Part shown: one piece after another, positions 1-64,000 of the stretch
Numbering within the stretch: the first letter of the stretch is position 1
Layout: each line of letters begins with the position of its first letter
NCBI GenBank assembly: GCA_019119595.1
Contig: DWWS01000065.1
Coordinates: 1-64,000 of the forward strand
Direction: 5' to 3'
Source of the DNA: Candidatus Eisenbergiella merdavium
GTDB taxonomy: Bacteria; Bacillota; Clostridia; Lachnospirales; Lachnospiraceae
Length of the DNA stretch: 64,000 nucleotides
Notes under the pieces: generated by a model
The model's database searches: none
What the model was told of the DNA's origin: nothing
What the model saw: the letters and a program-made list of their open reading frames with translations, nothing else
Made by a program: the position numbers and the translations under genes

Positions 1-312
1 TGGCATCCAAGCGATAACATCTATATGATCCGCATCTATGCTGCTCAGCCAATCATCATTGTCATACCATGCAAGCGTTATGCCCTCTCCATTAGCCAAC
101 GTTGCTATTACATCTTCAGCATTCTCAGGCAGCCGCTCCTCCACCGGAATCCATCCGTCATTCATGTTCTTGCGGATAATATCTTCTGCCATGCGTAATC
201 CCTTATATTGTTCCCTGTGTATTGTAATCTCCATAGGGTCAATTTCTATTTTTACAATGTCTAAGCAGTTTTTCTTTTTTATCTTTATCTCTTCCAGAAT
301 CTCTTTTAACAT
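1..312 (-). CDS. DUF551 domain protein, 3' end cut by window edge
   Basis: The gene starts at an ATG at 310-312 after AGGAGG and runs leftward off the window; 104 codons are visible with no stop. The protein has a charged N-terminal helix, then the DUF551 hallmark: WIPVEERLPE near residues 54-63 and VIAWMP at the visible end. DUF551 proteins are small, common in prophages and integrative elements, and of unknown function. It lies just downstream of the next gene (10-nt gap) in the same leftward run. Confidence 0.85.
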   Translation of the reverse strand, partial: MLKEILEEIKIKKKNCLDIVKIEIDPMEITIHREQYKGLRMAEDIIRKNMNDGWIPVEERLPENAEDVIATLANGEGITLAWYDNDDWLSSIDADHIDVIAWMP

Positions 313-322
313 CCTGACCTCC

Positions 323-1021
323 TTATGCGATCCACGCCTCCGCCGGAAGCGCGTCTGTATACTGTTCCCACTCCTGTGATTCTTTGCTATACTCTTCCCT
401 GCTCCAGCGGTCCCTACTGACATTCTCATACAGCCTCTCGATTTCTTTTACTACCTGCAGGTATCCGGTGTTTTGATCCCGGAGTATGTCTATTGCGGCT
501 TTCAGGCTGTCATATCGGTTTCGCAGGCCAATGTAAGCGTGATATAGCTTAAAGCACTGTCTGGAGGCTACAATAAGATTTTCCTTTGTCATCCGCATTA
601 AATTTTTCTTCGCCTCTTCTTCCGCGAATCTGTCCTCGTATGACTGCAGGCCGTAATAGTCTCCTTCATAAGCATCCCAGCCCAACAGGCCGCCCATGTC
701 TCCCGCTCCCGCCGCGACAAAGAACATGTCAAAGCAGTCCGGAACCCACACTTCATCGAGGTCTTCTCTCATTCTGTCGCATTCGGCGCAAAGATCAGCA
801 AATGCCATCTTAAACTCATAGGCTTCGTCCTCATCGCCATCGAGGGCGTTGATGAGGGAATCGGTTCCGTCTTCGGAATCTGTGTACCAGCGTATATCCT
901 CACATGCTTCCTGTATGTCCCACAAGTCTTGCTGAATGAAGTCCAGATTCAGATTTTTGACAATAGGCTTTTTGTACCTGAGCTCCCAGGCTTTATATCG
1001 TTTTGTTTCCTCTGCATTCAT
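323..1021 (-). CDS. Hypothetical protein, acidic, 232 aa
   Basis: No family recognised. I chose the ATG at 1021 because GGAGG (1028-1032) sits 6 nt upstream; an ATG seven codons earlier lacks a comparable site. The protein is acidic and rich in Trp, Tyr, Asp and Glu, with a Gly/Ala stretch near residues 104-114 and a more basic helical C-terminal half. The start overlaps the end of the preceding small Cys protein by 29 nt, which implies translational coupling. Probably an accessory protein of the element. Confidence 0.7.
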   Translation of the reverse strand: MNAEETKRYKAWELRYKKPIVKNLNLDFIQQDLWDIQEACEDIRWYTDSEDGTDSLINALDGDEDEAYEFKMAFADLCAECDRMREDLDEVWVPDCFDMFFVAAGAGDMGGLLGWDAYEGDYYGLQSYEDRFAEEEAKKNLMRMTKENLIVASRQCFKLYHAYIGLRNRYDSLKAAIDILRDQNTGYLQVVKEIERLYENVSRDRWSREEYSKESQEWEQYTDALPAEAWIA

Positions 1022-1235
1022 TTTGGGCCTCCATTGCGGCACGAAGCGCGCATTCCGTACACATCTTCCTGCCGACCTTGTACCCTTCCGGCAGCGGCCT
1101 GTCCCAGCATTCTCGACCGCACTCCAGGCAGATCGTCAGCTTCCAGTCCGGACTGCCCGGAAGTGGGATGTTCTTTCGCAGGGGCATCATCAAGATGCCG
1201 CCTGTGTCAGTTTTCTTTCGTGGTTCGATTTTCAT
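993..1235 (-). CDS. Small four-Cys (zinc-finger-like) protein, 80 aa
   Basis: A basic N-terminus is followed by CLECGREC near residues 36-43 and CTEC near residues 59-62, spacing that would suit one structural zinc site. No catalytic motif is seen. It overlaps the 3' end of the cytosine methyltransferase (stop at 1207) by 29 nt and the next gene by 29 nt, so all three are probably cotranslated. Function unknown; zinc binding is an inference from the cysteine pattern. Confidence 0.65.
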   Translation of the reverse strand: MKIEPRKKTDTGGILMMPLRKNIPLPGSPDWKLTICLECGRECWDRPLPEGYKVGRKMCTECALRAAMEAQNECRGNKTI

Positions 1236-2580
1236 TTTCTACCTCGTAAATCGCTCTAAATATCGGATAAAACTGCTGTGGCACAACCGCATTTCCAAGG
1301 CATTTCAGCCTGTCAACCCTATGTTCTATCCCTGTCGCGACCCTCGGGATGTCTGGCTCTTCATCCCAGTAATGGTCGATCAGGAAATCTCTGTCCATCC
1401 CGGCGGGAAGCCCATCAGCCACTCCACCCAGTACGGATTGAGCTGTCCTCCATTCCCTTGGCTCATGTTCTTCCGCTCTTCTTCCGTTATCACTCCCTGA
1501 CCTTCCAGTTTCTTCAGCTGCTGATAATTCCCGCTCCCTCCGCACAGTCCCGCTCCTGTCGTCGGAGTTGGGTACATTGCGATCTGGTCGTTCAGGTTCC
1601 GGCTCCGGTGTTCCCTGTCCTCCCAGCGGATGGCCTGTCCCGTCCGGTAGTCTCGCGCTTGCGGCGTTGCGATCATTTCTCTCATCACATCCCCCACCAA
1701 CGAATCTCTGCCTATCTGGCTTGCCGGAAGGGTACTGTTCTTCGCGTCCTGCGCCGTTGGGGTATTGTACATTTTCATTGCCGCCGATAAGTCCGGACTC
1801 CTCCTGTTCCTCTCCGATTGACAATCCCCTCTCATACTTGCTTTTGGTGTTGGCCAAAGTTTTACCTGTCCACTCAGATTCGGCTCTCCACGGCTGTTCA
1901 CATACATTTTCCGGTTCACTGCATCTGCGGTGACTGGCGTTTTCCAAATTTTCGGTTCTTCCCATGACCTTACTGTTTCCGGGTTTACCTGCTCCCGCAG
2001 GTTCGCAGGACGTCTTCTCCCTTTTCTGCTGCCCTCTGCCTGCTTTTTCAGTGCTTCTGATGATCTTTGCGGAAGATGATCCATTGTGTTCGGTGTAGCC
2101 CACAATTGCCACCCGGTATCTTCTGTGTCTGGCTCCGACACCACAAGCTGGTATAAGAAATGTCCTTGTCCGATATCCGCAGCTCTCCAGCTCAGATAGT
2201 ATATCGGGGAGTGCCATCTTAACGATCCCAGCAACATTTTCTCCAATGATCCAAGTGGGCCGGAGTTCTTTGATAACCCTGACCATTTCAGGCCAGAGGT
2301 AGCGGTCATCTTCCTTGCCTCTTTGCTTCCCGGCAACGGAAAAGGGCTGGCAAGGAAACCCTCCTGAAATAATGTCAACTGTCCCTCTACCTGTCCGCTC
2401 ATAAAAGCTCTCCTTAGTCAGTGTTCTGATATCTTTCCAGCGTGGTACGTTCGGCCAGTGTTTTTCAAGGACTTTTGTGGGATAATCCGCCCACTCGCAC
2501 TGTCCTATCGTCTGTATGCCGGCCCATTCTGCTGCCAGATCAAGACCTCCGATTCCTGAAAATAACGATAAATGTGTCAT
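1207..2580 (-). CDS. DNA (cytosine-5)-methyltransferase, element-borne, 457 aa
   Basis: Transfers methyl from SAM to cytosine C5. Numbering from the ATG at 2580, motif I LFSGIGG is at 6-12, the catalytic loop GGFPCQPFS at 73-81 (Cys77), ENV at 114-116, a RHRRYR motif VIII-like segment near 151-156, and LGNAVVP near the C-terminus. Residues about 165-370 are a long polar insertion with recurring N-[AST]-x-x-x-R-type units and little hydrophobic core; a second gene uses this DNA in the +1 frame. The ATG at 2580 follows GAGG and overlaps no upstream coding sequence (previous stop at 2585). No cognate endonuclease is next to it, so it is probably a solitary protective methylase. Confidence 0.93.
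   Translation of the reverse strand: MTHLSLFSGIGGLDLAAEWAGIQTIGQCEWADYPTKVLEKHWPNVPRWKDIRTLTKESFYERTGRGTVDIISGGFPCQPFSVAGKQRGKEDDRYLWPEMVRVIKELRPTWIIGENVAGIVKMALPDILSELESCGYRTRTFLIPACGVGARHRRYRVAIVGYTEHNGSSSAKIIRSTEKAGRGQQKREKTSCEPAGAGKPGNSKVMGRTENLENASHRRCSEPENVCEQPWRAESEWTGKTLANTKSKYERGLSIGEEQEESGLIGGNENVQYPNGAGREEQYPSGKPDRQRFVGGGCDERNDRNAASARLPDGTGHPLGGQGTPEPEPERPDRNVPNSDDRSGTVRRERELSAAEETGRSGSDNGRRAEEHEPREWRTAQSVLGGVADGLPAGMDRDFLIDHYWDEEPDIPRVATGIEHRVDRLKCLGNAVVPQQFYPIFRAIYEVENENRTTKEN
1380..2402 (-). CDS. Protein nested in the methyltransferase gene in the +1 frame, TP-repeat family, 340 aa
   Basis: This frame lies wholly inside the methyltransferase gene and has its own strong start signal: AAGGAG at 2410-2415, 7 nt before the ATG at 2402. 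It stays open for 340 codons. Six spaced units carry a [WYI]-x-TP core (residues 101-105, 153-159, 183-189, 212-218, 244-250, 277-283), and the C-terminus holds GGQLNPYWVEWLMGFPPGW at 318-336. From memory, phage proteins often annotated as DNA methylase share the WPTPTA-type repeats and the LNPxWVEWLMG ending, so I consider it a real protein. Its function is unknown; it has no SAM-binding motif. The alternative is an unusually long chance frame in GC-rich DNA, which the conserved-looking ending argues against. Confidence 0.7.
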   Translation of the reverse strand: MSGQVEGQLTLFQEGFLASPFPLPGSKEARKMTATSGLKWSGLSKNSGPLGSLEKMLLGSLRWHSPIYYLSWRAADIGQGHFLYQLVVSEPDTEDTGWQLWATPNTMDHLPQRSSEALKKQAEGSRKGRRRPANLREQVNPETVRSWEEPKIWKTPVTADAVNRKMYVNSRGEPNLSGQVKLWPTPKASMRGDCQSERNRRSPDLSAAMKMYNTPTAQDAKNSTLPASQIGRDSLVGDVMREMIATPQARDYRTGQAIRWEDREHRSRNLNDQIAMYPTPTTGAGLCGGSGNYQQLKKLEGQGVITEEERKNMSQGNGGQLNPYWVEWLMGFPPGWTEIS

Positions 2581-2584
2581 ACTT

Positions 2585-2869
2585 TTACCTCGGCATCTCA
2601 ACAATCATCCCAAGATCATCAAAAATCCGCTTTTTAATCTCATCAAGCGTAATCCTACCCTCATCGTGGTCAGTATTGAGCCTTCCCATTGCTTTCACAA
2701 ATCTTTCCGCTCTGGCCTGCCCGAAGCCGAACGTGTCTCGCAGGACATACAGGCTCATAAGCATATTTGCCGAAAACGCGCTTGCGGCCGCCATATCAGC
2801 CCTTGCCCGTGAGGATCTCATTTCCTTTATCAGATCGCGTTTATTATCATAATGTCTTCTGCTCATTCC
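2585..2869 (-). CDS. Hypothetical phage/ICE protein, 94 aa
   Basis: Start chosen at 2869 (MSRRHYDNKRDL) because it overlaps the previous stop by 7 nt and GGAGAAAG lies just upstream; the longer reading to 3088 only shadows the upstream gene. The protein is helical, basic at the N-terminus, with an Ala-rich middle and IKKRIFDDLGMIVEMPR at the end. No family recognised. It sits directly before the cytosine methyltransferase in the leftward operon. Confidence 0.7.
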   Translation of the reverse strand, partial: GMSRRHYDNKRDLIKEMRSSRARADMAAASAFSANMLMSLYVLRDTFGFGQARAERFVKAMGRLNTDHDEGRITLDEIKKRIFDDLGMIVEMPR

Positions 2870-3198
2870 ACTTTCTCCTTCCACAGCCAGCTCCGCCGTC
2901 GGAACGGTCTCACCGTTGCACCCCATTCTTTCCGGATCATTCTCTTGACGGCGGCCCCATCCTGGAGCGTTGCTGTGGCTTCCTCCCACTCCGCCGGCCA
3001 TCCGTCTCTTAATACGATTCGTTCCCGGTCTCCTTCCTGCGTCTTGACCGTGTATCTGTTCTTCAGCTTTCCCCCGCTCCTGGCGCACTCCGCGAACCGC
3101 CTTCTTGCAACGCCCAGGAGCTTTTCGCCTTCTGTGCAGGTCATTTCTCCGATCAGAATTTCTCCATCGTAGACCTGATATTTTCTCAATATGATCAC
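2863..3198 (-). CDS. Hypothetical protein, 111 aa
   Basis: Begins MIILRKYQVYDGEILIGEM and contains a region reading as a basic, DNA- or RNA-associated fold (ARRRFAECARSGGKLKNRY, residues 31-49) and a Trp-rich stretch (DGWPAEWEEA, 65-74). It ends RRRSWLWKEKVE. It couples to the next gene by a 7-nt overlap. The N-terminal half recalls small regulators found next to phage methylases, but I cannot name the family. Confidence 0.65.
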   Translation of the reverse strand: MIILRKYQVYDGEILIGEMTCTEGEKLLGVARRRFAECARSGGKLKNRYTVKTQEGDRERIVLRDGWPAEWEEATATLQDGAAVKRMIRKEWGATVRPFRRRSWLWKEKVE

Positions 3199-3214
3199 CT
3201 CACCAGGATTCTCC

Positions 3215-3508
3215 TCATTTTCCCTTCATCTTTTCTTGGAACGCAGCCCTCAAAAGTTTCTGCGGGTCATTCTTGTATTCCATGACCTCTTTCAGCGCCT
3301 GATCAAGATATTGGTAGGAGGCAAGATATTTTTGTCCACCCCTGACTTCCTCCCTGTATTTTTGTACCTCTTCTCTGGTTGTCATTCCCTTATCCACCAT
3401 CATCCTCAATATCGCTTGTGTATCTATTGCAATATCCAGGATCAATTTCTTGTTTTTCAGATCCTCCAGTGTCCCATCCAGATCCGACATCTGATTTAAT
3501 CTCAGCAT
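3215..3508 (-). CDS. Hypothetical coiled protein, 97 aa
   Basis: The ATG at 3508 follows GGAGGAG with 6-nt spacing. The protein is almost entirely charged helix (EDLKNKKLILDIAIDTQAIL, then EEVQKYREEVRGGQKYLASY), suggesting a short coiled coil. No domain recognised. It lies between the transglycosylase and the 111-aa gene in the same operon. Confidence 0.65.
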   Translation of the reverse strand: MLRLNQMSDLDGTLEDLKNKKLILDIAIDTQAILRMMVDKGMTTREEVQKYREEVRGGQKYLASYQYLDQALKEVMEYKNDPQKLLRAAFQEKMKGK

Positions 3509-3520
3509 TTTTTCTCCTCC

Positions 3521-3994
3521 TCATTTCCCATGCAGCCGCTCAAGGGCGGCCGATCTCTCAAGTATCTCATCGGCATATTGTGACGGTTCGATCTTGTTGA
3601 CCGCTCCCGCCTCTCCGTGATAGACCATGAGGACCGTTCCCACGTCCTCATACCGCTCAAACAATTCCCGCAGATAATCCGCTGCTACTTCCATGTTCTG
3701 TTCCGGGTCGTAGAGATCCGTTACGCTCAGCTCCCTCATCCGGTCTCCATGCCAGGCTGGATTGACCTGCATCAGGCCGGTGCATCCGCCGTTCTGTGCG
3801 TCTGCCTGGAAGCGGCTCTCCTGAAATGCAATCGACTGCAGTAATTCCGGACAGATGTTGTATTCCTTTCCAATCTCGTTCGAGATCTCGAGGATGCTAT
3901 CTGGTACGATACATTCCTCCGCCTGCACTCTGATGCCCGCTCCCGCCTGGCAGAACAGAACGACGGCTATAATCAATAAAATTTTTACTCTCAT
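3521..3994 (-). CDS. Secreted lytic transglycosylase (SLT domain), 157 aa
   Basis: Cleaves peptidoglycan glycan strands. The ATG at 3994 is preceded by GGAGG at normal spacing and begins an export signal (MRVKILLIIAVVLFCQAGAG). The SLT fold follows: LLQSIAFQESRFQ supplies the catalytic Glu, then GLMQVNP, then a helix with YLRELFERYEDVGTVLMVYHGE. Such small secreted transglycosylases act as VirB1-like wall openers in conjugation systems or as phage entry enzymes; here it sits near ParA and the HUH initiator, so a role in DNA transfer is likely but inferred. Confidence 0.9.
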   Translation of the reverse strand: MRVKILLIIAVVLFCQAGAGIRVQAEECIVPDSILEISNEIGKEYNICPELLQSIAFQESRFQADAQNGGCTGLMQVNPAWHGDRMRELSVTDLYDPEQNMEVAADYLRELFERYEDVGTVLMVYHGEAGAVNKIEPSQYADEILERSAALERLHGK

Positions 3995-4019
3995 AAAATT
4001 CCTCCAGAGCGAGTATTTA

Positions 4020-4391
4020 CTAGCTTTCCAGCGATGATTTTGTTTTCCTCTCCCGCTCAACTTTGATCATTCCTTTTGAGGTGATGCTTACCCGGCCCGT
4101 TGTGCTTCCAGATGTAAGTGTGCACTTGTCTAAGGTTCCGTTGTAGATGAAACACATTGCTTCATTCAGCATCATTTCCATCTCAGGCTGGTCTTCGTGA
4201 AAAAGGGTCTTGATATTTTTCTGCGCCTTCGTCAGGATCTGTTCCTGATCATGCACGTTCTTTGCTTCCTCACAGGTACATACTTCCGTGGCCTTTCGGT
4301 TTTTTTCTTCCTCGGACAGGCCAATGCCGTCCTCAACTTCAAACTGATTGACCTGCCCGCAGTAGATGCATTCTCCAGTCTCAATCCTCAC
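4020..4391 (-). CDS. Small Cys-containing element protein, 123 aa
   Basis: The N-terminus carries ECIYCGQ and, about 27 residues on, VCTCEEA, giving a CxxC...CxC set that could bind zinc. The rest is helical and charged, ending in a basic tail (KVERERKTKSSLES). It overlaps the end of the ParA-partner gene by 11 nt, so it belongs to the same operon. I have seen similar proteins in clostridial integrative elements but know of no function. Confidence 0.65.
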   Translation of the reverse strand: MRIETGECIYCGQVNQFEVEDGIGLSEEEKNRKATEVCTCEEAKNVHDQEQILTKAQKNIKTLFHEDQPEMEMMLNEAMCFIYNGTLDKCTLTSGSTTGRVSITSKGMIKVERERKTKSSLES

Positions 4392-5274
4392 CCTCTTCCC
4401 TCACTTCCTCCGTCGCTTCCGTGTACCCCTCGAATCCAAGGACGCAGTATCCAGGGATCAGTCCTCCGGAATCGTCCGTCATGTGCGTGATCTTGATCTC
4501 CACGATCTTGCCTGTCCGCCGTCCCTTAAAGCACTCCATCAGGATCAGGGTGTTTTCGACACGGTACTTGTGCCGCATCTTCAGGATCAGATAGCGTCTG
4601 CTCCCTTCTGTGATCTCTGCCAGCATGGTTTTTCCGATCTTTTCCCTGTATACCGCATCCCGCGGGGGAGGCTCGATCGGCTTCGGCTCAGGTTTCTGTT
4701 CCTTCCAGTCATCGTCCTGTTGCGGCGACGCAATTTCTTTTCTTTCATGTGGTTCGCTCTCTTTGGGATCATCTCCTCCCGCTTTGGCAGATTTTGGCTC
4801 CTCTTCCGGCTTCGGTTCGTCCCGTTCTGTGCGGATTGCCCGGATCTCCCTCATGGTCATATCATCCGTCACCTCTTCCAGCTCTTCATCGGTCAGGTAC
4901 AGCATTTCCTGAAGCTTCGCGAAGCCATAATTCCTATATTCTGCTTTCAGCTCCATGCTGTTTCCGTTTTCCGAAAAGCGATCATTGATCTGGATCAGGC
5001 GGGTGACCACTGAGCGGGAAAGGTTGTATTCCCGTCCGGCGAATTCGCTCAGGCTCCTGTATCCCTCCTGTTCGTACATACGGGATTCCCGCATCTGCTT
5101 CAGGCGGTAGCCAATGACAATAAAATTCTCGCTGGTTTCCTGCAGACGGTTCCGGATATCCTCTTTCCATTCCAGCCAGTCCTGTATCGTGATCTGGCCG
5201 TCCACCTGGTCCCGCTCCCGCCGAAGGCTTCTGTTGTTCATGATCTCCGTCAGATTGAATTTACTGTTTCTCAT
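4381..5274 (-). CDS. ParA-partner protein, probable DNA-binding, 297 aa
   Basis: Start set at 5274, overlapping the ParA stop (5261) by 14 nt. Residues about 25-110 contain a helical region with GYRSLSEFAGREYNLSRSVV, which reads as a helix-turn-helix like that of plasmid partition adaptors. A Pro/Glu/Lys-rich linker follows (about 150-205), then a C-terminal beta-rich domain. There is no ParB nuclease motif. The ParA neighbour and coupling suggest the centromere-binding member of a segregation pair, but it could instead regulate replication. Confidence 0.65.
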   Translation of the reverse strand: MRNSKFNLTEIMNNRSLRRERDQVDGQITIQDWLEWKEDIRNRLQETSENFIVIGYRLKQMRESRMYEQEGYRSLSEFAGREYNLSRSVVTRLIQINDRFSENGNSMELKAEYRNYGFAKLQEMLYLTDEELEEVTDDMTMREIRAIRTERDEPKPEEEPKSAKAGGDDPKESEPHERKEIASPQQDDDWKEQKPEPKPIEPPPRDAVYREKIGKTMLAEITEGSRRYLILKMRHKYRVENTLILMECFKGRRTGKIVEIKITHMTDDSGGLIPGYCVLGFEGYTEATEEVREEGED

Positions 5275-6040
5275 CCTTTGTCCTCTCCAAAAATTCCGTG
5301 ACCAGTTTCCGGTAGTCCAGTGCCGCGGCGCATCTGGTAGAGTACACCGGGACCGGCTGGCGCTGGAAGGTGGCGGGCTTGACCTTATCTGTCCTGCGGA
5401 TCCGGGTTCTGAAGGCCGGATATCCTTTCCGCTCCAGCAGGTCGGCGCCCTGTCGGTCCGCCGCATCCCCGACCACGTACTGGGTGATGAAGCATCCGAG
5501 GAAATCCAGCTCTGGGTTCATGTCCTCCCGCGTGTTTTCAATCTGTTCGGCCAGCTCCGGGAGGCCGTCCAGGGCAAAATCGTCGATTGTGACCGGGATC
5601 ATCACATAATCCGACGCTACAAGGGCGTTCGTGGTGGATATATTGATATCTGGGGCGTTGTCGATGATGCAGTAATCGTACTGATCCGCGATCCGGGAGA
5701 GCGCTTTCCGGAACCGGTCATGCTGCGGACGGTGCTGATCGAGCTGTACTGTCAGATTTGCGGTGATGAGAGACATGTTGCAGGTGATGATATCCAGTCC
5801 GGCGTAATCCGTGTGCCGGATCAGGGACGCCATGACTGGAAGGCGCTCCGTCATCAGGCTGTCCGTCCCCTTGTGGTCGTAGCTGTGCAGGTCATACATC
5901 TTTGACAGATTGCCCTGCTTGTCGTTGTCGATCATCAGGACACGGTATCCGCGCTCTGCAGCGAGTATGTAAGCCATTGTGGCGGTCGAGATCGTCTTTG
6001 CGACGCCGCCTTTCAGGTTGATGATTGAGAGTGTTTTCAT
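5261..6040 (-). CDS. ParA/Soj-family ATPase, 259 aa
   Basis: A deviant Walker ATPase of the MinD/ParA family, which positions or segregates DNA. Walker A is KGGVAKT at residues 10-16, A' is VLMIDNDKQGN near 34-44, and Walker B is DYCIIDNAPD. The length is typical of short plasmid ParAs lacking an N-terminal HTH. The ATG at 6040 follows directly after the stop of the 35-aa gene, whose last codons contain AGGAGG. With its partner it probably stabilises the element when excised or replicating. Confidence 0.92.
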   Translation of the reverse strand: MKTLSIINLKGGVAKTISTATMAYILAAERGYRVLMIDNDKQGNLSKMYDLHSYDHKGTDSLMTERLPVMASLIRHTDYAGLDIITCNMSLITANLTVQLDQHRPQHDRFRKALSRIADQYDYCIIDNAPDINISTTNALVASDYVMIPVTIDDFALDGLPELAEQIENTREDMNPELDFLGCFITQYVVGDAADRQGADLLERKGYPAFRTRIRRTDKVKPATFQRQPVPVYSTRCAAALDYRKLVTEFLERTKDEKQ

Positions 6041-6148
6041 TCAGCGCCTCCTGTTGTATGGGTCGTAATACATTTCTTCTTTGCCGGCTTTATAAATCAC
6101 TCTGGCCGCCAGAATAAGGATCCCGGCGAGAAGCCCAATCTTTTTCAT
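6041..6148 (-). CDS. Small membrane peptide, 35 aa
   Basis: GGAGGAAAACG precedes an ATG at 6146-6148. The peptide starts MKKIGLLAGILILAARVIYK, a single hydrophobic helix after two lysines, then a polar tail ending YNRRR. Its stop codon abuts the ParA start, and its last codons supply the ParA ribosome binding site. It could be a small membrane protein or simply a leader that couples ParA translation. Confidence 0.55.
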   Translation of the reverse strand: MKKIGLLAGILILAARVIYKAGKEEMYYDPYNRRR

Positions 6149-6159
6149 CGTTTTCCTCC

Positions 6160-6507
6160 TCAAAAATTGTATTTGTGGTATGTTACATCTGCCCGGCTCC
6201 ATCCCGGATAGAGGCTGCGCATGTAGTCCTCCAGCATGCCGATCATCTCCGACCGCAGGCCCTTGTTGCCGTTATCCATCAGGTTGTGATGGTACTGGCA
6301 TCCAAGGACGCCGTTTTCCTTGATCCCCATGCCGAGGGCCGACCTGGGGACGATGTGCATGATCTCAGGGATCGTGTATGCAAAAGGGCTTGATGCCTCC
6401 ATGTGGTATCCACGGAGGCAGAAGAAGCAGCCTCCGTCCCGGTTTTTGATCTCAGCCCGGACTTTTGGGGTAAATTCCAGTTTTCGTGTTGCTCTGTGCC
6501 TTTTCAT
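6160..6507 (-). CDS. HNH-type nuclease domain protein, 115 aa
   Basis: Cys27-x-x-Cys30 and the segment IMHIVPRSALGM...NGVLGCQYHHNLMDNG fit the beta-beta-alpha metal fold of HNH enzymes, with His51 and His73/His74 as likely catalytic or metal residues. The N-terminus is basic. Phage and ICE genomes commonly carry such small HNH proteins as DNA nickases or packaging helpers. Catalytic activity is inferred. Confidence 0.75.
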   Translation of the reverse strand: MKRHRATRKLEFTPKVRAEIKNRDGGCFFCLRGYHMEASSPFAYTIPEIMHIVPRSALGMGIKENGVLGCQYHHNLMDNGNKGLRSEMIGMLEDYMRSLYPGWSRADVTYHKYNF

Positions 6508-6516
6508 CCCGCTCCC

Positions 6517-7077
6517 TCACATCTCAAGGATCTGGGAGGCTACCATATCGGCAGTGTGTGTCCAAAGCACGTTTGGATATTTCCGGATCACCCGGCCCAG
6601 GCTGATCCAGATCTCTGATCCCTCATACGCTCCCATATGGTAACGGATGCACATGATTTCTTCGTCGGTGAGCCGGATATGCTGCAATGCAAGGATCACT
6701 GACTTCTCGCCGTGTCCTGTCAGAAGCATGTCCGGATTGTATTCGAATCCTGATCCTGTTACCCGGTATGCGTCTATCTTACATAGGTCATGAAAGAATC
6801 CTATCAGGTATGGGGATGCTTTCCGCTTCCATTTCAGGTCAAGCCTCTTTGTCAGATCTGCCAGCGTCAACGCTACCAGCTCCGAGTGGTCGTACAGACC
6901 TCCAGCGTACGCTCCATGATGCTTTAACGATGCCGGGGCTGAAAAATAGTACATGTTCATCAGCCAGGTAAATGTTGTCCTGATGTCATCGGTACTCATC
7001 ACCTGTGACATATGCCTCTTAAATGCCTGTATCCGTGCGTCGCATGTCCGGTACTGGCCGGAAATTCCTTTGTTCAT
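6517..7077 (-). CDS. HD-domain hydrolase, 186 aa
   Basis: The metal-binding His/Asp set of the HD superfamily is visible: HHGAYAGGLYDHS (53-65), FHDLCK (95-100, the HD pair is 96-97), HGEKS (122-126) and a further His at 147. The family hydrolyses phosphoesters, often nucleotides; similar proteins in clostridial elements resemble relaxase- or helicase-associated HD (TraI-like) proteins. It sits between the HNH gene and small hypotheticals. Substrate unknown. Confidence 0.85.
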   Translation of the reverse strand: MNKGISGQYRTCDARIQAFKRHMSQVMSTDDIRTTFTWLMNMYYFSAPASLKHHGAYAGGLYDHSELVALTLADLTKRLDLKWKRKASPYLIGFFHDLCKIDAYRVTGSGFEYNPDMLLTGHGEKSVILALQHIRLTDEEIMCIRYHMGAYEGSEIWISLGRVIRKYPNVLWTHTADMVASQILEM

Positions 7078-7130
7078 GATCCGATCCCTCCTTGCGGGGC
7101 CGCGCCCCGCTCAAATTCGTGATATATACT

Positions 7131-7418
7131 CTATGAGCCGGGTTTCTTAAGGTGTTTCAACCATGCGCATCCTGGCTTCCAGGCGGCGGTCGATCTTTTT
7201 TTCAGATCCATGCCAATATAATTTTCGTCCAGGGTGTCGTATATCCTGTTCAGGATATCTTCGTCTATTATGCCCAGGCTTTCCAACTGGTCGGCAAAAT
7301 CCATGTCACGGCACTGCGCGCTTCCTCCGTTTCCTTTCCAGCGTTTCTGCAAGGTTTTGCCGCCTGTTTCCAGTGTTTCGATAAAGCCCTCTTCTGTTGT
7401 CTCTACGATATATTTCAT
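7131..7418 (-). CDS. Hypothetical protein, 95 aa
   Basis: Starts MKYIVETTEEGFIETLETGG after GGAGGGC. The middle reads DQLESLGIIDEDILNRIYDTLDENYIGMDLKK and the end is basic. No domain recognised. It follows the 69-aa gene by 10 nt, so it is in the leftward operon. Confidence 0.6.
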   Translation of the reverse strand: MKYIVETTEEGFIETLETGGKTLQKRWKGNGGSAQCRDMDFADQLESLGIIDEDILNRIYDTLDENYIGMDLKKRSTAAWKPGCAWLKHLKKPGS

Positions 7419-7428
7419 CCTGCCCTCC

Positions 7429-7638
7429 TTAACTCCTCTGCGTCACGATCCCGTTCTGCATCAGCTCCGCATTGGTAACGCAGAACCTGTATCCTCCCTC
7501 CTGCCGCATCAGGACATGATGCGGGTACTGCCGGATCACCCTCGCCTGCCGCCTTGATGTGCAGATCCGGCCTCCTTTCTCCTCTTTGACTTCCACCGTC
7601 AGATATGTCCCTTCCGGGATCCTCTCATTTACCAACAT
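7429..7638 (-). CDS. Hypothetical small beta-rich protein, 69 aa
   Basis: Start placed at 7638 (MLVNERIPEGTYLTVEVKEE) because AAAGGAAAAGGA lies just upstream and it overlaps the previous stop at 7625 by 14 nt. The sequence alternates charged and hydrophobic residues like a small beta barrel. Its length and ending (MQNGIVTQ) are typical of short prophage/ICE proteins. No function recognised. Confidence 0.6.
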   Translation of the reverse strand: MLVNERIPEGTYLTVEVKEEKGGRICTSRRQARVIRQYPHHVLMRQEGGYRFCVTNAELMQNGIVTQRS

Positions 7639-8074
7639 GATCCTTTTCCTTTCTCTCAAGTTCGCTCAGCATCCACTCCCGATAGGAGTGGTCCTGTTCG
7701 GTTGCCGTAAATATATGCGGTTGCTCTCCGCAGAGCAGCCTGTCCCATAATTCCACGTTCTTAACAGGCTTCCCTTTTGCTGTCTTCCAGCCTGCTGCTT
7801 TCCACTCCTGCGGCCAGCCGTTCCGGATCGCATTGAAAACGTATCCGCAATGAGTAAATACTCGTATTTCAGCCGGTTTCCTCACCCGCTCCGAAGCTCG
7901 GATAAGAGCCTCCAGCGTGAGCTGATTTTCTGTCGATTCGTGTCGGCAATATCCGCATCGTGTCACCGGCTGGTCATGGAGCATATATTCCAGTACATAC
8001 AGATATGCTCCCTCTCTGACTGCTGGTCCCCGGATGGAGACCTCTATGTATACATTCACCTGTGTCCTATCCAT
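7625..8074 (-). CDS. RNase H-fold protein, 149 aa
   Basis: The order of elements matches an RNase HI fold: VNVYIEVSIRGPAVREGAYLYVLEY (first strands), ENQLTLEALIRASERV (helix with the conserved Glu), IRVFTHCGYVFNAI (usual T-D strand, here TH) and WPQEWKAAGWKTAKGKPVKN, a typical basic handle. Two acidic catalytic positions look replaced (Ser/Glu and His), so activity is uncertain. It overlaps the HUH initiator gene by 8 nt. It could remove RNA primers during element replication. Confidence 0.7.
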   Translation of the reverse strand: MDRTQVNVYIEVSIRGPAVREGAYLYVLEYMLHDQPVTRCGYCRHESTENQLTLEALIRASERVRKPAEIRVFTHCGYVFNAIRNGWPQEWKAAGWKTAKGKPVKNVELWDRLLCGEQPHIFTATEQDHSYREWMLSELERKEKDHVGK

Positions 8075-8936
8075 TACAGCCTCCCCCTTTCCTTTTGGCG
8101 GCTTTCCTTTCTACGGTTTTCTTCTGTGTAGCCTTCCTTTTTTCCCGGATCAGGACTTCTCCGGCTTCCAGTTCTAACGGATAGGTCTCCAGTTCATCTT
8201 CTTTTCGGGTCTGTCCGTCATAGATCAGGGTATAAGTGAAATACGGATATCCGGTGACTTCATGCCAGGCTTCCCGAATGCTGTCCTTATCCAGGTGCCA
8301 GCCTGGCGGAACCTGGATAGTGTGGTTATAAGCGTTTCTGGATGAAACCGTAGTTTTCTTCGGTTCCGGGATGATGAGGTTCTTGCTGCTGTTGTATCTT
8401 CTCCCGGTAAAACCTTCGCAAGTCTTCATGGTTTTCTCACTGTATTTGACGAAGTAAGATGCCAGCCTCCGGTATTGACCGCTCTCATCCATAGGTTTGA
8501 TATGGATCCATCCTTTGTCCCAGCACTTTTTCAGTTTCTGGATATCAATGGCATTCAGCGTTATATGAATGTGGACGGCTCCTCGTTCTCCTACTTCCGC
8601 CACCCATATGTATTTTGCCTGCCGCCCCTCCTTGGAAAATTCTTTCCGGATATCCCGGAGAAGCTTATTCACATCTGCCCGAAGCTGTTCCTTTCCTTTC
8701 GGGCGGTTATCTTTCCTGTACTCATAGGTCACATATAAGCTTGTTCCGTCAAAATTCGCGTTCATGATCCAGGTCAGCTTCTTTTCTGCGTGTCTGCTGT
8801 TTACTTTCTTCTGTGCTTCGCTGGTCTCGTTCTTCTTCTTCCGGCGGCTGCCCTCTTTGGTGTCTGCCCTGGCTGAATAATAGTATGTGTGCTGTTTTGT
8901 TTTACCTGCCAGGCAGGTCTCATGTCTGTATGGCAT
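8067..8936 (-). CDS. HUH replication initiation protein, 289 aa
   Basis: Rolling-circle type initiators nick one strand and stay joined through Tyr. The HUH metal motif is GAVHIHITLN (His122, His124) and the tyrosine motif is YFVKYSEK (Tyr161, Tyr165), at the spacing seen in G2P/ORF2-like replication proteins. The N-terminal 50 residues are basic. GAGGG lies 6 nt before the ATG at 8936. The inverted repeats at 9022-9092, directly upstream, are a candidate origin. It could also serve in transfer as a relaxase-like nickase. Confidence 0.85.
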   Translation of the reverse strand: MPYRHETCLAGKTKQHTYYYSARADTKEGSRRKKKNETSEAQKKVNSRHAEKKLTWIMNANFDGTSLYVTYEYRKDNRPKGKEQLRADVNKLLRDIRKEFSKEGRQAKYIWVAEVGERGAVHIHITLNAIDIQKLKKCWDKGWIHIKPMDESGQYRRLASYFVKYSEKTMKTCEGFTGRRYNSSKNLIIPEPKKTTVSSRNAYNHTIQVPPGWHLDKDSIREAWHEVTGYPYFTYTLIYDGQTRKEDELETYPLELEAGEVLIREKRKATQKKTVERKAAKRKGGGCNG

Positions 8937-9021
8937 TTCTGGCCCTCATTGTCGTTGGATTAATATACTTATCAAGTGTGAAAGCGGCCTGAAATGCCGC
9001 TATTTTCTTGACTTTTTGAGA

Positions 9022-9098
9022 GCCACAGCTTATAATAAACATGACGGTTTATTGGGGCTGTGGCCCTTGCGTATGTGTTGGCGCACATACGCTTTTTT
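9022..9098. repeat. Two inverted repeats upstream of the HUH initiator gene; candidate replication origin
   Basis: Hairpin 1 pairs GCCACAGC (9022-9029) with GCTGTGGC (9057-9064), then AATAAAC (9034-9040) with GTTTATT (9047-9053) around loop ATGACG. Hairpin 2 pairs GCGTATGTG (9069-9077) with CACATACGC (9084-9092), followed by TTTTTT (9093-9098). The second could be a rightward terminator, but no rightward gene lies upstream. Paired hairpins before a Rep gene are typical of double-strand origins. Confidence 0.5.
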
Positions 9099-9115
9099 AA
9101 TTTTCAAAATACGCA

Positions 9116-9364
9116 TCAGCGTCTCTTTCTCCGGTTCCGGATCGCGTGCCCGAATATGGCGTTCTCCTCCGAAACAGCCTGTCCATCCGTGAGACGGATC
9201 CGCACCTTATACCAATAATGCCCGGTATCGTCCTGGAAGAAATCATAGATCCGCCTGCCCTTCTCCATGCTGCCTATGTACTGCGTAGCTTTTCCGGCTT
9301 CCTCATGTGCGTCAATATTCTCCAGGCTCCACGCCTGCTCCCATGCCTTCCTCAGATCCTCCAT
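9116..9364 (-). CDS. Hypothetical protein, 82 aa
   Basis: Start taken as MEDLRKAWEQAWSLENIDAH at 9364 with AGAAGGGA upstream; it overlaps the preceding gene by 53 nt, and a later start is possible. The middle reads IYDFFQDDTGHYWYKVRIR and the end is very basic (IRNRRKRR), which suggests nucleic-acid contact. No family recognised. Confidence 0.55.
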   Translation of the reverse strand: MEDLRKAWEQAWSLENIDAHEEAGKATQYIGSMEKGRRIYDFFQDDTGHYWYKVRIRLTDGQAVSEENAIFGHAIRNRRKRR

Positions 9365-9650
9365 CCGTACATCCCTTCTGCATGAGTTCTTCCGCCTCCT
9401 GCACAAGCTGGACGGAAAATATTCTGACAATTTCGGAAATGTCCGTTTTCGTCAGATTCAGCTCTTCGCAGGTTTCAACGATCCATTTTGTAACTGCTGA
9501 TCCAACAGCGCTCATAAGCACTCCGGAATTCATTGTTCCTCCACAGCATTCCTGGTAGTTTTTATCCGCCTCCCGGAATGCGAAACAGAGGATGTAATCT
9601 CCCTGCGTTTCCGCGACGTTTCCGTCCTGGATTAATTTTGCTTTTACCAT
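9312..9650 (-). CDS. Hypothetical protein, 112 aa
   Basis: MVKAKLIQDGNVAETQGDYI is followed by FREADKNYQECCGGTMNSG and a helical half (KWIVETCEELNLTKTDISEI). No domain recognised. It overlaps the 56-aa membrane gene by 7 nt, consistent with coupling in the leftward operon. Confidence 0.6.
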   Translation of the reverse strand: MVKAKLIQDGNVAETQGDYILCFAFREADKNYQECCGGTMNSGVLMSAVGSAVTKWIVETCEELNLTKTDISEIVRIFSVQLVQEAEELMQKGCTDGGSEEGMGAGVEPGEY

Positions 9651-9814
9651 GTACGTGCTCCTTTCTTTTTGTTCATTGCGGTGGTGGCCGCATTAACCGC
9701 CAGCCCCGCAAACACCATCACGGCGGCGGCCGGCTGGAATTCTCCGGCCATGTCCATGACTCCAGCGGCCCCGATCGCCCAGACGGCAAACGCAATACCA
9801 TTCAGTGCCCTCAT
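9644..9814 (-). CDS. Small two-helix membrane protein, 56 aa
   Basis: Start placed at 9814 (MRALNGIAFAVWAIGAAGVM) because GGAAGGAAAG lies just upstream. Two hydrophobic helices (about 5-22 and 30-46) are separated by a short polar turn, with a basic C-terminus (MNKKKGARTW). Its binding site overlaps the 3' end of the previous gene near the G10 tract. Function unknown. Confidence 0.6.
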   Translation of the reverse strand: MRALNGIAFAVWAIGAAGVMDMAGEFQPAAAVMVFAGLAVNAATTAMNKKKGARTW

Positions 9815-10065
9815 GATCTTTCCTTCCCCCCCCCCAGTAGGCCATAGATCTCTTTCCACAGTTCCTTGCCTTCCTCTTCTGTGATCTCGCTCAGACCCTC
9901 CAGCGTTTTGAGGCATCCGTTCAGAAACTGAAAGCTTTTATATCTGATCTCGATATTGGCTCCGGCTTCCAGTTCGATATATTTATACATCATTGTTCTT
10001 GCCAGGAATCCGCGTTCAAAATCCCCGCTTTCCTCCAGCCTCCCGATCAGCTCCTCCATTTTCAC
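9811..10065 (-). CDS. Hypothetical protein, 84 aa, with a G10 tract near its end
   Basis: A GTG at 10065 lies 8 nt after GGAGG; an ATG two codons on is the alternative. The protein is helical and acidic (GLSEITEEEGKELWKEIYGLL). The last codons run through ten consecutive G (C10 on the plus strand at 9826-9835), coding Gly-Gly-Gly before KERS. A one-base slip would change the C-terminus. No family recognised. Confidence 0.6.
   Translation of the reverse strand: MKMEELIGRLEESGDFERGFLARTMMYKYIELEAGANIEIRYKSFQFLNGCLKTLEGLSEITEEEGKELWKEIYGLLGGGKERS
9826..9835. repeat. C10/G10 homopolymer
   Basis: Ten consecutive C on the plus strand (G on the coding strand) lie inside the end of the 84-aa gene and just before the ribosome binding site of the 56-aa gene. 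Such a tract could slip in vivo or be miscounted in sequencing. Confidence 0.9.
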
Positions 10066-10080
10066 AGGCTTGTCCTCCTC

Positions 10081-10308
10081 TCAGGCGAATTCAATTTCAT
10101 AGGCCTGATGATCGCTCTCTATTTCGGCCAGACAGAAGAACATGTTCTCGCCTTTATAGATGTTCGGAATCATATCGCATCCATCTACATTTCCGTATAC
10201 TATAGTCCCGATGCTTCCCTCCTCCCGAGGCGCGCGATACTTATATCCATCCGCGATCAGGCTCGCCACCTCGCTTGACTTTGTCAGATAAATCTTAAAT
10301 GCCTTCAT
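10081..10308 (-). CDS. Hypothetical protein, 75 aa
   Basis: Starts MKAFKIYLTKSSEVASLIAD at 10308, 8 nt after GGAGG. The stretch GGAGGACAAGCC before it is identical to that before the next gene at 10065. The protein looks beta-rich with IVYGNVDGCDMIPNIYKGEN. No family recognised; probably an early accessory protein of the element. Confidence 0.6.
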   Translation of the reverse strand: MKAFKIYLTKSSEVASLIADGYKYRAPREEGSIGTIVYGNVDGCDMIPNIYKGENMFFCLAEIESDHQAYEIEFA

Positions 10309-10340
10309 GGGCTTGTCCTCCTTCCCCGGCCTTATGCCGG

Positions 10341-10589
10341 TCACCTGCCAAACATCGCCAGCAGATCCTCATTTGAAAACTTTACCCCGGCGGCTTCCAT
10401 CCGCCAGATTTCTTCCAGACGGAGCATCCCGGTGTCGTTCAGCCGTGAGTAATATGTGCGGCGATTAAGTACTCCGCGTTTTTCCAGATCGCCGCTTCTC
10501 AGACCCGCGGCGGCCATACGCCCTCGGATGATTCTACGTGTATTGTCTTTACGGCTTGCAAACACGCCAAGTGGTTTTACTTTTGGCAT
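10341..10589 (-). CDS. Small HTH-type DNA-binding protein, 82 aa
   Basis: RRIIRGRMAAAGLRSGDLEK followed by RGVLNRRTYYSRLNDTGMLRLEEIWRM reads as a Cro/XRE-like helix-turn-helix with a recognition helix around RRTYYSRL. Such short proteins are common early regulators in Firmicute prophages. It is second in the leftward transcript after the 67-aa XRE protein and may act with it on the operators at 10.87-11.04 kb. Confidence 0.65.
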   Translation of the reverse strand: MPKVKPLGVFASRKDNTRRIIRGRMAAAGLRSGDLEKRGVLNRRTYYSRLNDTGMLRLEEIWRMEAAGVKFSNEDLLAMFGR

Positions 10590-10644
10590 TCATCTTTCAC
10601 CTCCAGTCTTGTCCTTTTTATCGGACACCTTCTGCAGTATCCTG

Positions 10645-10848
10645 TTACTGTGCGGCCAGATTAGGCTCTTCCAGCAGTTTCTCGATTGGAACCTGAAGGT
10701 AATCGGCAACTTTCTGAACCTTTCGGATGCCGGGCTCGTTTTCGTTCCATTTGCAGATACTGCTACGCGGAAATCCGAGGTCATTTTCTACTTTAGAAAT
10801 CGGAATGCCTTTTTTCTTGCACAACCGCTTAACATTGTCGTATAGCAA
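10645..10848 (-). CDS. Cro-like XRE regulator, 67 aa
   Basis: A single XRE domain: MLYDNVKRLCKKKGIPISKV, then ENDLGFPRSSICKWNENEPG with the recognition helix, then VQKVADYLQVPIEKLLEE. GGAGGTG precedes the ATG at 10848. It is the first gene of the leftward run and faces the rightward repressor gene across the operator region. Its recognition helix (GFPRSSICKWN) resembles that of the repressor (GFARSSISKFN), so the two probably read the same operators, as Cro and CI do. Confidence 0.88.
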   Translation of the reverse strand: MLYDNVKRLCKKKGIPISKVENDLGFPRSSICKWNENEPGIRKVQKVADYLQVPIEKLLEEPNLAAQ

Positions 10849-10892
10849 TTTTTCACCTCCTTTATAGTTGCGTAAAATATTCCATATTCATA

Positions 10893-10921
10893 TTGACATT
10901 TTGCGTAAAATATTCTAAAAT
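10893..10921 (+). promoter_or_regulatory. Rightward sigma-A promoter for repressor/ImmA
   Basis: TTGACA (10893-10898), 17-nt spacer, TAAAAT (10916-10921). The spacer contains one operator copy. It would give a leader of about 120 nt before the repressor start at 11048. Confidence 0.65.
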
Positions 10922-10988
10922 CAGAAGTACCACCAACTGATACTTAAAAATATTTGACTACGCAAGATTTTGCGCAACTTATGATTTT

Positions 10989-11016
10989 ATTATACATAAA
11001 ATTTTGCGTATGTCAA
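10989..11016 (-). promoter_or_regulatory. Leftward sigma-A promoter for the early operon
   Basis: On the minus strand, TTGACA (11011-11016), 16-nt spacer, TATAAT (10989-10994). It faces the rightward promoter, and the two transcripts would overlap by about 55 nt. An operator half-site lies in the spacer. Confidence 0.7.
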
Positions 11017-11047
11017 GATTTAATTACGCAAAATTTTGAGGTATAAT

Positions 11048-11467
11048 ATGGGATTGTATGAACGAGTAAAAGAAGTCGCAAAATCAAAGGGCTATTCGAT
11101 AAATCGCCTTGAGTTGGAATTAGGATTTGCAAGAAGTTCAATCAGCAAATTCAATAAAAATACGCCGAGCGCTGAAAAAATTCAGCAGATCGCCGACTTG
11201 CTTGGCGTTTCCGTTGATTATCTTCTAAATGGGAAGGAAGCCTCCGAAAAAGAGCACTCACTTACTGCAAAAGATGAAAAGGATATTGAAAAGATTCTTA
11301 AACAAACGGAAGAACAGCTTCTTTCCCAAGAAGGCCTAATGTTCGATGGAAAGCCTGCTAGTCAGGAAGCCATCGACTCCATTCTTTCCGCTATGCGCGT
11401 GGGAATGGAAATGGCAAAAATAAAGAATAAGGAAAAGTATACCCCGAAGAAATACAAGAAGGATTGA
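11048..11467 (+). CDS. XRE-family repressor (ImmR-like), 139 aa
   Basis: The N-terminal XRE domain (residues 1-62) has LELELGFARSSISKFNKNTP with the recognition helix and ends DYLLNGKE; the acidic helical tail (about 65-139) probably dimerises. GAGG lies 6 nt before the ATG at 11048; a TTG at 11036 is a poorer choice. It overlaps the metallopeptidase start region, the classical ImmR-ImmA arrangement of ICEBs1-like and prophage elements, where the protease destroys the repressor on induction. Confidence 0.9.
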   Translation: MGLYERVKEVAKSKGYSINRLELELGFARSSISKFNKNTPSAEKIQQIADLLGVSVDYLLNGKEASEKEHSLTAKDEKDIEKILKQTEEQLLSQEGLMFDGKPASQEAIDSILSAMRVGMEMAKIKNKEKYTPKKYKKD

Positions 11468-11469
11468 TT

Positions 11470-11892
11470 ATGGAAATCAAAAAACTGACGGATTCACTGG
11501 TTCGAAAGTATCGAACACGTGATCCGTTTGAAATCATCCGTGGCATGAACGTTATATTGGTTTTCGCTCCATTGATAGACACGCGAGCGTTCTATCAGTA
11601 TTTCCAGCGAAACAATATCATCTATATTGATAATAGTCTGTCTCGTCACGAACAGGCTTTTGAGTGCGCACATGAAATGGGACATATGCTGATGCACAAA
11701 AAGATGAACACTATTTTCATGGATACCCGAACAGGGTTCAATACTGATCGGCTTGAAAACGAAGCAGACACCTTCGCTATGAACCTACTCATTGGAGACG
11801 ATGTATTGGTAGAATATGAGGGATATACCATAGGCGAAGTATCTCGCTTTCTGGGATACGAGCGGCGTCTGGTAGAATTGCGGTTAAAATAA
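11470..11892 (+). CDS. ImmA/IrrE-family metallopeptidase, 140 aa
   Basis: The zinc motif HEMGH is at residues 68-72, with a third acidic ligand in the ENEADTFAMNLLI helix. Such anti-repressors cleave their partner XRE repressor and trigger excision. The ATG at 11470 lies 2 nt after the repressor stop, with AAGGA in the repressor's last codons, so the two are coupled. Confidence 0.92.
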   Translation: MEIKKLTDSLVRKYRTRDPFEIIRGMNVILVFAPLIDTRAFYQYFQRNNIIYIDNSLSRHEQAFECAHEMGHMLMHKKMNTIFMDTRTGFNTDRLENEADTFAMNLLIGDDVLVEYEGYTIGEVSRFLGYERRLVELRLK

Positions 11893-11935
11893 CCGTAAGG
11901 TATTTTAATAATAAGAGAGTGGAGGGAAAAACAGA

Positions 11936-13015
11936 ATGAAATGCAAGAAATGCGGAAATGAATTTTCTGGAGATGTATGTCCTCACTGCGGCACACTAGC
12001 CCCTAAACAGACAGCTCAAAAGGACAATGGAACACTATGTATGATTCTAGGCATTCTGGGGCTAGTATTTTCGCTGTTCTGTTTCGGATGGATTTTGGCT
12101 ATCGCTTCCATTGTAGTTGGAATGAAATGCAAAGACACCCAGACACCCGGCCGGAGAAAGGTCGGAATGATAACGTCGATCATCACGCTGGCACTCACCG
12201 TCATTATACTGCTTGCCGCTGCTGTTTCCGGGGACGATAGCACGACAGAAAACGAACAGGTCGAAACTGCAACAGAAACCATATCCGCTGAAACCGAGGT
12301 TGCGTCATCGGAAGCTGAAACGGAGACCATGCCGGAAGCAAACACAAGCGCTATGGTGGACTATATCGCGGCAGAAGCGCAAGAGAGCGCAAATCAAGCC
12401 GCGACAGATGAAAAGCGGGACGAAGCCCTCGATTTCATTGCATCTTCATATCCCGAATATTTTTCGGACAACGAAACGATGGAACAAGCGATATATTATG
12501 GATATTACCTTGAATTCGCGTATGATATCAATGAAAGTCAGTATGCAGAGCTTGGGATGGATGTTGAGCAGGCCGTGAAATATGTGTATCGTGGAACGGA
12601 AGCGGTGGAAGATGAGCATGTGCAGGAAAATCTGAAACAGATTGCTGAAATTTTAAACACACTGGGTTATGCTGTTGAAGGAGAGGTGGCAGAAGCAGAG
12701 CAGCCAGTTTCGCAGGCAGAAGAGACCGTACCATCCGAACCGGCATCAGCTGAAGCTGTTATGGAACCGTCTGAATCAGTATCGGCCTCTGCCGCGGCAC
12801 TTCCTGCGCAAACTGACGTAGCGCTTAACACGTCAGAGGCGGAGGAGCAGAGTATCGAGCCTCAAAGCAGTACAGTGTACTGGACGCCAGGAGGAAAAAA
12901 ATATCATTCGACTCAGGATTGCCCCTCACTTGCCCGTTCAAGCACAATACTTTCAGGCTCTCTCAGCGATGCACAGGCTGCTGGTAAATCAGAACCGTGT
13001 AAGAACTGTCATTAA
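11936..13015 (+). CDS. Zinc-ribbon membrane protein with extracytoplasmic Cys motif, 359 aa
   Basis: Residues 3-18 form a zinc ribbon (CKKCGNEF...CPHC). Two hydrophobic segments follow at about 33-62 and 77-96, resembling DUF4190. A low-complexity Glu/Thr/Ala/Ser stretch (about 100-150) leads to a helical region and a second such stretch (about 245-310). The C-terminus holds YWTPGGKKYHSTQDCPSLAR and ends CKNCH, a small Cys/His motif shared by many Firmicute surface proteins. It probably sits in the membrane with its tail outside. It follows ImmA by 43 nt and may act in immunity or exclusion, but this is speculative. Confidence 0.75.
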   Translation: MKCKKCGNEFSGDVCPHCGTLAPKQTAQKDNGTLCMILGILGLVFSLFCFGWILAIASIVVGMKCKDTQTPGRRKVGMITSIITLALTVIILLAAAVSGDDSTTENEQVETATETISAETEVASSEAETETMPEANTSAMVDYIAAEAQESANQAATDEKRDEALDFIASSYPEYFSDNETMEQAIYYGYYLEFAYDINESQYAELGMDVEQAVKYVYRGTEAVEDEHVQENLKQIAEILNTLGYAVEGEVAEAEQPVSQAEETVPSEPASAEAVMEPSESVSASAAALPAQTDVALNTSEAEEQSIEPQSSTVYWTPGGKKYHSTQDCPSLARSSTILSGSLSDAQAAGKSEPCKNCH

Positions 13016-13043
13016 GAAGTTTTTTTTGAAAGGACGTGATCCA

Positions 13044-13127
13044 ATGCCATTACCAAGAGAACACAGATACACCTCAGAAGACTACTGAAATCTCCCTGAA
13101 GGCCGCCGGGCGGAGTCGATCTGCTGA
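13044..13127 (+). pseudogene. Remnant of a Uma2-family (DUF820) gene start
   Basis: AAAGGA precedes an ATG at 13044-13046. The frame reads MPLPREHRYTSEDY, stop, then NLPEGRRAES before a second stop at 13125-13127. Uma2-family nuclease-like proteins begin with closely similar MPLPREHRYT...LPEGxRAELIDG sequences, so this is probably the first 25 or so codons of a lost gene. An alternative is a functional 14-residue leader peptide. Confidence 0.6.
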
Positions 13128-13133
13128 AAAAAA

Positions 13134-13394
13134 ACATCCCAGCGCTGCAGACGCCGGGATGGTAAGTTGCTCAGTCCTATGAGGACTGGCTGGTTTTTGA
13201 ACAGTTATATACTATCATGTACTTCTTAGTTTTGTACAGGTATTATAAGGCACATGTTTACAAAAAATTTCCGCTCCGATGCTGGTAACATCAGAGCGGA
13301 ATCCCGAAAAATACTGCACAGACCCGGAGGTCGTGACAAATATCTTCCTGCACAAGAGATATTTTACCACAAACCTCCAGCACCTGTACAGGTG
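13134..13394. repeat. Cluster of inverted repeats before the integrase gene
   Basis: No gene lies between 13128 and 13432. The stretch holds several hairpins: CATCCC...GGGATG (about 13134-13160), CAGTCCTATGAGGACTG (about 13174-13190), TCCGCTC...GAGCGGA (about 13271-13301), AAATATCT...AGATATTT (about 13339-13367) and the perfect palindrome CACCTGTACAGGTG (13381-13394). The second, followed by GCTGGTTTTT, may terminate the upstream transcript. The rest could bind integrase or excisionase. Confidence 0.5.
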
Positions 13395-13432
13395 TTATTT
13401 TTATACTCATTTTACGATTGGAGGAATGTGAA

Positions 13433-14488
13433 ATGGCAAAAGCAAAGAAACTCCCTTCCGGCTCCTGGCGATGTCAGGTATATGATTACACGGACGCACA
13501 GGGAAAGCGGCACTATAAATCATTCACGGTGGACGATCCATCTGCTGCAGGCCGAAGGGAGGCCGAACGGCTGGCGGCCACATGGGCAGCCCAGAAGACG
13601 ACGGAAAGCAATCCCAGCACGATGACATTGAAAGCTGCCTTTTCTGCCTATATCGAAGCCAGAGAGGCCATTCTTTCTCCGGCAACCATCCGGGAATACA
13701 AGCGCTCTGCAAAAACCGATCTGCAGGAGCTGATGCCTATAAAAATCTGTGACCTCACACAAGAGACCATACAGCAGGCAATCAACCATGAAGCACTGAC
13801 GCATTCTCCAAAGTCAGTACGAAACATGCATGGCCTTCTGTCTGCTGTGTTGCAGACGTACCGTCCAGCTTTTGCGCTACGTACCTCCTTGCCGCAAAAA
13901 GAACGTCCGGCATTGTACATCCCATCAGACGATGAAGTCAGAAGAATCATTGATTGTGCTTCCGGTACTGTCATGGAACTACCGATCCTCCTCGCTGCCT
14001 TTGGCCCAATGCGGCGCGGCGAAATATGCGCACTAGACAGCCGGGATGTATCCGGGAACATCGTGCACGTCTGCCGGAACATGGTCCGCAATGATCAGAA
14101 TTCCTGGGTAATTAAACAGCCAAAAAGCTATGCGGGAAACAGATATATTGACTATCCTGATTTTGTGGCAAAGAAGTGGGAAGGTGTGACCGGGAGAATT
14201 GTGCCATTAAATCCGGCAAACATCTCAGACCGCTTCCAGATCATCCTGAAGCATGCCGGAGTACCGCATTTTCGGTTCCACGACCTTCGACATTATTCCG
14301 CGAGCATCCAACACGCACTGGGAATCCCGGATGCTTATATCATGCAACGGGGAGGCTGGAGCTCTGACAGTGTCCTGAAGGGCGTATACCGCCATGCACT
14401 GAGTAACAAAGCCGCTGAAATGAGTGATATCGCGAATCAATACTTCTCAGAATTATGCAACACGAAATGCAACACGCAAGACGTATAA
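13433..14488 (+). CDS. Tyrosine integrase, 351 aa
   Basis: Site-specific recombinase that inserts and excises the element at a tRNA 3' end. The N-terminal domain (1-60, GSWRCQVYDYTDAQGKRHYK) is the arm-binding AP2-like fold, residues about 65-150 the core-binding SAM-like domain, and the catalytic domain carries Arg (GPMRRGE, 192-197), HDLRH (283-287), GGW (307-309) and Tyr319. GGAGG lies 8 nt before the ATG at 13433; a TTG at 13418 is less likely. The stop is 32 nt from attR, as expected. Confidence 0.93.
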   Translation: MAKAKKLPSGSWRCQVYDYTDAQGKRHYKSFTVDDPSAAGRREAERLAATWAAQKTTESNPSTMTLKAAFSAYIEAREAILSPATIREYKRSAKTDLQELMPIKICDLTQETIQQAINHEALTHSPKSVRNMHGLLSAVLQTYRPAFALRTSLPQKERPALYIPSDDEVRRIIDCASGTVMELPILLAAFGPMRRGEICALDSRDVSGNIVHVCRNMVRNDQNSWVIKQPKSYAGNRYIDYPDFVAKKWEGVTGRIVPLNPANISDRFQIILKHAGVPHFRFHDLRHYSASIQHALGIPDAYIMQRGGWSSDSVLKGVYRHALSNKAAEMSDIANQYFSELCNTKCNTQDV

Positions 14489-14520
14489 TGCCGAATTTAT
14501 GCCTTTTTTGTGTCTTTTTA

Positions 14521-14546
14521 GACAGGTTCAAGTCCTGTTATCCGCA
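14521..14546 (+). repeat. attR: 3' end of a tRNA (probably tRNA-Leu)
   Basis: The stem ACAGG (14522-14526), loop TTCAAGT and stem CCTGT (14534-14538) form a T-arm, followed by seven acceptor bases TATCCGC and discriminator A (14546). No other tRNA part precedes it, so this is a duplicated tRNA tail left by integration. The loop and the acceptor strand fit a Leu-type tRNA beginning GCGGATA, but the identity is a guess. Confidence 0.7.
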
Positions 14547-14577
14547 TTTTCATTCAACCCATAAAATAAATTTTAAT

Positions 14578-14611
14578 CCCCGGCTTTGCTGCAGTATAAG
14601 CCGGGGATTTT
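14578..14611 (+). terminator. Rho-independent terminator (original tRNA terminator)
   Basis: CCCCGGCT (14578-14585) pairs with AGCCGGGG (14599-14606), followed by ATTTT. It lies just outside the element and probably terminated the tRNA transcript before the element inserted. It is also close to the 3' end of the leftward ABC operon. Confidence 0.8.
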
Positions 14612-14662
14612 CGTCTGCGCCTGTATTCGCTGCAGAGCAGGCCCCGCTGACAATTTCCTCTC

Positions 14663-16411
14663 CTACGTCCGGTACCATCCGGCCTGGGCTTCCCACATCC
14701 GGCTGTATTCTCCGCCCCTTTCCAAAAGCTCTCTGTGGCTTCCGTTTTCCGCCACGCTTCCGTCCTTCAGAACGACGATGCGGTCCGCGATCCTGGCAAG
14801 ACCAAGCCGGTGGGTGATGATGATGCAGGTCCTCCCTTTCGCCGCATCAAGAAAGGTCTGATACAGCCTGCTTTCCTGAATGGGATCGATGGCAGAGGTG
14901 GGCTCGTCCAGCAGGAGGATCTTCGATTTTCTGTAGATGCCTCTCGCAATGGCGATCTTCTGCCACTGTCCGCCGGACAGATCGACGCCGTCAAAATCCC
15001 TGGACAAAACCGCCTGCGGGTCTATATGCAGCTCCTGATCCACCCGCCGCAGCGCTTCCTCCCAGCTTTCCGCGCTGTCCGTGTCGGAGATGCGGATATT
15101 TTCCTCCAGGGTGAGCTTATAGCGGTTGAATTTCTGGAACACGGCGCTGACGGAGGGAAAGCAGTTCTTTTTCTCGTCCATGGATATTCCGCCTATGGTC
15201 ACGCTGCCGCCGGACGGCTGATAGATCCCAAGAAGGATACGGGCCAGCGTGGTTTTCCCGGCCCCGTTTTCTCCCACCACAGCCACCGTCTCCCCGTCCG
15301 CGATCCTCAGGCTGACTTCCTTTAAGCAATCCCTTTCCGCCTCCGGATACCGGAAGGACACAGCGGAAAGACAGATGCTTCCGTCTCTGACCTTTACGCT
15401 CTCCTGTCTGCTTTCCTCGCTTTCCATCAGGTTCAGAAAGTTGTTCACACGTCCCATGTTCTGGGACAGGCAGCCAAGGCTGTCCCGGAAGATCTCCTCC
15501 ATCAAAAGAAACATCACGTCGATGGAGGAAAAAACGGCGGCAAAGGCTCCCACGCTGATCCGGCCGCGGGCGCAGCCGGATACCAGCAGCAGAAGGATCC
15601 CTCCGTAGGCAAGGAAGCTGAAGCAGTTCAGAAAAAGGCTTACTGCAGCTTCCTTTTTCCGGTATTTCCAGGCAGTCCGGTTCCATTTCTCCACGCCCTC
15701 CCGGTACAGCCCGAGAAAATATCGGGCCGCTCCCAGCACACGGGTTTCCCGGTAGCAGTCCAGAGTGGTCAGGGTCTGCTCATAAGCCTCCGCCTCCCTG
15801 CGCACCGGGGCGATCTGTCTTTCGATCCGGTCGCCGAAATGCATTTTCACCAGATTGGAGGCAAGCACCGGAAGAAACACCAGCAGCAGGGCCGCCATCA
15901 GGCTAATGTCCAGACGGACCATGTAAACGCCCATCAGAGCAAAATACGGCACGTAGAAGGTGAGGATGGAATTAACCGTATCCACCATTTCACAGGCGTC
16001 CTTCGCCCCCTCGTCCGCCATGTCAAGATCGGTGAGGAAGCTGTTTTTCTCAAAATCCACAGGACGCAGCCTGCTGATCTTATCCTGCAGCATCACGCAG
16101 ATCCGTCCGTAGCCCTTTTCCCGAACCACGTCGGCATAAAAGTTCACGAATCCGTTCAAAAGCTGGCTCGCCACCTGACAGCCCACAAGAGCTGCGGCCG
16201 TGGCGGCCACCGCGCCGCGGCTTACGGTCCCCTCCACGCCTCCGGCGATGCTGTCAAAAAAGCGCTGTGTCAGAATGACCACGGCCGCAAAGGACAGACC
16301 GTGAAAAATGTCCACAAAGGACAAAAGCAGATTTTCTTTCCATACCGGCTTAAAAACCAGCGGATATGCCTTCCGGAAGGCTCTGAAAAAATTTCGGTTC
16401 ATACGCTTCAT
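14663..16411 (-). CDS. ABC exporter subunit (permease-ATPase fusion), 582 aa
   Basis: Six membrane helices in residues about 25-320 are followed by a nucleotide-binding domain with Walker A GENGAGKTT, signature LSGGQWQK, and Walker B with LLLDEPTSAIDP, then ITHRLGLAR (H-loop). The layout is that of type IV exporters such as those for drugs, peptides or lipids. Its start overlaps the stop of the preceding ABC gene by 4 nt (ATGA), so the two probably form a heterodimer. The operon begins with a methyltransferase; the substrate is unknown. Confidence 0.9.
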   Translation of the reverse strand: MKRMNRNFFRAFRKAYPLVFKPVWKENLLLSFVDIFHGLSFAAVVILTQRFFDSIAGGVEGTVSRGAVAATAAALVGCQVASQLLNGFVNFYADVVREKGYGRICVMLQDKISRLRPVDFEKNSFLTDLDMADEGAKDACEMVDTVNSILTFYVPYFALMGVYMVRLDISLMAALLLVFLPVLASNLVKMHFGDRIERQIAPVRREAEAYEQTLTTLDCYRETRVLGAARYFLGLYREGVEKWNRTAWKYRKKEAAVSLFLNCFSFLAYGGILLLLVSGCARGRISVGAFAAVFSSIDVMFLLMEEIFRDSLGCLSQNMGRVNNFLNLMESEESRQESVKVRDGSICLSAVSFRYPEAERDCLKEVSLRIADGETVAVVGENGAGKTTLARILLGIYQPSGGSVTIGGISMDEKKNCFPSVSAVFQKFNRYKLTLEENIRISDTDSAESWEEALRRVDQELHIDPQAVLSRDFDGVDLSGGQWQKIAIARGIYRKSKILLLDEPTSAIDPIQESRLYQTFLDAAKGRTCIIITHRLGLARIADRIVVLKDGSVAENGSHRELLERGGEYSRMWEAQAGWYRT

Positions 16412-18294
16412 ACACGCGCTCCCCCTTCCTCATACCATTTTGCCTGTTCCTCATACATTCTCCGGTACAGGCCGCTTCCCGGCACGGCTTCTTCCTGCAT
16501 GGCCTGTTCTTCCGACATGGCTCCTCCCTCCGGCATGGCTCGCTCCGCTTCCATAAGCTGAGCATGGCTCCCCTCCTCAGCCACGGTTCCGTCCGAGATG
16601 ACGAAAATGTGATCCGACATTTTCACAGAGGCAAGTCTGTGGGTGATCAGGAGAACCGTTTTCCCTTCGCTCATCCGCCGGAAGCTCTGATAAATCTCGC
16701 TTTCGTAGACAGGGTCCATCGCGGAGGTCGGCTCGTCCAGGATCCGCAGCTCTCCCCTGGACAGGGCGCATCTTGCCAGCGCGAGCTTCTGCCACTGTCC
16801 GCCGGACAGATCCAGGCTTTCCTCCTTCGCCTTTCCAAGGACCGTATCCAGGCCGTCCTTCAGATTCTCTATGGTACGGGTCAGCCCAACCTTCTCAACG
16901 GCCGCCCAAAGCTCCTCGTCGGAAACCGCATCCTTTCGGCCGATGGTGATATTTTCCCGGATGCTGACCGGGTATCTGGCAAAATCCTGGAACACGTTGG
17001 AGAGAAAATCTCTGCCGAAATTCCTGATATCCTTCCCGTTGACCAGGATCTTTCCCTCGTAATCCCGGTACAGGCCGTTGATCAGCTTGACGATCGTGGT
17101 TTTTCCCGCGCCGTTTGCGCCGACAAGGGCATATTTTTTCCCGGCCTGAAGCTGAAAGGAAAGGTTTTTCAGGATATAGCGCTCCGTTCCCGGATAACGG
17201 AAGGACACGTTCTGAAATTCCAGCGTCCGGAATTCCTCTTTTTCCGTATTTTCTTTTTCTGTGTCTTCCTTTTTCTTTCCTTCTTTTTCCGCCTTCCCCT
17301 CTCCGACCGCATCCTCCGGCAGTGCGAATACCTCGGAAAGCTCCCGGAAATAGTTCTGATACCATGCGGCCTTATCGATGCTGTAGGTCAGATCCCAGGA
17401 CATATTCTGAACGATGCCGAAGACCGCGTTGGTCAGCGCGATGAACATGCCCAGGCTCAGCGCCCCGTTTAAGGTCAGCGGGATCATGACCGCCAGAGAA
17501 ACGGCGGATACCGTGATCACGGCCATGCTTCCCGCTTTCATTTTCACAAACCATTTCAGCCGGACGGCGGTGGTGTACCTGCGCGCCCTCTCATACTGCA
17601 AAAGGAAGCGCTCCCGGTATTCCCGCTGATAGCCGAACAGCGTCCGCTCGTCCACATATTCCCTGCCCTTCAGCATTTCGTTGTAATATTCGTTCAGCCG
17701 GTTCTCCTTCGTCACGTCCGCCTGCGCTTCATAATTTTCCTTTCCGCTCCTTATGGAAATGAAAAAGCAGGGGACGGAGACGGCGAGAAAAACAAAGGCC
17801 AGCCACCAGACCTGGGTAAACAGGATCACCAGGATCCCTCCTGCCTTTACGATCAGCTCCAGCAAAAGAAGAAGGCTTCCGTATGCCTCCCTCACCCGGC
17901 CCTCCGCATTCTGGCTGACTCTGGAGATCTTGTCCCGCAGGCTCCCGTTCTCCATGACTTCATAGCTGAAACGGCTGATCTTCTCCACAAGCCCGGGCTT
18001 GAAGGAGGCCCGAAGACGCATCTCCATGTGCTGCTCCAGAAGCCCCGTCAGACTTTTGGAAAGCCAGCTGAAGGCGACCAGCGCCACGAGAAGGAGGAGG
18101 AGAAGCATAACCCCTACATCTGCCGCCTGCGACGTTTCCCTCATGGTCACCCGGTCTATAAACGCCGCTACCGCGAGGGTCTGCAGGGTGGGAACCAGCG
18201 CCTGCAGAAGCCGCAGAAGGAAAAACAGGCCCGCTGCGGCCGCATCCGCCCGAAATATGATCTTTACACCATCAAACAAAAAGATTTTTTTCAT
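16408..18294 (-). CDS. ABC exporter subunit (permease-ATPase fusion), 628 aa
   Basis: Half-transporter with membrane helices in residues about 20-310 and an ATPase domain with GANGAGKTT, LSGGQWQK and LDEPTSAMDP, then ITHRLASVK. Between the two is a Lys/Glu-rich linker (EGKAEKEGKKKEDTEKENTE, about 345-365). The C-terminus adds a Met/Glu/Ala-rich low-complexity tail before the final helix (about 585-615), unusual for the family. The start at 18294 has GGAGGGG close upstream, better than the ATG at 18306. It pairs with the downstream gene (4-nt overlap). Confidence 0.9.
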   Translation of the reverse strand: MKKIFLFDGVKIIFRADAAAAGLFFLLRLLQALVPTLQTLAVAAFIDRVTMRETSQAADVGVMLLLLLLVALVAFSWLSKSLTGLLEQHMEMRLRASFKPGLVEKISRFSYEVMENGSLRDKISRVSQNAEGRVREAYGSLLLLLELIVKAGGILVILFTQVWWLAFVFLAVSVPCFFISIRSGKENYEAQADVTKENRLNEYYNEMLKGREYVDERTLFGYQREYRERFLLQYERARRYTTAVRLKWFVKMKAGSMAVITVSAVSLAVMIPLTLNGALSLGMFIALTNAVFGIVQNMSWDLTYSIDKAAWYQNYFRELSEVFALPEDAVGEGKAEKEGKKKEDTEKENTEKEEFRTLEFQNVSFRYPGTERYILKNLSFQLQAGKKYALVGANGAGKTTIVKLINGLYRDYEGKILVNGKDIRNFGRDFLSNVFQDFARYPVSIRENITIGRKDAVSDEELWAAVEKVGLTRTIENLKDGLDTVLGKAKEESLDLSGGQWQKLALARCALSRGELRILDEPTSAMDPVYESEIYQSFRRMSEGKTVLLITHRLASVKMSDHIFVISDGTVAEEGSHAQLMEAERAMPEGGAMSEEQAMQEEAVPGSGLYRRMYEEQAKWYEEGGARV

Positions 18295-18333
18295 ACTCCC
18301 CTCCATTCCGAAGCGCTTAGTGCTGAGGAACGC

Positions 18334-18437
18334 GCGTAGAAATTGCGTATGCGATTTCTACGCTGCGATCCAAGGATTTGTGACGCTTCGGCACAAATCC
18401 GGATTGAAAAATGTGCTATCGAGCACATTTTTCAATC
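18334..18437. repeat. Three tandem palindromic hairpins between methyltransferase and ABC genes
   Basis: GCGTAGAAAT/ATTTCTACGC (18334-18343 and 18354-18363), GGATTTGTG/CACAAATCC (18374-18382 and 18392-18400), and a 16-bp stem GATTGAAAAATGTGCT/AGCACATTTTTCAATC (18402-18417 and 18422-18437) around loop ATCG. The arm GCACATTTTTCAATC recurs at 34552-34566. They fill the whole intergenic space and look like REP-type elements; none has a T-run on the minus strand. Confidence 0.8.
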
Positions 18438-18447
18438 TCCCATCCCC

Positions 18448-19110
18448 TCATCGCTCCGCCTCCAGGGTATACGTCGCTCCCCAGCTTTTTAAGATCCTGA
18501 CCCTGGAAAAGCCGGCTTCCTTTAAAACCTCCGTCTCATGCTCCACCGTGAGAGGCGTATCATAATGATAGAATCCGCCGTCCGTAATACCCTGTTCCTT
18601 TTTCATCCGCTCATAAATGCGAAAATACTCCTTTTCCAGCTCCTCCGATTCCGCGAAGTAGTCCGTCAGGATAAAAATTCCGTTTTTCTTCAGGGCCTGC
18701 CAAAGCTTCCGGTACAGCAGAAGCTTCTGCTTCTTCGTAAAATGGTGCAGGGACTCCACCGATACGGCGGCGTCAAAAGCCTCCTCTCCCAACGGGACGT
18801 CAAAATAAGAGCCATGGATCAGGCACAGACTCCCATCCTGACATTTTCCCGAAAATTTGTCCGCAAGCGCCCCGAGCATGGCCGCAGAAAGATCGATCCC
18901 CGTCACGCGCCCCTGCGGACAGCGCGAAAAATACGCGTCCAGCTCCAGTCCGGTTCCGCAGCCCAGATCCAGGATTTCGCAGCCCTCTCCTGCGGGAAGC
19001 CGCCCGGCGGTAAAGGGATAGAATTCCCGCGCGCCCTCAATTTCGGAAAGCATGTGTTCCTCATAGCCCTCCAGCCTGTTTTCAAAGAAAAGATCCATTT
19101 TTTCCAGCAT
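18448..19110 (-). CDS. Class I SAM-dependent methyltransferase, 220 aa
   Basis: The SAM-binding motif ILDLGCGTGLELD is near residues 46-58, then GIDLSAAML (motif II) and FDAAVSVESLHHF (motif IV). The N-terminus (FFENRLEGYEEHML) matches the UbiE/Methyltransf_25 type acting on small molecules. GGAGAAAATT precedes the ATG at 19110. It is the first gene of a leftward run with the two ABC exporter subunits, so it may modify the exported compound, though three hairpins separate them. Confidence 0.85.
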   Translation of the reverse strand: MLEKMDLFFENRLEGYEEHMLSEIEGAREFYPFTAGRLPAGEGCEILDLGCGTGLELDAYFSRCPQGRVTGIDLSAAMLGALADKFSGKCQDGSLCLIHGSYFDVPLGEEAFDAAVSVESLHHFTKKQKLLLYRKLWQALKKNGIFILTDYFAESEELEKEYFRIYERMKKEQGITDGGFYHYDTPLTVEHETEVLKEAGFSRVRILKSWGATYTLEAER

Positions 19111-19157
19111 AATTTTCTCCGGTGTGTTGTTTCTGATATGATTTCAGTATAACAGAA

Positions 19158-19178
19158 AAGGCTGCCGGAGGCAGCCTT
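19158..19178 (-). terminator. Terminator after the GH43-like gene
   Basis: AAGGCTGCC (19158-19166) pairs with GGCAGCCTT (19170-19178); read leftward the stem is followed by TTTTCTGTT. It lies between the glycosidase stop and the methyltransferase start, separating the two leftward transcripts. Confidence 0.7.
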
Positions 19179-19211
19179 AAAGATGAGACAGAAAAATATT
19201 TGAGATGGGCG

Positions 19212-20156
19212 TCACCATACCGCCGGGGCGTTTCTGTTGCAGACCAGAACGCCGTCCTGTACAATGAGCTGCGCCGCCTGCACCACAGCCCGGTTGCGTT
19301 CCCGCTCTGTCAGGGCGCTTTCACCGGACGCATCCGTTTTCCCTTCATTGGAGAAGGGATGGCAGAAATAGAAAATACAGGCGCGGCCGTCCTTCACAAC
19401 CACATCCGCATGATGGGCAAAGCCCGTATCCATGGGCCGCGTTCCCGATTCCCGCAGGATATCCGGGCAGCGCTTCCAGAGGGTAAAATCCTCGGATCGG
19501 TAGACCGCAAGGCCGTTCCAGTAGTCGGAGATCATCCATTTTATGCCGTCCAGCTCGAACACGTTGGGGCCCTCCTGGGCACAGTCCGTGATCTCCGCCC
19601 CAAGCACCTGCCAGTCGTGCAGATCGCGGCTGACTGCCGCATAGGTTCTGCTGTCTCTGTTTTCATCCTTGTACCACATCTTGTAGAGGCCAGGCTCCAC
19701 CTCATAAACGCAGGCGTCGATCACCCGCTCCGAATCCAGGTCAATTCTGCCTGAGAAACGCCAGTCCCAGAGATTGTCGGAAACATAATGAAGCATCTGC
19801 CGGGGGTAATCCCAGTCCGTTGGAATTCCCGTGATATAGGAAACATACATGTGATAAGCCCCCTGTGCACGGATAATCTCCGGCGCCCAGAAGGTATTGT
19901 GTCCCCTTTCTATATCCAGGCCCTCCAGCGTGCCGCGGTAGAGCCATTTGCTCCCGTCCGCGCTGGACGCGACACCGATCCTCGTCCCGTGTACCCAGGA
20001 AACGCCGATGGCCGGGGCGTCCGCCCTTCTCTGGGTATAAAAGAGATACCACTGCTTTTCCTCCTCGCTCCAGATCACGGTCGGATCCGTTGGACAATCG
20101 TGGATGGGGTCCCGAAAAAGCGGGGATGGAAGTGTGATCTGTCTTGTGTTCTGCAT
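19212..20156 (-). CDS. GH43-like glycoside hydrolase, 314 aa
   Basis: A five-bladed beta-propeller protein. FRDPIHDCPTDPTVIWSEEE near the N-terminus supplies the usual catalytic-base Asp, FWAPEIIRAQGAYHMYVSY is a typical blade, and later DACVYEVEPGLYKMWYKDE and GPNVFELDGIKWMISDYWNG hold likely acid and pKa-modulator positions. There is no signal peptide, so it probably acts on imported oligosaccharides in the cytoplasm. It is a single-gene unit with its own promoter (20215-20243) and terminator. The exact sugar cannot be told. Confidence 0.78.
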   Translation of the reverse strand: MQNTRQITLPSPLFRDPIHDCPTDPTVIWSEEEKQWYLFYTQRRADAPAIGVSWVHGTRIGVASSADGSKWLYRGTLEGLDIERGHNTFWAPEIIRAQGAYHMYVSYITGIPTDWDYPRQMLHYVSDNLWDWRFSGRIDLDSERVIDACVYEVEPGLYKMWYKDENRDSRTYAAVSRDLHDWQVLGAEITDCAQEGPNVFELDGIKWMISDYWNGLAVYRSEDFTLWKRCPDILRESGTRPMDTGFAHHADVVVKDGRACIFYFCHPFSNEGKTDASGESALTERERNRAVVQAAQLIVQDGVLVCNRNAPAVW

Positions 20157-20214
20157 GTCGGTTTCCTCCTGAAAAATAATATCCTTCTATATTAGAAAGT
20201 CCTGTCATGCAGTC

Positions 20215-20243
20215 ATCATAGCAGGCGGCGGTATTCCCGGCAA
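20215..20243 (-). promoter_or_regulatory. Promoter of the GH43-like gene
   Basis: On the minus strand, TTGCCG (20238-20243), 17-nt spacer, TATGAT (20215-20220), about 58 nt before the start at 20156, whose binding site is AGGAGG. Confidence 0.5.
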
Positions 20244-20289
20244 GCTGTTTTCTCTTCCTGACCATTTTTTGTCTGTTGCATATTTCCCA

Positions 20290-20358
20290 TTGACTTCCTC
20301 ACGGTCATCTGTTATATTCAAATTACTACGACAGTCATAGTATGTCAATCGTAGTAAT
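20290..20358 (+). promoter_or_regulatory. Promoter and operator of the padR gene
   Basis: TTGACT (20290-20295), 17-nt spacer, TATATT (20313-20318). Just downstream, ATTACTACG (20322-20330) and CGTAGTAAT (20350-20358) form a perfect inverted repeat across the start site, the position expected of an autoregulatory PadR operator. Confidence 0.7.
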
Positions 20359-20419
20359 CTTCTGACAGACTCACATGTCTGGTACGCGGGCATTTCCGGA
20401 AAGGAGGCCAAAGCCCTTT

Positions 20420-20743
20420 ATGATAAGCAGCGACGTCATACGCGGCTATAACGATACCTTCATCCTGTTTCTGCTGCTGGACCAGCCCTCCTACGGGTAT
20501 GAGATCTCACGGCAGATCCGCCTCCTGACCGGTGAAAAATACATCATTAAGGAAACCACCCTCTATTCCGCCTTCACCCGTCTGGAAAAAAACGGGTATA
20601 TCGAGTCATTCTACGGAAACGAAACGGAGGGCAGGCGCAGGACCTACTACCGGATCACGCCCGCCGGAAGAACCTACTATGAAGAAAAATGCAGCGAATG
20701 GCGCCTTACCAGAGAGGTTGTGGAGCACTTCATCCGCTCCTGA
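20420..20743 (+). CDS. PadR-family transcriptional regulator, 107 aa
   Basis: Winged-helix repressor: DTFILFLLLDQPSYGYEISR, then ETTLYSAFTRLEKNGYIESF (recognition helix) and GRRRTYYRITPAGR (wing), all hallmarks of PadR. The ATG at 20420 follows GGAGG at a long spacing of 12 nt, but PadR homology begins there. It is followed by a HAAS-domain membrane protein, the common PadR/HAAS arrangement that controls membrane-stress or transport functions. Confidence 0.9.
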   Translation: MISSDVIRGYNDTFILFLLLDQPSYGYEISRQIRLLTGEKYIIKETTLYSAFTRLEKNGYIESFYGNETEGRRRTYYRITPAGRTYYEEKCSEWRLTREVVEHFIRS

Positions 20744-20836
20744 CAGGCATCCTTCGTTCCTCTTTTTGCGATCTGTTCCGGCAGACCGGTTTTATCAAAC
20801 GGCGGTGCTCCCACAGCGGAGCGGAAAGGACTTTTT

Positions 20837-21970
20837 ATGGAAACCATCAGAATCTATCTGGAAAACATGTTCTCCAGGCTTCCCAAGACGCCCCAGATCA
20901 TCCGTCTGGAAAACGATATGCTGCGCACCATGGAGGACAAATACGAGGAGCTTAAAAGCCAGGGCAAATCAGAAAACGAGGCCATCGGCATCGTCATTTC
21001 CGAGTTTGGAAATATTGATGAGCTGCTGGCGGAGCTGGATCTTCAGACGCCAGATCCCGGAAGCAGCGAAGCCGGCCGGACAAACGACGCCTCAGAGCAG
21101 GACGGTCTTCATTCCTCCTCCGGCTCCTTTTCCGATCCCCTCGGCATGGGTTTCCGAACCCTTTATCTGGATCAGGAGCAGTCTGAGCAGTTCATCCGTG
21201 ACAGGATCCGCATTTCACGTATCACAGCCTTTGGGATCAGCCTTTTCCTGCTCGGACCCGCCCTATCGTTTCTGGCAGGCGGGCTGCTCCTTTCCTCCGG
21301 CATCCTGCAGAAGCCCGGCTTTTCCCAGCCCGCTTTTCTGCTCATGCTCCTTCCTCTTGCCCTCTGCCTCATTCTGGGGCTGATCCTGACCATTTACGGA
21401 AGCAGCCTTTCCGCGCAATACCGTTCTCTGAAGGAGACGGAGCTTCTTATTTCTCCCTCCCTCAGAGAGCATATCCGAGGCCTGCAGGAGGAATTTCGTC
21501 CGCAGTATGCCGTGATGACGGCGATCAGCATCCTGCTTGTCTTCTTTTCCCCCGCTTCCCTGCTGTTTTTCCTGCTCGCTGACCGTTACGACACGAGCGG
21601 CGGAAATGGCCTTGGTGTGTATGAGGGATTGACCGGCGCCTTTTTCCTGCTCCTTTTTCTCGCCATCGCGCTCTATCTTTTTCTGACAGCCCATGGACAG
21701 AAACGGGCCTATACCCTCCTTCTGAGGGAGGAGGGACGGGATGGAAGGCAAGAGGGCAGCCTGCGCACGGAGGGAATCCTGCGGGGCATCCTCTCCGCCT
21801 ACTGGCCGCTGGTATTCTGCGTCTATTTTCTCATCAGCTTTTACCTGGGCATCTGGGCCGTGAGCTGGCTGATCTACTGGCCCATCGCTCCCGCCGTCCA
21901 GAGGCTTCTGTATGCCAGGCTGCACCGGATGGAAAAAAGCCGGAATCAAAACGAAGGGAACCAGGAATAA
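20837..21970 (+). CDS. HAAS/permease-prefix-domain membrane protein, 377 aa
   Basis: Residues 1-70 are the HAAS (DUF1700-like) alpha-helical signalling domain (LENDMLRTMEDKYEELKSQG, then AIGIVISEFGNIDELLAEL). A polar linker (about 71-110) leads to about six hydrophobic segments (137-165, 172-200, 235-255, 270-295, 330-350, 355-365). Such proteins accompany PadR regulators. It is 93 nt downstream of padR. Function unknown beyond likely sensing or regulation at the membrane. Confidence 0.85.
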   Translation: METIRIYLENMFSRLPKTPQIIRLENDMLRTMEDKYEELKSQGKSENEAIGIVISEFGNIDELLAELDLQTPDPGSSEAGRTNDASEQDGLHSSSGSFSDPLGMGFRTLYLDQEQSEQFIRDRIRISRITAFGISLFLLGPALSFLAGGLLLSSGILQKPGFSQPAFLLMLLPLALCLILGLILTIYGSSLSAQYRSLKETELLISPSLREHIRGLQEEFRPQYAVMTAISILLVFFSPASLLFFLLADRYDTSGGNGLGVYEGLTGAFFLLLFLAIALYLFLTAHGQKRAYTLLLREEGRDGRQEGSLRTEGILRGILSAYWPLVFCVYFLISFYLGIWAVSWLIYWPIAPAVQRLLYARLHRMEKSRNQNEGNQE

Positions 21971-21977
21971 AGACGGC

Positions 21978-22292
21978 ATGTACGGTATGGGACTGATTGC
22001 CGGTGCTGTTTCGCTGCGCGCCAAAAAAACGGGCAGCCTGATCTTTTTGATCCAGACCGCCCTGCTCTTTGTCACCAATACCCTGACGCCGTCCGCCCCC
22101 GGCCCTCTTTTTCTGATCCCCTTCTGCCCCGGCATCCACATCGCCCGCAGCCTTTATCTTTACGGGGACGCCTCCACCACCGTCTGGACGGCTCTTCTTG
22201 CCGTCAATCTGGCCTGGCTGCTTCTGGGAAACGCTGTCTTTCTGCTTTGCATGAACCGGAAGCGCAGATGCGGGGCATGGGATACCTACTGA
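21978..22292 (+). CDS. Small membrane protein, 104 aa
   Basis: Start uncertain; ATG at 21978 lies 8 nt past the HAAS stop, with AGGA upstream. Three hydrophobic segments are visible (GSLIFLIQTALLFVTN, GPLFLIPFCPGIHIA, TALLAVNLAWLLLGNAVFLL), ending in a basic Cys-containing tail. Probably cotranscribed with padR and the HAAS gene. Family not recognised. Confidence 0.6.
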   Translation: MYGMGLIAGAVSLRAKKTGSLIFLIQTALLFVTNTLTPSAPGPLFLIPFCPGIHIARSLYLYGDASTTVWTALLAVNLAWLLLGNAVFLLCMNRKRRCGAWDTY

Positions 22293-22342
22293 CTGCCCGC
22301 TGACAGTGGGATACGCCGGGAAGGCCGCATTTTCCGGCGGTT

Positions 22343-23320
22343 TTACAGGCTTCGGGCGGCCTCCGCCACCCAGAAAAGCCGCTGTCTGTCTATTTTTGCG
22401 TCCACGGTACAGTCTCCGCCAAGCATCAGTCCCAGCTTACCATAATTCAGGATGAGCTTTCTCGTATAGTCCTGCAGCTCCTCCTTCGTGCCCGTATACA
22501 GGATCCCCTGCTGCGTGTGCGCGTCCCAGTGCGTCTCGAAGCCGCCCAGCACCGTTTTCCCGCCGAAGAAAAAGCGTCCCTCCTCCAGGCTCATGCCCTC
22601 CACGAACACGGCCCAGTTCATCACCTTCGCCGGATAGTCCTTCCACAGCTCCAGACGGTTTCTTGCCCCCGCCCAGCCGCACATGTGCAGGATGTTGTTT
22701 TCCGAAAACCGGTTGGCATGCTCCAGCACGTACAGATCGGAGGGCCTTACGATTCTCCGGTACTCCTCCGGGAGGAAACGGTCATATTCCCCGCTCTGCA
22801 CACAGTAATAAATCCCGTCACAGCCCGCCTCCGTGATGAGAAGCTCCGCCAGCAGCGCGTTGGTCTGCGCGATGGCATCCAGCGCCCGCATGACGGCGTT
22901 CGGATCCCTTTTGATATGCTCCATGATCATGGCGTCCGGCTGCCGCTGCCCCTCTATCCCAAAGCGCAGCGAGGAAAACGGCGCGAATACATTATAAAAA
23001 ACACAGCGTTCCCTGCCAATCTCCCTCACGATGGCCGCAGCGCGCTCCACCTGCTCCCGGATAAAGGGATGGTCCGCCGGAAGCGGCCGCACCTGATTCC
23101 AGTCCTCCGCTTCCCGGATCGGGGGAAGCGGCCAGGCAAAATAGCTGTCGCACATCACCTTCAAAAAGTCCAGATCCGTTTCCCGGTAGTAGTCCAGATG
23201 CGCACGCACGCAGGCGTCTCCCATCGCTTCCTCCCCGCCGAAGTGGAACCAGAAGCCTACCGGCACATGATCCACCTCTTTTTTGTTCATCGCATTCAGT
23301 ACCCTTGTTCTTTTGTCCAT
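22343..23320 (-). CDS. Uroporphyrinogen decarboxylase-family protein, 325 aa
   Basis: Reads as the URO-D TIM-barrel family: VDHVPVGFWFHFGGEE near the N-terminus, then AGCDGIYYCVQSGE, LHMCGWAG and MNWAVFVEGMSLEE, ending with GGDCTVDAKIDRQR. In Lachnospiraceae such proteins are usually not haem enzymes but methyltransferase-like proteins of corrinoid systems or of unknown role. No haem genes are near. GGAGG lies 5 nt before the ATG at 23320; the longer frame overlaps the upstream gene. It is last in the trmO/AviRa-like leftward run. Confidence 0.8.
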   Translation of the reverse strand: MDKRTRVLNAMNKKEVDHVPVGFWFHFGGEEAMGDACVRAHLDYYRETDLDFLKVMCDSYFAWPLPPIREAEDWNQVRPLPADHPFIREQVERAAAIVREIGRERCVFYNVFAPFSSLRFGIEGQRQPDAMIMEHIKRDPNAVMRALDAIAQTNALLAELLITEAGCDGIYYCVQSGEYDRFLPEEYRRIVRPSDLYVLEHANRFSENNILHMCGWAGARNRLELWKDYPAKVMNWAVFVEGMSLEEGRFFFGGKTVLGGFETHWDAHTQQGILYTGTKEELQDYTRKLILNYGKLGLMLGGDCTVDAKIDRQRLFWVAEAARSL

Positions 23321-23379
23321 CATAACCTCCATCTTCATCTGCCGCCGCAGGGCGGCGTTTCTTTTTTTGTTTGCCCGGC

Positions 23380-24117
23380 TCATGCCGTCTTTCGGAAAAT
23401 ATAAAATCTTCGTTTCCCCACATTTCCCTTTTCCAGGATCACAAGCCCGTCCATCTGCAGCTTCTGCCCCTTGTCCATTACGATCACATACAGCGTTCTC
23501 TCTCCAAGGCATTCCGTCAGATTCCGGATCAGTCTGCCAAGGCCATCCGCATCCCTGCCGATCTGCGCCGTCCCCGCATCTTCTCCCTGCCCTTCCCAGA
23601 CCGTCAATTCTCCATAGGGAACATCCGTAATCAGGATGTCTATCTTCTCTCCTGGATCAAGCGGCCTTCCCGCGTCCGCCTGAAACACAGTGCAGGGGAT
23701 TTCCCGTTCCAGAAGAGCAGCCAGACGGCCGGCGCTTTCCACAGCCTGCGCATGGGAGGGCTTTCTATAGAGAGAAAAGAGCTGACTGAGTTCTTCCGTC
23801 CTCCGCTTCATTCCCTCCCGGCTGAGCAGAGAAAGATTCTTCCTCGCCGTTTCCAGCACATCTTCCCCAATGTCACTGGCATAGATATGCGAAATTGTCG
23901 CCTGGTTGAGAAGTCCCAGCACCGTCAGAAGGTATCCGCCTCCACAACAGCAGTCATACAGACGGATCTCTTCTTTTTTCTCATAATAATAAAGCGCTCT
24001 GCGGTACAGCTCACACCCAAGCCTGACCGGGAAATTCGGCGCTCCATGAACACCGCGGAGCACCCGTCCGCTGGAAAAGTCTTCCCAGCTGCGATCCTCA
24101 CAGTATCGATATTCCAT
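23380..24117 (-). CDS. AviRa-like 23S rRNA methyltransferase, 245 aa
   Basis: Matches AviRa, the avilamycin-resistance enzyme that methylates 23S rRNA guanine (G2535 in E. coli numbering), at several points as I recall that family: RVLRGVHGAPNFPVRLGCEL, then DCCCGGGYLLTVLGLLN (SAM site), KNLSLLSREG, and DVPYGELTVWEGQ (catalytic motif IV). AAAGGAGAG lies just before the ATG at 24117. It follows trmO by 14 nt. It may confer orthosomycin tolerance or be a housekeeping rRNA methylase; both are inference. Confidence 0.85.
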   Translation of the reverse strand: MEYRYCEDRSWEDFSSGRVLRGVHGAPNFPVRLGCELYRRALYYYEKKEEIRLYDCCCGGGYLLTVLGLLNQATISHIYASDIGEDVLETARKNLSLLSREGMKRRTEELSQLFSLYRKPSHAQAVESAGRLAALLEREIPCTVFQADAGRPLDPGEKIDILITDVPYGELTVWEGQGEDAGTAQIGRDADGLGRLIRNLTECLGERTLYVIVMDKGQKLQMDGLVILEKGNVGKRRFYIFRKTA

Positions 24118-24131
24118 ATCTCTCCTTTCCG

Positions 24132-24818
24132 TCATCCTGCCCCGCCCTGACATTCCTCCAGCCCGCAGACCGTCAGCACGCCGTCTCTCACCCGGAATTT
24201 GATGTCAAAGCCCGCAAATGCCACGCCGTAGATCCGCTCCGGATCGCTGCTGTAGCCAGGTCTTGGATCCTGGGCGAGAACCGCTGTGGCAGCCTCCCGC
24301 TTTTCTTCCGGATAGCGTTCCAGAAGCTGTGCCGGAAATTCCACCTGGAGCGCATGCTTTTTCGTCTCCGCCGTATAGCCCTGCGAGGCCTCCGGATGGC
24401 AGTCCGCCACGGGAATGTAGGGCTTGATGTCCAGAATAGGCGTATTGTCCATCAGATCCGCGCCAAGCACGGTCAGGACCGGTCCCTCCTTTTCCGTCAG
24501 CTCCACGCTTTTCAGCCGCACGCAGGACAGCCCGATGCCGTTGGGGCGAAAAGGAGAACGGGTAGCGAACACGCCCAGCCTTGTATTCCCTCCCAGACGC
24601 GGCGGTCTCACCGTAAAGGACCAGCCCGCCTTTTCGTTCTCCGAAAACTGCCACAGGATCCAGATGTGGCTGAACTGCTCAAGCCCCCGAACCCCGTCCG
24701 GATTCCGGAATTTGGGTTCAAAAATGATCCTCCCCTCCAGGCCCTCCACCAGGCCGCTCTGACGCGGAATCCCGAATTTTTCCGGAAAATCCGTGCGGAT
24801 ATGCGCGATCGCTTCCAT
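24132..24818 (-). CDS. trmO: tRNA (N6-threonylcarbamoyladenosine37-N6)-methyltransferase TrmO
   Basis: Adds a methyl group to t6A37 in tRNA. The TsaA/TrmO fold is shown by LEQFSHIWILWQF, RLGVFATRSPFRPNGIGLSC (the conserved RSPxRPNxIG core) and MDNTPILDIKPYIP. At 228 aa it has both the beta-barrel domain and the C-terminal domain (YGVAFAGFDIKFRVRDGVL). It is the first of a leftward three-gene run with the AviRa-like and UroD-like genes. Confidence 0.93.
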   Translation of the reverse strand: MEAIAHIRTDFPEKFGIPRQSGLVEGLEGRIIFEPKFRNPDGVRGLEQFSHIWILWQFSENEKAGWSFTVRPPRLGGNTRLGVFATRSPFRPNGIGLSCVRLKSVELTEKEGPVLTVLGADLMDNTPILDIKPYIPVADCHPEASQGYTAETKKHALQVEFPAQLLERYPEEKREAATAVLAQDPRPGYSSDPERIYGVAFAGFDIKFRVRDGVLTVCGLEECQGGAG

Positions 24819-24919
24819 CGTATGCTTCCTCTCCTTTTTGCCCTTGTTTCTCCATGCTTATTTTTTCGGAATTTATTCCGTTGACCGCATCGTTTTTTGT
24901 GCCACAGACCGTGGCACAA

Positions 24920-25996
24920 TTACTCCAGCTCTTTTTCAATCTCCTCAATAGACGGCAGACTGCTCCGCAATTCCTCCGGTAACGATCTGGCGATCTGATT
25001 TTTCCACTCCGCCACCCCGATCGGGTTCTGGTATCCGGCCAAAGAGTACTCTACTACGGTTTCATTTTTTCCTTTGACCAATAACAGACCAATTGTCGGC
25101 TTATCATCCGGATGCCGCAAAACAGCATTAACTACATTCTGATACATATTTAACTGACTGATAAATCCCGGTTCAAAATCACAGGCTTTCAGTTCAATTA
25201 CTACATAGCACCGCAGCTTCAAATGATAAAACAGAAGATCAATAAAAAAATCGTCACCACCCACTTCAAGGTGTACCTGTCTGCCCACAAAGGCAAATCC
25301 CTGCCCTAATTCCAGCAAAAAACTTTGAATATGTTCTGTCAGTTGTCGTTCTATTTCCACTTCTCTACGAGGCATATCAGTGCCAAGGAAATCAAACAGA
25401 TAGGGATCTTTGAACACCTGATTTACCATATCAGAATCAGTCGGAGGAAATGCCGCCGGAAAATTATTCACACTTTTGCCGGATCGATCTATAAGACCGC
25501 TCTGAATCTGCAGTTCCAAAACATTGCTGCTCCAGCCGTTTTCTATCGTTTTATACGCATACCACTTACGGCTTTCTTCCGAATCCAGTTTATCCAACAA
25601 CATTCGATTTGTTCGCCATGGAATTTGTGCTACAACCTGTTGCACAAATTCAAAATCAGGCCAGCTCTCTGCAAACTTACGCATATATTTAATATTTCTC
25701 GGAGAAAATCCAGACATATCGGGAAATGCAGCCCTCAAGTCCTTTGACATGCGATCAATCACTTTCGCACCCCAGCCTTCTTCCTTCTGCTTGTTCAAGA
25801 TGGCTTTACCAATACTCCAATAAAGACAGATCATGCTGGAATTTGCATTCAACACAACAGAAATTCTCTGTTTTTCAATTTTTGCTTTCACTTCATCTAT
25901 GAATTTCAAATAAGTATCACTCATCTCAGAAAGATTTGGAGCGATGGGAAATATCACCCCATCTTTATTTTTTCCCATCTGTTTTCGATCATTCAT
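24920..25996 (-). CDS. YhcG/DUF1016-family PD-(D/E)XK nuclease-like protein, 358 aa
   Basis: N-terminal DUF1016 region (about 30-190: ICLYWSIGKAILNKQKEEGW, GFSPRNIKYMRKFAESW, WRTNRMLL) and a C-terminal PD-(D/E)XK nuclease fold (FFIDLLFYHLKLRCYVVIELK, with Asp and E-x-K). Homologues occur near restriction and retrotransposition genes and may process branched DNA; the role is not settled. GGGAG precedes the ATG at 25996. Just after its stop lies a perfect GTGCCAC/GTGGCAC hairpin (24899-24917). Confidence 0.9.
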   Translation of the reverse strand: MNDRKQMGKNKDGVIFPIAPNLSEMSDTYLKFIDEVKAKIEKQRISVVLNANSSMICLYWSIGKAILNKQKEEGWGAKVIDRMSKDLRAAFPDMSGFSPRNIKYMRKFAESWPDFEFVQQVVAQIPWRTNRMLLDKLDSEESRKWYAYKTIENGWSSNVLELQIQSGLIDRSGKSVNNFPAAFPPTDSDMVNQVFKDPYLFDFLGTDMPRREVEIERQLTEHIQSFLLELGQGFAFVGRQVHLEVGGDDFFIDLLFYHLKLRCYVVIELKACDFEPGFISQLNMYQNVVNAVLRHPDDKPTIGLLLVKGKNETVVEYSLAGYQNPIGVAEWKNQIARSLPEELRSSLPSIEEIEKELE

Positions 25997-26327
25997 TTTT
26001 ACTCCCATCTGTGCGTCTTAGCGCACGTATCAGTCTGGAAGGATGAAAGCGCTCTTCTCTCACCCTTCTCCTCTATTTTTATGTTCATTATACGACATAT
26101 AGATAAAAAAACGAAGTAATAGATCAATCATTTGCCGGGCACGTTTCAAATTCAGCCGCAGACTTCCGTCCCGTCCCAAATTTTATACTTTTTTTCTAAT
26201 TCCCTGATTTATAACCTGTCCGTAATCTGTTATAATAATTTATAAGCGGCTTTTTTGCCGCCTGTTTTTACATGAAAAACCAGCCTGAGGCTGGAGCAAA
26301 CAGAAGAAAGGAACGAGGTGTAACTGT
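25997..26327. promoter_or_regulatory. Divergent intergenic region; promoter and hairpin leader of the P-type ATPase
   Basis: No gene is seen here. A TATAAT at 26231-26236 with a weak TTTATA 17 nt upstream is a likely rightward promoter. The leader has GCGGC/GCCGC with a T6 loop (26246-26261) followed by CTGTTTTT, then CCAGCC/GGCTGG (about 26280-26294) before the GAGGTG binding site. The first hairpin could attenuate transcription. Leftward, TATAAT-like sequence near 26090 may serve the YhcG gene. Confidence 0.45.
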
Positions 26328-28976
<2,649 letters not shown>

Positions 28977-29033
28977 GGACGCCGCGCCTGTGGGCCGCTC
29001 CGGCTTTTAAGCAATTTATGACGAGTGCATAAG

Positions 29034-29078
29034 ACAGGCGGGAGGTTCTTCCCTGAGGGGAAGCCTCCCGCCTGTTTT
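29034..29078. terminator. Strong terminator after the P-type ATPase (also usable leftward)
   Basis: ACAGGCGGGAGG (29034-29045) pairs with CCTCCCGCCTGT (29064-29075), with further pairing in the loop, followed by TTTTGT. It separates the ATPase from the convergent CPBP protease gene and may serve both. Confidence 0.85.
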
Positions 29079-29122
29079 GTCTGTTGCGGGCCTGCCGTTT
29101 ACTGACAGAAATATTGTATTGT

Positions 29123-29980
29123 TCATCCCTGCTCTGCGCGGACTTTTTTATTCAGAAAGAAAAGACAGATCAGGGCGGTAAGGATATATCCCGCCCCTCC
29201 GAGGATCCCCGTAAGATCAGGGCCGATAAACGGATCCGCGGGCCTTGCCATAAACAGATCGGACGGCTTCCAGAGATCGATCCCGTTGAAAGCCGCATGA
29301 AACAGGACTGCAGGCCAGATGGATTTTGTTTTGAAAAACAGGAATGCCTGAATGCTTCCGATCACCAGGCACAGGACGATCATGGCGGCGACTCCCAGGA
29401 CCGGATGCTCTATTCCATAATTGTAGCCGGCCGCAATAAAGGGCGCGTGCCATATTCCCCACACGGTGCCTGTCAGCAAAGCGGCTGAAGCGGGGGAATA
29501 CCTGGCCGCCAGCTTTGGAAGCAGATAACCTCTCCAGGCAAACTCCTCTCCGAGGCACTGCAGGATTCCCATGACAGGATTAAACAGGACGGCAAGGGGA
29601 ATGACCTGAAGCAGGGCAGAAAGATACTCCTCCTTTGTAGAGACGCCTAAAAGCACTGCGTAATTGGAATCCAGGAACGCGACATCCCCGGGGAAAACAC
29701 AAAAATACAGGGCCGCTCCCGCATAGGCGATCGCCGGCGTCGCCAGCCATGCGCCAATGTACCAGCGAACATTGTGACAGAAATGAGGAAGCAGATAGAG
29801 ATTTTTTGTTCCTTCATGGGTGATGAGCCTCGTCAGGATAACGCTGGTCGCGGGCGTGAACATGCACACCGTCAGAACGGCGCTGCTTCTGCTCCGGAAA
29901 TAGCATACGCTCAGAACGGCGACGAAAGCGGCGGCCAGACCGCCGAAGATGAGCAGCCGTTTCTTTTCTATCGCTTCCAT
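29123..29980 (-). CDS. CPBP-family intramembrane protease, 285 aa
   Basis: About seven hydrophobic helices with the CPBP (CAAX protease/bacteriocin-processing) motifs: CLGEEFAWRGYLLPKL (catalytic EE and R), GIWHAPFIAAGY (His) and VLFHAAFNGID (His). Members cleave membrane peptides or prenylated proteins, or give bacteriocin self-immunity. GGGAGG lies 8 nt before the ATG at 29980; the longer frame has no good site. Single leftward gene. Confidence 0.88.
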   Translation of the reverse strand: MEAIEKKRLLIFGGLAAAFVAVLSVCYFRSRSSAVLTVCMFTPATSVILTRLITHEGTKNLYLLPHFCHNVRWYIGAWLATPAIAYAGAALYFCVFPGDVAFLDSNYAVLLGVSTKEEYLSALLQVIPLAVLFNPVMGILQCLGEEFAWRGYLLPKLAARYSPASAALLTGTVWGIWHAPFIAAGYNYGIEHPVLGVAAMIVLCLVIGSIQAFLFFKTKSIWPAVLFHAAFNGIDLWKPSDLFMARPADPFIGPDLTGILGGAGYILTALICLFFLNKKVRAEQG

Positions 29981-30055
29981 TTTATTTTCCTCCCTGTCCG
30001 AAATTTTATGTTCTGAGGAATAGAATACTCTCCCGGCGTTAAAAAGACAAGCCCC

Positions 30056-30084
30056 TTTAAACCTTCCCGGCAATCTGTTATAAT
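30056..30084 (+). promoter_or_regulatory. Promoter of the AAA/PD-(D/E)XK gene
   Basis: TTTAAA (30056-30061), 17-nt spacer, TATAAT (30079-30084), about 55 nt before the start at 30145. The -10 is perfect and the -35 weak. Confidence 0.5.
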
Positions 30085-30144
30085 TTTTTCACGACCAATG
30101 ATCCCGTCTCTCCGGGGTGCAGATATAGAAAAAAGGAGAACGCT

Positions 30145-31833
30145 ATGGCATATCAATCCTTTCCGATCGGCATCGACGATTTTGAAAAACTGATTTCCAA
30201 CGGCTGCTATTATGTGGATAAAACCCTGCTCATCAGGGAGCTTCTGGAAAAGCGGGGGGAGGTAAACCTGTTCGTCCGGCCCCGGCGCTTTGGCAAAACG
30301 CTGAATCTGAGTATGCTCCGGTATTTTTTTGAGGATACGGGCTCAGAAGCAAAAAACGCATGTCGCAGACAGCTCTTTACCGGCCTTCAGATCATGAACG
30401 CCGGAGGCTCTTTTCTTTCCCACATGAATGCCTACCCGGTGATACAGCTTTCCCTGAAATCCGCAAGGCAGCCGGAATGGGAGCTCTCCTACGGCGCCTT
30501 AAAGGCCGCTCTTGAGGATGAATTTCAAAGGCACCTCGATATTCTCCCCGGCATTTCGGTGGAAGCTGACCGGGACCGCTTCCGGCGTCTTGTGGAACGC
30601 TGCGGCACGGATCAAGATTATTACTCCGCCCTGTTTTTCCTTTCCCGGATGCTTCAGAACCATTATGGGAAGCCTGCGATCATCCTGATCGACGAATATG
30701 ATGTTCCTCTGGAAAACGCCTATTTCGGCGGTTTTTATCAGAAAATGGCAGACTTTATCCGTTCTCTGTTCGAATCCGCCCTGAAATCGAACCCCGCTCT
30801 GCATTTTGCGGTCATCACGGGCTGTCTGCGTATTACAAAGGAATCCATTTTTACAGGTCTAAACAACCTGAAGGTGAATTCCATTCTCAGCGAAAATTAT
30901 GGGGAGTACTTCGGTTTTACCCCTTCCGAGGTGGATCGACTCGCGGAGGATTATGACCGAATCGCGGCGCTGCCGGTCATCCGTGACTGGTATGACGGCT
31001 ACCTGTTTGGAAACAGGGAGGTCTATAATCCCTGGAGCGTCCTGAACTACATGGACGCCCTGTCCTCCAATCCGCAGGCGCTTCCCGCCCCCTACTGGTC
31101 CAATACCAGCAGCAACCAGATCGTCCGGGAGCTGATCGAGCAGGCCGACCTGAACGTCCGGGAGGAAATCGAGCTGCTGATCACCGGTTCCACGATTGAA
31201 AAGCCGGTGCATGAAGAGATCACCTATGAGGATATTCATGACAGTCAGGATAATCTGTGGAATTTTCTGCTTTTTACCGGCTACCTGAAGCAGGTTTCCC
31301 GCCGCCTTGACTGGGATACGCAGTACTGCCGCCTTGCTATCCCCAACAGGGAGGTTCTTCATATTTTCAGAAGCACCGTGACCGGCTGGTTTTCCTCTCA
31401 TCTGAAAAAACAGGATCTCAGCCCTCTCTTTCACGCGTTGGAAACGTCGGACACCCGTCGGATATCCGCCGAGCTCTCCCGGTTGCTCCAGGAGTCCATC
31501 AGCTTCTATGATTACGCGGAAAATTATTACCACGGTTTTCTGGCGGGCGTTCTGCAGAATATGCCCGGCTACCGCATTCTGTCCAACAGAGAGGCAGGTG
31601 AGGGCAGACCGGATCTGATCCTGAAAACGCCGGGGCTGAAGGGCCGGGCCATTCTCATTGAAATAAAAATTGCCGGAAGCTACCGCGAGATGGACGCCCG
31701 CTGTGATGCGGCATTGCTTCAGATTCAGAAGCAGCGCTATGCGGACACTCTGCACAGGGAAGGCTATGAGGAGGTTTTGTCCTATGGGATATGCTTTTAT
31801 CGAAAGGACTGCGAGGTAAAAATGCTCTCCTGA
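30145..31833 (+). CDS. AAA-ATPase-like / PD-(D/E)XK nuclease-domain protein, 562 aa
   Basis: N-terminal AAA-ATPase-like domain (PF09820 type): FPIGIDDFEKLISNGCYYVD, then RPRRFGKTLNLSML as a modified Walker A and IILIDEYDVPLE as Walker B. The C-terminal nuclease-like domain has GRPDLIL...AILIEIK (about 500-520), a D...E-x-K core. The family is abundant in gut Firmicutes and Bacteroidetes; its function is unknown, with defence or mobile-element origin suspected. AAAGGAG precedes the start. A UvrA-like gene follows 51 nt on. Confidence 0.9.
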   Translation: MAYQSFPIGIDDFEKLISNGCYYVDKTLLIRELLEKRGEVNLFVRPRRFGKTLNLSMLRYFFEDTGSEAKNACRRQLFTGLQIMNAGGSFLSHMNAYPVIQLSLKSARQPEWELSYGALKAALEDEFQRHLDILPGISVEADRDRFRRLVERCGTDQDYYSALFFLSRMLQNHYGKPAIILIDEYDVPLENAYFGGFYQKMADFIRSLFESALKSNPALHFAVITGCLRITKESIFTGLNNLKVNSILSENYGEYFGFTPSEVDRLAEDYDRIAALPVIRDWYDGYLFGNREVYNPWSVLNYMDALSSNPQALPAPYWSNTSSNQIVRELIEQADLNVREEIELLITGSTIEKPVHEEITYEDIHDSQDNLWNFLLFTGYLKQVSRRLDWDTQYCRLAIPNREVLHIFRSTVTGWFSSHLKKQDLSPLFHALETSDTRRISAELSRLLQESISFYDYAENYYHGFLAGVLQNMPGYRILSNREAGEGRPDLILKTPGLKGRAILIEIKIAGSYREMDARCDAALLQIQKQRYADTLHREGYEEVLSYGICFYRKDCEVKMLS

Positions 31834-31884
31834 GCCTTTCCCGGAAGTCCGCCGCAAGCCGGCTGCCGAAAGGAGAATCTTATC

Positions 31885-34539
31885 ATGAAACCAATTTCCA
31901 TCCAGAATGCCTGGGAGAAAAACCTGAAGCACATATCCCTCGATATCCCCCGGAACAGCCTGACCGTGTTCACCGGTCTGTCCGGTTCCGGCAAATCCAC
32001 GCTTCTGATCGACGTGCTCTACATGGAATGCCAGAGGCAGTATCTGGAGGCCATGTCCTTTCAGGGGATCGCAAAGCCCGCGGTGGAGCGCGTTTCAAAC
32101 GCCTCTCCCGCCGTCGTGATCACCCAGACCGACCAGAACCGCAATCCCCGCTCCACGGTGGGCACGGTAACGGACCTCTATACCGGACTCCGCATGCTTT
32201 TTGAAAAGCTGGGCGTGCGGGCCTGCCCTCACTGCGGCAGAACGATCTCCGCGGCGGACTGCCGGGAGGAGGTGGTTTCCTCCCTCCGCCCCGGCCATGC
32301 CGGAAAGGAATTTTCTGTTTTTCAGTATTGCAGGGAATGCGGGGAAAAAATGAAAAAGCTCACCGCCACCGATTTTTCCTTTAATACAAAAGAAGGGGCC
32401 TGCCCGGACTGCGCGGGGATGGGAGAGATTTTAACCGTCAACCGGAAAAAGGCCGTGGACGAAGCCCTCTCTCTGGAGGACGGGGCCGTGCGCTTTTGGG
32501 AGACAAAATACGGCGCGTACCAGACCGAAGCCTTTTATGCCGCCTGCCGGTATTACGGCTTTCCCGCGCCCGCCTCCCTTCCCGTCTGCCGCTATGAGCC
32601 GCTGCAGAAGGCCCTCCTGTACGACGGCGTTTCCGCCCCGGAGATCCTGCGGGCCTTCCCGGGAAAAAAGCCTCCGAAAACGGTGTCCTCCGGCCGCTTT
32701 GAGGGAATCTGCGCCATCCTCAGGCACAGACTGGACAACAGGGGAGAAAAACGGGGCGAGCTGGAAGGCTATTTTCAGCCCTCTCTCTGTCCTTCCTGCG
32801 GGGGGGAAAGGCTCCGGCCCGACAGCCGACAGGTGACGGTAAACGGAGTGAGGCTGCCTCAGCTCAACGAACTTTCCCTGGACGCCCTGGCGGATTGGGT
32901 GAGCGCCCTTGACGCTTCTCTCTCTGAAGGCCATCGCAGGCTGGTTCAGGATTATCTGACGGACCTTTCCACCAAGCTTTCCCGCATCCGCAGGTTGGGG
33001 CTTGGCTATCTGACCTGCAGCCGGGCGGTTCCCACCCTGTCCGGCGGCGAGCTTCAGCGGCTGAAGCTTTCCGCGGCGCTGGCCTCGGAGCTGACCGGCA
33101 TGATCTACATTCTGGACGAGCCGACGGCGGGACTGCATCCCCGGGATACGGAAGGTCTCACCGCTCTCCTGCGCCGTCTGCGCGATCTGGGAAATACGGT
33201 CCTGGTCATCGAACACGATCCCGACGTGATGCGCGCCGCCGACCATATCGTGGACGTCGGCCCCGGCTCCGGCCGCCTGGGCGGCCAGATTGTAGCCTCC
33301 GGTACTCTGCAGGAGCTTCTCTCCCATCCCGACTCCGTGACGGGGAAATATCTGTCCGCCGCCCATCCGATGAAAACGGCCTGTCGGCCCGGCGACGGCG
33401 GCCAGATTCGGATCCGCGGCGCCTGCCTGCACAATCTGAAAAGCCTGAACGCGGATTTTCCCACCGGCTGCCTGAACGTGGTCACCGGCCCCTCCGGGTC
33501 AGGCAAATCCACGCTGATCTTCTCCCTGCTTGCCGGCGGGGTTCAGGAGGATGCGGGAGGCGTCCTCCTGCAGCCGCCCCGGAATGCGGTTCAGGGCTGC
33601 GAAGCCTTTTCCCGCATCGTTTCCGTCCGTCAGGCCTCTGCCCACCGCATGAAGCGCTCCGGCGTCGCTACCTTTACGGAGCTGTATACTCCCATCCGGA
33701 AGCTTTTTTCCGAATACGGGGAAAGCCTTCCCCTCCTTCGCGGCACTCATGCAAAGTCCGGCCTTCCCGCCGCCGCTCCCGCAAAGGCTTCCAGGATCAG
33801 CGCCGGGGATTTTTCCTTCAACAGGCCCGGCGGCAGGTGCGAGGTCTGCGAGGGCATGGGAACCGTCCGAAATCATCTCGTTTTCTTCGCGGACAGCGAG
33901 GTGACCTGCCCCGCCTGCCAGGGAAGGCGTTTTCGGGAAGAGGTGCTTGCCGTCCGCTACCGCGGCTTTTCCATTTCGGAGGTGCTGGAGCTTTCTGTGG
34001 ATGAGGCGGCGGATGTGTTTGCGCCCTCCGACGGCCCTGCGCAGGAAATCCGCCTGCTGAAGGATGCCGCTCACATCCTCCGGCTGCTTCAGGATGTGGG
34101 CCTGGGCTATCTCACGTTGGGCCAGTCCCTCACCACCCTTTCGGAGGGGGAATGCCAGCGCCTGAAGCTGGCAAGAGAGCTTCTGAAGGCTCCCGGCACA
34201 AAGAGCCTGTACCTTCTGGACGAGCCCACCAGAGGGCTGCATCCGCAGGATGTGGAGCATTTTCTCATCCTGCTTGACCGGCTGGTGGATGCGGGAAACA
34301 CCGTCATCGTGGTGGAGCACAATCCGCAGCTCATCCGGGCCGCCGACCACATTCTTGACCTCGGGCCGGAGGGCGGGGAGGCGGGCGGCCGGGTCGTGTT
34401 TTGCGGCACCCCGGCTGAAATGCTCGCCCACGGAACAGGCGCAACGGCGGACTGTCTGCGGGATGCACAAAAGGAGCAACAGGATGCGCAAAAGGAGCAG
34501 CAGGATGCTGCGACATTCAGCCTTGCGCGGCAGGCTTAA
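31885..34539 (+). CDS. UvrA-like ABC ATPase (short class), 884 aa
   Basis: Two ABC cassettes: Walker A GSGKST at 34-39 and again GPSGSGKST in the second half; signatures LSGGE and, in the second cassette, LSEGE; zinc modules ACPHCGR, CPDC and CEVC/CPAC. RNPRSTVGTVT is a UvrA hallmark. It is shorter than repair UvrA (about 940 aa), as in the UvrA2 group linked to drug tolerance. The C-terminus adds a near-perfect repeat of DAQKEQQ (about 863-877). GGAGA precedes the ATG. Role in repair versus drug resistance is open. Confidence 0.88.
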   Translation: MKPISIQNAWEKNLKHISLDIPRNSLTVFTGLSGSGKSTLLIDVLYMECQRQYLEAMSFQGIAKPAVERVSNASPAVVITQTDQNRNPRSTVGTVTDLYTGLRMLFEKLGVRACPHCGRTISAADCREEVVSSLRPGHAGKEFSVFQYCRECGEKMKKLTATDFSFNTKEGACPDCAGMGEILTVNRKKAVDEALSLEDGAVRFWETKYGAYQTEAFYAACRYYGFPAPASLPVCRYEPLQKALLYDGVSAPEILRAFPGKKPPKTVSSGRFEGICAILRHRLDNRGEKRGELEGYFQPSLCPSCGGERLRPDSRQVTVNGVRLPQLNELSLDALADWVSALDASLSEGHRRLVQDYLTDLSTKLSRIRRLGLGYLTCSRAVPTLSGGELQRLKLSAALASELTGMIYILDEPTAGLHPRDTEGLTALLRRLRDLGNTVLVIEHDPDVMRAADHIVDVGPGSGRLGGQIVASGTLQELLSHPDSVTGKYLSAAHPMKTACRPGDGGQIRIRGACLHNLKSLNADFPTGCLNVVTGPSGSGKSTLIFSLLAGGVQEDAGGVLLQPPRNAVQGCEAFSRIVSVRQASAHRMKRSGVATFTELYTPIRKLFSEYGESLPLLRGTHAKSGLPAAAPAKASRISAGDFSFNRPGGRCEVCEGMGTVRNHLVFFADSEVTCPACQGRRFREEVLAVRYRGFSISEVLELSVDEAADVFAPSDGPAQEIRLLKDAAHILRLLQDVGLGYLTLGQSLTTLSEGECQRLKLARELLKAPGTKSLYLLDEPTRGLHPQDVEHFLILLDRLVDAGNTVIVVEHNPQLIRAADHILDLGPEGGEAGGRVVFCGTPAEMLAHGTGATADCLRDAQKEQQDAQKEQQDAATFSLARQA

Positions 34540-34544
34540 GATGT

Positions 34545-34566
34545 GCGGTCAGGCACATTTTTCAAT
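34545..34566. repeat. Partial copy of the palindromic repeat seen at 18402-18437
   Basis: TGTGC...GCACATTTTTCAATC lies right after the UvrA-like stop and before the convergent dehydrogenase gene. The 15-mer GCACATTTTTCAATC is identical to the right arm of the third hairpin at 18423-18437. Confidence 0.7.
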
Positions 34567-34571
34567 CCTCC

Positions 34572-35612
34572 TCACACCCTCATCGCGACCTTGACCACAT
34601 GATCCCGTTTGTTTTCAAACAGATCATAAGCCTCCATGATATGCTCCAGATCGGTCCTGTGGGTGATCAGACAGCGGGCGTCCAGCTTCCTCTGCGCGAT
34701 CAGCTCCATGATCTTTCCGCAGCTGGAAGCGTCCACGCCTCCGGTCTTGAAGATCAGGTTCTTTCCGTACATGTCCGGAAGGGGAAGGATCTGGGGCTCC
34801 TCGTACATGGCGATGACGGCCGCCACCGCGTTGGGCCGGGCGATCCTCCAGGCCATCCGGAAGGTATCCCTTCCGCCCGCGGCCTCCAGAACGGCGTCCG
34901 CTCCCCGGCCTTCGGTCAGGGCGCGCACCTCCCTTTCCACGTCGTCCCGCAGCGGGTTGAGGGTCACATCCGCAAGGCCCTCCCGTTTTGCCAGCTCCAA
35001 GCGGCTGTCGTCCACGTCGATGGCGATGATGCGTCCCGGCTGATACAGCCTGGCGCACATCATGCAGCACAGGCCCGTCGGCCCGGCTCCGATCACCGCC
35101 GCCGTATCTCCCGGACAGATCTCAGCGAGGGATGCGCCCCAGTAGCCCGTGGACAGCAGATCGCCTGTAAACAGAGCCGCCTCGTCCGAAACGCCGTCCG
35201 GGATCAGGGTCAGACCGTTGTCCGCAAAGGGCACGCGCACGTACTCCGCCTGCCCTCCGTCGATCCTGCAGCCCAGCGCCCATCCTCCGTTTGCATCGGT
35301 GCAGTTATTCACATAGCCCCTTTTGCAGAAAAAGCATTGTCCACAAAAGGTTTCCACGTTGACCGCGACCCGGTCTCCCTTTCGGAAGTGTCTGACACCT
35401 TCTCCGATCTGCTCCACCACGCCCACAAATTCATGGCCCAGAACAGTTCCCGGTACCGCCCTTGGCACCGCTCCATGTTTGATATGGATATCGCTGGAAC
35501 AGATGCTGGTCAGTGTTACCCGGATGATGGCGTCCGTCGCCTCCTGCAGAACAGGGACTGGACGCTCCTTAAGCGCCAGCCTGCCCTTTCCTTCATATAC
35601 AACCGCTTTCAT
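34572..35612 (-). CDS. Zinc-dependent alcohol dehydrogenase (MDR superfamily), 346 aa
   Basis: Medium-chain dehydrogenase. The catalytic zinc site is TSICSSDIHIKHG (Cys) with GHEFVGVVEQIG (His-Glu); the structural zinc set is CGQCFFCKRGYVNNC; the Rossmann motif is AAVIGAGPTGLCC followed by IIAIDVDDSRLELA, whose Asp suggests NAD use. It resembles the glutathione-independent formaldehyde or threonine-type dehydrogenases. The substrate cannot be told. GGAAGG precedes the start; it follows the GNAT gene by 22 nt. Confidence 0.9.
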   Translation of the reverse strand: MKAVVYEGKGRLALKERPVPVLQEATDAIIRVTLTSICSSDIHIKHGAVPRAVPGTVLGHEFVGVVEQIGEGVRHFRKGDRVAVNVETFCGQCFFCKRGYVNNCTDANGGWALGCRIDGGQAEYVRVPFADNGLTLIPDGVSDEAALFTGDLLSTGYWGASLAEICPGDTAAVIGAGPTGLCCMMCARLYQPGRIIAIDVDDSRLELAKREGLADVTLNPLRDDVEREVRALTEGRGADAVLEAAGGRDTFRMAWRIARPNAVAAVIAMYEEPQILPLPDMYGKNLIFKTGGVDASSCGKIMELIAQRKLDARCLITHRTDLEHIMEAYDLFENKRDHVVKVAMRV

Positions 35613-35634
35613 GCCGCCCTTCCTTTCCGACTGC

Positions 35635-36843
35635 TCATACTTTTTTGTTTTCTGCGACGTTTCCGGCAGAAAGCCGCTTCGCCATGAAAATATCAGGCTT
35701 TCCCGGCCCGTTCACATCCGGTAGCACACCCACGATCCGGTAGCCGCATTTCTGATAAAAAGAAAAGGGATGGCCGCTGTAGTTTCGGATCTCCTTTATT
35801 TTTTCCAGCGTATCCTGAAACAGATCCCCCTCTGAAAGGCTGGTGGCCCCGTCCTCATCGTCCGTTCCCAGGTACAGAACCAGCGCCCCGGCTTTCGCCG
35901 CCTCCCTTTCGATCCGGCTTACCAGCAGGCTCCCCAGCCCCATATCCCGCAATCCTTCCGCCACAGCCAGGGGATGCAGCTCCCAGCCAAAGGGATACTG
36001 AGGGAGGGCTCCCACGAAGCCGGCCGTCTCTCCGTTTCTGCGGATGGCGACAAGAATGCCCGATTCCAGGATTCCGCCGATGGTCCGGTCTGCCTCCTCC
36101 CTGTTGTTCCAGGCATGGGCAAAGCTGTTCATCAAAATCCGCGTGCAGGCCTCGATATCCCTCTTCGCTCTGCGCTTCTCCTGCTTTTTGCTCTGTTCTT
36201 CACCCTGCGCCCCGTTTTCCTTCGCACTCAGGCGGACAAGCTCCAGCGTCTCCTCCCGTTCCATCACATAGTTGGTGAGAAGGATGCCGTGACGCTCCAC
36301 CTGCTGCTCCTTTTTCACCACGTACCCTCTCTTTTCAAAAAAGGGGCGGGCGGTTATGGACGCATGGGTGGTGAAAAGAAGCTCCGCCCGCTCCTCTCTG
36401 GGCTGTTCCTTTCCAGTCTGCTCCTTTCCAGACTGTTCCTTCCCGGTCTGGCCTTCCGCGTCTCCCCTTTTCCGAAAAACAGCACTTTCCCGCACATGCC
36501 GCTCCAGCCGGTCACAGAGCGCGGCAGCAATCCCTTTTTTCTGGAAATCTTTGTGCACGTACAGCCGGTCCAGATAGCCGGATGGATCCATGTCGCCAAA
36601 GCCCACGATCCTTCCCGTCTTTTCGGTTTCTCCGGCTTCCCAGGCCACCAGGGTATCGTGCTCCAGGAAGGATGCGTTCCACCGCTCCGGGTCCACGTGC
36701 CCGTCCGCCCATGCATCAAGCTGTTCTGCAGTATAATCCGCCGCGTTGACCGTATGGACGGTATCATAAAACAGCCGGGCCATCTCCGCGCAGTCCTGCG
36801 GACGATATTTTCTGATCTCCAGGTTCTTTTCTTTTGGGTTCAT
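35635..36843 (-). CDS. Fused double GNAT acetyltransferase; C-terminal half AAC(6')-Ia-like, 402 aa
   Basis: Two acetyl-CoA-dependent N-acetyltransferase domains in one chain. The N-terminal half (1-196) is YafP-like: LDRLYVHKDFQKKGIAAALC (91-110) and ASITARPFFEKRGYVV. It contains an inserted repeat GKEQSGKEQTGKEQ at 134-147. A charged linker (197-228) leads to the second domain, whose WELHPLAV, LYLGTDDEDGATSLS, SGHPFSFYQKCGY and VNGPGKPDIFMAKR segments parallel AAC(6')-Ia aminoglycoside acetyltransferase as I recall it. It is coupled by 4 nt to a DUF2087 regulator. Aminoglycoside activity is inference. Confidence 0.82.
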   Translation of the reverse strand: MNPKEKNLEIRKYRPQDCAEMARLFYDTVHTVNAADYTAEQLDAWADGHVDPERWNASFLEHDTLVAWEAGETEKTGRIVGFGDMDPSGYLDRLYVHKDFQKKGIAAALCDRLERHVRESAVFRKRGDAEGQTGKEQSGKEQTGKEQPREERAELLFTTHASITARPFFEKRGYVVKKEQQVERHGILLTNYVMEREETLELVRLSAKENGAQGEEQSKKQEKRRAKRDIEACTRILMNSFAHAWNNREEADRTIGGILESGILVAIRRNGETAGFVGALPQYPFGWELHPLAVAEGLRDMGLGSLLVSRIEREAAKAGALVLYLGTDDEDGATSLSEGDLFQDTLEKIKEIRNYSGHPFSFYQKCGYRIVGVLPDVNGPGKPDIFMAKRLSAGNVAENKKV

Positions 36844-37664
36844 TTTTTCCCTCCATTTCCCTGCGCCGTCCCCGCCGCCCGGTACACGCTGCAGTCGTCC
36901 GCCCGGTTCATGAAGCCGTATTCGATCAGAGCGCGGCGGATGGACGGGTAGTCCGCCTCATAGATCTCTTTCAGGATCCGGTTCACTTCCTTTTCCGTAT
37001 AATCCCGTCCCGCCTCAAACCGCTTCATGATCTCGCGCAGAATGATGATCTTCTTCTTTTCTCTTGCAGGGATCTGCTTCAGCGTTCCGTCCTCCTTCAT
37101 ATAGGTTTTCAGCGTTTTCTCCCGCTCCTGCTGTGTGATGCCGTAGCGGTCGTCCACGCAGGCGGCCGCAGGATGCACCTCCTCCAGTCTTCCCTGATCC
37201 GTATTCATAAGCCATTCTTCGGCACGAACCTGTTTCGTGCTCTCCTCCTTCAATTTGTGTCCCAGCGCCCGCATCAGCGCCAGAAAAATCTTCGCCTGCT
37301 TCTCCTTTTCCCGCAGCTTAAAACGGTGGTTCCGTACCGTGGATGGGGTGATTCCCATTTCCGCAGCGATCTGCCGGTCGGTGCCGCCTTCCGAAAGAAG
37401 CCGGAGCAGCCTCATCTGAATCTCCGAAACGCCTGCGCCCGCCGGATTCCCGGACAGCAGCCAGTCCGCAGGCGACCCGTGGGCTGCTCTCACATGCGCC
37501 CGTACCGCGCCGGAGGCCTCATACAGGCTGTCCTCCTCCTGAAAGATCTTTCCCTTTTCATACTCCTTCCCGCAGAAAACACAGCGGTATACCGCCTCTT
37601 CCTCCGCGTATCCCGCCGCAATTTCCTCTATCTCGTAATCCCATAAAGCTTTTTCTGTTTCCAT
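36840..37664 (-). CDS. DUF2087 transcriptional regulator with LuxR-type HTH, 274 aa
   Basis: The N-terminus has RCVFCGKEYEKG and a later AHVRAAHG, which could be a zinc site. A LuxR-type HTH follows (LLRLLSEGGTDRQIAAEMGI, TPSTVRNHRFKLREKEKQ, about 86-125). The C-terminal DUF2087 domain spans about 200-262 (EIMKRFEAGRDYTEKEVNRI...RRALIEYGFMNR). Such regulators often sit with acetyltransferase genes. The ATGA overlap with the GNAT fusion couples them. A leftward promoter TAGACA-N17-TATTCT is visible around 37694-37722. Confidence 0.85.
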   Translation of the reverse strand: METEKALWDYEIEEIAAGYAEEEAVYRCVFCGKEYEKGKIFQEEDSLYEASGAVRAHVRAAHGSPADWLLSGNPAGAGVSEIQMRLLRLLSEGGTDRQIAAEMGITPSTVRNHRFKLREKEKQAKIFLALMRALGHKLKEESTKQVRAEEWLMNTDQGRLEEVHPAAACVDDRYGITQQEREKTLKTYMKEDGTLKQIPAREKKKIIILREIMKRFEAGRDYTEKEVNRILKEIYEADYPSIRRALIEYGFMNRADDCSVYRAAGTAQGNGGKK

Positions 37665-37856
37665 CTTTCTCTGTTCCTCCCTTCCTTTTAATCAGAATAC
37701 CATCTTATTTCACATTTGTCTATATATTTGCAAACTTTTATATAAAACGTTTGCTTTCATTAAACAAAATTACATTATCAAGAAAAAAGATGGCTGCCCC
37801 GGCCGACGTATGATATACTTTTATGCAGTACCATCAGAATACGGAGGGAGGCAGAT

Positions 37857-38378
37857 ATGGCGCTTTTTTATCTGGTCAGACATGGAAAAACTGATTATTC
37901 CGAGCGGAATCAGAAAATCTATCAGGGCTTTGGGGTCAATCTGTCCCCTTTGAGCGCGGAGGGCGTCATAGAAATCCGGAATACCGCCAGGGATGAGCGG
38001 CTGCGCGGCGCAGACCTGATCTTATCCTCGCCTTATACCAGGGCGGTGCAGACGGCGGCCATCCTTTCCAGGGAGCTTCAGGCAGATCTGATCATTGAAA
38101 CGGATCTGCATGAATGGATGGCAAATAAACACTACGTTTATGAGGATGATGAAAGAGCGGAAAAGAATTACCGGGAATTTGCCGAAAACAACGGCGTATA
38201 CCCCGCCGGTCAGGATCCGGATTGGGAGGATACGGCGGCAATACGCAGAAGAGTCCTTCCTGTCCTTGATAAGTACAGGCACCATGCCAAAGTGATCGTC
38301 GCCTGCCACGGAATGCTGATACAGTCTCTCTGCGGCTGTCATCCTCAAAATGGCGAGATCGTGGAATTTGAATACTAA
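37857..38378 (+). CDS. Histidine phosphatase family protein, 173 aa
   Basis: Phosphoglycerate-mutase-like phosphatase. The catalytic motif LVRHGKTD is at residues 6-13 (His9), with SSPYTRAVQTA supplying the second Arg, a Glu in DLHEW, and VACHGM the second His. Typical short length for the branch. GGAGGG lies 9 nt before the start; TATACT near 37812 is a likely -10. The substrate is not predictable. Confidence 0.9.
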   Translation: MALFYLVRHGKTDYSERNQKIYQGFGVNLSPLSAEGVIEIRNTARDERLRGADLILSSPYTRAVQTAAILSRELQADLIIETDLHEWMANKHYVYEDDERAEKNYREFAENNGVYPAGQDPDWEDTAAIRRRVLPVLDKYRHHAKVIVACHGMLIQSLCGCHPQNGEIVEFEY

Positions 38379-38453
38379 CTCGCTTCCGGGAGCATAATCC
38401 GGAACCCGCGTACCATGATTCGCTGTCAATCCATTAAAAAAGGAGAAAACTGA

Positions 38454-39083
38454 ATGAAGCTTGAAAAAAACTGTGCCCTGCTGGTCATTGATATCCAGCA
38501 GGAGGATTTTGTGGGAATGAACGAAAGCAATATGGCAGATCCCGCCTGGGAGTGCATCCGCAACGGCCGGAGGGTTCTGGATGTTTTCCGCCGCAGGAAG
38601 CTTCCGGTGATCCAGATCAAGGAAGTCCACCGGCCTGATATGGTGGATTTCGGCCGGGAGCTGGACGGCTCCGAAGGGATTCACTGTCTGGAGGATTCGC
38701 CGCTCACCGATTACGCCCGGCTCACCTATCCGATCGAGGGGGAATATCTGATCTCCAAACGAAGGTACAGCGCCTTTTTCGGAACGGACCTGGAAATCCT
38801 CTTAAAGGGGCTGCATGTGGATACCCTGTATCTGATCGGCGGGCTGACGGACGTGTGCGTTCATTATACGGCCGTCGATGCCCACCAGCATGACTATCAT
38901 TTCCATGTGGTGACGGATGCGGTGGCCGGTTCCAGCCCGGAGGCGCACCGCTATGCGCTGCAGGCCATGCAGTATCTGCAGCGGGAGGCTCTGGTGACCA
39001 CGGAGGAGATCGAAGCGGCACAGGAAATCGGCAGCCGGATGGTAGCTACTCATAAAACAGTATTAACTAACAAACTGAACTAG
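38454..39083 (+). CDS. Isochorismatase-family cysteine hydrolase, 209 aa
   Basis: The catalytic triad of the family is present: Asp13 (LLVIDIQQEDF), Lys102 (ISKRRYSAFFGTDL) and Cys135 (GGLTDVCVHYTA). Members hydrolyse amides such as nicotinamide or N-carbamoyl compounds, or isochorismate. AAAAGGAG precedes the ATG. The C-terminal residues (VATHKTVLTNKLN) lie right at the left border of the mobile island and may have been altered by its insertion. It follows the phosphatase by 75 nt. Confidence 0.9.
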   Translation: MKLEKNCALLVIDIQQEDFVGMNESNMADPAWECIRNGRRVLDVFRRRKLPVIQIKEVHRPDMVDFGRELDGSEGIHCLEDSPLTDYARLTYPIEGEYLISKRRYSAFFGTDLEILLKGLHVDTLYLIGGLTDVCVHYTAVDAHQHDYHFHVVTDAVAGSSPEAHRYALQAMQYLQREALVTTEEIEAAQEIGSRMVATHKTVLTNKLN

Positions 39084-39108
39084 GGTAGCTGCCGTACAGG
39101 GTGTATAA

Positions 39109-39155
39109 AAGAGCAAGTGAGAAAGCCGAGTGCCTATCACTTGCTCTTTCCATTT
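39109..39155 (+). terminator. Terminator after the isochorismatase gene
   Basis: AAGAGCAAGTGA (39109-39120) pairs with TCACTTGCTCTT (39137-39148), then TCCATTTT. A 12-bp stem; it may belong to the island's end rather than to the hydrolase gene. Confidence 0.75.
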
Positions 39156-39402
39156 TGTTACGCAGTAGAGTCCCGTTTTCGAGAGAAAAGGTATAAAACC
39201 CTTGCCCTTGATGTTTTCGCGTCTGTAAGCCGCCTAAATCAAGGCTATTTCACCCTCTATTGCATAACATTACTATGGCAATTCATGTAGCTGTTTACAC
39301 AAAACAAAATCTATATGCGCTTCCGGGGTTTCACTTAGATAAAGATACCACACCAAACCCACGCAGACTTTTGCTCAACCGATACAGCCGGAGGGCTGGA
39401 TA

Positions 39403-39496
39403 ACAAGAAAAGGGGTAGCGTACCGCTTTTTCTTGTGGGGGTTTCCAAAGGGGATGCCCCTTTGGCACACGACTTTGCAGCGCAAAGTGTAGTGTG
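39403..39496. other. Candidate oriT: three nested inverted repeats
   Basis: The 565-bp gap 39084-39648 has no gene. It holds ACAAGAAAA...TTTTTCTTGT with inner GGTA/TACC (39403-39435), CCAAAGGGG/CCCCTTTGG with a 3-nt loop (39445-39453, 39457-39465), and CACAC-ACTTTGC/GCAAAGT-GTGTG (39466-39496) followed by TTATACC. Such arrays with GTGTGTTATA lie beside relaxase genes in Tn1549-like elements as I recall; the relaxase is missing here. Confidence 0.5.
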
Positions 39497-39648
39497 TTAT
39501 ACCTGCTGTCACGGCTGGTGGGTAAAATGAGGGTTTCGCCGGATGGAAACACTCACTTTGCCCGGCAGGAAAACGGACAGGTTTTTGCGGATGGGGGGTG
39601 AGCAAAAAGCTGGGCGGTTTCAGGAGTGGCAGCAGGTATACTCCTCGT

Positions 39649-40428
39649 TTATACTTTTTTCTTTTTTGATACAGCAGATTTCTTTACCTTTTTCTGCGAA
39701 TTAAGCCGTACAATAGTTTCCCAATCGATTTCACCATTTGATTTACAATATTTGAGCGAGAAGTCAATTGTCATTCTGTTAATTAACTTTGCATACTCGT
39801 TTTGAAACGCCTCATTTTTCTGTTTTGCTTTATGCCCAAGAGGTTCGATTATCTCTAAGTAAAAGTCCTCGTCCCCACTAATGAAAGCCCAAAATTCTTG
39901 TCCGCAATACTTGAAGTAATCTCCTTTGTCTGGCTTTGTATCTCGTCCATAGCAACAACCATTGATAGCAACAACATTAATGCCAGATTTTTGTGTGCGT
40001 AATGTTTTCTTAGCTTTTTTAAAATCCTCTTTCATTGCGGATAAAGAACTTTTATTACTCCATTTGGGGCCGGATTTAATTGCAATAATGTAGCGGGTAT
40101 TGCCTTCTTCGATTTCTAAATCCACCCCTGGAATTCCTGATTTATATCCAGAACGGGTCTTACCACAAACAAAAATCGCAAGTTTCTCTAAGAATTCCCC
40201 AAAAATTGTTTCTTCTTGCGATGAAAGAAAAGCATCTAACAAGACACGAATCAATTCTTCACAAGTTTGGATATTTTTTGCCTTGAAAAGATATGGATTC
40301 TTCTTTTTCAATATCTCCTCAAGTTTTACCTTCTTCAAAGCGTTCAATCTTGCATCATGAAATTCGGCAATATGTTCGTTGATGAATTTTGTAAGTTCAT
40401 GTTGATCTACTGATTGTATTCTTGTCAT
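39649..40428 (-). CDS. PmeII-like type II restriction endonuclease, paralog 2, 259 aa
   Basis: Likely PD-(D/E)XK endonuclease: KKKNPYLFKAKNIQ near residue 41, EETIFGEFLE, then GVDLEIEEGNTRYIIAIKSG, where Asp and Lys form the core; the acidic residue normally before x-K is Ala here. FWAFISGDEDFYLEI follows. It shares order and wording of these motifs with the next gene upstream, so they are paralogs. It is last in the leftward R-M operon; a Lys-rich tail ends it. Family named from memory of PmeII-type annotation. Confidence 0.72.
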   Translation of the reverse strand: MTRIQSVDQHELTKFINEHIAEFHDARLNALKKVKLEEILKKKNPYLFKAKNIQTCEELIRVLLDAFLSSQEETIFGEFLEKLAIFVCGKTRSGYKSGIPGVDLEIEEGNTRYIIAIKSGPKWSNKSSLSAMKEDFKKAKKTLRTQKSGINVVAINGCCYGRDTKPDKGDYFKYCGQEFWAFISGDEDFYLEIIEPLGHKAKQKNEAFQNEYAKLINRMTIDFSLKYCKSNGEIDWETIVRLNSQKKVKKSAVSKKKKV

Positions 40429-40448
40429 CTGATTACCTGCTTTCCAAT

Positions 40449-41183
40449 TTAATCTCCTGAATTAAATTCCACGAGTTTCTCCCAATCGATACTACCATCG
40501 TCAAAGCAGAATTCTTGGGTAAACTCGCGGACGAGCCGGTTAGCCGCTTTCTGGTAAGAGGCATCGAATTCCTCTACATACTTTTCCGGCAGCTTATCCA
40601 TGAAGCGGATTAGTTTTATGTAGAATTCTTCATCGCCAGTCAATTCTGTCCAGAAATCCTTGCCTGCCAATTCCATATAGAATTTGGGAAGCCCACGGCT
40701 GGATGTTTTCTTTTTTCCGTAGCCATAGCCTACAATCGGGACAAAGCGTTTCTTTGCCTGCTGTGCCAGCTTGCTTGCCGCCATAAAATTCTGCTCCTGT
40801 TTCTTGCGGCTGTCTGCATTGAACACACTTGTGCCAGATTTTACAGCAATAGCATAGATAGTGTTGTCCCGCTCTACCATAATGTCAACGCCTTCTGCCA
40901 ATGCCTTTTGTCCTTGTGCAGCAGCAGTAGCAATAGGTTCAAAGAAAACATTTCCAAATATTGTTTCCTCAGACGAGGATACAAAGGCAGCAAGGATTGC
41001 ATCAATAATCTGTGCGGCCCCATTCATAGCCTTCGCCCGAAACAGGTACGGGTTCTTTCGCTTCATAACCTTTTTGATGTTGAGCATGTCAATATTGCTA
41101 ATTAAGTTAGTGTAAAAATTATCCAATGCAGTTGCAATCGCTTTTACGATGGCTTCTTCGTTGTAGCTATTATTTATGGGCAT
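40449..41183 (-). CDS. PmeII-like type II restriction endonuclease, paralog 1, 244 aa
   Basis: Motifs in order: MKRKNPYLFRAKAMNGA, SSSEETIFGNVFFEPIA, EGVDIMVERDNTIYAIAVKSG (catalytic Asp...Lys), FWTELTGDEEFYIKLIRFM. It parallels the downstream gene at each motif. Its start overlaps the methyltransferase stop by 14 nt, so translation is coupled; this keeps methylase production ahead of the nuclease. Two subunits may form a heterodimer, or one may be redundant. Confidence 0.75.
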   Translation of the reverse strand: MPINNSYNEEAIVKAIATALDNFYTNLISNIDMLNIKKVMKRKNPYLFRAKAMNGAAQIIDAILAAFVSSSEETIFGNVFFEPIATAAAQGQKALAEGVDIMVERDNTIYAIAVKSGTSVFNADSRKKQEQNFMAASKLAQQAKKRFVPIVGYGYGKKKTSSRGLPKFYMELAGKDFWTELTGDEEFYIKLIRFMDKLPEKYVEEFDASYQKAANRLVREFTQEFCFDDGSIDWEKLVEFNSGD

Positions 41184-42366
41184 AACAGCTTCCTCCTATT
41201 TCTATGGCTTGTTTTAACTTTTGATGGATGTCCGTTCCCCTGAACCGCTTTGTGCGGATTTCAGCGGACTGATCTGCAACGGAAAGCACCGCTTTACCAA
41301 GTGCCAATGCCAGCCCTACAGGGACAGCGTTGCCGATTTGACGGTACTTGGCTGCACTTGTCCCCATGAACTTCCAATCATCGGGGAATTGCTGGATACG
41401 GGCATATTCCCTGATGCTCAAGGGACGATCTTGGGTTGGGTGGCACATCATCGTTGCTTTTTGTACCGGGGAGGTCACCAATGTCGGGGATGGCTGGCTA
41501 TAAGACAGCCGCCGGTAGAAGCCGACTTTCCCGCCGCCAGAGCCATAAGCGCCGCCCATGGCCTCTTTCCGCACATCTTCTGGCAGGTCACGCCAATTCC
41601 CGCCCTCCGGGACAAGACGGAGGTATGCAAGACGGTCTTTGCTGAATGCAGCACACTCCCCGCAGTCATGCTCTAAATCCTTGATAGTGTCCCGCAAAGT
41701 ACACCAGCGGTATTGCAGGTCTTGGTGCATCTGGAAGTGGGTCGGGAAGGGCAGGAAAATATCCTCGTTGTCCCGGCTCCCAATCAAGACGAACCTTTCC
41801 CGGAATTGGGGAACACCGTAATTGACTGCATCCAGCAGGCCGTACACGGTTTTATAGCCAAGCTTCCCAAACTCGGAAAGGATAACATCCAATACCGTCC
41901 CCAACTGCTGCTCCGGGTCGTTTTTATCCCGTTCTGCCAGCGGGATATGCTTTAACGGGGCAGACATGATCCCTTTGACATTTTCCATGATGAAAAAACG
42001 GGGGCGGATGTAATCGATCATGCGGATAAAGTCCATGAACAGGCTGCCCCTCGGGTCATTGATCCCCAATCGCTTACCAGCGGTTGAAAACGGCTGGCAC
42101 GGTGGGCCGCCACAAATAAGGAAAGGCTCCCCCTGCGATAGCCCGGTCTGTTCCAGAAAATCCGCTTCATCAATTTCGCGGATGTCCCCGCCCAGCACCT
42201 TATGCCCGTTTGCACGCATGGTAGCAACGCAGGCAGGATCAAAGTCCTGCCCGATTACAATATTTAAGCCAGCTTTTGCAAGGCCAATATCAAGCCCCAT
42301 CGCCCCGGAAAACAGGGAAATCACATCCCGGTTTGAAGCGTTATCTTTGAAATGCAGTAAATCCAT
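41170..42366 (-). CDS. DNA (cytosine-5)-methyltransferase of the R-M system, 398 aa
   Basis: Motif I VISLFSGAMGLDIGLAKAG, catalytic loop ICGGPPCQPFSTAG, ENV (FFIMENVKG), motif VIII PQFRERFVLIG, a target-recognition region around CGECAAFSKDRLAYLRLVPE and GGAYGSGGGKVGFYRRL, and motif IX-X GNAVPVGLALALGKA. Full-length. It has no insertion like the other methylase in this window and is unrelated beyond the core motifs. It protects the site cut by the coupled endonucleases. GGAGGGC precedes the start. Confidence 0.95.
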   Translation of the reverse strand: MDLLHFKDNASNRDVISLFSGAMGLDIGLAKAGLNIVIGQDFDPACVATMRANGHKVLGGDIREIDEADFLEQTGLSQGEPFLICGGPPCQPFSTAGKRLGINDPRGSLFMDFIRMIDYIRPRFFIMENVKGIMSAPLKHIPLAERDKNDPEQQLGTVLDVILSEFGKLGYKTVYGLLDAVNYGVPQFRERFVLIGSRDNEDIFLPFPTHFQMHQDLQYRWCTLRDTIKDLEHDCGECAAFSKDRLAYLRLVPEGGNWRDLPEDVRKEAMGGAYGSGGGKVGFYRRLSYSQPSPTLVTSPVQKATMMCHPTQDRPLSIREYARIQQFPDDWKFMGTSAAKYRQIGNAVPVGLALALGKAVLSVADQSAEIRTKRFRGTDIHQKLKQAIEIGGSCYAHK

Positions 42367-42378
42367 AATGCCCTCCTG

Positions 42379-42588
42379 TCAAACCTTTTCGCCATCCGGA
42401 AGGACAAAATGGCGTTCAAAAGAACACCCTGCTACTTCCGCCAGATATTCCAAGTCAGAGATTGTAAAGCTCTCCCGTTTCATTTTTGAGTTGAAGTTCT
42501 GCGGTGTAGTCCCCATCCGCCTTGCAAGTTCCGCAACGCTGATATTGGAACGCACACACAGTACTTTGATCTGTTCTGATATGGTCAT
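42379..42588 (-). CDS. Small XRE regulator (controller-protein type), 69 aa
   Basis: One XRE domain: MTISEQIKVLCVRSNISVAE, LARRMGTTPQNFNSKMKRES (recognition helix), then a short tail ending FVLPDGEKV. It lies directly before the methyltransferase gene (12-nt gap), the place of C proteins that time endonuclease expression. AAGGAG precedes the ATG. The palindrome AAATTGTCAATTT at 42604-42616 is its likely operator. Confidence 0.85.
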   Translation of the reverse strand: MTISEQIKVLCVRSNISVAELARRMGTTPQNFNSKMKRESFTISDLEYLAEVAGCSFERHFVLPDGEKV

Positions 42589-42603
42589 AAGGGTACTCCT
42601 TGT

Positions 42604-42658
42604 AAATTGTCAATTTATAAGTTAAAGATATAAAAATATTATTTTATATCTTCAACTT
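42604..42658. promoter_or_regulatory. Promoter/operator of the controller gene and intercistronic hairpin
   Basis: A near-perfect inverted repeat has arms AAGTTaAAGATATAAAA (42619-42635) and TTTTATATCTTcAACTT (42642-42658). Leftward, TTGAAG-N17-TATATC could be a promoter inside it. The palindrome AAATTGTCAATTT (42604-42616) lies between it and the controller start, a fitting site for autoregulation. Confidence 0.5.
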
Positions 42659-43115
42659 AGTCCCTCGTGTCCTCTATCATACCATCAAACTGCATCATCT
42701 GCAACTCGAAAATCAAATCTTCGACAGCTTCCACACATTCCACTGTCCGTTTTTGTATCTCCTGCCCCCAAAAGTGCATGGGCACCCAATCCATTGCAAT
42801 CAGTTTGAAGTCATTCTCACGGTCACGGGCCATATTGCGCTCAATCTTTTTGATCCAATACTCCCGGTTGTGCCCCAGCTTTTGTTTCTTGATCTCCCAA
42901 TTATAGCCGTGGAAAAACTCACTATCACAAAAGATAGCAATCCTGTATTTGGTTATCGCTATATCCGGGGTGCCCGGCAACTTTTTATAGTTCTTCCGGT
43001 ATCGGATGCCCTTATGCCAGAGGGCTTTCCGCAATAGTACCTCTATGCTGGTATCTTTCCCCTTGATATGGCTCATTGCCCGGCTCCGCTGCTCCGGGGT
43101 CATTACATCGCTCAT
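42657..43115 (-). CDS. vsr: Very short patch repair endonuclease Vsr, 152 aa
   Basis: Nicks next to T:G mismatches made by deamination of 5-methylcytosine. The hallmark N-terminus MTPEQRSRAMSHIKGKDTSI, then KNYKKLPGTPDIAITKYRIAIFCDSEFFHG (catalytic Asp and the FVHGCFWH-like stretch, here FCDSEFFHGYNW) and KKQKLGHNREYWIKKIERNM are all present. In E. coli Vsr pairs with Dcm; here it joins the m5C methylase gene. It is coupled to the XRE gene by 4 nt. Confidence 0.95.
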   Translation of the reverse strand: MSDVMTPEQRSRAMSHIKGKDTSIEVLLRKALWHKGIRYRKNYKKLPGTPDIAITKYRIAIFCDSEFFHGYNWEIKKQKLGHNREYWIKKIERNMARDRENDFKLIAMDWVPMHFWGQEIQKRTVECVEAVEDLIFELQMMQFDGMIEDTRD

Positions 43116-43942
43116 GGTTCTTCCTCATTTTGTGTACCGCCCGCCTGTTTCATCATCTTCTTCGCCAACTGCCGGAACTGCTCTGCCGTTTCCTCGTCCA
43201 TCGGGACGAGCTTCCCAAGCTGGCCGGCAATCATACCAGCAACATCATCCATTGTCACCGGCTCCTGTTGTTGCTCCGCCAGCGTGTCCCTCATGGTTTG
43301 GAGCATCGCAGCGGTGGCGACTTCTCCCGGTTGTTCGCCGCTACCCATATCTTTCTTAATATCCCGCAGGATAGCAAGAAATACATTTTTGATTTTCTCA
43401 AGCTCCGCCTCATGTTCCCCCAACTTTTGGGCATTCAAAAACTGTAAATCCTGCTTTGCTGCCGCCCGGTGTTCCGGGTGTTCTTTCATCAGGTCGGACA
43501 GGGAAGCCGTTGCCATCTCGATAAGCTGGTTGCGCGCCATAATCCCCCTCGCCGCCGTATCTTGGAAGTAAATCCGGATCAGATGGATTAACCGGGGGAA
43601 ACTCTTGTGTTCCAGCAGGTGGTTGAGGATTTCCACATCAACCGTGCCTGTCACAAGCCCTTTGACCGCCTCGTTCGACAGGCCCAATTCAGAAATATCG
43701 TAGCTTTTGGGGACGCTGACAGGGGTAAGGCCCAGGATATAATCCGTAGATGTTTTCAATTCCTTTGCCAGCTTTATCAGATAATCGCTGCTGATGGTTT
43801 TAAGATTGCCGTTTTCAATGCGGGTAATCTGGGATGCGTCGATCCCTGTTTTCTGGCTCAATTCTTTCTTTGTCATCCCCAGATTCGTCCGCAAATCGCC
43901 AATCCGGTCGCCTGGATGCCCGTCAAGCTGCTTTGCCGCCAT
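43112..43942 (-). CDS. XRE-family regulator with long helical tail, 276 aa
   Basis: N-terminal XRE domain (about 10-70: RIGDLRTNLGMTKKELSQKT, GIDASQITRIENGNLKTIS, LAKELKTSTDYILGL). The remaining 200 residues are helical, with no enzyme motif, rich in Gln/Glu. GGAGGGGG lies just before the ATG at 43942. It is first in the leftward R-M operon, coupled to vsr. It could repress the operon or sense element state. Related to element-borne regulators in Lachnospiraceae, I believe. Confidence 0.82.
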   Translation of the reverse strand: MAAKQLDGHPGDRIGDLRTNLGMTKKELSQKTGIDASQITRIENGNLKTISSDYLIKLAKELKTSTDYILGLTPVSVPKSYDISELGLSNEAVKGLVTGTVDVEILNHLLEHKSFPRLIHLIRIYFQDTAARGIMARNQLIEMATASLSDLMKEHPEHRAAAKQDLQFLNAQKLGEHEAELEKIKNVFLAILRDIKKDMGSGEQPGEVATAAMLQTMRDTLAEQQQEPVTMDDVAGMIAGQLGKLVPMDEETAEQFRQLAKKMMKQAGGTQNEEEP

Positions 43943-44047
43943 ATTTCCCCCTCCTTGCCTGTATTTCTTTCAGTTTACCATACTGTACCGCATTTAGGAA
44001 TAGCGATAATTGCAGATTTACAATTTCAAAGGTCTACACGATGGCAT

Positions 44048-44086
44048 AAATGCAATTCCCGCAGAAAAACGGGAATTGCATTTTTT
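44048..44086 (+). terminator. Hairpin with T-run upstream of the R-M operon
   Basis: AAATGCAATTCCCG (44048-44061) pairs with CGGGAATTGCATTT (44070-44083), ending in TTTTTT (44081-44086). No rightward gene precedes it closely; it may insulate the R-M operon promoter or be left over from a lost gene. Confidence 0.7.
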
Positions 44087-44092
44087 CATGAT

Positions 44093-44242
44093 AAACTGAT
44101 CTCACAACCGGTTGAATACAACAAGAAACGAGGGATCAGCATCCATTCTATCAAAACTTTGCCGCCGCTGGAACGCAGGCCGGACGGTTCTCTTTACCGC
44201 ATGACACCGGCGCAGAGGAAACAGGCGGCCAAGAGAATATGA
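44093..44242 (+). pseudogene. Remnant of a Cys-rich VLP gene (N-terminal end only)
   Basis: The frame reads ...LPPLERRPDGSLYRMTPAQRKQAAKRI then stop. The RMTPAQRxQA segment is the start of the Cys-rich VLP protein found next to relaxases in clostridial conjugative elements, as I recall; the Cys-rich part that should follow is absent. The upstream end is also missing. Confidence 0.4.
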
Positions 44243-44282
44243 AAAAGCCGATAACCGCATTTCATCTTGCGTGTTATCGGCT
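44242..44282 (-). terminator. Leftward terminator at the end of the KTR pseudogene
   Basis: AGCCGATAAC (44246-44255) pairs with GTTATCGGCT (44273-44282); read leftward the stem is followed by TTTTT. It overlaps the stop codon of the broken KTR gene. Confidence 0.65.
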
Positions 44283-44463
44283 CTGCGTCTGTGCGTCTGG
44301 CTCTTTGATAACTGTCGCATTGAGTTGTTTTACACAAATTAGGGTTTCTTTTTTACATTTCGGACAAAACAGCGGAAAGTTTTTTAGTTCTGTGTTTGCG
44401 CCGGATTTTCAACCTTGTTTTATTTCCACAAACAGGGCAGTATATCCATTCTGATTTATCCAT
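44274..44463 (-). pseudogene. Cys-rich KTR gene, frameshifted
   Basis: From the ATG at 44463 the frame reads MDKSEWIYCPVCGNKTRLKI, then runs out of frame and stops near 44360. The +1 frame restores TELKNFPLFCPKCKKETLIC and continues to QSR and a stop at 44274. The intact family has two CPxC motifs flanking KTRLKIRED, so a small insertion/deletion near 44400 broke it. Confidence 0.75.
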
Positions 44464-44481
44464 TCACACCACCTCGATTGC

Positions 44482-45024
44482 CTATTTGAAAAATTGTCCG
44501 ACAAAGTCCATATCATTTAATTTGTTCTGTACTTCCTCGCTCCATTTTTCCTGTTTCAGCAGATTTGACAACGGAGTACCAAAGACGTCTTCAATCTGCT
44601 CTCGGGTAAAAGAATAGCTATCGCCGGAAAAGTTATAGGTGATCCCCGACAGGTTATCAATCGCCGCCATAGCCGCAACAGAGTTATAAACTAAATCGCG
44701 CTGCACCTTTTCTTCCCCAATATTCCAAACAGTATCAAGGTAATTGACTGTCAAAATGCAGTCTTCTGAATTGATTTCAAACTTTTTTGAAATATTATTC
44801 AGCGGCAAAGCCTCAAACAAACCGCTGATGTTAGATGCATTTCCAATATAAGAAGTCTTGTAATCCTCGACTACGGAAATATCATGTGTCAATGCGTCGG
44901 TCTGATTGCGGGCATATTCAGCTTCCTTTGCCCGGTTGGTTGGAATAATCCAAAACTGAATTGCACAAAACAGTACAACAGCGATTGCCAAAAGGCTGAT
45001 GATAACTTTACTCTTTTTATTCAT
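44482..45024 (-). CDS. DUF4825-type membrane-anchored protein, 180 aa
   Basis: An N-terminal membrane anchor (KSKVIISLLAIAVVLFCAIQFWI) is followed by an outside domain with YKTSYIGNASNISGLFEALP, a hallmark of DUF4825, then LNYLDTVWNIGEEKVQRDLV-like and DNLSGITYNFSGDSYSFTR segments. Function unknown; it commonly accompanies PadR/HAAS or BlaR1-type modules. It overlaps the HAAS gene by 8 nt and is last of this leftward operon. Confidence 0.82.
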   Translation of the reverse strand: MNKKSKVIISLLAIAVVLFCAIQFWIIPTNRAKEAEYARNQTDALTHDISVVEDYKTSYIGNASNISGLFEALPLNNISKKFEINSEDCILTVNYLDTVWNIGEEKVQRDLVYNSVAAMAAIDNLSGITYNFSGDSYSFTREQIEDVFGTPLSNLLKQEKWSEEVQNKLNDMDFVGQFFK

Positions 45025-45682
45025 TTTCCTGCCCCTTTCCGCATTTTTGCAAGATTTTTGAAAAGTTACTGAATGTGATCGGAATCATAATTGTGAGCAA
45101 CGGCAAATAGAACCGTACAGCAATATTCGCCATTTGATACGGGCCGTTGATATTTAGTGGTCTGCCAAACCAAATATCACTTCCAAATGTCAACGCCGCC
45201 ATTGTCCCGGCAGCAACAAGGAAAAAGAGAGCCCAGACAATCCATGCATTTTTTTTGCGCCGCTTACTGGCTGTAACGGAGAGAAAAACAAAGCCGCTTG
45301 TGTTTTTGTTTTTTCTCCAAAGGCAGGTACAACCGAAAAGGATAACAAGCATAAATCCCATGTAGCTAAATAGTGCATACCCGGTAAAAAGAAGCGGCAG
45401 CGAAAATATCCAAAATAGAATACTGTTGAGAAGCAGCGTTTGTGCGCATTCCAAATGATACTTTCCGATGTCGGTTAATTGATTCCCGTCTATCAGATAA
45501 TCAATCGCGGATAAACTTTCCTTTGCTTTTTCCGTTGCGCTGTTCGCGTCAAGTCCCTGCGCAATCAAATCGTCCCGTTTGGCAAGCATATTGCTCAATA
45601 TTTCTTCCTTTAAGTCTTTTACTTCCGGCGTTAAGTGTTGGTGCCGAAATAATCCGTCAACATATTCTTTTATCTCAATCAT
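45017..45682 (-). CDS. HAAS/permease-prefix-domain membrane protein, 221 aa
   Basis: Residues 1-75 are the HAAS domain (EYVDGLFRHQHLTPEVKDLK, EEILSNMLAKRDDLIAQGLD). Four hydrophobic segments follow (about 88-105, 108-125, 148-170, 190-205). It overlaps the PadR gene by 4 nt and DUF4825 by 8 nt. The PadR/HAAS/DUF4825 set probably forms a membrane-linked regulatory unit; the target is unknown. Confidence 0.85.
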   Translation of the reverse strand: MIEIKEYVDGLFRHQHLTPEVKDLKEEILSNMLAKRDDLIAQGLDANSATEKAKESLSAIDYLIDGNQLTDIGKYHLECAQTLLLNSILFWIFSLPLLFTGYALFSYMGFMLVILFGCTCLWRKNKNTSGFVFLSVTASKRRKKNAWIVWALFFLVAAGTMAALTFGSDIWFGRPLNINGPYQMANIAVRFYLPLLTIMIPITFSNFSKILQKCGKGQENE

Positions 45683-46026
45683 TCGTGCCTACCTCCTTGA
45701 AGCAGCATGGTAATAATTCTTTGAGCGTGTAACCATTCTGCAAGGGCTTTTTCATAAGCGGCGGCGCCGCTGTCTGTGATATGATAATATTTCCGCCGTC
45801 CCCCTTGCGATTGATCGCCCCAATAACTCACGATGTAGCCTTGCTTTTCAAGACGCTTTAGGCTTGTATATAATGACGGCTCTTTTAGCTCGTATTCGTT
45901 GTTGCTGTTTACAGATACAGCTTTCATAATCTCGTAGCCATAGTTGTCGCCATCTTTCAATATTTTAAGAATAATGGTGTCAATATGGCCGCGAATTAAA
46001 TCGCTGTTGATATTCTGTTCCGGCAT
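45679..46026 (-). CDS. PadR-family regulator, 115 aa
   Basis: Winged-helix PadR: LIRGHIDTIILKILKDGDNY, GYEIMKAVSVNSN, KEPSLYTSLKRLEKQGYIVS (recognition helix), GGRRKYYHITDSGAAAY (wing). GGAGG lies 7 nt before the ATG at 46026; an upstream in-frame start at 46074 overlaps the promoter. It is first of the three-gene leftward operon and likely represses it. Confidence 0.92.
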   Translation of the reverse strand: MPEQNINSDLIRGHIDTIILKILKDGDNYGYEIMKAVSVNSNNEYELKEPSLYTSLKRLEKQGYIVSYWGDQSQGGRRKYYHITDSGAAAYEKALAEWLHAQRIITMLLQGGRHE

Positions 46027-46045
46027 CTGCTTCACCTCCACACTC

Positions 46046-46074
46046 ATCATAACCAAAATTACTATGTGTGTCAA
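46046..46074 (-). promoter_or_regulatory. Promoter of the padR/HAAS/DUF4825 operon
   Basis: On the minus strand, TTGACA (46069-46074), 17-nt spacer, TATGAT (46046-46051). CATAGTA occurs twice, flanking and inside the promoter (46061-46067 area and 46078-46084), a likely PadR site. Confidence 0.75.
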
Positions 46075-46191
46075 TGTACTATGGCAGAAATAAAAATATT
46101 GATTACGGTCAAAAAATTTTATAAAAAACTTTTCCTATGACTTAACACGGACAAAGGGCGAAAAATTCCAATATCAAAAATAAGCAAGAGA

Positions 46192-46238
46192 TTGATTTCA
46201 GATTTACTTTTTACTATAATAGTCTAAAAGGGGACTAT
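46192..46238 (+). promoter_or_regulatory. Promoter and operator of the marR/aldo-keto reductase operon
   Basis: TTGATT (46192-46197), 17-nt spacer, TATAAT (46215-46220). ATAGTC (46219-46224) and GACTAT (46233-46238) form an inverted repeat over the start site, ending right at the marR start, as expected for autorepression. Confidence 0.75.
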
Positions 46239-46679
46239 ATGATGAAAGAATTGAACAGACCGAAAAACTTAAAACGCTTCTATCTTGCATGGCAGAGATT
46301 AAACCATGTCTATGAGGAGTATGCAAAGGAACACGATTTGACTTATATTTCCATGTTTGTCTTACAGTTGATTGACGACGGGACGATGCAAAAGGAATTA
46401 TGCGACACGCTGTATTTTCCAAAACAGACAGTCAACAAAGTAATCCTCTCTTTTGAGAAGAAAGGATATGTAACATTAGTGGAAAATCCAGACGACAAAC
46501 GCGCCCGTTCTATTATGTTGACGGAAAAGGGACGGGCATTTCAAAGGCAAGTCATTTCCCACATTGAAAAGGCAGAATTAGAAACCTTTGCTTCTTTGAC
46601 AGAGCCGGAACAGCAGATTATGACAGACCTTTGGGACAAATATACCGCCACCTGTATATCCAAAATCAAAGGGATTTAA
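46239..46679 (+). CDS. MarR-family regulator, 146 aa
   Basis: Winged-helix MarR: MQKELCDTLYFPKQTVNKVI (recognition helix), LSFEKKGYVTLVENPDDKRA and RSIMLTEKGRAF (wing). AGGGG precedes the start closely, so the leader is very short. It lies 24 nt before the reductase gene it presumably controls in response to a small molecule or oxidant. Confidence 0.92.
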   Translation: MMKELNRPKNLKRFYLAWQRLNHVYEEYAKEHDLTYISMFVLQLIDDGTMQKELCDTLYFPKQTVNKVILSFEKKGYVTLVENPDDKRARSIMLTEKGRAFQRQVISHIEKAELETFASLTEPEQQIMTDLWDKYTATCISKIKGI

Positions 46680-46703
46680 GCATTTCAGAATGGAGGAAAT
46701 CAC

Positions 46704-47825
46704 ATGAAAAAATTAGGTTTTGGGCTTATGCGCCTGCCGCTTATAAACGACGATTTTTCACAGCCGGATAAGAAACAGTTATGTGATATGATTGACCTGT
46801 TTCTCGAAAAAGGATTTCAATATTTTGATACGGCATGGTTTTATCACAACGGGCAATCAGAAGCCGCCGTGAAAGAGTGCCTTGTAGAGCGTTATCCCCG
46901 TTCTGCTTTTCTGCTTGCAGACAAAATGCCCCTTGTCCTTATCCGCAAAGAGAGCGAGTTAGAGGAATATTTCACAACGCAACTTGCGCGGTGTGGTGTT
47001 GACTATTTCGACTATTATTTAATTCACGATATGGGCGGCAACCGCCGCAAGGCAGCAGAAGATACCCATGTCTTTGACTTCCTTGCCGAGAAGAAAAAAG
47101 CCGGACTTGTAAAGCATATCGGGTTTTCATTCCACGACACCGCCGATGTGTTGGACGGGATTTTGACGGAACACCCGGAAGTCGATTTTGTTCAGATACA
47201 ACTGAATTATCTTGACTGGGAAAACGATACAATCCAATCCCACAAATGCTATGAAACCGCAAAAAGGCATGGGAAACCCGTTATTGTCATGGAGCCGGTA
47301 AAAGGCGGTACGCTTGCCAATATCCCGCAGGAAGCAGAAAATCTGTTCCGCGCCTATCGTCCCGATTTGTCTGTCGCTTCATGGGCAATCCGCTTTGCGG
47401 CAAGCCATGAAAATGTGATGTTGGTTTTGAGTGGTATGAACAATCTGGAACAGGTCAAAGATAACCTGTCCTATATGGAAAACTTCACACCGTTTGCCGA
47501 GGAAGAATATGCGTTGGTTCAAAAAGCGGCAGATATTATCAATGGCAGTATTGCCATACCTTGTACGGGTTGTGCTTACTGTATCAATAAGTGTCCGAAA
47601 AATATTGCCATTCCAAAATATTTTGCCCTCTACAATGCGGATATGCGGGAGCTCACAACAAAGGCGTGGACTGCTCAAACAATGCTGTATAGCCATTTTT
47701 CAGAACAGTTTGGAAAAGCAAGCGCCTGTATTGAGTGCGGACAATGTGAACAGATATGTCCGCAGCATCTTCCTATCCGAGAGTGGCTGAAAAAAGTTGC
47801 CGCCAGATTTGAAGGGACTTTGTAA
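46704..47825 (+). CDS. Aldo/keto reductase with C-terminal 4Fe-4S domain, 373 aa
   Basis: TIM-barrel reductase: KLGFGLMRLPL, GFQYFDTAWFYHNGQSE (catalytic Asp and Tyr), LLADKMPL (Lys), DYYLIHDMG (His). The C-terminus carries two Fe-S sets, CTGCAYCINKCPKNI and CIECGQCEQICPQHLPI, enough for two clusters. Such fusions are common in anaerobes and use ferredoxin-like electrons or NAD(P)H. The MarR neighbour suggests an inducible quinone or aldehyde detoxification role; this is inference. Confidence 0.92.
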   Translation: MKKLGFGLMRLPLINDDFSQPDKKQLCDMIDLFLEKGFQYFDTAWFYHNGQSEAAVKECLVERYPRSAFLLADKMPLVLIRKESELEEYFTTQLARCGVDYFDYYLIHDMGGNRRKAAEDTHVFDFLAEKKKAGLVKHIGFSFHDTADVLDGILTEHPEVDFVQIQLNYLDWENDTIQSHKCYETAKRHGKPVIVMEPVKGGTLANIPQEAENLFRAYRPDLSVASWAIRFAASHENVMLVLSGMNNLEQVKDNLSYMENFTPFAEEEYALVQKAADIINGSIAIPCTGCAYCINKCPKNIAIPKYFALYNADMRELTTKAWTAQTMLYSHFSEQFGKASACIECGQCEQICPQHLPIREWLKKVAARFEGTL

Positions 47826-47830
47826 AAAAG

Positions 47831-47947
47831 TTGAGTGAAAGCATAAAAAGTGAATGGGTACTCTGCCCTATCTGCAAGAGTAAAACCCGTTTGAAAATCA
47901 GAGAAGATACGGTACTTGAACACTTCCCGCTGTTCTGGATGAGCTGA
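47831..47947 (+). pseudogene. Second KTR remnant, joined to the recombinase tail
   Basis: The frame reads SEWVLCPICKSKTRLKIRED, then TVLEHFPLFW-MS and stop. The second Cys motif (CPKC) is lost: right after PLF the DNA switches to recombinase sequence. Junction about 47932-47938. A possible TTG start at 47831 lies 6 nt after the reductase stop. Confidence 0.75.
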
Positions 47948-48105
47948 CACCTACTGTCTTAAACGATATGGTAAAGGCGGTATATGTTCACGTCCCGGAC
48001 AAGTCAAAGGGTTATCGGGAACAGCAGATTGATATTTCCTATGACCTTGTGGGAATACTCCCCGCTACCATGCTGAATGACCTGCAAAAGGTTGAAACGG
48101 CATAG
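47935..48105 (+). pseudogene. C-terminal tail of a large serine recombinase (DUF4368)
   Basis: 56 codons in a different frame from the KTR remnant: LDELTPTVLNDMVKAVYVHV, then KGYREQQIDISYDLVGILPA and a stop at 48103-48105. This is the DUF4368 end of TnpX/CTn-type large serine recombinases. The catalytic and zinc domains are absent, so the island can no longer excise by itself. Confidence 0.82.
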
Positions 48106-48158
48106 CCGAAGCTACACCGTTTCCCAAAAACATTCTTATGCTGTTTTATGAGTGCCGC

Positions 48159-48224
48159 CCGGATCTGACTGCGTTTTTGTCGTTCCGTTTTCACGGAACA
48201 CGCAGCGATCCGGCTGTCTTTTTT
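48159..48224 (+). terminator. Large terminator between the island and trpB
   Basis: CCGGATC (48159-48165) pairs with GATCCGG (48207-48213), CTGCGT with ACGCAG inside it, and GTTCCGT with ACGGAAC at the tip, followed by TTTTTT (48219-48224). It ends rightward transcription just before the convergent trpB-like gene. Confidence 0.8.
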
Positions 48225-48243
48225 ATCGTCTTATCCTCAGCTC

Positions 48244-49632
48244 TCAGATCTCGTTCCCGGGAAATTTCGGGATCTGGCTGAAGCCGGCCTGAAGGTCCGC
48301 ATCGCTGGGAACGTAGTCGGTCATCTGGCCGTTGTTGTATTTTTCGTATGCGACCATATCGAAGTATCCGGTTCCGGTCAGGCCGAACAGGATGGTCTTT
48401 TCCTCTCCGGTCTCCTTACACTTGAGCGCCTCGTCGATGGCGACGCGGATGGCGTGGCTGCTCTCCGGAGCGGGCAGGATACCCTCCACTCTTGCGAACT
48501 GCTCCGCCGCCTCAAATACCGCGGTCTGCTCCACGCTGCGGGCGGTCATGTAGCCGTCATGATAAAGCTGGGAAAGAACGGAGCTCATGCCGTGGTACCG
48601 CAGTCCTCCCGCATGGTTGGGGGAAGGAATGAAATTGCTTCCAAGAGTATACATCTTGGCCAGCGGGCAGACCATTCCGGTATCACAGAAGTCATATACA
48701 TATTTGCCGCGGGTCAGGCTGGGGCAGGAAGCGGGCTCCACCGCGATGATCTCGTAGTTTCTCTCTCCTCTGAGCATCTCGCCCACAAACGGGGAGATCA
48801 GTCCGCCCAGATTGGAACCGCCGCCGGCGCAGCCGATGATCATGTCAGGCACGATGCCGTATTTATCCATGGCGGTCTTGGTTTCCAGACCGATCACCGT
48901 CTGATGCAGCAGCACCTGGGAAAGCACGCTGCCCAGCACGTAGCGGTATCCCTCCTGGCTGGTGGCGGCCTCAACGGCCTCGGAGATGGCGCAGCCAAGG
49001 CTTCCGCCCGTTCCGGGATGCTCCGCCAGGATCTTTCTTCCCACCGCCGTCGTCTCGGACGGGGAAGGGGTCACCTGCGCGCCGTAGGTGCGCATCACCT
49101 CGCGGCGGAAAGGCTTCTGCTCATAGGAAACCTTTACCATATACACCTGGCAGTCCAGACCGAAATACGCGCAGGCCATGGAAAGCGCGGTTCCCCACTG
49201 GCCGGCTCCTGTCTCCGTCGTCACGCCCTTCAGCCCCTGCTGTTTGGCATAATAGGCCTGCGCGATGGCGGAATTGAGCTTGTGGCTTCCGCTGGTGTTG
49301 TTTCCTTCAAATTTGTAATAGATCTTCGCCGGGGTCTGCAGCTTTTCCTCCAGACAGTAGGCTCTTACCAGCGGAGAGGGGCGGTACATCTTATAAAACT
49401 TCCGGATCTCCTCCGGGATATCGATGTATGCGTTGGTATCGTCCAGCTCCTGCTTCACCAGCTCGTCGCAGAATACGCCGCGAAGCTCCTCGAAGGTCAT
49501 GGGCTGCAGGGTACCCGGATTCAGAAGCGGGGCGGGCTTGTTCTTCATATCCGCCCTCACATTGTACCACTGCTTCGGCATCTCGTTTTCTTCCAGATAG
49601 ATTTTGTAGGGGATTTCTCTGTTCGCTGCCAT
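48244..49632 (-). CDS. trpB: Tryptophan synthase beta chain, TrpB2 type, 462 aa
   Basis: PLP enzyme that joins indole and serine. The PLP lysine is in NNTSGSHKLNSAIAQ, followed by TTETGAGQWGTALS, the phosphate-binding CAGGGSNLGG, and HAGGLRYHG. At 462 aa with the longer N-terminal region (WYNVRADMKNKPAPLLNPGT) it is of the TrpB2 class, which works without TrpA and is often encoded alone, as here. GGAGAAAAGAT precedes the ATG at 49632. A Trp T-box at 49700-49990 controls it. Confidence 0.93.
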   Translation of the reverse strand: MAANREIPYKIYLEENEMPKQWYNVRADMKNKPAPLLNPGTLQPMTFEELRGVFCDELVKQELDDTNAYIDIPEEIRKFYKMYRPSPLVRAYCLEEKLQTPAKIYYKFEGNNTSGSHKLNSAIAQAYYAKQQGLKGVTTETGAGQWGTALSMACAYFGLDCQVYMVKVSYEQKPFRREVMRTYGAQVTPSPSETTAVGRKILAEHPGTGGSLGCAISEAVEAATSQEGYRYVLGSVLSQVLLHQTVIGLETKTAMDKYGIVPDMIIGCAGGGSNLGGLISPFVGEMLRGERNYEIIAVEPASCPSLTRGKYVYDFCDTGMVCPLAKMYTLGSNFIPSPNHAGGLRYHGMSSVLSQLYHDGYMTARSVEQTAVFEAAEQFARVEGILPAPESSHAIRVAIDEALKCKETGEEKTILFGLTGTGYFDMVAYEKYNNGQMTDYVPSDADLQAGFSQIPKFPGNEI

Positions 49633-49699
49633 ATCTTTTCTCCTTTTCATAGATGAAATGGTAACCTGCAGGATGAGGCGGAGTCAGAAAGGAAATTCC

Positions 49700-49990
49700 T
49701 GTCGTAATAAAAAACGCCTCAAACCCTGTTTTCAGGATTTGAGACGGTAATAAGCTTTCGCTATTATCGCGGTACCACTCAAATTGACGGAACGTCCTCT
49801 CTTGTCATACTCTGCGTATGCATGCACTATTATGCACGCCGGGCTGATAACGGGTCCGGTCACCCGCCGACGCCTACTTGATTCGGGCCGGCCTCAAAAG
49901 TCCATTCGGCAAAAGCTCCTATACCGCATTCCCACCCTCCGCGGCTCTCTGGGATATTCACTGATGCTTACTACTCTTTCTCACAGGTTT
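49700..49990 (-). promoter_or_regulatory. Trp-specific T-box leader of trpB
   Basis: On the minus strand the leader ends with the T-box GAGTGGTACCGCG (49768-49780) and a terminator CTCAAATCCTG/CAGGGTTTGAG (49718-49743) followed by TTTTTT. Stem I starts near 49985 (GAGAAAGAGTAGTAAGC), has an AGAG-type bulge and GGGTGGGAATGCGG loop, and the specifier region GAATGGACTT presents UGG (49902-49904), a Trp codon. Uncharged tRNA-Trp would allow read-through into trpB. Nothing else is seen between 49633 and 50109. Confidence 0.92.
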
Positions 49991-50109
49991 GTTTTTTCTG
50001 TTGCTAATAAGATATCGCAAAAAGGGCTGTCTGTCAACCTGCTTTTTGAGGAAATTTCACGACGCCTGTCCGTATCTTCCGCTTTTTCCCTCTTTTTATC
50101 CGTCAGATC

Positions 50110-51046
50110 TTACAGCGAGATCACCCTGCCCGCCTCACCCGGAAGGCATTTTTCTCCAAATTCCTCCCGCATCCGCGCGATCGCTTCGATGCCGGTGCAG
50201 TGCAGGGGGGATGATCCAGTCAAAACGGCAGGCGCGAAGCCCTTCCACCGTGGCGCGAAGCCTCTCCTGGCCGCAGCCCCTTAAGTGCATTCCGGCAAGC
50301 AGCAGCCACAGCCGCTCTCCCGGAAACGCTTCCTTCACCCGCTCCAGGCAGTTCAGGATCCCCGCATGGGCGCAGCCCGCGAATACGGCAAGCCCTTCCG
50401 GTGTGCGGATTACCAGAAGCTGCTCGTCCTCCATCTCGTCCCGGATCAGGCCATCGGCCCTTCGTATGAAAAACGATTGGGGAACCGGCTCCTGCGGCAG
50501 CCTGCAGCGGATCTTTCCCACCGTAAAAACATCCGGAAAAATTTCCTCCCGCTCTCCGGTCAGGCGCAGGATCCCCTCTTTCGCAAGCCTGGTGCGATCA
50601 ATGCGCCGGGCGCCGCAGTCTGCACCGTCCCGGCCCGCACATTCCCGGCCCGTGTTCTCCGTGCCGTCCCGATCTGCACATTCCTGGCCCCTGTTCTCTC
50701 CGTCGCTCCCATTTCGCCAGGGGATTCCGATGTCCCGGTACGTTCCTTTTTCCCGGCTTCCCGTCAGCTTCTCCTCGAAGGCTTTTTCCCTCACGAAAAT
50801 GGGAGGCAGCTCATACGGAAATTCCTCCAGGCCTCCCGTATGGTCATAATGGCCATGGCTGAGCACGATGCCGTCCAGTCCATCGAGCGCCGTGCCCAGC
50901 CGTTTCGCGTTATGCAGATATACGCCGCTCTGGCCCGTATCAAACAGGATGCGCCTGCCCGCCGCCTCCACCAGGACGGACAGTCCGTGCTCCGCCAGAA
51001 ATCCCCGCCTGTTCACCGTATTTTCCGTCAGGATCGTAAGCTTCAT
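50110..51046 (-). pseudogene. MBL-fold metallohydrolase, frameshifted near its 3' end
   Basis: Metallo-beta-lactamase fold: ILFDTGQSG, LSHGHYDHTGG (metal site), VFAGCAHAGILN (His). GGGGAGG precedes the ATG at 51046. After FDWIIP a run of six C (G6 on the plus strand at 50195-50200) shifts the frame to PALHRHRSDR and an early stop at 50135. With five C the frame reads LHCTGIEAIARMREEFGEKC and stops at 50110, the expected family ending with its last metal His. A middle stretch (RDGTENTGRECAGRDGAD) is low-complexity. Either a real lesion or a base-count error. Confidence 0.85.
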
Positions 51047-51455
51047 TTCCGCCTCCCCGCCGTGTGCGCGCTGCCTGTATCTGTACTCGTCTGTTTTCAC
51101 CTGCCAAAGTCGTTCCTGTCAGCATTCAGCAACCGTCTTTCTTTCATTCCTCTTCATGATACGCCCGGTCTCCGTTCATTGTCAATTATGGTTTGCTCAG
51201 TGCCCGGTTTGGGCGATGTTTTTATTAAAAATGCATTAAGAATCCCATTCTCTTATTGACTGTCCCGTGTAAAACCCTTACACTTTTCTTGAGAGCTTCG
51301 CCGTCTGTGCGGCGGCAGGTTTTTTTCATTTTCACGGGAAGTATAATATTACGAAAGAATAAAAAAACGGACAGAGCAGTTTTTCTGTCCAAAAGGAGGA
51401 TTCCGCAGCGGGGAGGCGGCCGGAACCGGCGTCCCGGAGGCTGCGGTAAAAGTCT
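51047..51455. promoter_or_regulatory. Divergent intergenic region with hairpins before ytvI
   Basis: No gene is seen. A weak CGCCG/CGGCG hairpin (51299-51314) is followed five bases later by T7. TATAAT occurs at 51342-51347. GGACAG/CTGTCC (51369-51390) and a larger GC-rich hairpin with ends CCGCAGC (51403-51409) and GCTGCGG (51440-51446) lie in the leader. GGAGG at 51436-51440 is 15 nt from the ytvI ATG and inside the last stem, so translation may be poor or controlled. Confidence 0.4.
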
Positions 51456-52529
51456 ATGAATCTCGACAAGCAGAAAACCTTTCTGATCCGCTTCGCTTTT
51501 TGGGTGATCATCGCCGCCCTCGTTTATGTCGGTCTGAAATATGCGCTTCCGTTCTTCGCTCCCTTCGTGTTCGGCTTTGTCATAGCCTTTCTGTTAAACT
51601 GGCCGATCCGCTGGCTGGAAAGGAAGCTGCGCGTTCCCCGTCTTCTCCCTGCCATCCTGCTGACCGCTCTGTTTTTTGTGGCTGCAGGGGCTCTGATCAC
51701 CTTCCTCGGCTTTCGTGCATTCGCATCCATCAAGCAGGGAATCGGGGCGCTGCCCTCTCTTTACAGCACCATGCTGCTCCCTCTGCTGGAGGATCTGTTT
51801 TCTCAGCTTGAGGTTGCGCTTTCCGCGCTGGATCCTTCCGCGGTCGCCATTGCGGAGGATATTTCCCAGGATGTGATCGGCTCTCTGGGCAGCTTTGTTT
51901 CCAGCGCCTCCGTGCGCGCCATCACCGCAATTTCCTCTCTTGCGACCTCCGTTCCCGGCATGTTCCTGAATCTGGTCATCACCATCATCGTGACCTTTTT
52001 CATGACCATCGACTATCCGAAGATCACAGAATTCATCCTGCGGCAATTTCCGGAAGGCGGGCGTAAGGTGTTATTTGAGATCCGGGAATATGTCTGCGGC
52101 ACGCTGATCAAGTGCATCCTTTCCTACGCGCTGATCCTGTTCATCACCTTCAGCGAGATTGCCATCGGACTGACGGTCTTACGGGTGCCAAACGCCATCC
52201 TGATCGCGGTCTGCATCGCCATTTTTGACATTCTGCCCGTTCTTGGCACCGGAGGAATCATGATTCCCTGGGCGATCATTTCCCTGATCACAGGCGATTT
52301 CTTCCGGGGCTTCGGGCTGCTGATCCTGTATCTGCTCATCACCGTGATCCGCAACATCGTTGAGCCCAAGATCGTGGGCCATCAGGTTGGCCTGCATCCT
52401 GTGGTGACCCTGGCGAGCATGCTGGCCGGGCTTAACCTGTTCGGCATCATCGGTCTGTTCGGCTTTCCCATCACGCTGTCGCTTCTGAAAAATCTGAACG
52501 ACAGAGGGGTGATCCGGTTATTCAAGTAG
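51456..52529 (+). CDS. ytvI: YtvI-like AI-2E family membrane protein, 357 aa
   Basis: An AI-2E/PerM-type transporter with about eight hydrophobic segments: 9-40, 62-85, 160-185, 205-240, 245-275, 300-340. The motifs FDILPVLGTGGIMIPWAI and EPKIVGHQVGLHPVVTL are characteristic of the family and fit the sporulation protein YtvI of Bacillus/Clostridia. It may move small molecules or peptides; its exact role in sporulation is not known. Symbol given by family resemblance. Confidence 0.82.
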   Translation: MNLDKQKTFLIRFAFWVIIAALVYVGLKYALPFFAPFVFGFVIAFLLNWPIRWLERKLRVPRLLPAILLTALFFVAAGALITFLGFRAFASIKQGIGALPSLYSTMLLPLLEDLFSQLEVALSALDPSAVAIAEDISQDVIGSLGSFVSSASVRAITAISSLATSVPGMFLNLVITIIVTFFMTIDYPKITEFILRQFPEGGRKVLFEIREYVCGTLIKCILSYALILFITFSEIAIGLTVLRVPNAILIAVCIAIFDILPVLGTGGIMIPWAIISLITGDFFRGFGLLILYLLITVIRNIVEPKIVGHQVGLHPVVTLASMLAGLNLFGIIGLFGFPITLSLLKNLNDRGVIRLFK

Positions 52530-52592
52530 TCCTGATAATATCCTTCTGCGGCAGCAGCACAAAGCAGATCATTAAGCGCAAGGAGGTTTCAC

Positions 52593-53175
52593 ATGAAGAA
52601 AATTCTGATCGTACAGGGGGGGAGGCCGCGCCAACGGCAATACAGCCCGGCTGGTAAAAAGCTTTTCCGAAGGCGCCGCGTCTGCCGACCATCAGGTGGA
52701 GCTTATCTCCCTTCTGAAGCATGATGTGAAGGGCTGTCTTGGCTGCAACGCCTGCCGCTATGGAAAGCCCTGCGTTCAGAAGGACGATTTTAATGATATG
52801 GTTCCCAAGATCCTGGAGGCGGATCTGCTCGTTTTCGCTTCCCCTCTGTATTTCTGGACCCTCTCCTCCCGGCTTAAGGCCTTCATTGAACGCTTTTACT
52901 GCATTGCGCAGGAGGATCCGGCTCCGCCTCTCGGCCGGTATGAAAAATATCCCGTCAGGGACTGTGCGCTGCTCATGACCGCAGCTGATGATTTTTTCTG
53001 GACCTTTGAGCAGGCGGTGTCCTATTATCAGTTTGCCATAGTCAATTACATCGGCTTCCATGATAAGGGGATGCTGCTGGCCGGCGGCTGCGGCGATACC
53101 AACGGAAGCCCTCAGATCGAAAAGACCGGGCATCTGCAGGCTGCTTATGATTTTGGAAGGCATATTTATGAGTGA
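52593..53175 (+). pseudogene. NAD(P)H-dependent FMN oxidoreductase (flavodoxin fold), frameshifted near its start
   Basis: AGGAGG precedes ATG at 52593 and the frame reads MKKILIVQG, then seven G (52616-52622) shift it to an early stop. With six G it reads QGGGRANGNTARLVKSFSEG, the FMN-phosphate loop of this family, and joins the long downstream frame with GCLGCNACRYGKPC, VFASPLYFWTLSSRLKAFIE and LAGGCGDTNGS. So one extra G breaks an otherwise intact 193-codon gene. Real lesion, slippage or sequencing error. Confidence 0.85.
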
Positions 53176-53251
53176 GATGCGGAGTCGGACCGGAAAATTT
53201 TCTGAAAGCGTATCGAAGTTCCAAAATTGAATCAAAGACAGAATCCATGCC

Positions 53252-53289
53252 GCGGGAGCCTGTTGTTTTGAAGGGCTCCCGCTCTTTTG
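53252..53289 (+). terminator. Terminator after the oxidoreductase gene
   Basis: GCGGGAGCC (53252-53260) pairs with GGCTCCCGC (53274-53282), then TCTTTTG. It separates the rightward oxidoreductase from the convergent GH38 gene. Confidence 0.8.
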
Positions 53290-53299
53290 TCAACCCTGA

Positions 53300-55888
53300 T
53301 CAGCCTTCCTTTTTTCCGAACAGACCGCATTCTGTCAAAATTTTCTCCCGCATATCGTAACGGAGCGTTTTTACCTCATACGCGCAAAGCTCCACTTCCA
53401 GCTTTACATTCTCCTCCGCTTTCCTTCCTGCTTCCGAAACGGTGATCCGGGCCGTCTGCCTGCTGCCGGTGGTTTCAAACAGGCGAAGCAGATAAGCCTC
53501 CTCTCCATATACTTTTCGAAATGCAGCGAGAATGACAGCCGGATTGTCAAGCGTTACAGCGGTGTCCGCCTTTTCACCCAGGCCGGAAGGAAAAGCGGCC
53601 ACCGTCATGGGCTGCTCCTGGAAAAGCTGTGCCTCCCGGCATATCAGCCTGCGGCGTTCTCTTCCCTCTCCTGCCTGAATACGGAAGGAAAATTCCCTCT
53701 CTCCCTGATCAATATAAGGAAGGGCTCTGTCCTGTACCAGAAGGGGCCTGTCTCCGATGGGATGCGCGGAATAGACAGCCGAATGCAGAAGGGAGATCCG
53801 CATGACGCCATCCCGGAAATCCACGCCGTAATTTCCCTGGTTCAGCACGGTCAGCGCCTGTGACCCATCCGGGCTCCACAGCCCGCACCAGCGATGAAAT
53901 ACCTTTTCATCCCCGTCCTGCTCCTGAGCCGTCACGCCATAGGCCGTCTCGCTGAAGGCACTCCCTTCATGGAAGATCGTGGGAATCTCAAGCTTTAAAA
54001 AACGTCCCTTTTCTGCCCAGTTGACAGCAAGCTCCAGGTCAAAGCAGGTTCCCGTTCTGGAAAGCAGATAGCGGATGCAGGCACGGGAATCCTGCCAGGA
54101 AAATACCGCCTCTACCACCGTTCTCACCGGCCCGTCCTCGATGACACGAACGCTCGGGATCGTCTTTCCCAATCCCGCATGTCTTTCATTCAGGGTTCCG
54201 CTGTAACGGCTTCCTTCTATTTCTTCCATCAAGGTAAAACGACCTGTTTCATCCCGGTAGCTGTGACGGTTCATGCCCCAGGGATCACAGTCCGTTTTCA
54301 GCACCACCAGCCCAAAGGCTTCCGCCCCCAGATATTCCGTTCCCTCCACCCGGTAGGAATCGACCAGACCGGTATGACGGTTGATCCGGACGGACATCCT
54401 CCCGTTATCAAAAAGAATACTGTCCGGGCTTACGGATACGCCCTCAGCCCTATCCGGCTTCTTTTCCACCATGCTGATCCGTGCGGAAAAGCGGTTCATA
54501 CAGGCAGGCTTCAGAACGCCATGGAAAACCACACGCTTTCTCCAGTCCAGATTCAGATTGCAGGCCTCCTTCTCTACCTGGCCCGGCAGCTCCTTTCCAT
54601 CCTGCAGGATGACCGGCAGCGCGTAACGTTCCGTCCAGTTCTGATTGGCAAGCTGGAAATCACAGGTAAAATCCCCTTCCACCGCAAAGGGGTGGGGATT
54701 ATAGATCAAAATTGGATATTCTCCTTCCTCCGCCTTTTCCTGTCCGGAAAGAAGCGCGAAAAAAGCTCTTCGCTTCCACTGATCGACAATCTGCAGACCG
54801 TATTCCAGCATCTGAAGGCTCTTTTCCTCAGCGGAGCGGATGGTTGTGCCTGGAAGCACATCATGGAATTCAGAAAAAAGGAGCGCCTTCTGCGCGTTTC
54901 TCAGCTCCTTTTCCGGATATTCCTCAATCACACCGGCAAGCACCGCCTGAGAAAGCATTTTTTCCGTAAGAGAGAGCTGTCCCTCCAACTGCCTGTGCTT
55001 TTGCTTCACCCGGATCTGAGAGGTATAGCAGCCAACCGCCCAGGGATTCAGGTCCTTTTCCACCACCGGCTCCTGTGTCTGCGTTTCCTCATTTCTCCGT
55101 CTGCGCTCTTCAAAATAGGCTTCCGGTGTGGAATGCGCCAGCCTCCAGCCATTTACCTCACCCTTTCCCATCATTTCCGCAATATCATCCAGATCCGCCC
55201 GTGAGGGTCCGCCGCCGTGATTGCCGACGCCCCACAGAACGCAGCCGACCGCTGACGCAGATTTCGTCCCGTCTTTCTGCTGTCCGTTGGCCTGTGCCCA
55301 CTCCCGGATCTTCTTTCCCGCCTCGCCCATCAACGTTCCGTAGGTATCCGCCCGGTGTGCCATGATGCGCGAACCGTCGAACCCCGCCCAGATGAAATCA
55401 TCTGACGGAAGGGGACAGTCCCCCTGGCCCGGCCTGCAGAACAGGTAGGAATCAAAGCCCGCCTTCGCCATGAGCTGAACCAGTCCCCGGCTATGTCCGA
55501 AGGGATCAAAGTTGATCGCCGTGGTAGGCCTGATCCCGAATTTTTCCTGAAAGTATTCCCGTCCCAGCTCCATTTGCCGGATGAAGGATTCTCCTGAGGG
55601 CATGTTGCAGTCCGGCTGCAGATACCAGCCGCCCATAATATGCCATTTCCCCTCCCGCACAAGATTCTTTATGCGCAAAAACAGCTCCGGCTCCATCTCT
55701 TCGATCCACTCGTATAAGAGAACCTCATTGTGATTGAATACAAGTCCGTCGTATTCCTCACAGAATGCCGCGGCCATACGGAAGGTGGAAAGGGCGGCGG
55801 AGATGCCCTCTTCCAGATCCCACAGCCAGACCGGATCAATGTGTGCGTTGCAGATCAGGTGCAGATTTCTTGTATTTTTCACGTTCAT
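53300..55888 (-). CDS. GH38 alpha-mannosidase, 862 aa
   Basis: Retaining alpha-mannosidase. Zinc ligands His16 and Asp18 lie in CNAHIDPVWLWD, and the nucleophile Asp128 in NFDPFGHS; a later His comes from the FSEFHDVLPGT segment in the middle domain. C-terminal beta domains follow. Length is normal for bacterial GH38. No signal peptide, so it works inside the cell on imported oligosaccharides. It is downstream of the GH95-like gene (20 nt), which supports a shared transcript with the AraC-type regulator. Confidence 0.92.
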   Translation of the reverse strand: MNVKNTRNLHLICNAHIDPVWLWDLEEGISAALSTFRMAAAFCEEYDGLVFNHNEVLLYEWIEEMEPELFLRIKNLVREGKWHIMGGWYLQPDCNMPSGESFIRQMELGREYFQEKFGIRPTTAINFDPFGHSRGLVQLMAKAGFDSYLFCRPGQGDCPLPSDDFIWAGFDGSRIMAHRADTYGTLMGEAGKKIREWAQANGQQKDGTKSASAVGCVLWGVGNHGGGPSRADLDDIAEMMGKGEVNGWRLAHSTPEAYFEERRRRNEETQTQEPVVEKDLNPWAVGCYTSQIRVKQKHRQLEGQLSLTEKMLSQAVLAGVIEEYPEKELRNAQKALLFSEFHDVLPGTTIRSAEEKSLQMLEYGLQIVDQWKRRAFFALLSGQEKAEEGEYPILIYNPHPFAVEGDFTCDFQLANQNWTERYALPVILQDGKELPGQVEKEACNLNLDWRKRVVFHGVLKPACMNRFSARISMVEKKPDRAEGVSVSPDSILFDNGRMSVRINRHTGLVDSYRVEGTEYLGAEAFGLVVLKTDCDPWGMNRHSYRDETGRFTLMEEIEGSRYSGTLNERHAGLGKTIPSVRVIEDGPVRTVVEAVFSWQDSRACIRYLLSRTGTCFDLELAVNWAEKGRFLKLEIPTIFHEGSAFSETAYGVTAQEQDGDEKVFHRWCGLWSPDGSQALTVLNQGNYGVDFRDGVMRISLLHSAVYSAHPIGDRPLLVQDRALPYIDQGEREFSFRIQAGEGRERRRLICREAQLFQEQPMTVAAFPSGLGEKADTAVTLDNPAVILAAFRKVYGEEAYLLRLFETTGSRQTARITVSEAGRKAEENVKLEVELCAYEVKTLRYDMREKILTECGLFGKKEG

Positions 55889-55908
55889 CTACCTTCCTTT
55901 TTCAACAG

Positions 55909-58170
55909 TCAAAGACAGGCCGGGGAAGCTTCAAATTCCAGCGTCCAGCTTTCCCCTTTTTGGCAGGCGATCAGGCAGCCGTCCGTTCCGGCAGGGATTT
56001 CCATCCGTACGCCGTCCCTCCGCAGACCGGCAAGGACAGCCTCTCCCTTCCAGCGAACCAGCAGCTCCTCATCACAGGCGGCGCAGATCACCGCTTTTTT
56101 CATGTGATAAGCTTCCCGTTCCAGGCTGATCCTGTGTCCGCCCTCTACGGTCAGACCAAAGCAGCTGCATGCTTTCCATTCGTCCGGTATCCCCATCATA
56201 AGCCACAGGTCATTTTCCGAGCGGTGCACAAACATTTCACACAGCGCCGTTGGGATAAAGAATCCGGACTCCAGTGTGAAGGAATCCGCGCTTTCTCCCG
56301 CGTTGGTATCCGAAATGCGTAGCACTCCGTTTTGATAAGGGTCTCCGTTTACCGTAAAGGAATTGCGGGAACGGAATACCATACAGTAGATCTCCAGCAT
56401 GGTCCGGCACATATTTCCTCTCCCGCAGCGGGCCGCCATGATCCCCATATAGGGGAAGGAAAAAGCAGCGTATTCCAGAAAGCCCTGGTTCACCGCAGTA
56501 TCGAGAGATCGTTCCGCCAGCTCGTTATGCGCCTCCTCACAGAGGGGATAAATGGGATAAAGCTGGCAGAAATGGCGGTGGGAGCCAAACACGTCGATTC
56601 CGGGGAACAGAGGCAGGCCCTTTTCATTGGGAACAACAGGCGCGAGCCTCCTTTCCCAGGCAAGCCATTCTTCCCCCTCCTTTCCCAGCGTCTGCGCATA
56701 GGAGGCCATCTTCCGACACAGATAATGGAGACTGGATAGGGTAAAGGTGGCGTCGTCCTCCATCAGCATATGTCCGTCCCTGTCCACCTCGGGAGACTGG
56801 GTAAAGGGGATGTGCAGATAACCGTCCGCCTTTTCAAATGCGATCCCCTGATAGAGATGGATCACCTTTTCGATAAAGGGATAGATTTTCTCCCGGAGCG
56901 TATCTGTCTCCCTGCTGTATTCATAAAACCAGGTAAAATCCACCGCCGCAAAAAGCTCCGGGCCAAGAATGGTATTCCAGTAGCACCACTCCGAAGCCGC
57001 TCCGGTTCCGTCAGGCGCCATCATGGTGGGAAGATGAACGGCATCTTCAAGGCCGAACAGCTTCTTTGCGCGCTCCTCAAGCCGCGGTATCGCGGCAAAG
57101 TACCAGTCCACATAGGGGCGGACCAGCTTCACATTTCCGGTTTTGTATGCAGGCCAATAGCAGGACTGCACGTTCAGATCGTTATGTAAATCCCCGAACC
57201 AGGCCGGCATCCGGTTGTCCGGATTCCAGATTCCCTGCAGGGTGATGGGCATGGAGTCCTCCCTTTCGTTGCAATACAGCTTGTACATTTCCTGGTCAAA
57301 GGCTTCCTGAAGCCTTTCATTTGGAACGCCGATTCCAAAACCGGAACGATAACGCTTCCAGTCCTCCACATGCGCGCAGAGGAAGGTCTCCGTGCGTTCA
57401 AGATAATCGGCCGCCAGCTCTTTTTCCGCCCTCTCCAGACCTGCGGCTTCCAGACTGGCTTCCGCCCCGTTTTCCCGGAACAGCTCCGGCATTCCCGTCA
57501 CACCGATGCCGACGGCAAGGCAGATTCCCTCCTCCGACCGGCTGCAGCCGCCGCACAGGATAGCCCGTCTGTCCCCGCCAAAGCGCTGCCTGACCACAAA
57601 AAAATCCCCATCCTCCGACTGCTCGCAAGGCTCATAGCCCCAGTTTTTCAGCGTCCTTAAGCGGGGGGATTCCAGATCCCAGCCAAGCGCCTTCACCGAA
57701 AGCTCCTTTGCCGCTTCTCCGTTCAGCTCCAGATACAGGATATTCACATTGGAATCCAGCCATATGCGGCCTTCCGCGAAACGATCCCCGTCAAAGATGA
57801 GCCTAAGACTCGTCACCGCCGTTTCCAGATCTGTCTGCGCATAGAAGGACGTGATCCTCCCCGGCAGCTCCAGGCTGACCGCCAGCGCCGGCAGTCTGGT
57901 TCGGCCGATTCCCCTGTCGAATATATTGGTGTCCTCCACAAAGCAGGGATCTCCCTTCAGGTATTCCCACTTGTGCTGCAGGATCGCAGCAAAATCCGCC
58001 TTCGGCTCGTCCGGCAGCGTTTCTCTCAGCTCCCATAAGCCTACATGGTTCACGGAAATGCACAGCTTTCCGTCGCGTACGTACATGACCGCTCCCATTT
58101 TTCCGTTTCCCCAAAACGGCCCCTCGCAGAAGCTTCTGGGTATCCGGTCGATGATCATCTTTTTTTTCAT
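55909..58170 (-). CDS. GH95-like glycoside hydrolase, 753 aa
   Basis: The (alpha/alpha)6 barrel region has LQGIWNPDNRMPAW, FGDLHNDLNVQSCYWPAYKT (the H-N-x-x-N-x-Q type signature of GH95 alpha-fucosidases/galactosidases), then MAPDGTGAASEWCYWNT and an EDDATFTL stretch. An N-terminal beta-sandwich (1-270) starts FCEGPFWGNGKMGAVMY. No signal peptide. The order of regions is that of GH95, but similarity looks distant and GH65-like activity cannot be excluded. It is coupled with GH38 in the same operon. Confidence 0.75.
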   Translation of the reverse strand: MKKKMIIDRIPRSFCEGPFWGNGKMGAVMYVRDGKLCISVNHVGLWELRETLPDEPKADFAAILQHKWEYLKGDPCFVEDTNIFDRGIGRTRLPALAVSLELPGRITSFYAQTDLETAVTSLRLIFDGDRFAEGRIWLDSNVNILYLELNGEAAKELSVKALGWDLESPRLRTLKNWGYEPCEQSEDGDFFVVRQRFGGDRRAILCGGCSRSEEGICLAVGIGVTGMPELFRENGAEASLEAAGLERAEKELAADYLERTETFLCAHVEDWKRYRSGFGIGVPNERLQEAFDQEMYKLYCNEREDSMPITLQGIWNPDNRMPAWFGDLHNDLNVQSCYWPAYKTGNVKLVRPYVDWYFAAIPRLEERAKKLFGLEDAVHLPTMMAPDGTGAASEWCYWNTILGPELFAAVDFTWFYEYSRETDTLREKIYPFIEKVIHLYQGIAFEKADGYLHIPFTQSPEVDRDGHMLMEDDATFTLSSLHYLCRKMASYAQTLGKEGEEWLAWERRLAPVVPNEKGLPLFPGIDVFGSHRHFCQLYPIYPLCEEAHNELAERSLDTAVNQGFLEYAAFSFPYMGIMAARCGRGNMCRTMLEIYCMVFRSRNSFTVNGDPYQNGVLRISDTNAGESADSFTLESGFFIPTALCEMFVHRSENDLWLMMGIPDEWKACSCFGLTVEGGHRISLEREAYHMKKAVICAACDEELLVRWKGEAVLAGLRRDGVRMEIPAGTDGCLIACQKGESWTLEFEASPACL

Positions 58171-58190
58171 GACTCCCTCTCCTTGCCTCC

Positions 58191-60524
58191 TTATTCCTCT
58201 TCTCTCGCCCGACTCTCCTGCCGCATTCTGCGGTAGTCGTTGGGCGTAACGCCTTTTACCCGCTTAAAAGCGGTACGCATGACATATACGCTGTTATAGC
58301 CCGTTTTCCCCGCTATCGTCTCCATGGTATCTCCCTCCTCCAGAAGGCGGCATACCTGCCCGATCCGCGCCTTTTCCAGAAAAGTGGCGAAATTTTCCTG
58401 AAAAAGTTCCTTGAACAGCCTGGAAAAGTAGGTGCTCGCATAGCCGAAATCATCCGCGATCTTCGTCAGGCTCAGATCGCTTTTGCTGTAATTTTCCATG
58501 ATATAGCTCTGGATCCTCTCATAAAGCCGGCCGTTCATTGCTTCATTCTCGGCCTTCACCTTTCCGCAGATCGTCTGAAAGATTACGTTGATCCGGTTGA
58601 ATCTTACCAGAATATCCGTTTCTCTGTTCAACTGCTCCAGCTGAGCAAAAATTTCATCCTCTTCGATATCCATCTTATCCTTCAGGCCATGAAGAGCCCG
58701 GAATACGGTACACTGCAGATCGTTTACCAGAAAATGCATCATCTCCGGGCTGATCCCCCGTTCCAGCACATTCATCTGATAAACCTCCTGAAGCTGATCG
58801 TGTACGCTTTTTTCATTTCCGGTGCGCACAGCGTTCACCAGGCGCTCCTCCAGCGGAATCGGGAAATAGTAATAATCCCGGCCACCCAAATCATCCTCAT
58901 AAACAAGCACGTCACGGCCGGAATTCGGCCCATACTGCAGGATCTCATATACCTGATCGTAGGTCTTGCTGATCTGCTGCGGCTCCTCGCAGGGATTGCT
59001 GATCGCGAGTCTCAGCCGAATCCCGCATTCCTCCCGAAAGGTTTCCGTCAGACGTCGCAGCTTGTCTGAAAGCGCTCTGGAATCAGTCCGCCTCCATGTC
59101 TGATCCACCGTGCAGATAAAAGCCCCTCGGTCCATATCCAGATCGCACATGTAGCACTCCCCGGATAAGCTCTCGCTCATACCGCCCTGCAGAAGCTGTT
59201 TATACAAAGGGATATCCCCCACTCTCAGCTCCGTCTTTCCGGAAAGCTCCGTTCCAAACTGAAAAACTATCACCAAAAGCTTTTTCCCCGCCAGTCTGAT
59301 CCCATATTCCTCCAGGCTTTCCTCTGCTCTGTTCTCCGTTCCGTACAGAAGGTTTTCCAGAAGAAGGCTTTTCGCCATCAATTCTTTTTCTCTTATACTG
59401 GTTCTCAGATCGTTATTGCTGGAAATCAGCCTGCGCAGGGAATCGGAAATAAAAATCATCTCGTTCCCTTTTAATTTCTCTTCCGCATTTTCGCCGCCCG
59501 CGCTGAATATCATCTGCAGAATCTGATCTATCCTCCTGCCCCTGGTCCAGGACACCAGCAGGATACAGGCGATACCGACCACCACGGCAATGACCATCAG
59601 CCGCAGCGTATCCGCCTGCTCCTTATAGATTTGGGCGGAAATGTATTCCTTCGGCAGCACTGCAACAAAGGTCAGCCCCGTTTCTGCGGACTGTGTCCGG
59701 ATTACCTGCATCTGCCTGCCGGACAGCGAAATTTCCTGAATTTCCTGCCCTCCCTGCAGCTTTTTCTCCGGCACCAGGTCAAATTCATCCTCTTCCGAAG
59801 GGACAGTGAGAAGCAGATTCCCTTTCTTATCCAGCACATATCCCCAGCCCGCGCTTCCCACATAGGTATCCTCCAGCAGGGAACAGATTGCTTCACTCTT
59901 TATCGGAAAAATAAAGGTTCCCTTCACTCCGGATACCGTAACCAGAGACTGCGCATACAGGATCATCTCTTGTCCCGTCCGGTTCTGCCTGGTATATGCC
60001 TCCGGAAAAAAGTAAGAGGCATAGCTTTCCAGCATCCTTTCCTTCCACTCCTCCCATTCCATCCCGTCATAGCAAAAGTAATTCTTCATGCTGTCTTCAT
60101 TATAAAAAATCTGCTCCGGACTGATGATCATTTCGCTTTCAAAGAAATACAGATAATATTCCTCCACAAAGGTCTGAATCTGCATGGCCTTCAGGTAATT
60201 CTGAGCAGACAGAATTTTTGAAATCTCCACATTCTTATCCGATTGATCCATCTGGGTCGCGACATAACGGATCGTGCTGTTATTGGTCAGGCGCTCCACG
60301 ATCGTGTCAATTTCCTGAAAATTATTGTCCAGCGTATCCCTTGCGTGTTCCAGATTGCTTAAAACGCTTCTGCTGATGCTTTTCTGAGTATCGTCGGCTA
60401 TTTTTTCAAATCCCTGGATGCTGATCACAAGAGGGATCAGAAAAACGGCAAGATAGGTCAGGATCAGCCTGATATAGACCCTTTTGTTCTTCAGCAGTTC
60501 CCCTGTCCTGTGTTCCTGACGCAT
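58191..60524 (-). CDS. AraC-type regulator with extracellular sensor (membrane-bound), 777 aa
   Basis: TM1 (about 18-37), an outside dCache-like sensor (40-300, with WGYVLDKKGNLLLTVPSEED), TM2 (about 308-328), a HAMP-less cytoplasmic linker and a C-terminal AraC domain (about 670-770: YIMENYSKSDLSLTKIADDF, GYASTYFSRLFKELF, AGKTGYNSVYVMRTAFKRVK). This one-chain design is common in Lachnospiraceae sugar loci and activates the neighbouring transporter and hydrolases. It is first of the leftward run with GH95-like and GH38. Confidence 0.92.
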   Translation of the reverse strand: MRQEHRTGELLKNKRVYIRLILTYLAVFLIPLVISIQGFEKIADDTQKSISRSVLSNLEHARDTLDNNFQEIDTIVERLTNNSTIRYVATQMDQSDKNVEISKILSAQNYLKAMQIQTFVEEYYLYFFESEMIISPEQIFYNEDSMKNYFCYDGMEWEEWKERMLESYASYFFPEAYTRQNRTGQEMILYAQSLVTVSGVKGTFIFPIKSEAICSLLEDTYVGSAGWGYVLDKKGNLLLTVPSEEDEFDLVPEKKLQGGQEIQEISLSGRQMQVIRTQSAETGLTFVAVLPKEYISAQIYKEQADTLRLMVIAVVVGIACILLVSWTRGRRIDQILQMIFSAGGENAEEKLKGNEMIFISDSLRRLISSNNDLRTSIREKELMAKSLLLENLLYGTENRAEESLEEYGIRLAGKKLLVIVFQFGTELSGKTELRVGDIPLYKQLLQGGMSESLSGECYMCDLDMDRGAFICTVDQTWRRTDSRALSDKLRRLTETFREECGIRLRLAISNPCEEPQQISKTYDQVYEILQYGPNSGRDVLVYEDDLGGRDYYYFPIPLEERLVNAVRTGNEKSVHDQLQEVYQMNVLERGISPEMMHFLVNDLQCTVFRALHGLKDKMDIEEDEIFAQLEQLNRETDILVRFNRINVIFQTICGKVKAENEAMNGRLYERIQSYIMENYSKSDLSLTKIADDFGYASTYFSRLFKELFQENFATFLEKARIGQVCRLLEEGDTMETIAGKTGYNSVYVMRTAFKRVKGVTPNDYRRMRQESRAREEE

Positions 60525-60573
60525 ACCTTTTCCTCCTCATCCGCCGCAGTTTCCGTCTCAAACGTGTTTTCCC

Positions 60574-60602
60574 ATTATAGCAACATTCATCTGTAATGAA
60601 AA
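60574..60602 (-). promoter_or_regulatory. Promoter of the AraC/GH95/GH38 operon
   Basis: On the minus strand, TTTTCA (60597-60602), 17-nt spacer, TATAAT (60574-60579), about 50 nt before the start at 60524, whose binding site is GAGGAGG. The gap 60525-60861 has no gene. Confidence 0.6.
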
Positions 60603-60755
60603 GATTTTATCTGCGCCCGGAGCGTTTTAATCTCAAATGTGTGAAAGCTCAGATGAACCGCGCCTCTTTCCTGTCTGAGTTCTTCCCCTCTTTCCTCCAG
60701 CATGTTGCATTCCCAAAGCCTTTCAAGCCATTTGACGCTTTCTCCTTTTTCGTAC

Positions 60756-60786
60756 AAACAGCGCGGGCCGCCGGCCCGCGCTGTTT
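60756..60786 (-). terminator. Terminator after the solute-binding protein gene
   Basis: AAACAGCGCGGGCCG (60756-60770) pairs with CGGCCCGCGCTGTTT (60772-60786), a 15-bp self-complementary hairpin flanked by T/A. A smaller ATCAGGC/GCCTGAT hairpin lies nearer the stop (about 60836-60853). Together they end the transport operon before the AraC promoter. Confidence 0.8.
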
Positions 60787-60861
60787 CTGCAAGCCCTTCC
60801 TTTTCTTTGCAGAAGCATCCGGAATCAGGCTTTTATCAGGCTTTTGCCTGATGCTTTTTCA

Positions 60862-62550
60862 TTATGACGCGTCGCCCGCACTGTAATAAACGTCATACGC
60901 CTTCTGATACAGCTCAACGTAATTGTCCACACCATAGCCGTCCAGCGTAGATACATAGGAGTCCCAGTCATTTTCAAGACTCAGCTCGCCCGTAATAAAC
61001 TGCGCCATGGAGGTCTTGACATATTCCTGCAGAGAGGTCTGAAGGGTTGCGAAGGTATCCGCTTCATCCTCATCCTCAAGAAAGATGTTCTTCGGCAGGT
61101 ATTCCGGGTAGAAATAATCAACTACCTTGCTGGTCTCATCAAACAGCCTTGCCTCATATGCGGTCGGCGTATATAAATCCTCCGGTCTCGGAGACATGGA
61201 TGCACGGAATTCCGCAAGCTGATTCATCAGACCGGTCCACCAGGTATTCTTATTATATTCGTCATTGGAATCGGAGGTAAATGTAGAAGAATCTACCCAA
61301 TAAATCGCATCGGTTCCCTCCAAAATAGATTCCGTAGGCGTATCAAGCTTTCCCCACCATTTTCCTTCTTCGCCATACATCTGAATCATAGAGCACTCGT
61401 CTCCCATCAGGAAATCTCCCACCTGGAAAGCAATTTCCGGATTTTCGCAGTTATCCGTGATAAACCAGTTAAAGCCCTCGGTCATATCAACATAGTCATC
61501 ATGAAGCTGATATCTTGCGCCTGTGGAACCTTCTACAGGAACCATTGCTGCCATGATTTCATTCATATGACGATCCTCATTATTCACGCCCATCCCATAG
61601 TGATCCGCAGCATAAGCGAACACCCGGTTTTCATCGGCCCGGATCACCTGCTGCATCTGGTCGCTGGTCTGGGAAAACATGGTGGGATCTAAAAGGCCGT
61701 TGTTAAACAGATCGTTCATGTACGCCAGGCCCTCTTTAAATTCCTCCGTATTGCAGGCGAAAATAACCTGTCCGTCCTTTGCGTAGGAAAGTGTGTCCTT
61801 ATCGCAGGGGATAAAGGAATTCATCAGCCACCACTCCACCTGGCAGTCCCAGTCCGGGCTTCCGGTAAGAGGGATTTCGTCTGCCTCACCGTTTCCGTTA
61901 TAGTCGCTGTTCTTAACCGCCAGCAGAACCTCCTTCAGTTCCTCTGTCGTGGTGGGCTCGGTCAGTCCCAGACTTTCCAGCCATTCCGTGTTATACCACA
62001 GCTTCGGATATGCCTGACAGTGATAGCATTCGTTAGCCGTCGGAAAGCCATACATATTTCCGTCGGGCGCATAAGCATTCTGTTCATACTGAGGCCGCAG
62101 TTCGAACAGTCTCTTCATGTTGTCCCCGTACTGCTCATACAGATCATTGATGGGAATGAAAATCCCCTCTTTTCCGAAATTCACCATCTTCTGCTTATTA
62201 AGATTAAAGCAGATCACATCCGGATAATCTCCGCTGGAAAGCATCAGGTTCAGCTTGGTTTCCGCGTCTCCCTCGTCACTCGGCAGCGCCACAAAATCAA
62301 ATTTAATGTTCATCTGCTCCTCGATCCAGTTGATCGCGTAGTTGTCGCTGGAATATTCTCCTTTTTCATTCATTTGCACTGCAACGGAAATAGTGGTCAC
62401 CCCTCCGTCCGCGCTTTCCGTTCCTTCGGAAGATGCGGAAGCAGAGCCCGCCTCATTTCCATTTCCCCCTGCCGATCCGCAGCCTGCCAGCAGCATGGAC
62501 GCCGTAAGAGCGCAGGCCAGCACTCTGGTTACAAATGTCTTTCTCCTCAT
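60862..62550 (-). CDS. Extracellular sugar-binding lipoprotein (ABC transporter), 562 aa
   Basis: A lipoprotein signal ends at the lipobox LLAGC (Cys24), then a Ser/Gly/Glu linker and a family-1 type binding fold (NYAINWIEEQMNIKFDFVAL, SSGDYPDVICFN, DGNMYGFPTANE, WYNTEWLESLGLTEPTTTEE). At 562 aa it belongs with the LplA-like proteins that serve LplB/LplC permeases. It delivers an oligosaccharide, presumably the glycan cut by the GH95-like and GH38 enzymes. It follows the LplC-like gene by 41 nt. Confidence 0.93.
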   Translation of the reverse strand: MRRKTFVTRVLACALTASMLLAGCGSAGGNGNEAGSASASSEGTESADGGVTTISVAVQMNEKGEYSSDNYAINWIEEQMNIKFDFVALPSDEGDAETKLNLMLSSGDYPDVICFNLNKQKMVNFGKEGIFIPINDLYEQYGDNMKRLFELRPQYEQNAYAPDGNMYGFPTANECYHCQAYPKLWYNTEWLESLGLTEPTTTEELKEVLLAVKNSDYNGNGEADEIPLTGSPDWDCQVEWWLMNSFIPCDKDTLSYAKDGQVIFACNTEEFKEGLAYMNDLFNNGLLDPTMFSQTSDQMQQVIRADENRVFAYAADHYGMGVNNEDRHMNEIMAAMVPVEGSTGARYQLHDDYVDMTEGFNWFITDNCENPEIAFQVGDFLMGDECSMIQMYGEEGKWWGKLDTPTESILEGTDAIYWVDSSTFTSDSNDEYNKNTWWTGLMNQLAEFRASMSPRPEDLYTPTAYEARLFDETSKVVDYFYPEYLPKNIFLEDEDEADTFATLQTSLQEYVKTSMAQFITGELSLENDWDSYVSTLDGYGVDNYVELYQKAYDVYYSAGDAS

Positions 62551-62591
62551 AACTCTTTTCTCCTTCGTTTTATTTTCATGACCTTCGTTTC

Positions 62592-63506
62592 TTATCCCTT
62601 GATGGACCCCATCATGATGCCCTTTACAAAATATTTCTGAATAAAGGGATACAGAATCATCACCGGGACAGAAGAAACGATGATCAGTGAATACTGCATC
62701 AGGTTTTTCATCGCCTGACGGCTCATCTGCTCCGTCAGGTTCATTGCCATTCCCGTACTGTCATTCATGACCAGTATGTTTCTCAAAATCAGCTGCAGCG
62801 GATATTTTGAAGTCGTATTGATATAAAGCAGTCCGGACATGAAGTCGTTCCATTTTCCCACCGCATATAGAAGCACCATAACCGCGATGATAGGCTTGGA
62901 AAGCGGAATCACCATGTTAAGAAAATATTTCCAGTCCGAACAGCCGTCGATGGAGGCGCTTTCGTAAATCTCAAGCGGGATCGAGCTTTGGATATAGGTT
63001 TTGATCAGGATCACATTCCAGACGCCCATCGCCGTCGGAAGCACCATGGCCCAGAAGGAATCGATCAAATGGAGCCGGCTCACCACCAGATAGGTAGGGA
63101 TCATCCCTCCGTTGAAAAACATGGTCACTGTAAATAGGAACATGACTGGACCGCGGATCTTCAGATCTTTTCTGGAGAGGGGATAACCTGCAAGAAGAGT
63201 CAGCCCCACGCCGATCACCGTTGCCGCAAAGGTATATGCGATAGAATTCAGAAAGCCCTTCAGAATATTAGGCGACTGAAAGATCACCTCATAGCCCGCC
63301 AGGGAAAAGTCAACCGGCCAAAGGAGCACCTTCCCCGCCGAAACCGCCTCCGGGCTGCTGAAGGAGGAAGCAAGGATGAACAGGATGGGAACCAGGATCA
63401 CCAGCATGATCAGAAGCATCAGAAGCCACACGCAGGCCAGCAGAATACGGTCAGGCACAGTACGGTACAGCTTCACCTTTCTTACAGTATTTGCATCCGT
63501 TTTCAT
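62592..63506 (-). CDS. Sugar ABC permease, LplC type, 304 aa
   Basis: Six membrane helices and the EAA loop that contacts the ATPase (EIYESASIDGCSDWKYFLNM, about 195-214). The ending FIQKYFVKGIMMGSIKG is typical of LplC. The ATPase is not in the operon; such systems use a shared MsmK-like ATPase elsewhere. It sits 16 nt after the LplB-like gene. Confidence 0.93.
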   Translation of the reverse strand: MKTDANTVRKVKLYRTVPDRILLACVWLLMLLIMLVILVPILFILASSFSSPEAVSAGKVLLWPVDFSLAGYEVIFQSPNILKGFLNSIAYTFAATVIGVGLTLLAGYPLSRKDLKIRGPVMFLFTVTMFFNGGMIPTYLVVSRLHLIDSFWAMVLPTAMGVWNVILIKTYIQSSIPLEIYESASIDGCSDWKYFLNMVIPLSKPIIAVMVLLYAVGKWNDFMSGLLYINTTSKYPLQLILRNILVMNDSTGMAMNLTEQMSRQAMKNLMQYSLIIVSSVPVMILYPFIQKYFVKGIMMGSIKG

Positions 63507-63522
63507 TTTATCCTTTCACCTC

Positions 63523-64000
63523 CTACCAAAGGCTTGTTTCGCCGAACTTCTGCGAAAGCTTGTTCGCAAGGAACAGCAGAATGAAATTGACCACCGAGTT
63601 GAACAGACCGACCGCCGTTGCAAAGGAATACTGCATGTCTCTCAGTCCCCGTTTATACACATAGGTCGATATGATTTCCGAAACATTCATATTCAGGTTA
63701 TTCTGCATCAGGATCACCTTGTCGAAGCCCAGGCTCATGATATTTCCCACCGCAAGGATCAATTGTATGGTAATGATCGGCTTCAGAGCGGGCAGCTCCA
63801 CGATCCGGATTCTCTGCAGGCGGTTGGCCCCGTCGATCAGGGATGCCTCAACCAGAGATTGGTCCACATTTCCCAACGCCGCGATGTAGATAATGGCGGA
63901 ATAGCCGGTGGTCTGCCATACGGAGGACCAGACGAAAATATGCCGGAAGTATGACGCCTTCCCCATGAAATCGATCCGTTCCAGCCCGATCATGTCCAGA
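63523..64000 (-). CDS. Sugar ABC permease, LplB type, 5' end cut by window edge
   Basis: The visible 158 codons carry FMGKASYFRHIFVWSSVWQT, the EAA loop SLVEASLIDGANRLQRIRIV, LGFDKVILMQN and the ending LANKLSQKFGETSLW, the last half of an LplB-type permease of about 300 aa. The frame continues through 63993 to the window edge, so the Met at 63993 is not the true start. It pairs with the LplC-like gene. Confidence 0.92.
   Translation of the reverse strand, partial: LDMIGLERIDFMGKASYFRHIFVWSSVWQTTGYSAIIYIAALGNVDQSLVEASLIDGANRLQRIRIVELPALKPIITIQLILAVGNIMSLGFDKVILMQNNLNMNVSEIISTYVYKRGLRDMQYSFATAVGLFNSVVNFILLFLANKLSQKFGETSLW

Follow-up and report, generated by a model that had tools for sequence, protein, structure and literature searches.

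The locus described here raises a simple question: why does a C5-cytosine methyltransferase (MTase) gene contain, in its +1 frame, a second open reading frame (ORF) of 340 codons, and what might its product do? The gene lies on the minus strand of the window, by which we mean the whole 64,000-nucleotide stretch that was analyzed (Candidatus Eisenbergiella merdavium, contig DWWS01000065.1). To our knowledge, few bacterial genes have two long frames that encode two conserved proteins. The reading we favor, with a probability of roughly 0.83, is that the locus encodes a split C5-cytosine MTase whose two subunits are specified by one stretch of DNA, in a layout like that of M.EcoHK31I. We refer to the MTase frame (frame 0) as alpha and to the nested +1 frame as beta. 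The features on which the argument draws are listed below.

1207..2580, minus strand: alpha, proposed large subunit of a C5-cytosine MTase, 457 aa with the ATG at 2580 as start
2539..2562, minus strand: motif I region of alpha, FSGIGGLD, from sequence and alignment
2410..2415, minus strand: Shine-Dalgarno (SD) sequence of beta, AAGGAG, 7 nt before its ATG
1380..2402, minus strand: beta, the nested +1-frame ORF, 340 aa from an ATG, proposed target-recognition and motif IX subunit
2347..2355, minus strand: motif IV of alpha, PCQ with the catalytic Cys, from alignment
2103..2381, minus strand: N-terminal module of beta, about aa 8-100, lying over alpha motifs IV-VIII, under constraint and also present in single-frame relatives
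2233..2241, minus strand: motif VI of alpha, ENV, from alignment
1551..2102, minus strand: TP-repeat region of beta, six [WYI]xTP units, putative target-recognition region
1392..1448, minus strand: motif-IX-like segment of beta, at the position before motif X in single-frame relatives
1279..1296, minus strand: motif X of alpha, GNAVVP, downstream of the beta stop, from sequence pattern

The alpha frame has the hallmarks of a C5-MTase catalytic domain, namely motif I, PCQ, ENV, and motif VIII; in all, it holds motifs I-VIII and X, where we take FSGIGGLD to be motif I, PCQ motif IV, ENV motif VI, and GNAVVP motif X. A TTG at 2604 is also a possible start, in which case the ORF spans 1207-2604 and encodes 465 aa; on this longer reading, the Pfam match to PF00145 (1.1e-40) covers aa 9-185 only. 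TIGR00675 scored 117.6 bits on alpha against a cutoff of 100.65. A regular expression for motif IX, which finds the motif in 30 of 34 complete MTases and is thus not fully sensitive, had no match in the alpha frame. A monomeric enzyme carries motif IX in the same polypeptide, and here the IX-like segment lies in the +1 frame. The distribution of motifs between the two frames is complementary.

An ORF of 340 codons with its own AAGGAG, nested in the +1 frame of a C5-cytosine MTase, had been reported in an earlier note on this DNA, and we confirmed it, with a good ribosome-binding site, at 1380-2402 on the minus strand. The sequence likewise bears out the AAGGAG at 2410-2415: the start region reads TAAGGAG-AGCTTTT-ATG, and the frame is open for 345 codons from stop to stop. 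Among related loci, 115 of 207 have a core SD match of 5 nt or longer close to a plausible beta start; at a control position 50 codons downstream in the same frame, the count is 10 of 201, the start with the best SD having been chosen in both test and control. Beta matched phrog_1008 over aa 8-194 (1.2e-38), a family that carries the label "DNA methyltransferase" only, while searches of Pfam, NCBIfam, PADLOC, and PDB sequences with beta returned nothing convincing. The note's impression that the C-terminus of beta resembles phage proteins was right, as seen from phrog_1008 and from 72 beta-matching phage records, 54 of them from Paenibacillus. The C-terminal end is GQLNPYWVEWLMGFPPGWT, in which most positions are at least 90% conserved among 112 beta sequences; the conservation of its WVE[WC]LMG core is due in part to selection, as the same pattern was used to fetch the beta-selected loci. 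The nested ORF often goes unannotated: it is marked in one of the seven annotated phage records of the family that we examined, although many Paenibacillus phage records show two features under the beta match. In the Paenibacillus larvae phage Sitara, the depositors annotated the same +1 nested ORF as SITARA_60, with the note "g59 internal gene," but as a "hypothetical protein" without function or subunit role.

That both frames are coding is strongly supported. When the codons of alpha were shuffled among synonyms, the beta ORF was open in none of 20,000 shuffles (mean of 10.1 stops, minimum of 2). Viral relatives were fetched by the alpha frame alone, with an alignment built from nested members only, and the best 80 of at least 586 all had a +1 beta match. 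The beta-selected lists were likewise the best 80 of at least 572 and of 352 loci, so that distant relatives are under-sampled in all of these lists. Openness of the frames was scored over a stretch set by landmarks in alpha, from ENV to 25 aa before motif X. The +1 frame was free of stops in 66 of the 66 evaluable viral relatives among the 80 (14 were left out as open-ended or because X was not found) and in 6/6 near genome relatives; the +2 frame was open in none of the 66 viral or 6 genome relatives. The controls were 24 ordinary C5-MTases from related genomes, among them the second MTase of the window; four were left out, and the +1 frame was open in 0/20 of those evaluated. Two of these 20 (L271 and L277) carry a second nested family described below, and the result speaks for the family around the window and not for all C5-MTases. 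The earlier note had named random stops in the +1 frame of homologous genes as the observation that would speak against dual coding; we looked for them, and found the frame open in every evaluable relative.

The pattern of substitution points the same way. In 52 independent pairs with an alpha identity of 70-95%, 3131 of 3721 fourfold degenerate sites of alpha were identical inside the overlap (84%) versus 554 of 1045 outside it (53%). This freezing of alpha-synonymous sites under beta lends strong support to the earlier proposal of true dual coding. In 377 non-independent pairs, the fourfold identity was 0.394 and 0.465 in the alpha-only parts and 0.715 and 0.791 in the overlap, and among the 342 pairs with enough sites it was greater in the overlap in 328 and lower or equal in 14. 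Substitutions per codon position (1/2/3) were 0.110/0.055/0.418 in the alpha-only N-terminal part, where the third position varies most, 0.123/0.068/0.214 over the initial 80 codons of overlap, and 0.319/0.196/0.253 over its remainder, where the first codon position of alpha coincides with the third of beta. The identity of beta in the two parts of the overlap was 0.749 and 0.611, compared to 0.366 and 0.269 expected from synonymous redraws of alpha, and exceeded all 50 redraws in 49/51 pairs for the first part and 49/50 for the second.

The most conspicuous feature of beta is its set of six [WYI]xTP units, which are at aa 101, 153, 183, 212, 244, and 277 and all lie in one phase over alpha, with overlaps such as WPTPKAS over LANTKSK and YPTPTTG over VPNSDDR. 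The earlier note had concluded that the same DNA repeats code for two repeat families. The common phase stands; the DNA of the six 24-nt units, however, is on average only 48% identical between pairs, and it is invariant only at the first two positions of both the Thr and the Pro codon and at one further base. A search for DNA repeats found eight families of two copies each, 14-22 nt long, of which D4 alone covers parts of two TP units. The alpha residues over the invariant Thr-Pro vary (Y/N/N/Y/N/N, T/A/T/P/A/S, and E/S/K/N/A/D), and a relative that has its TP units in the MTase frame (L161) has stops in both other frames there. Because of the low DNA identity, the varying alpha residues, and the stops in L161, growth by shared repeat expansion, as the note had suggested, is unsupported. 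The TP repeat is a motif of beta, and the apparent repeat in alpha is largely its shadow.

What the C-terminal part of beta might do is suggested by relatives in which everything is in one frame. Such relatives are rare. In L161, L290, L296, and the Gordonia phage Leonard, the catalytic domain, the TP units, a LNPDWVECLMGFP-like segment, and motif X share a single frame; L019 also has TP units and an IX-like segment in frame before X. In L161, L290, L296, and Leonard, the TP units and a segment resembling LNPxWVExLMxxP lie in frame between motifs VIII and X, the place of a target-recognition domain (TRD) and motif IX. Beta, in its C-terminal part, is therefore most simply read as a TRD and motif IX subunit, and to this extent the note, which called the second product unknown, was only half right. 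In Leonard, the protein is gp5; it has TP repeats and LNAAFAEWMMMLP ahead of motif X and, in contrast to the window, shares its frame for all of these with the catalytic domain.

Motif IX is assigned to beta by position and pattern. A profile of the motif was found in the +1 frame with X in the alpha frame in 69/78 alpha-selected viral loci, 77/80 and 72/80 beta-selected loci, and 26/35 loci sought with a fused query; the alpha-selected sample weighs more, since WVE[WC]LMG was used to fetch the beta-selected ones. Comparison of beta with the C-termini of ordinary Dcm proteins by hhalign placed EWLMGFPPGWT on the ARIQTFPDDW stretch, which was not significant (probability 0.2%, E 0.29), and a comparison of IX-X profiles aligned through X only, again without significance. 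Pfam recognized only the catalytic domain in the fused relatives. The AlphaFold model of beta alone was poor, with a pLDDT of 63.8, and matched nothing in the PDB at E<=0.001. A model of the fused relative L290, made from an alignment of three fused rows and 36 catalytic-domain rows, was confident in the large domain only, with residues 170-315 almost wholly below a pLDDT of 50. Aligning a fused relative together with catalytic and beta fragments was also tried and rejected, as the C-terminal pieces were misaligned.

Beta appears to be more than a carrier of the TRD and motif IX, because its N-terminal module is nested also where IX is already in frame: L161, L290, and L296 keep an open +1 segment of 164-173 codons with this module. 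Carrying IX thus seems not to be the only role of the nested module. The +1 frame of L290 and L296 stops inside the TP region or ahead of it, and their short nested ORFs themselves include a single TP unit or its variant WRTP.

The partition of motifs between frames varies among relatives. In ten loci, eight of them distinct (L039, L113, L191, L219, L291, L294, L295, and L306, with L039 = L122 = L292), alpha stops shortly past motif VIII, and the TP units, IX, and X are all found in the +1 ORF, which resembles the way M.AquI is divided. Across relatives, the frame that holds IX and X varies, yet the two stay adjacent. In a tree of the catalytic domain, the single-frame and AquI-like states were scattered among the nested ones, with uneven support (0.43-1.0); L168 carried the label "fused" in this tree. 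We set aside L168, in which IX is in the alpha frame and X elsewhere and which may be an indel error or a decayed copy, as well as L077, L163, L186, L187, and L251, in which, counted from the frame of the catalytic domain, IX is in +2 and X in +1; these may reflect indel errors, decay, or a three-piece arrangement.

Two characterized enzymes offer a comparison. M.EcoHK31I recognizes YGGCCR and M.AquI recognizes CYCGRG. The small gene of EcoHK31I reportedly lies within the large one and is read in a different frame, as described in 1995 by Lee et al., and the window shows nesting of this kind. According to PMC3404938, the large subunit of M.EcoHK31I has motifs I-VIII, X, and the predicted TRD, with motif IX in the small one, while M.AquI is a two-subunit C5-MTase that is split differently. 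The window resembles M.EcoHK31I in having I-VIII and X in alpha and, by position and pattern, IX in beta. It differs in that its TP-repeat region, which falls between VIII and IX as judged from the single-frame relatives, is in the beta frame, whereas the predicted TRD of M.EcoHK31I is in the large subunit (PMC3404938); alpha may contribute to target recognition too. The likeness is one of layout, and EcoHK31I was not among the E. coli loci that we found, which carry a related MTase, have a prophage-like look, came from 4/5426 genomes of the collection, and comprised two sequence types. One of these (L368), beside terminase genes, shows a nested +1 ORF, and another (L367) is annotated as a pseudogene. 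With M.AquI, the window shares the split as such, and eight relatives share the partition; the placement of X with IX in the small subunit is seen in relatives such as L039 and L113, whereas in the window X is in alpha. The AquI-like relatives differ from M.AquI in that their second ORF still overlaps alpha motifs in +1. In the literature searched, which included few subscription papers, no nested genes in phage C5-MTases were described except for the out-of-frame HNH elements of PMC11855218.

In the arrangement that we propose, alpha would supply the AdoMet site, the PCQ catalytic loop, the motifs through VIII, and, at its end, motif X. Beta would be translated from its own SD and ATG, about 60 codons into alpha on the same messenger and in the +1 frame, and would supply the N-terminal module, the TP-repeat target-recognition region, and motif IX. 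The two would then assemble in trans into an active orphan MTase of a phage-like or integrative element. We infer that both proteins are made and that they form one enzyme, in which the DNA target is read by the TP region. A Pfam scan of 10 ORFs neighboring alpha and beta revealed no restriction enzyme, and the DNA of the window at this locus is probably phage-derived. Seeing beta as the missing half of alpha would make the overlap intelligible and, if true, M.EcoHK31I would be one of a broad family instead of a single-enzyme curiosity. Orphan MTases of this family may be inactive if they are cloned without the nested frame or recoded.

Other explanations of the nested frame have to be weighed against this. 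That the long +1 ORF is a by-product of the codon usage or composition of alpha and yields no protein would agree with open overlapping frames being common and with the antisense ORFs, as long as 170 aa, that also lie over alpha, but the absence of a single open shuffle, the contrast of 66/66 with 0/20, the frozen fourfold sites, and the enrichment of SD sequences make it scarcely credible. We attach next to no weight to an out-of-frame insertion element either. Out-of-frame endonucleases do occur inside phage methylases, as PMC11855218 describes for the HNH element of ShiLan, but an element of this type is an HNH endonuclease in an insertion outside conserved methylase sequence; beta overlaps the conserved motifs IV-VIII and is not an insertion, it matched no HNH or other nuclease family, and the ORF was nested in 80/80 alpha-selected relatives (best 80 of at least 586).

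Joining of alpha and beta into one longer protein by a programmed +1 ribosomal frameshift is a more specific proposal, and in the AquI-like relatives a +1 shift after motif VIII would indeed give a complete enzyme. It is nonetheless quite improbable: beta has its own SD and start, its N-terminal module lies upstream of any such shift and is under +1-frame constraint, alpha continues to X in the nested loci, and the residues that precede the stops of the AquI-like alphas differ when compared as protein. Finally, beta might be a separate overprinted product, such as a regulator or an anti-restriction protein, with an incidental resemblance to motif IX. The nonsignificant profile comparison of IX would fit this, as would the presence of an ORF with a related N-terminal module in complete MTases that need no additional IX. 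We nevertheless consider it unlikely, given that no IX is seen in the alpha of split loci, that an IX-like segment is in frame before X in L161, L290, L296, and L019, and that IX and X switch frame among relatives but remain neighbors.

The complete MTases just mentioned came to light through two of the ordinary controls, L271 and L277, which gave matches to the beta profile (E 2.5e-8 and 5e-9) and contain nested +1 ORFs of 177 and 184 codons belonging to phrog_16143. This second nested family (L271, L277, and L325-L361) also has SD sequences and fourfold-site constraint; its hosts are Firmicutes phages, a methanogen virus, and genomes related to that of the window. A tblastn search found the phrog_16143-type ORF in 190 phage records, 139 of them Streptococcus, and a viral scan for the second family returned no match. 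Both the MTase and the nested ORF were matched in 34/37 loci, and the ORF was in +1 in 34/34; L347, L350, and L354 dropped out, and their matches contain stops; several other loci had single stops at the edge. The host MTases have the IX pattern in frame in 30/34 loci and the X pattern in 26/34, the MTase frame of L345 being a fragment. Fourfold sites were identical at 4681/7313 positions inside the nested ORF versus 3863/11252 outside it, and the identity was greater inside in 191/192 non-independent and 15/15 independent pairs. After shuffling, about 1/33 would be open, openness itself having been a condition of detection. In the seven phage loci L355-L361, only the MTase is annotated (7/7).

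By hhalign, the second family matched the N-terminal module of beta with a probability of 92.5% (E 4.9e-7), a score that may be inflated, as both overlap the same conserved MTase motifs. L362 (frame 2, ORF 1070-2309) is an ordinary MTase whose variable region contains, in frame, a segment at about aa 240-295, NAGYMSNGEITT...DEKYFITS (E 3.5e-8). This in-frame segment resembles the C-terminus of the ORFs in the second family, a hint that they, too, may have arisen from a TRD element.

With some hesitation, we lean toward the view that +1 overprinting is old and recurrent in phage-type C5-MTases. One module, which starts shortly before motif IV and has its own SD, would occur in three states: extended by the TRD and IX, short in single-frame enzymes, and as phrog_16143 in complete canonical enzymes. 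As IX and X move between frames, a monomeric enzyme could split or fuse. The occurrence of nested, AquI-like, and single-frame states in one family makes the origin of split enzymes testable.

The nested partition is widespread. It was found in 72/80 genome loci (the best 80 of 352). Judged by the titles of their records, the 80 loci belong to many phyla, with Clostridia, Treponema, Bacteroidetes, Proteobacteria, Verrucomicrobia, and others represented, and many are metagenome bins. Some genomes contain several copies, with five in a Roseovarius MAG (L142-L146) and three in Lihuaxuella thermophila (L123-L125).

Positions 1-14488 of the window look like an element, with an SLT transglycosylase, a ParA-like ATPase, a REP_ORF2-G2P replication protein, and an integrase at 13418-14488. 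Elsewhere, at 40449-43115, the window contains an ordinary single-frame C5-MTase (41170-42366); the ORFs beside it look by eye like what we take to be a restriction enzyme and a Vsr-type endonuclease, and this region is probably a type II system.
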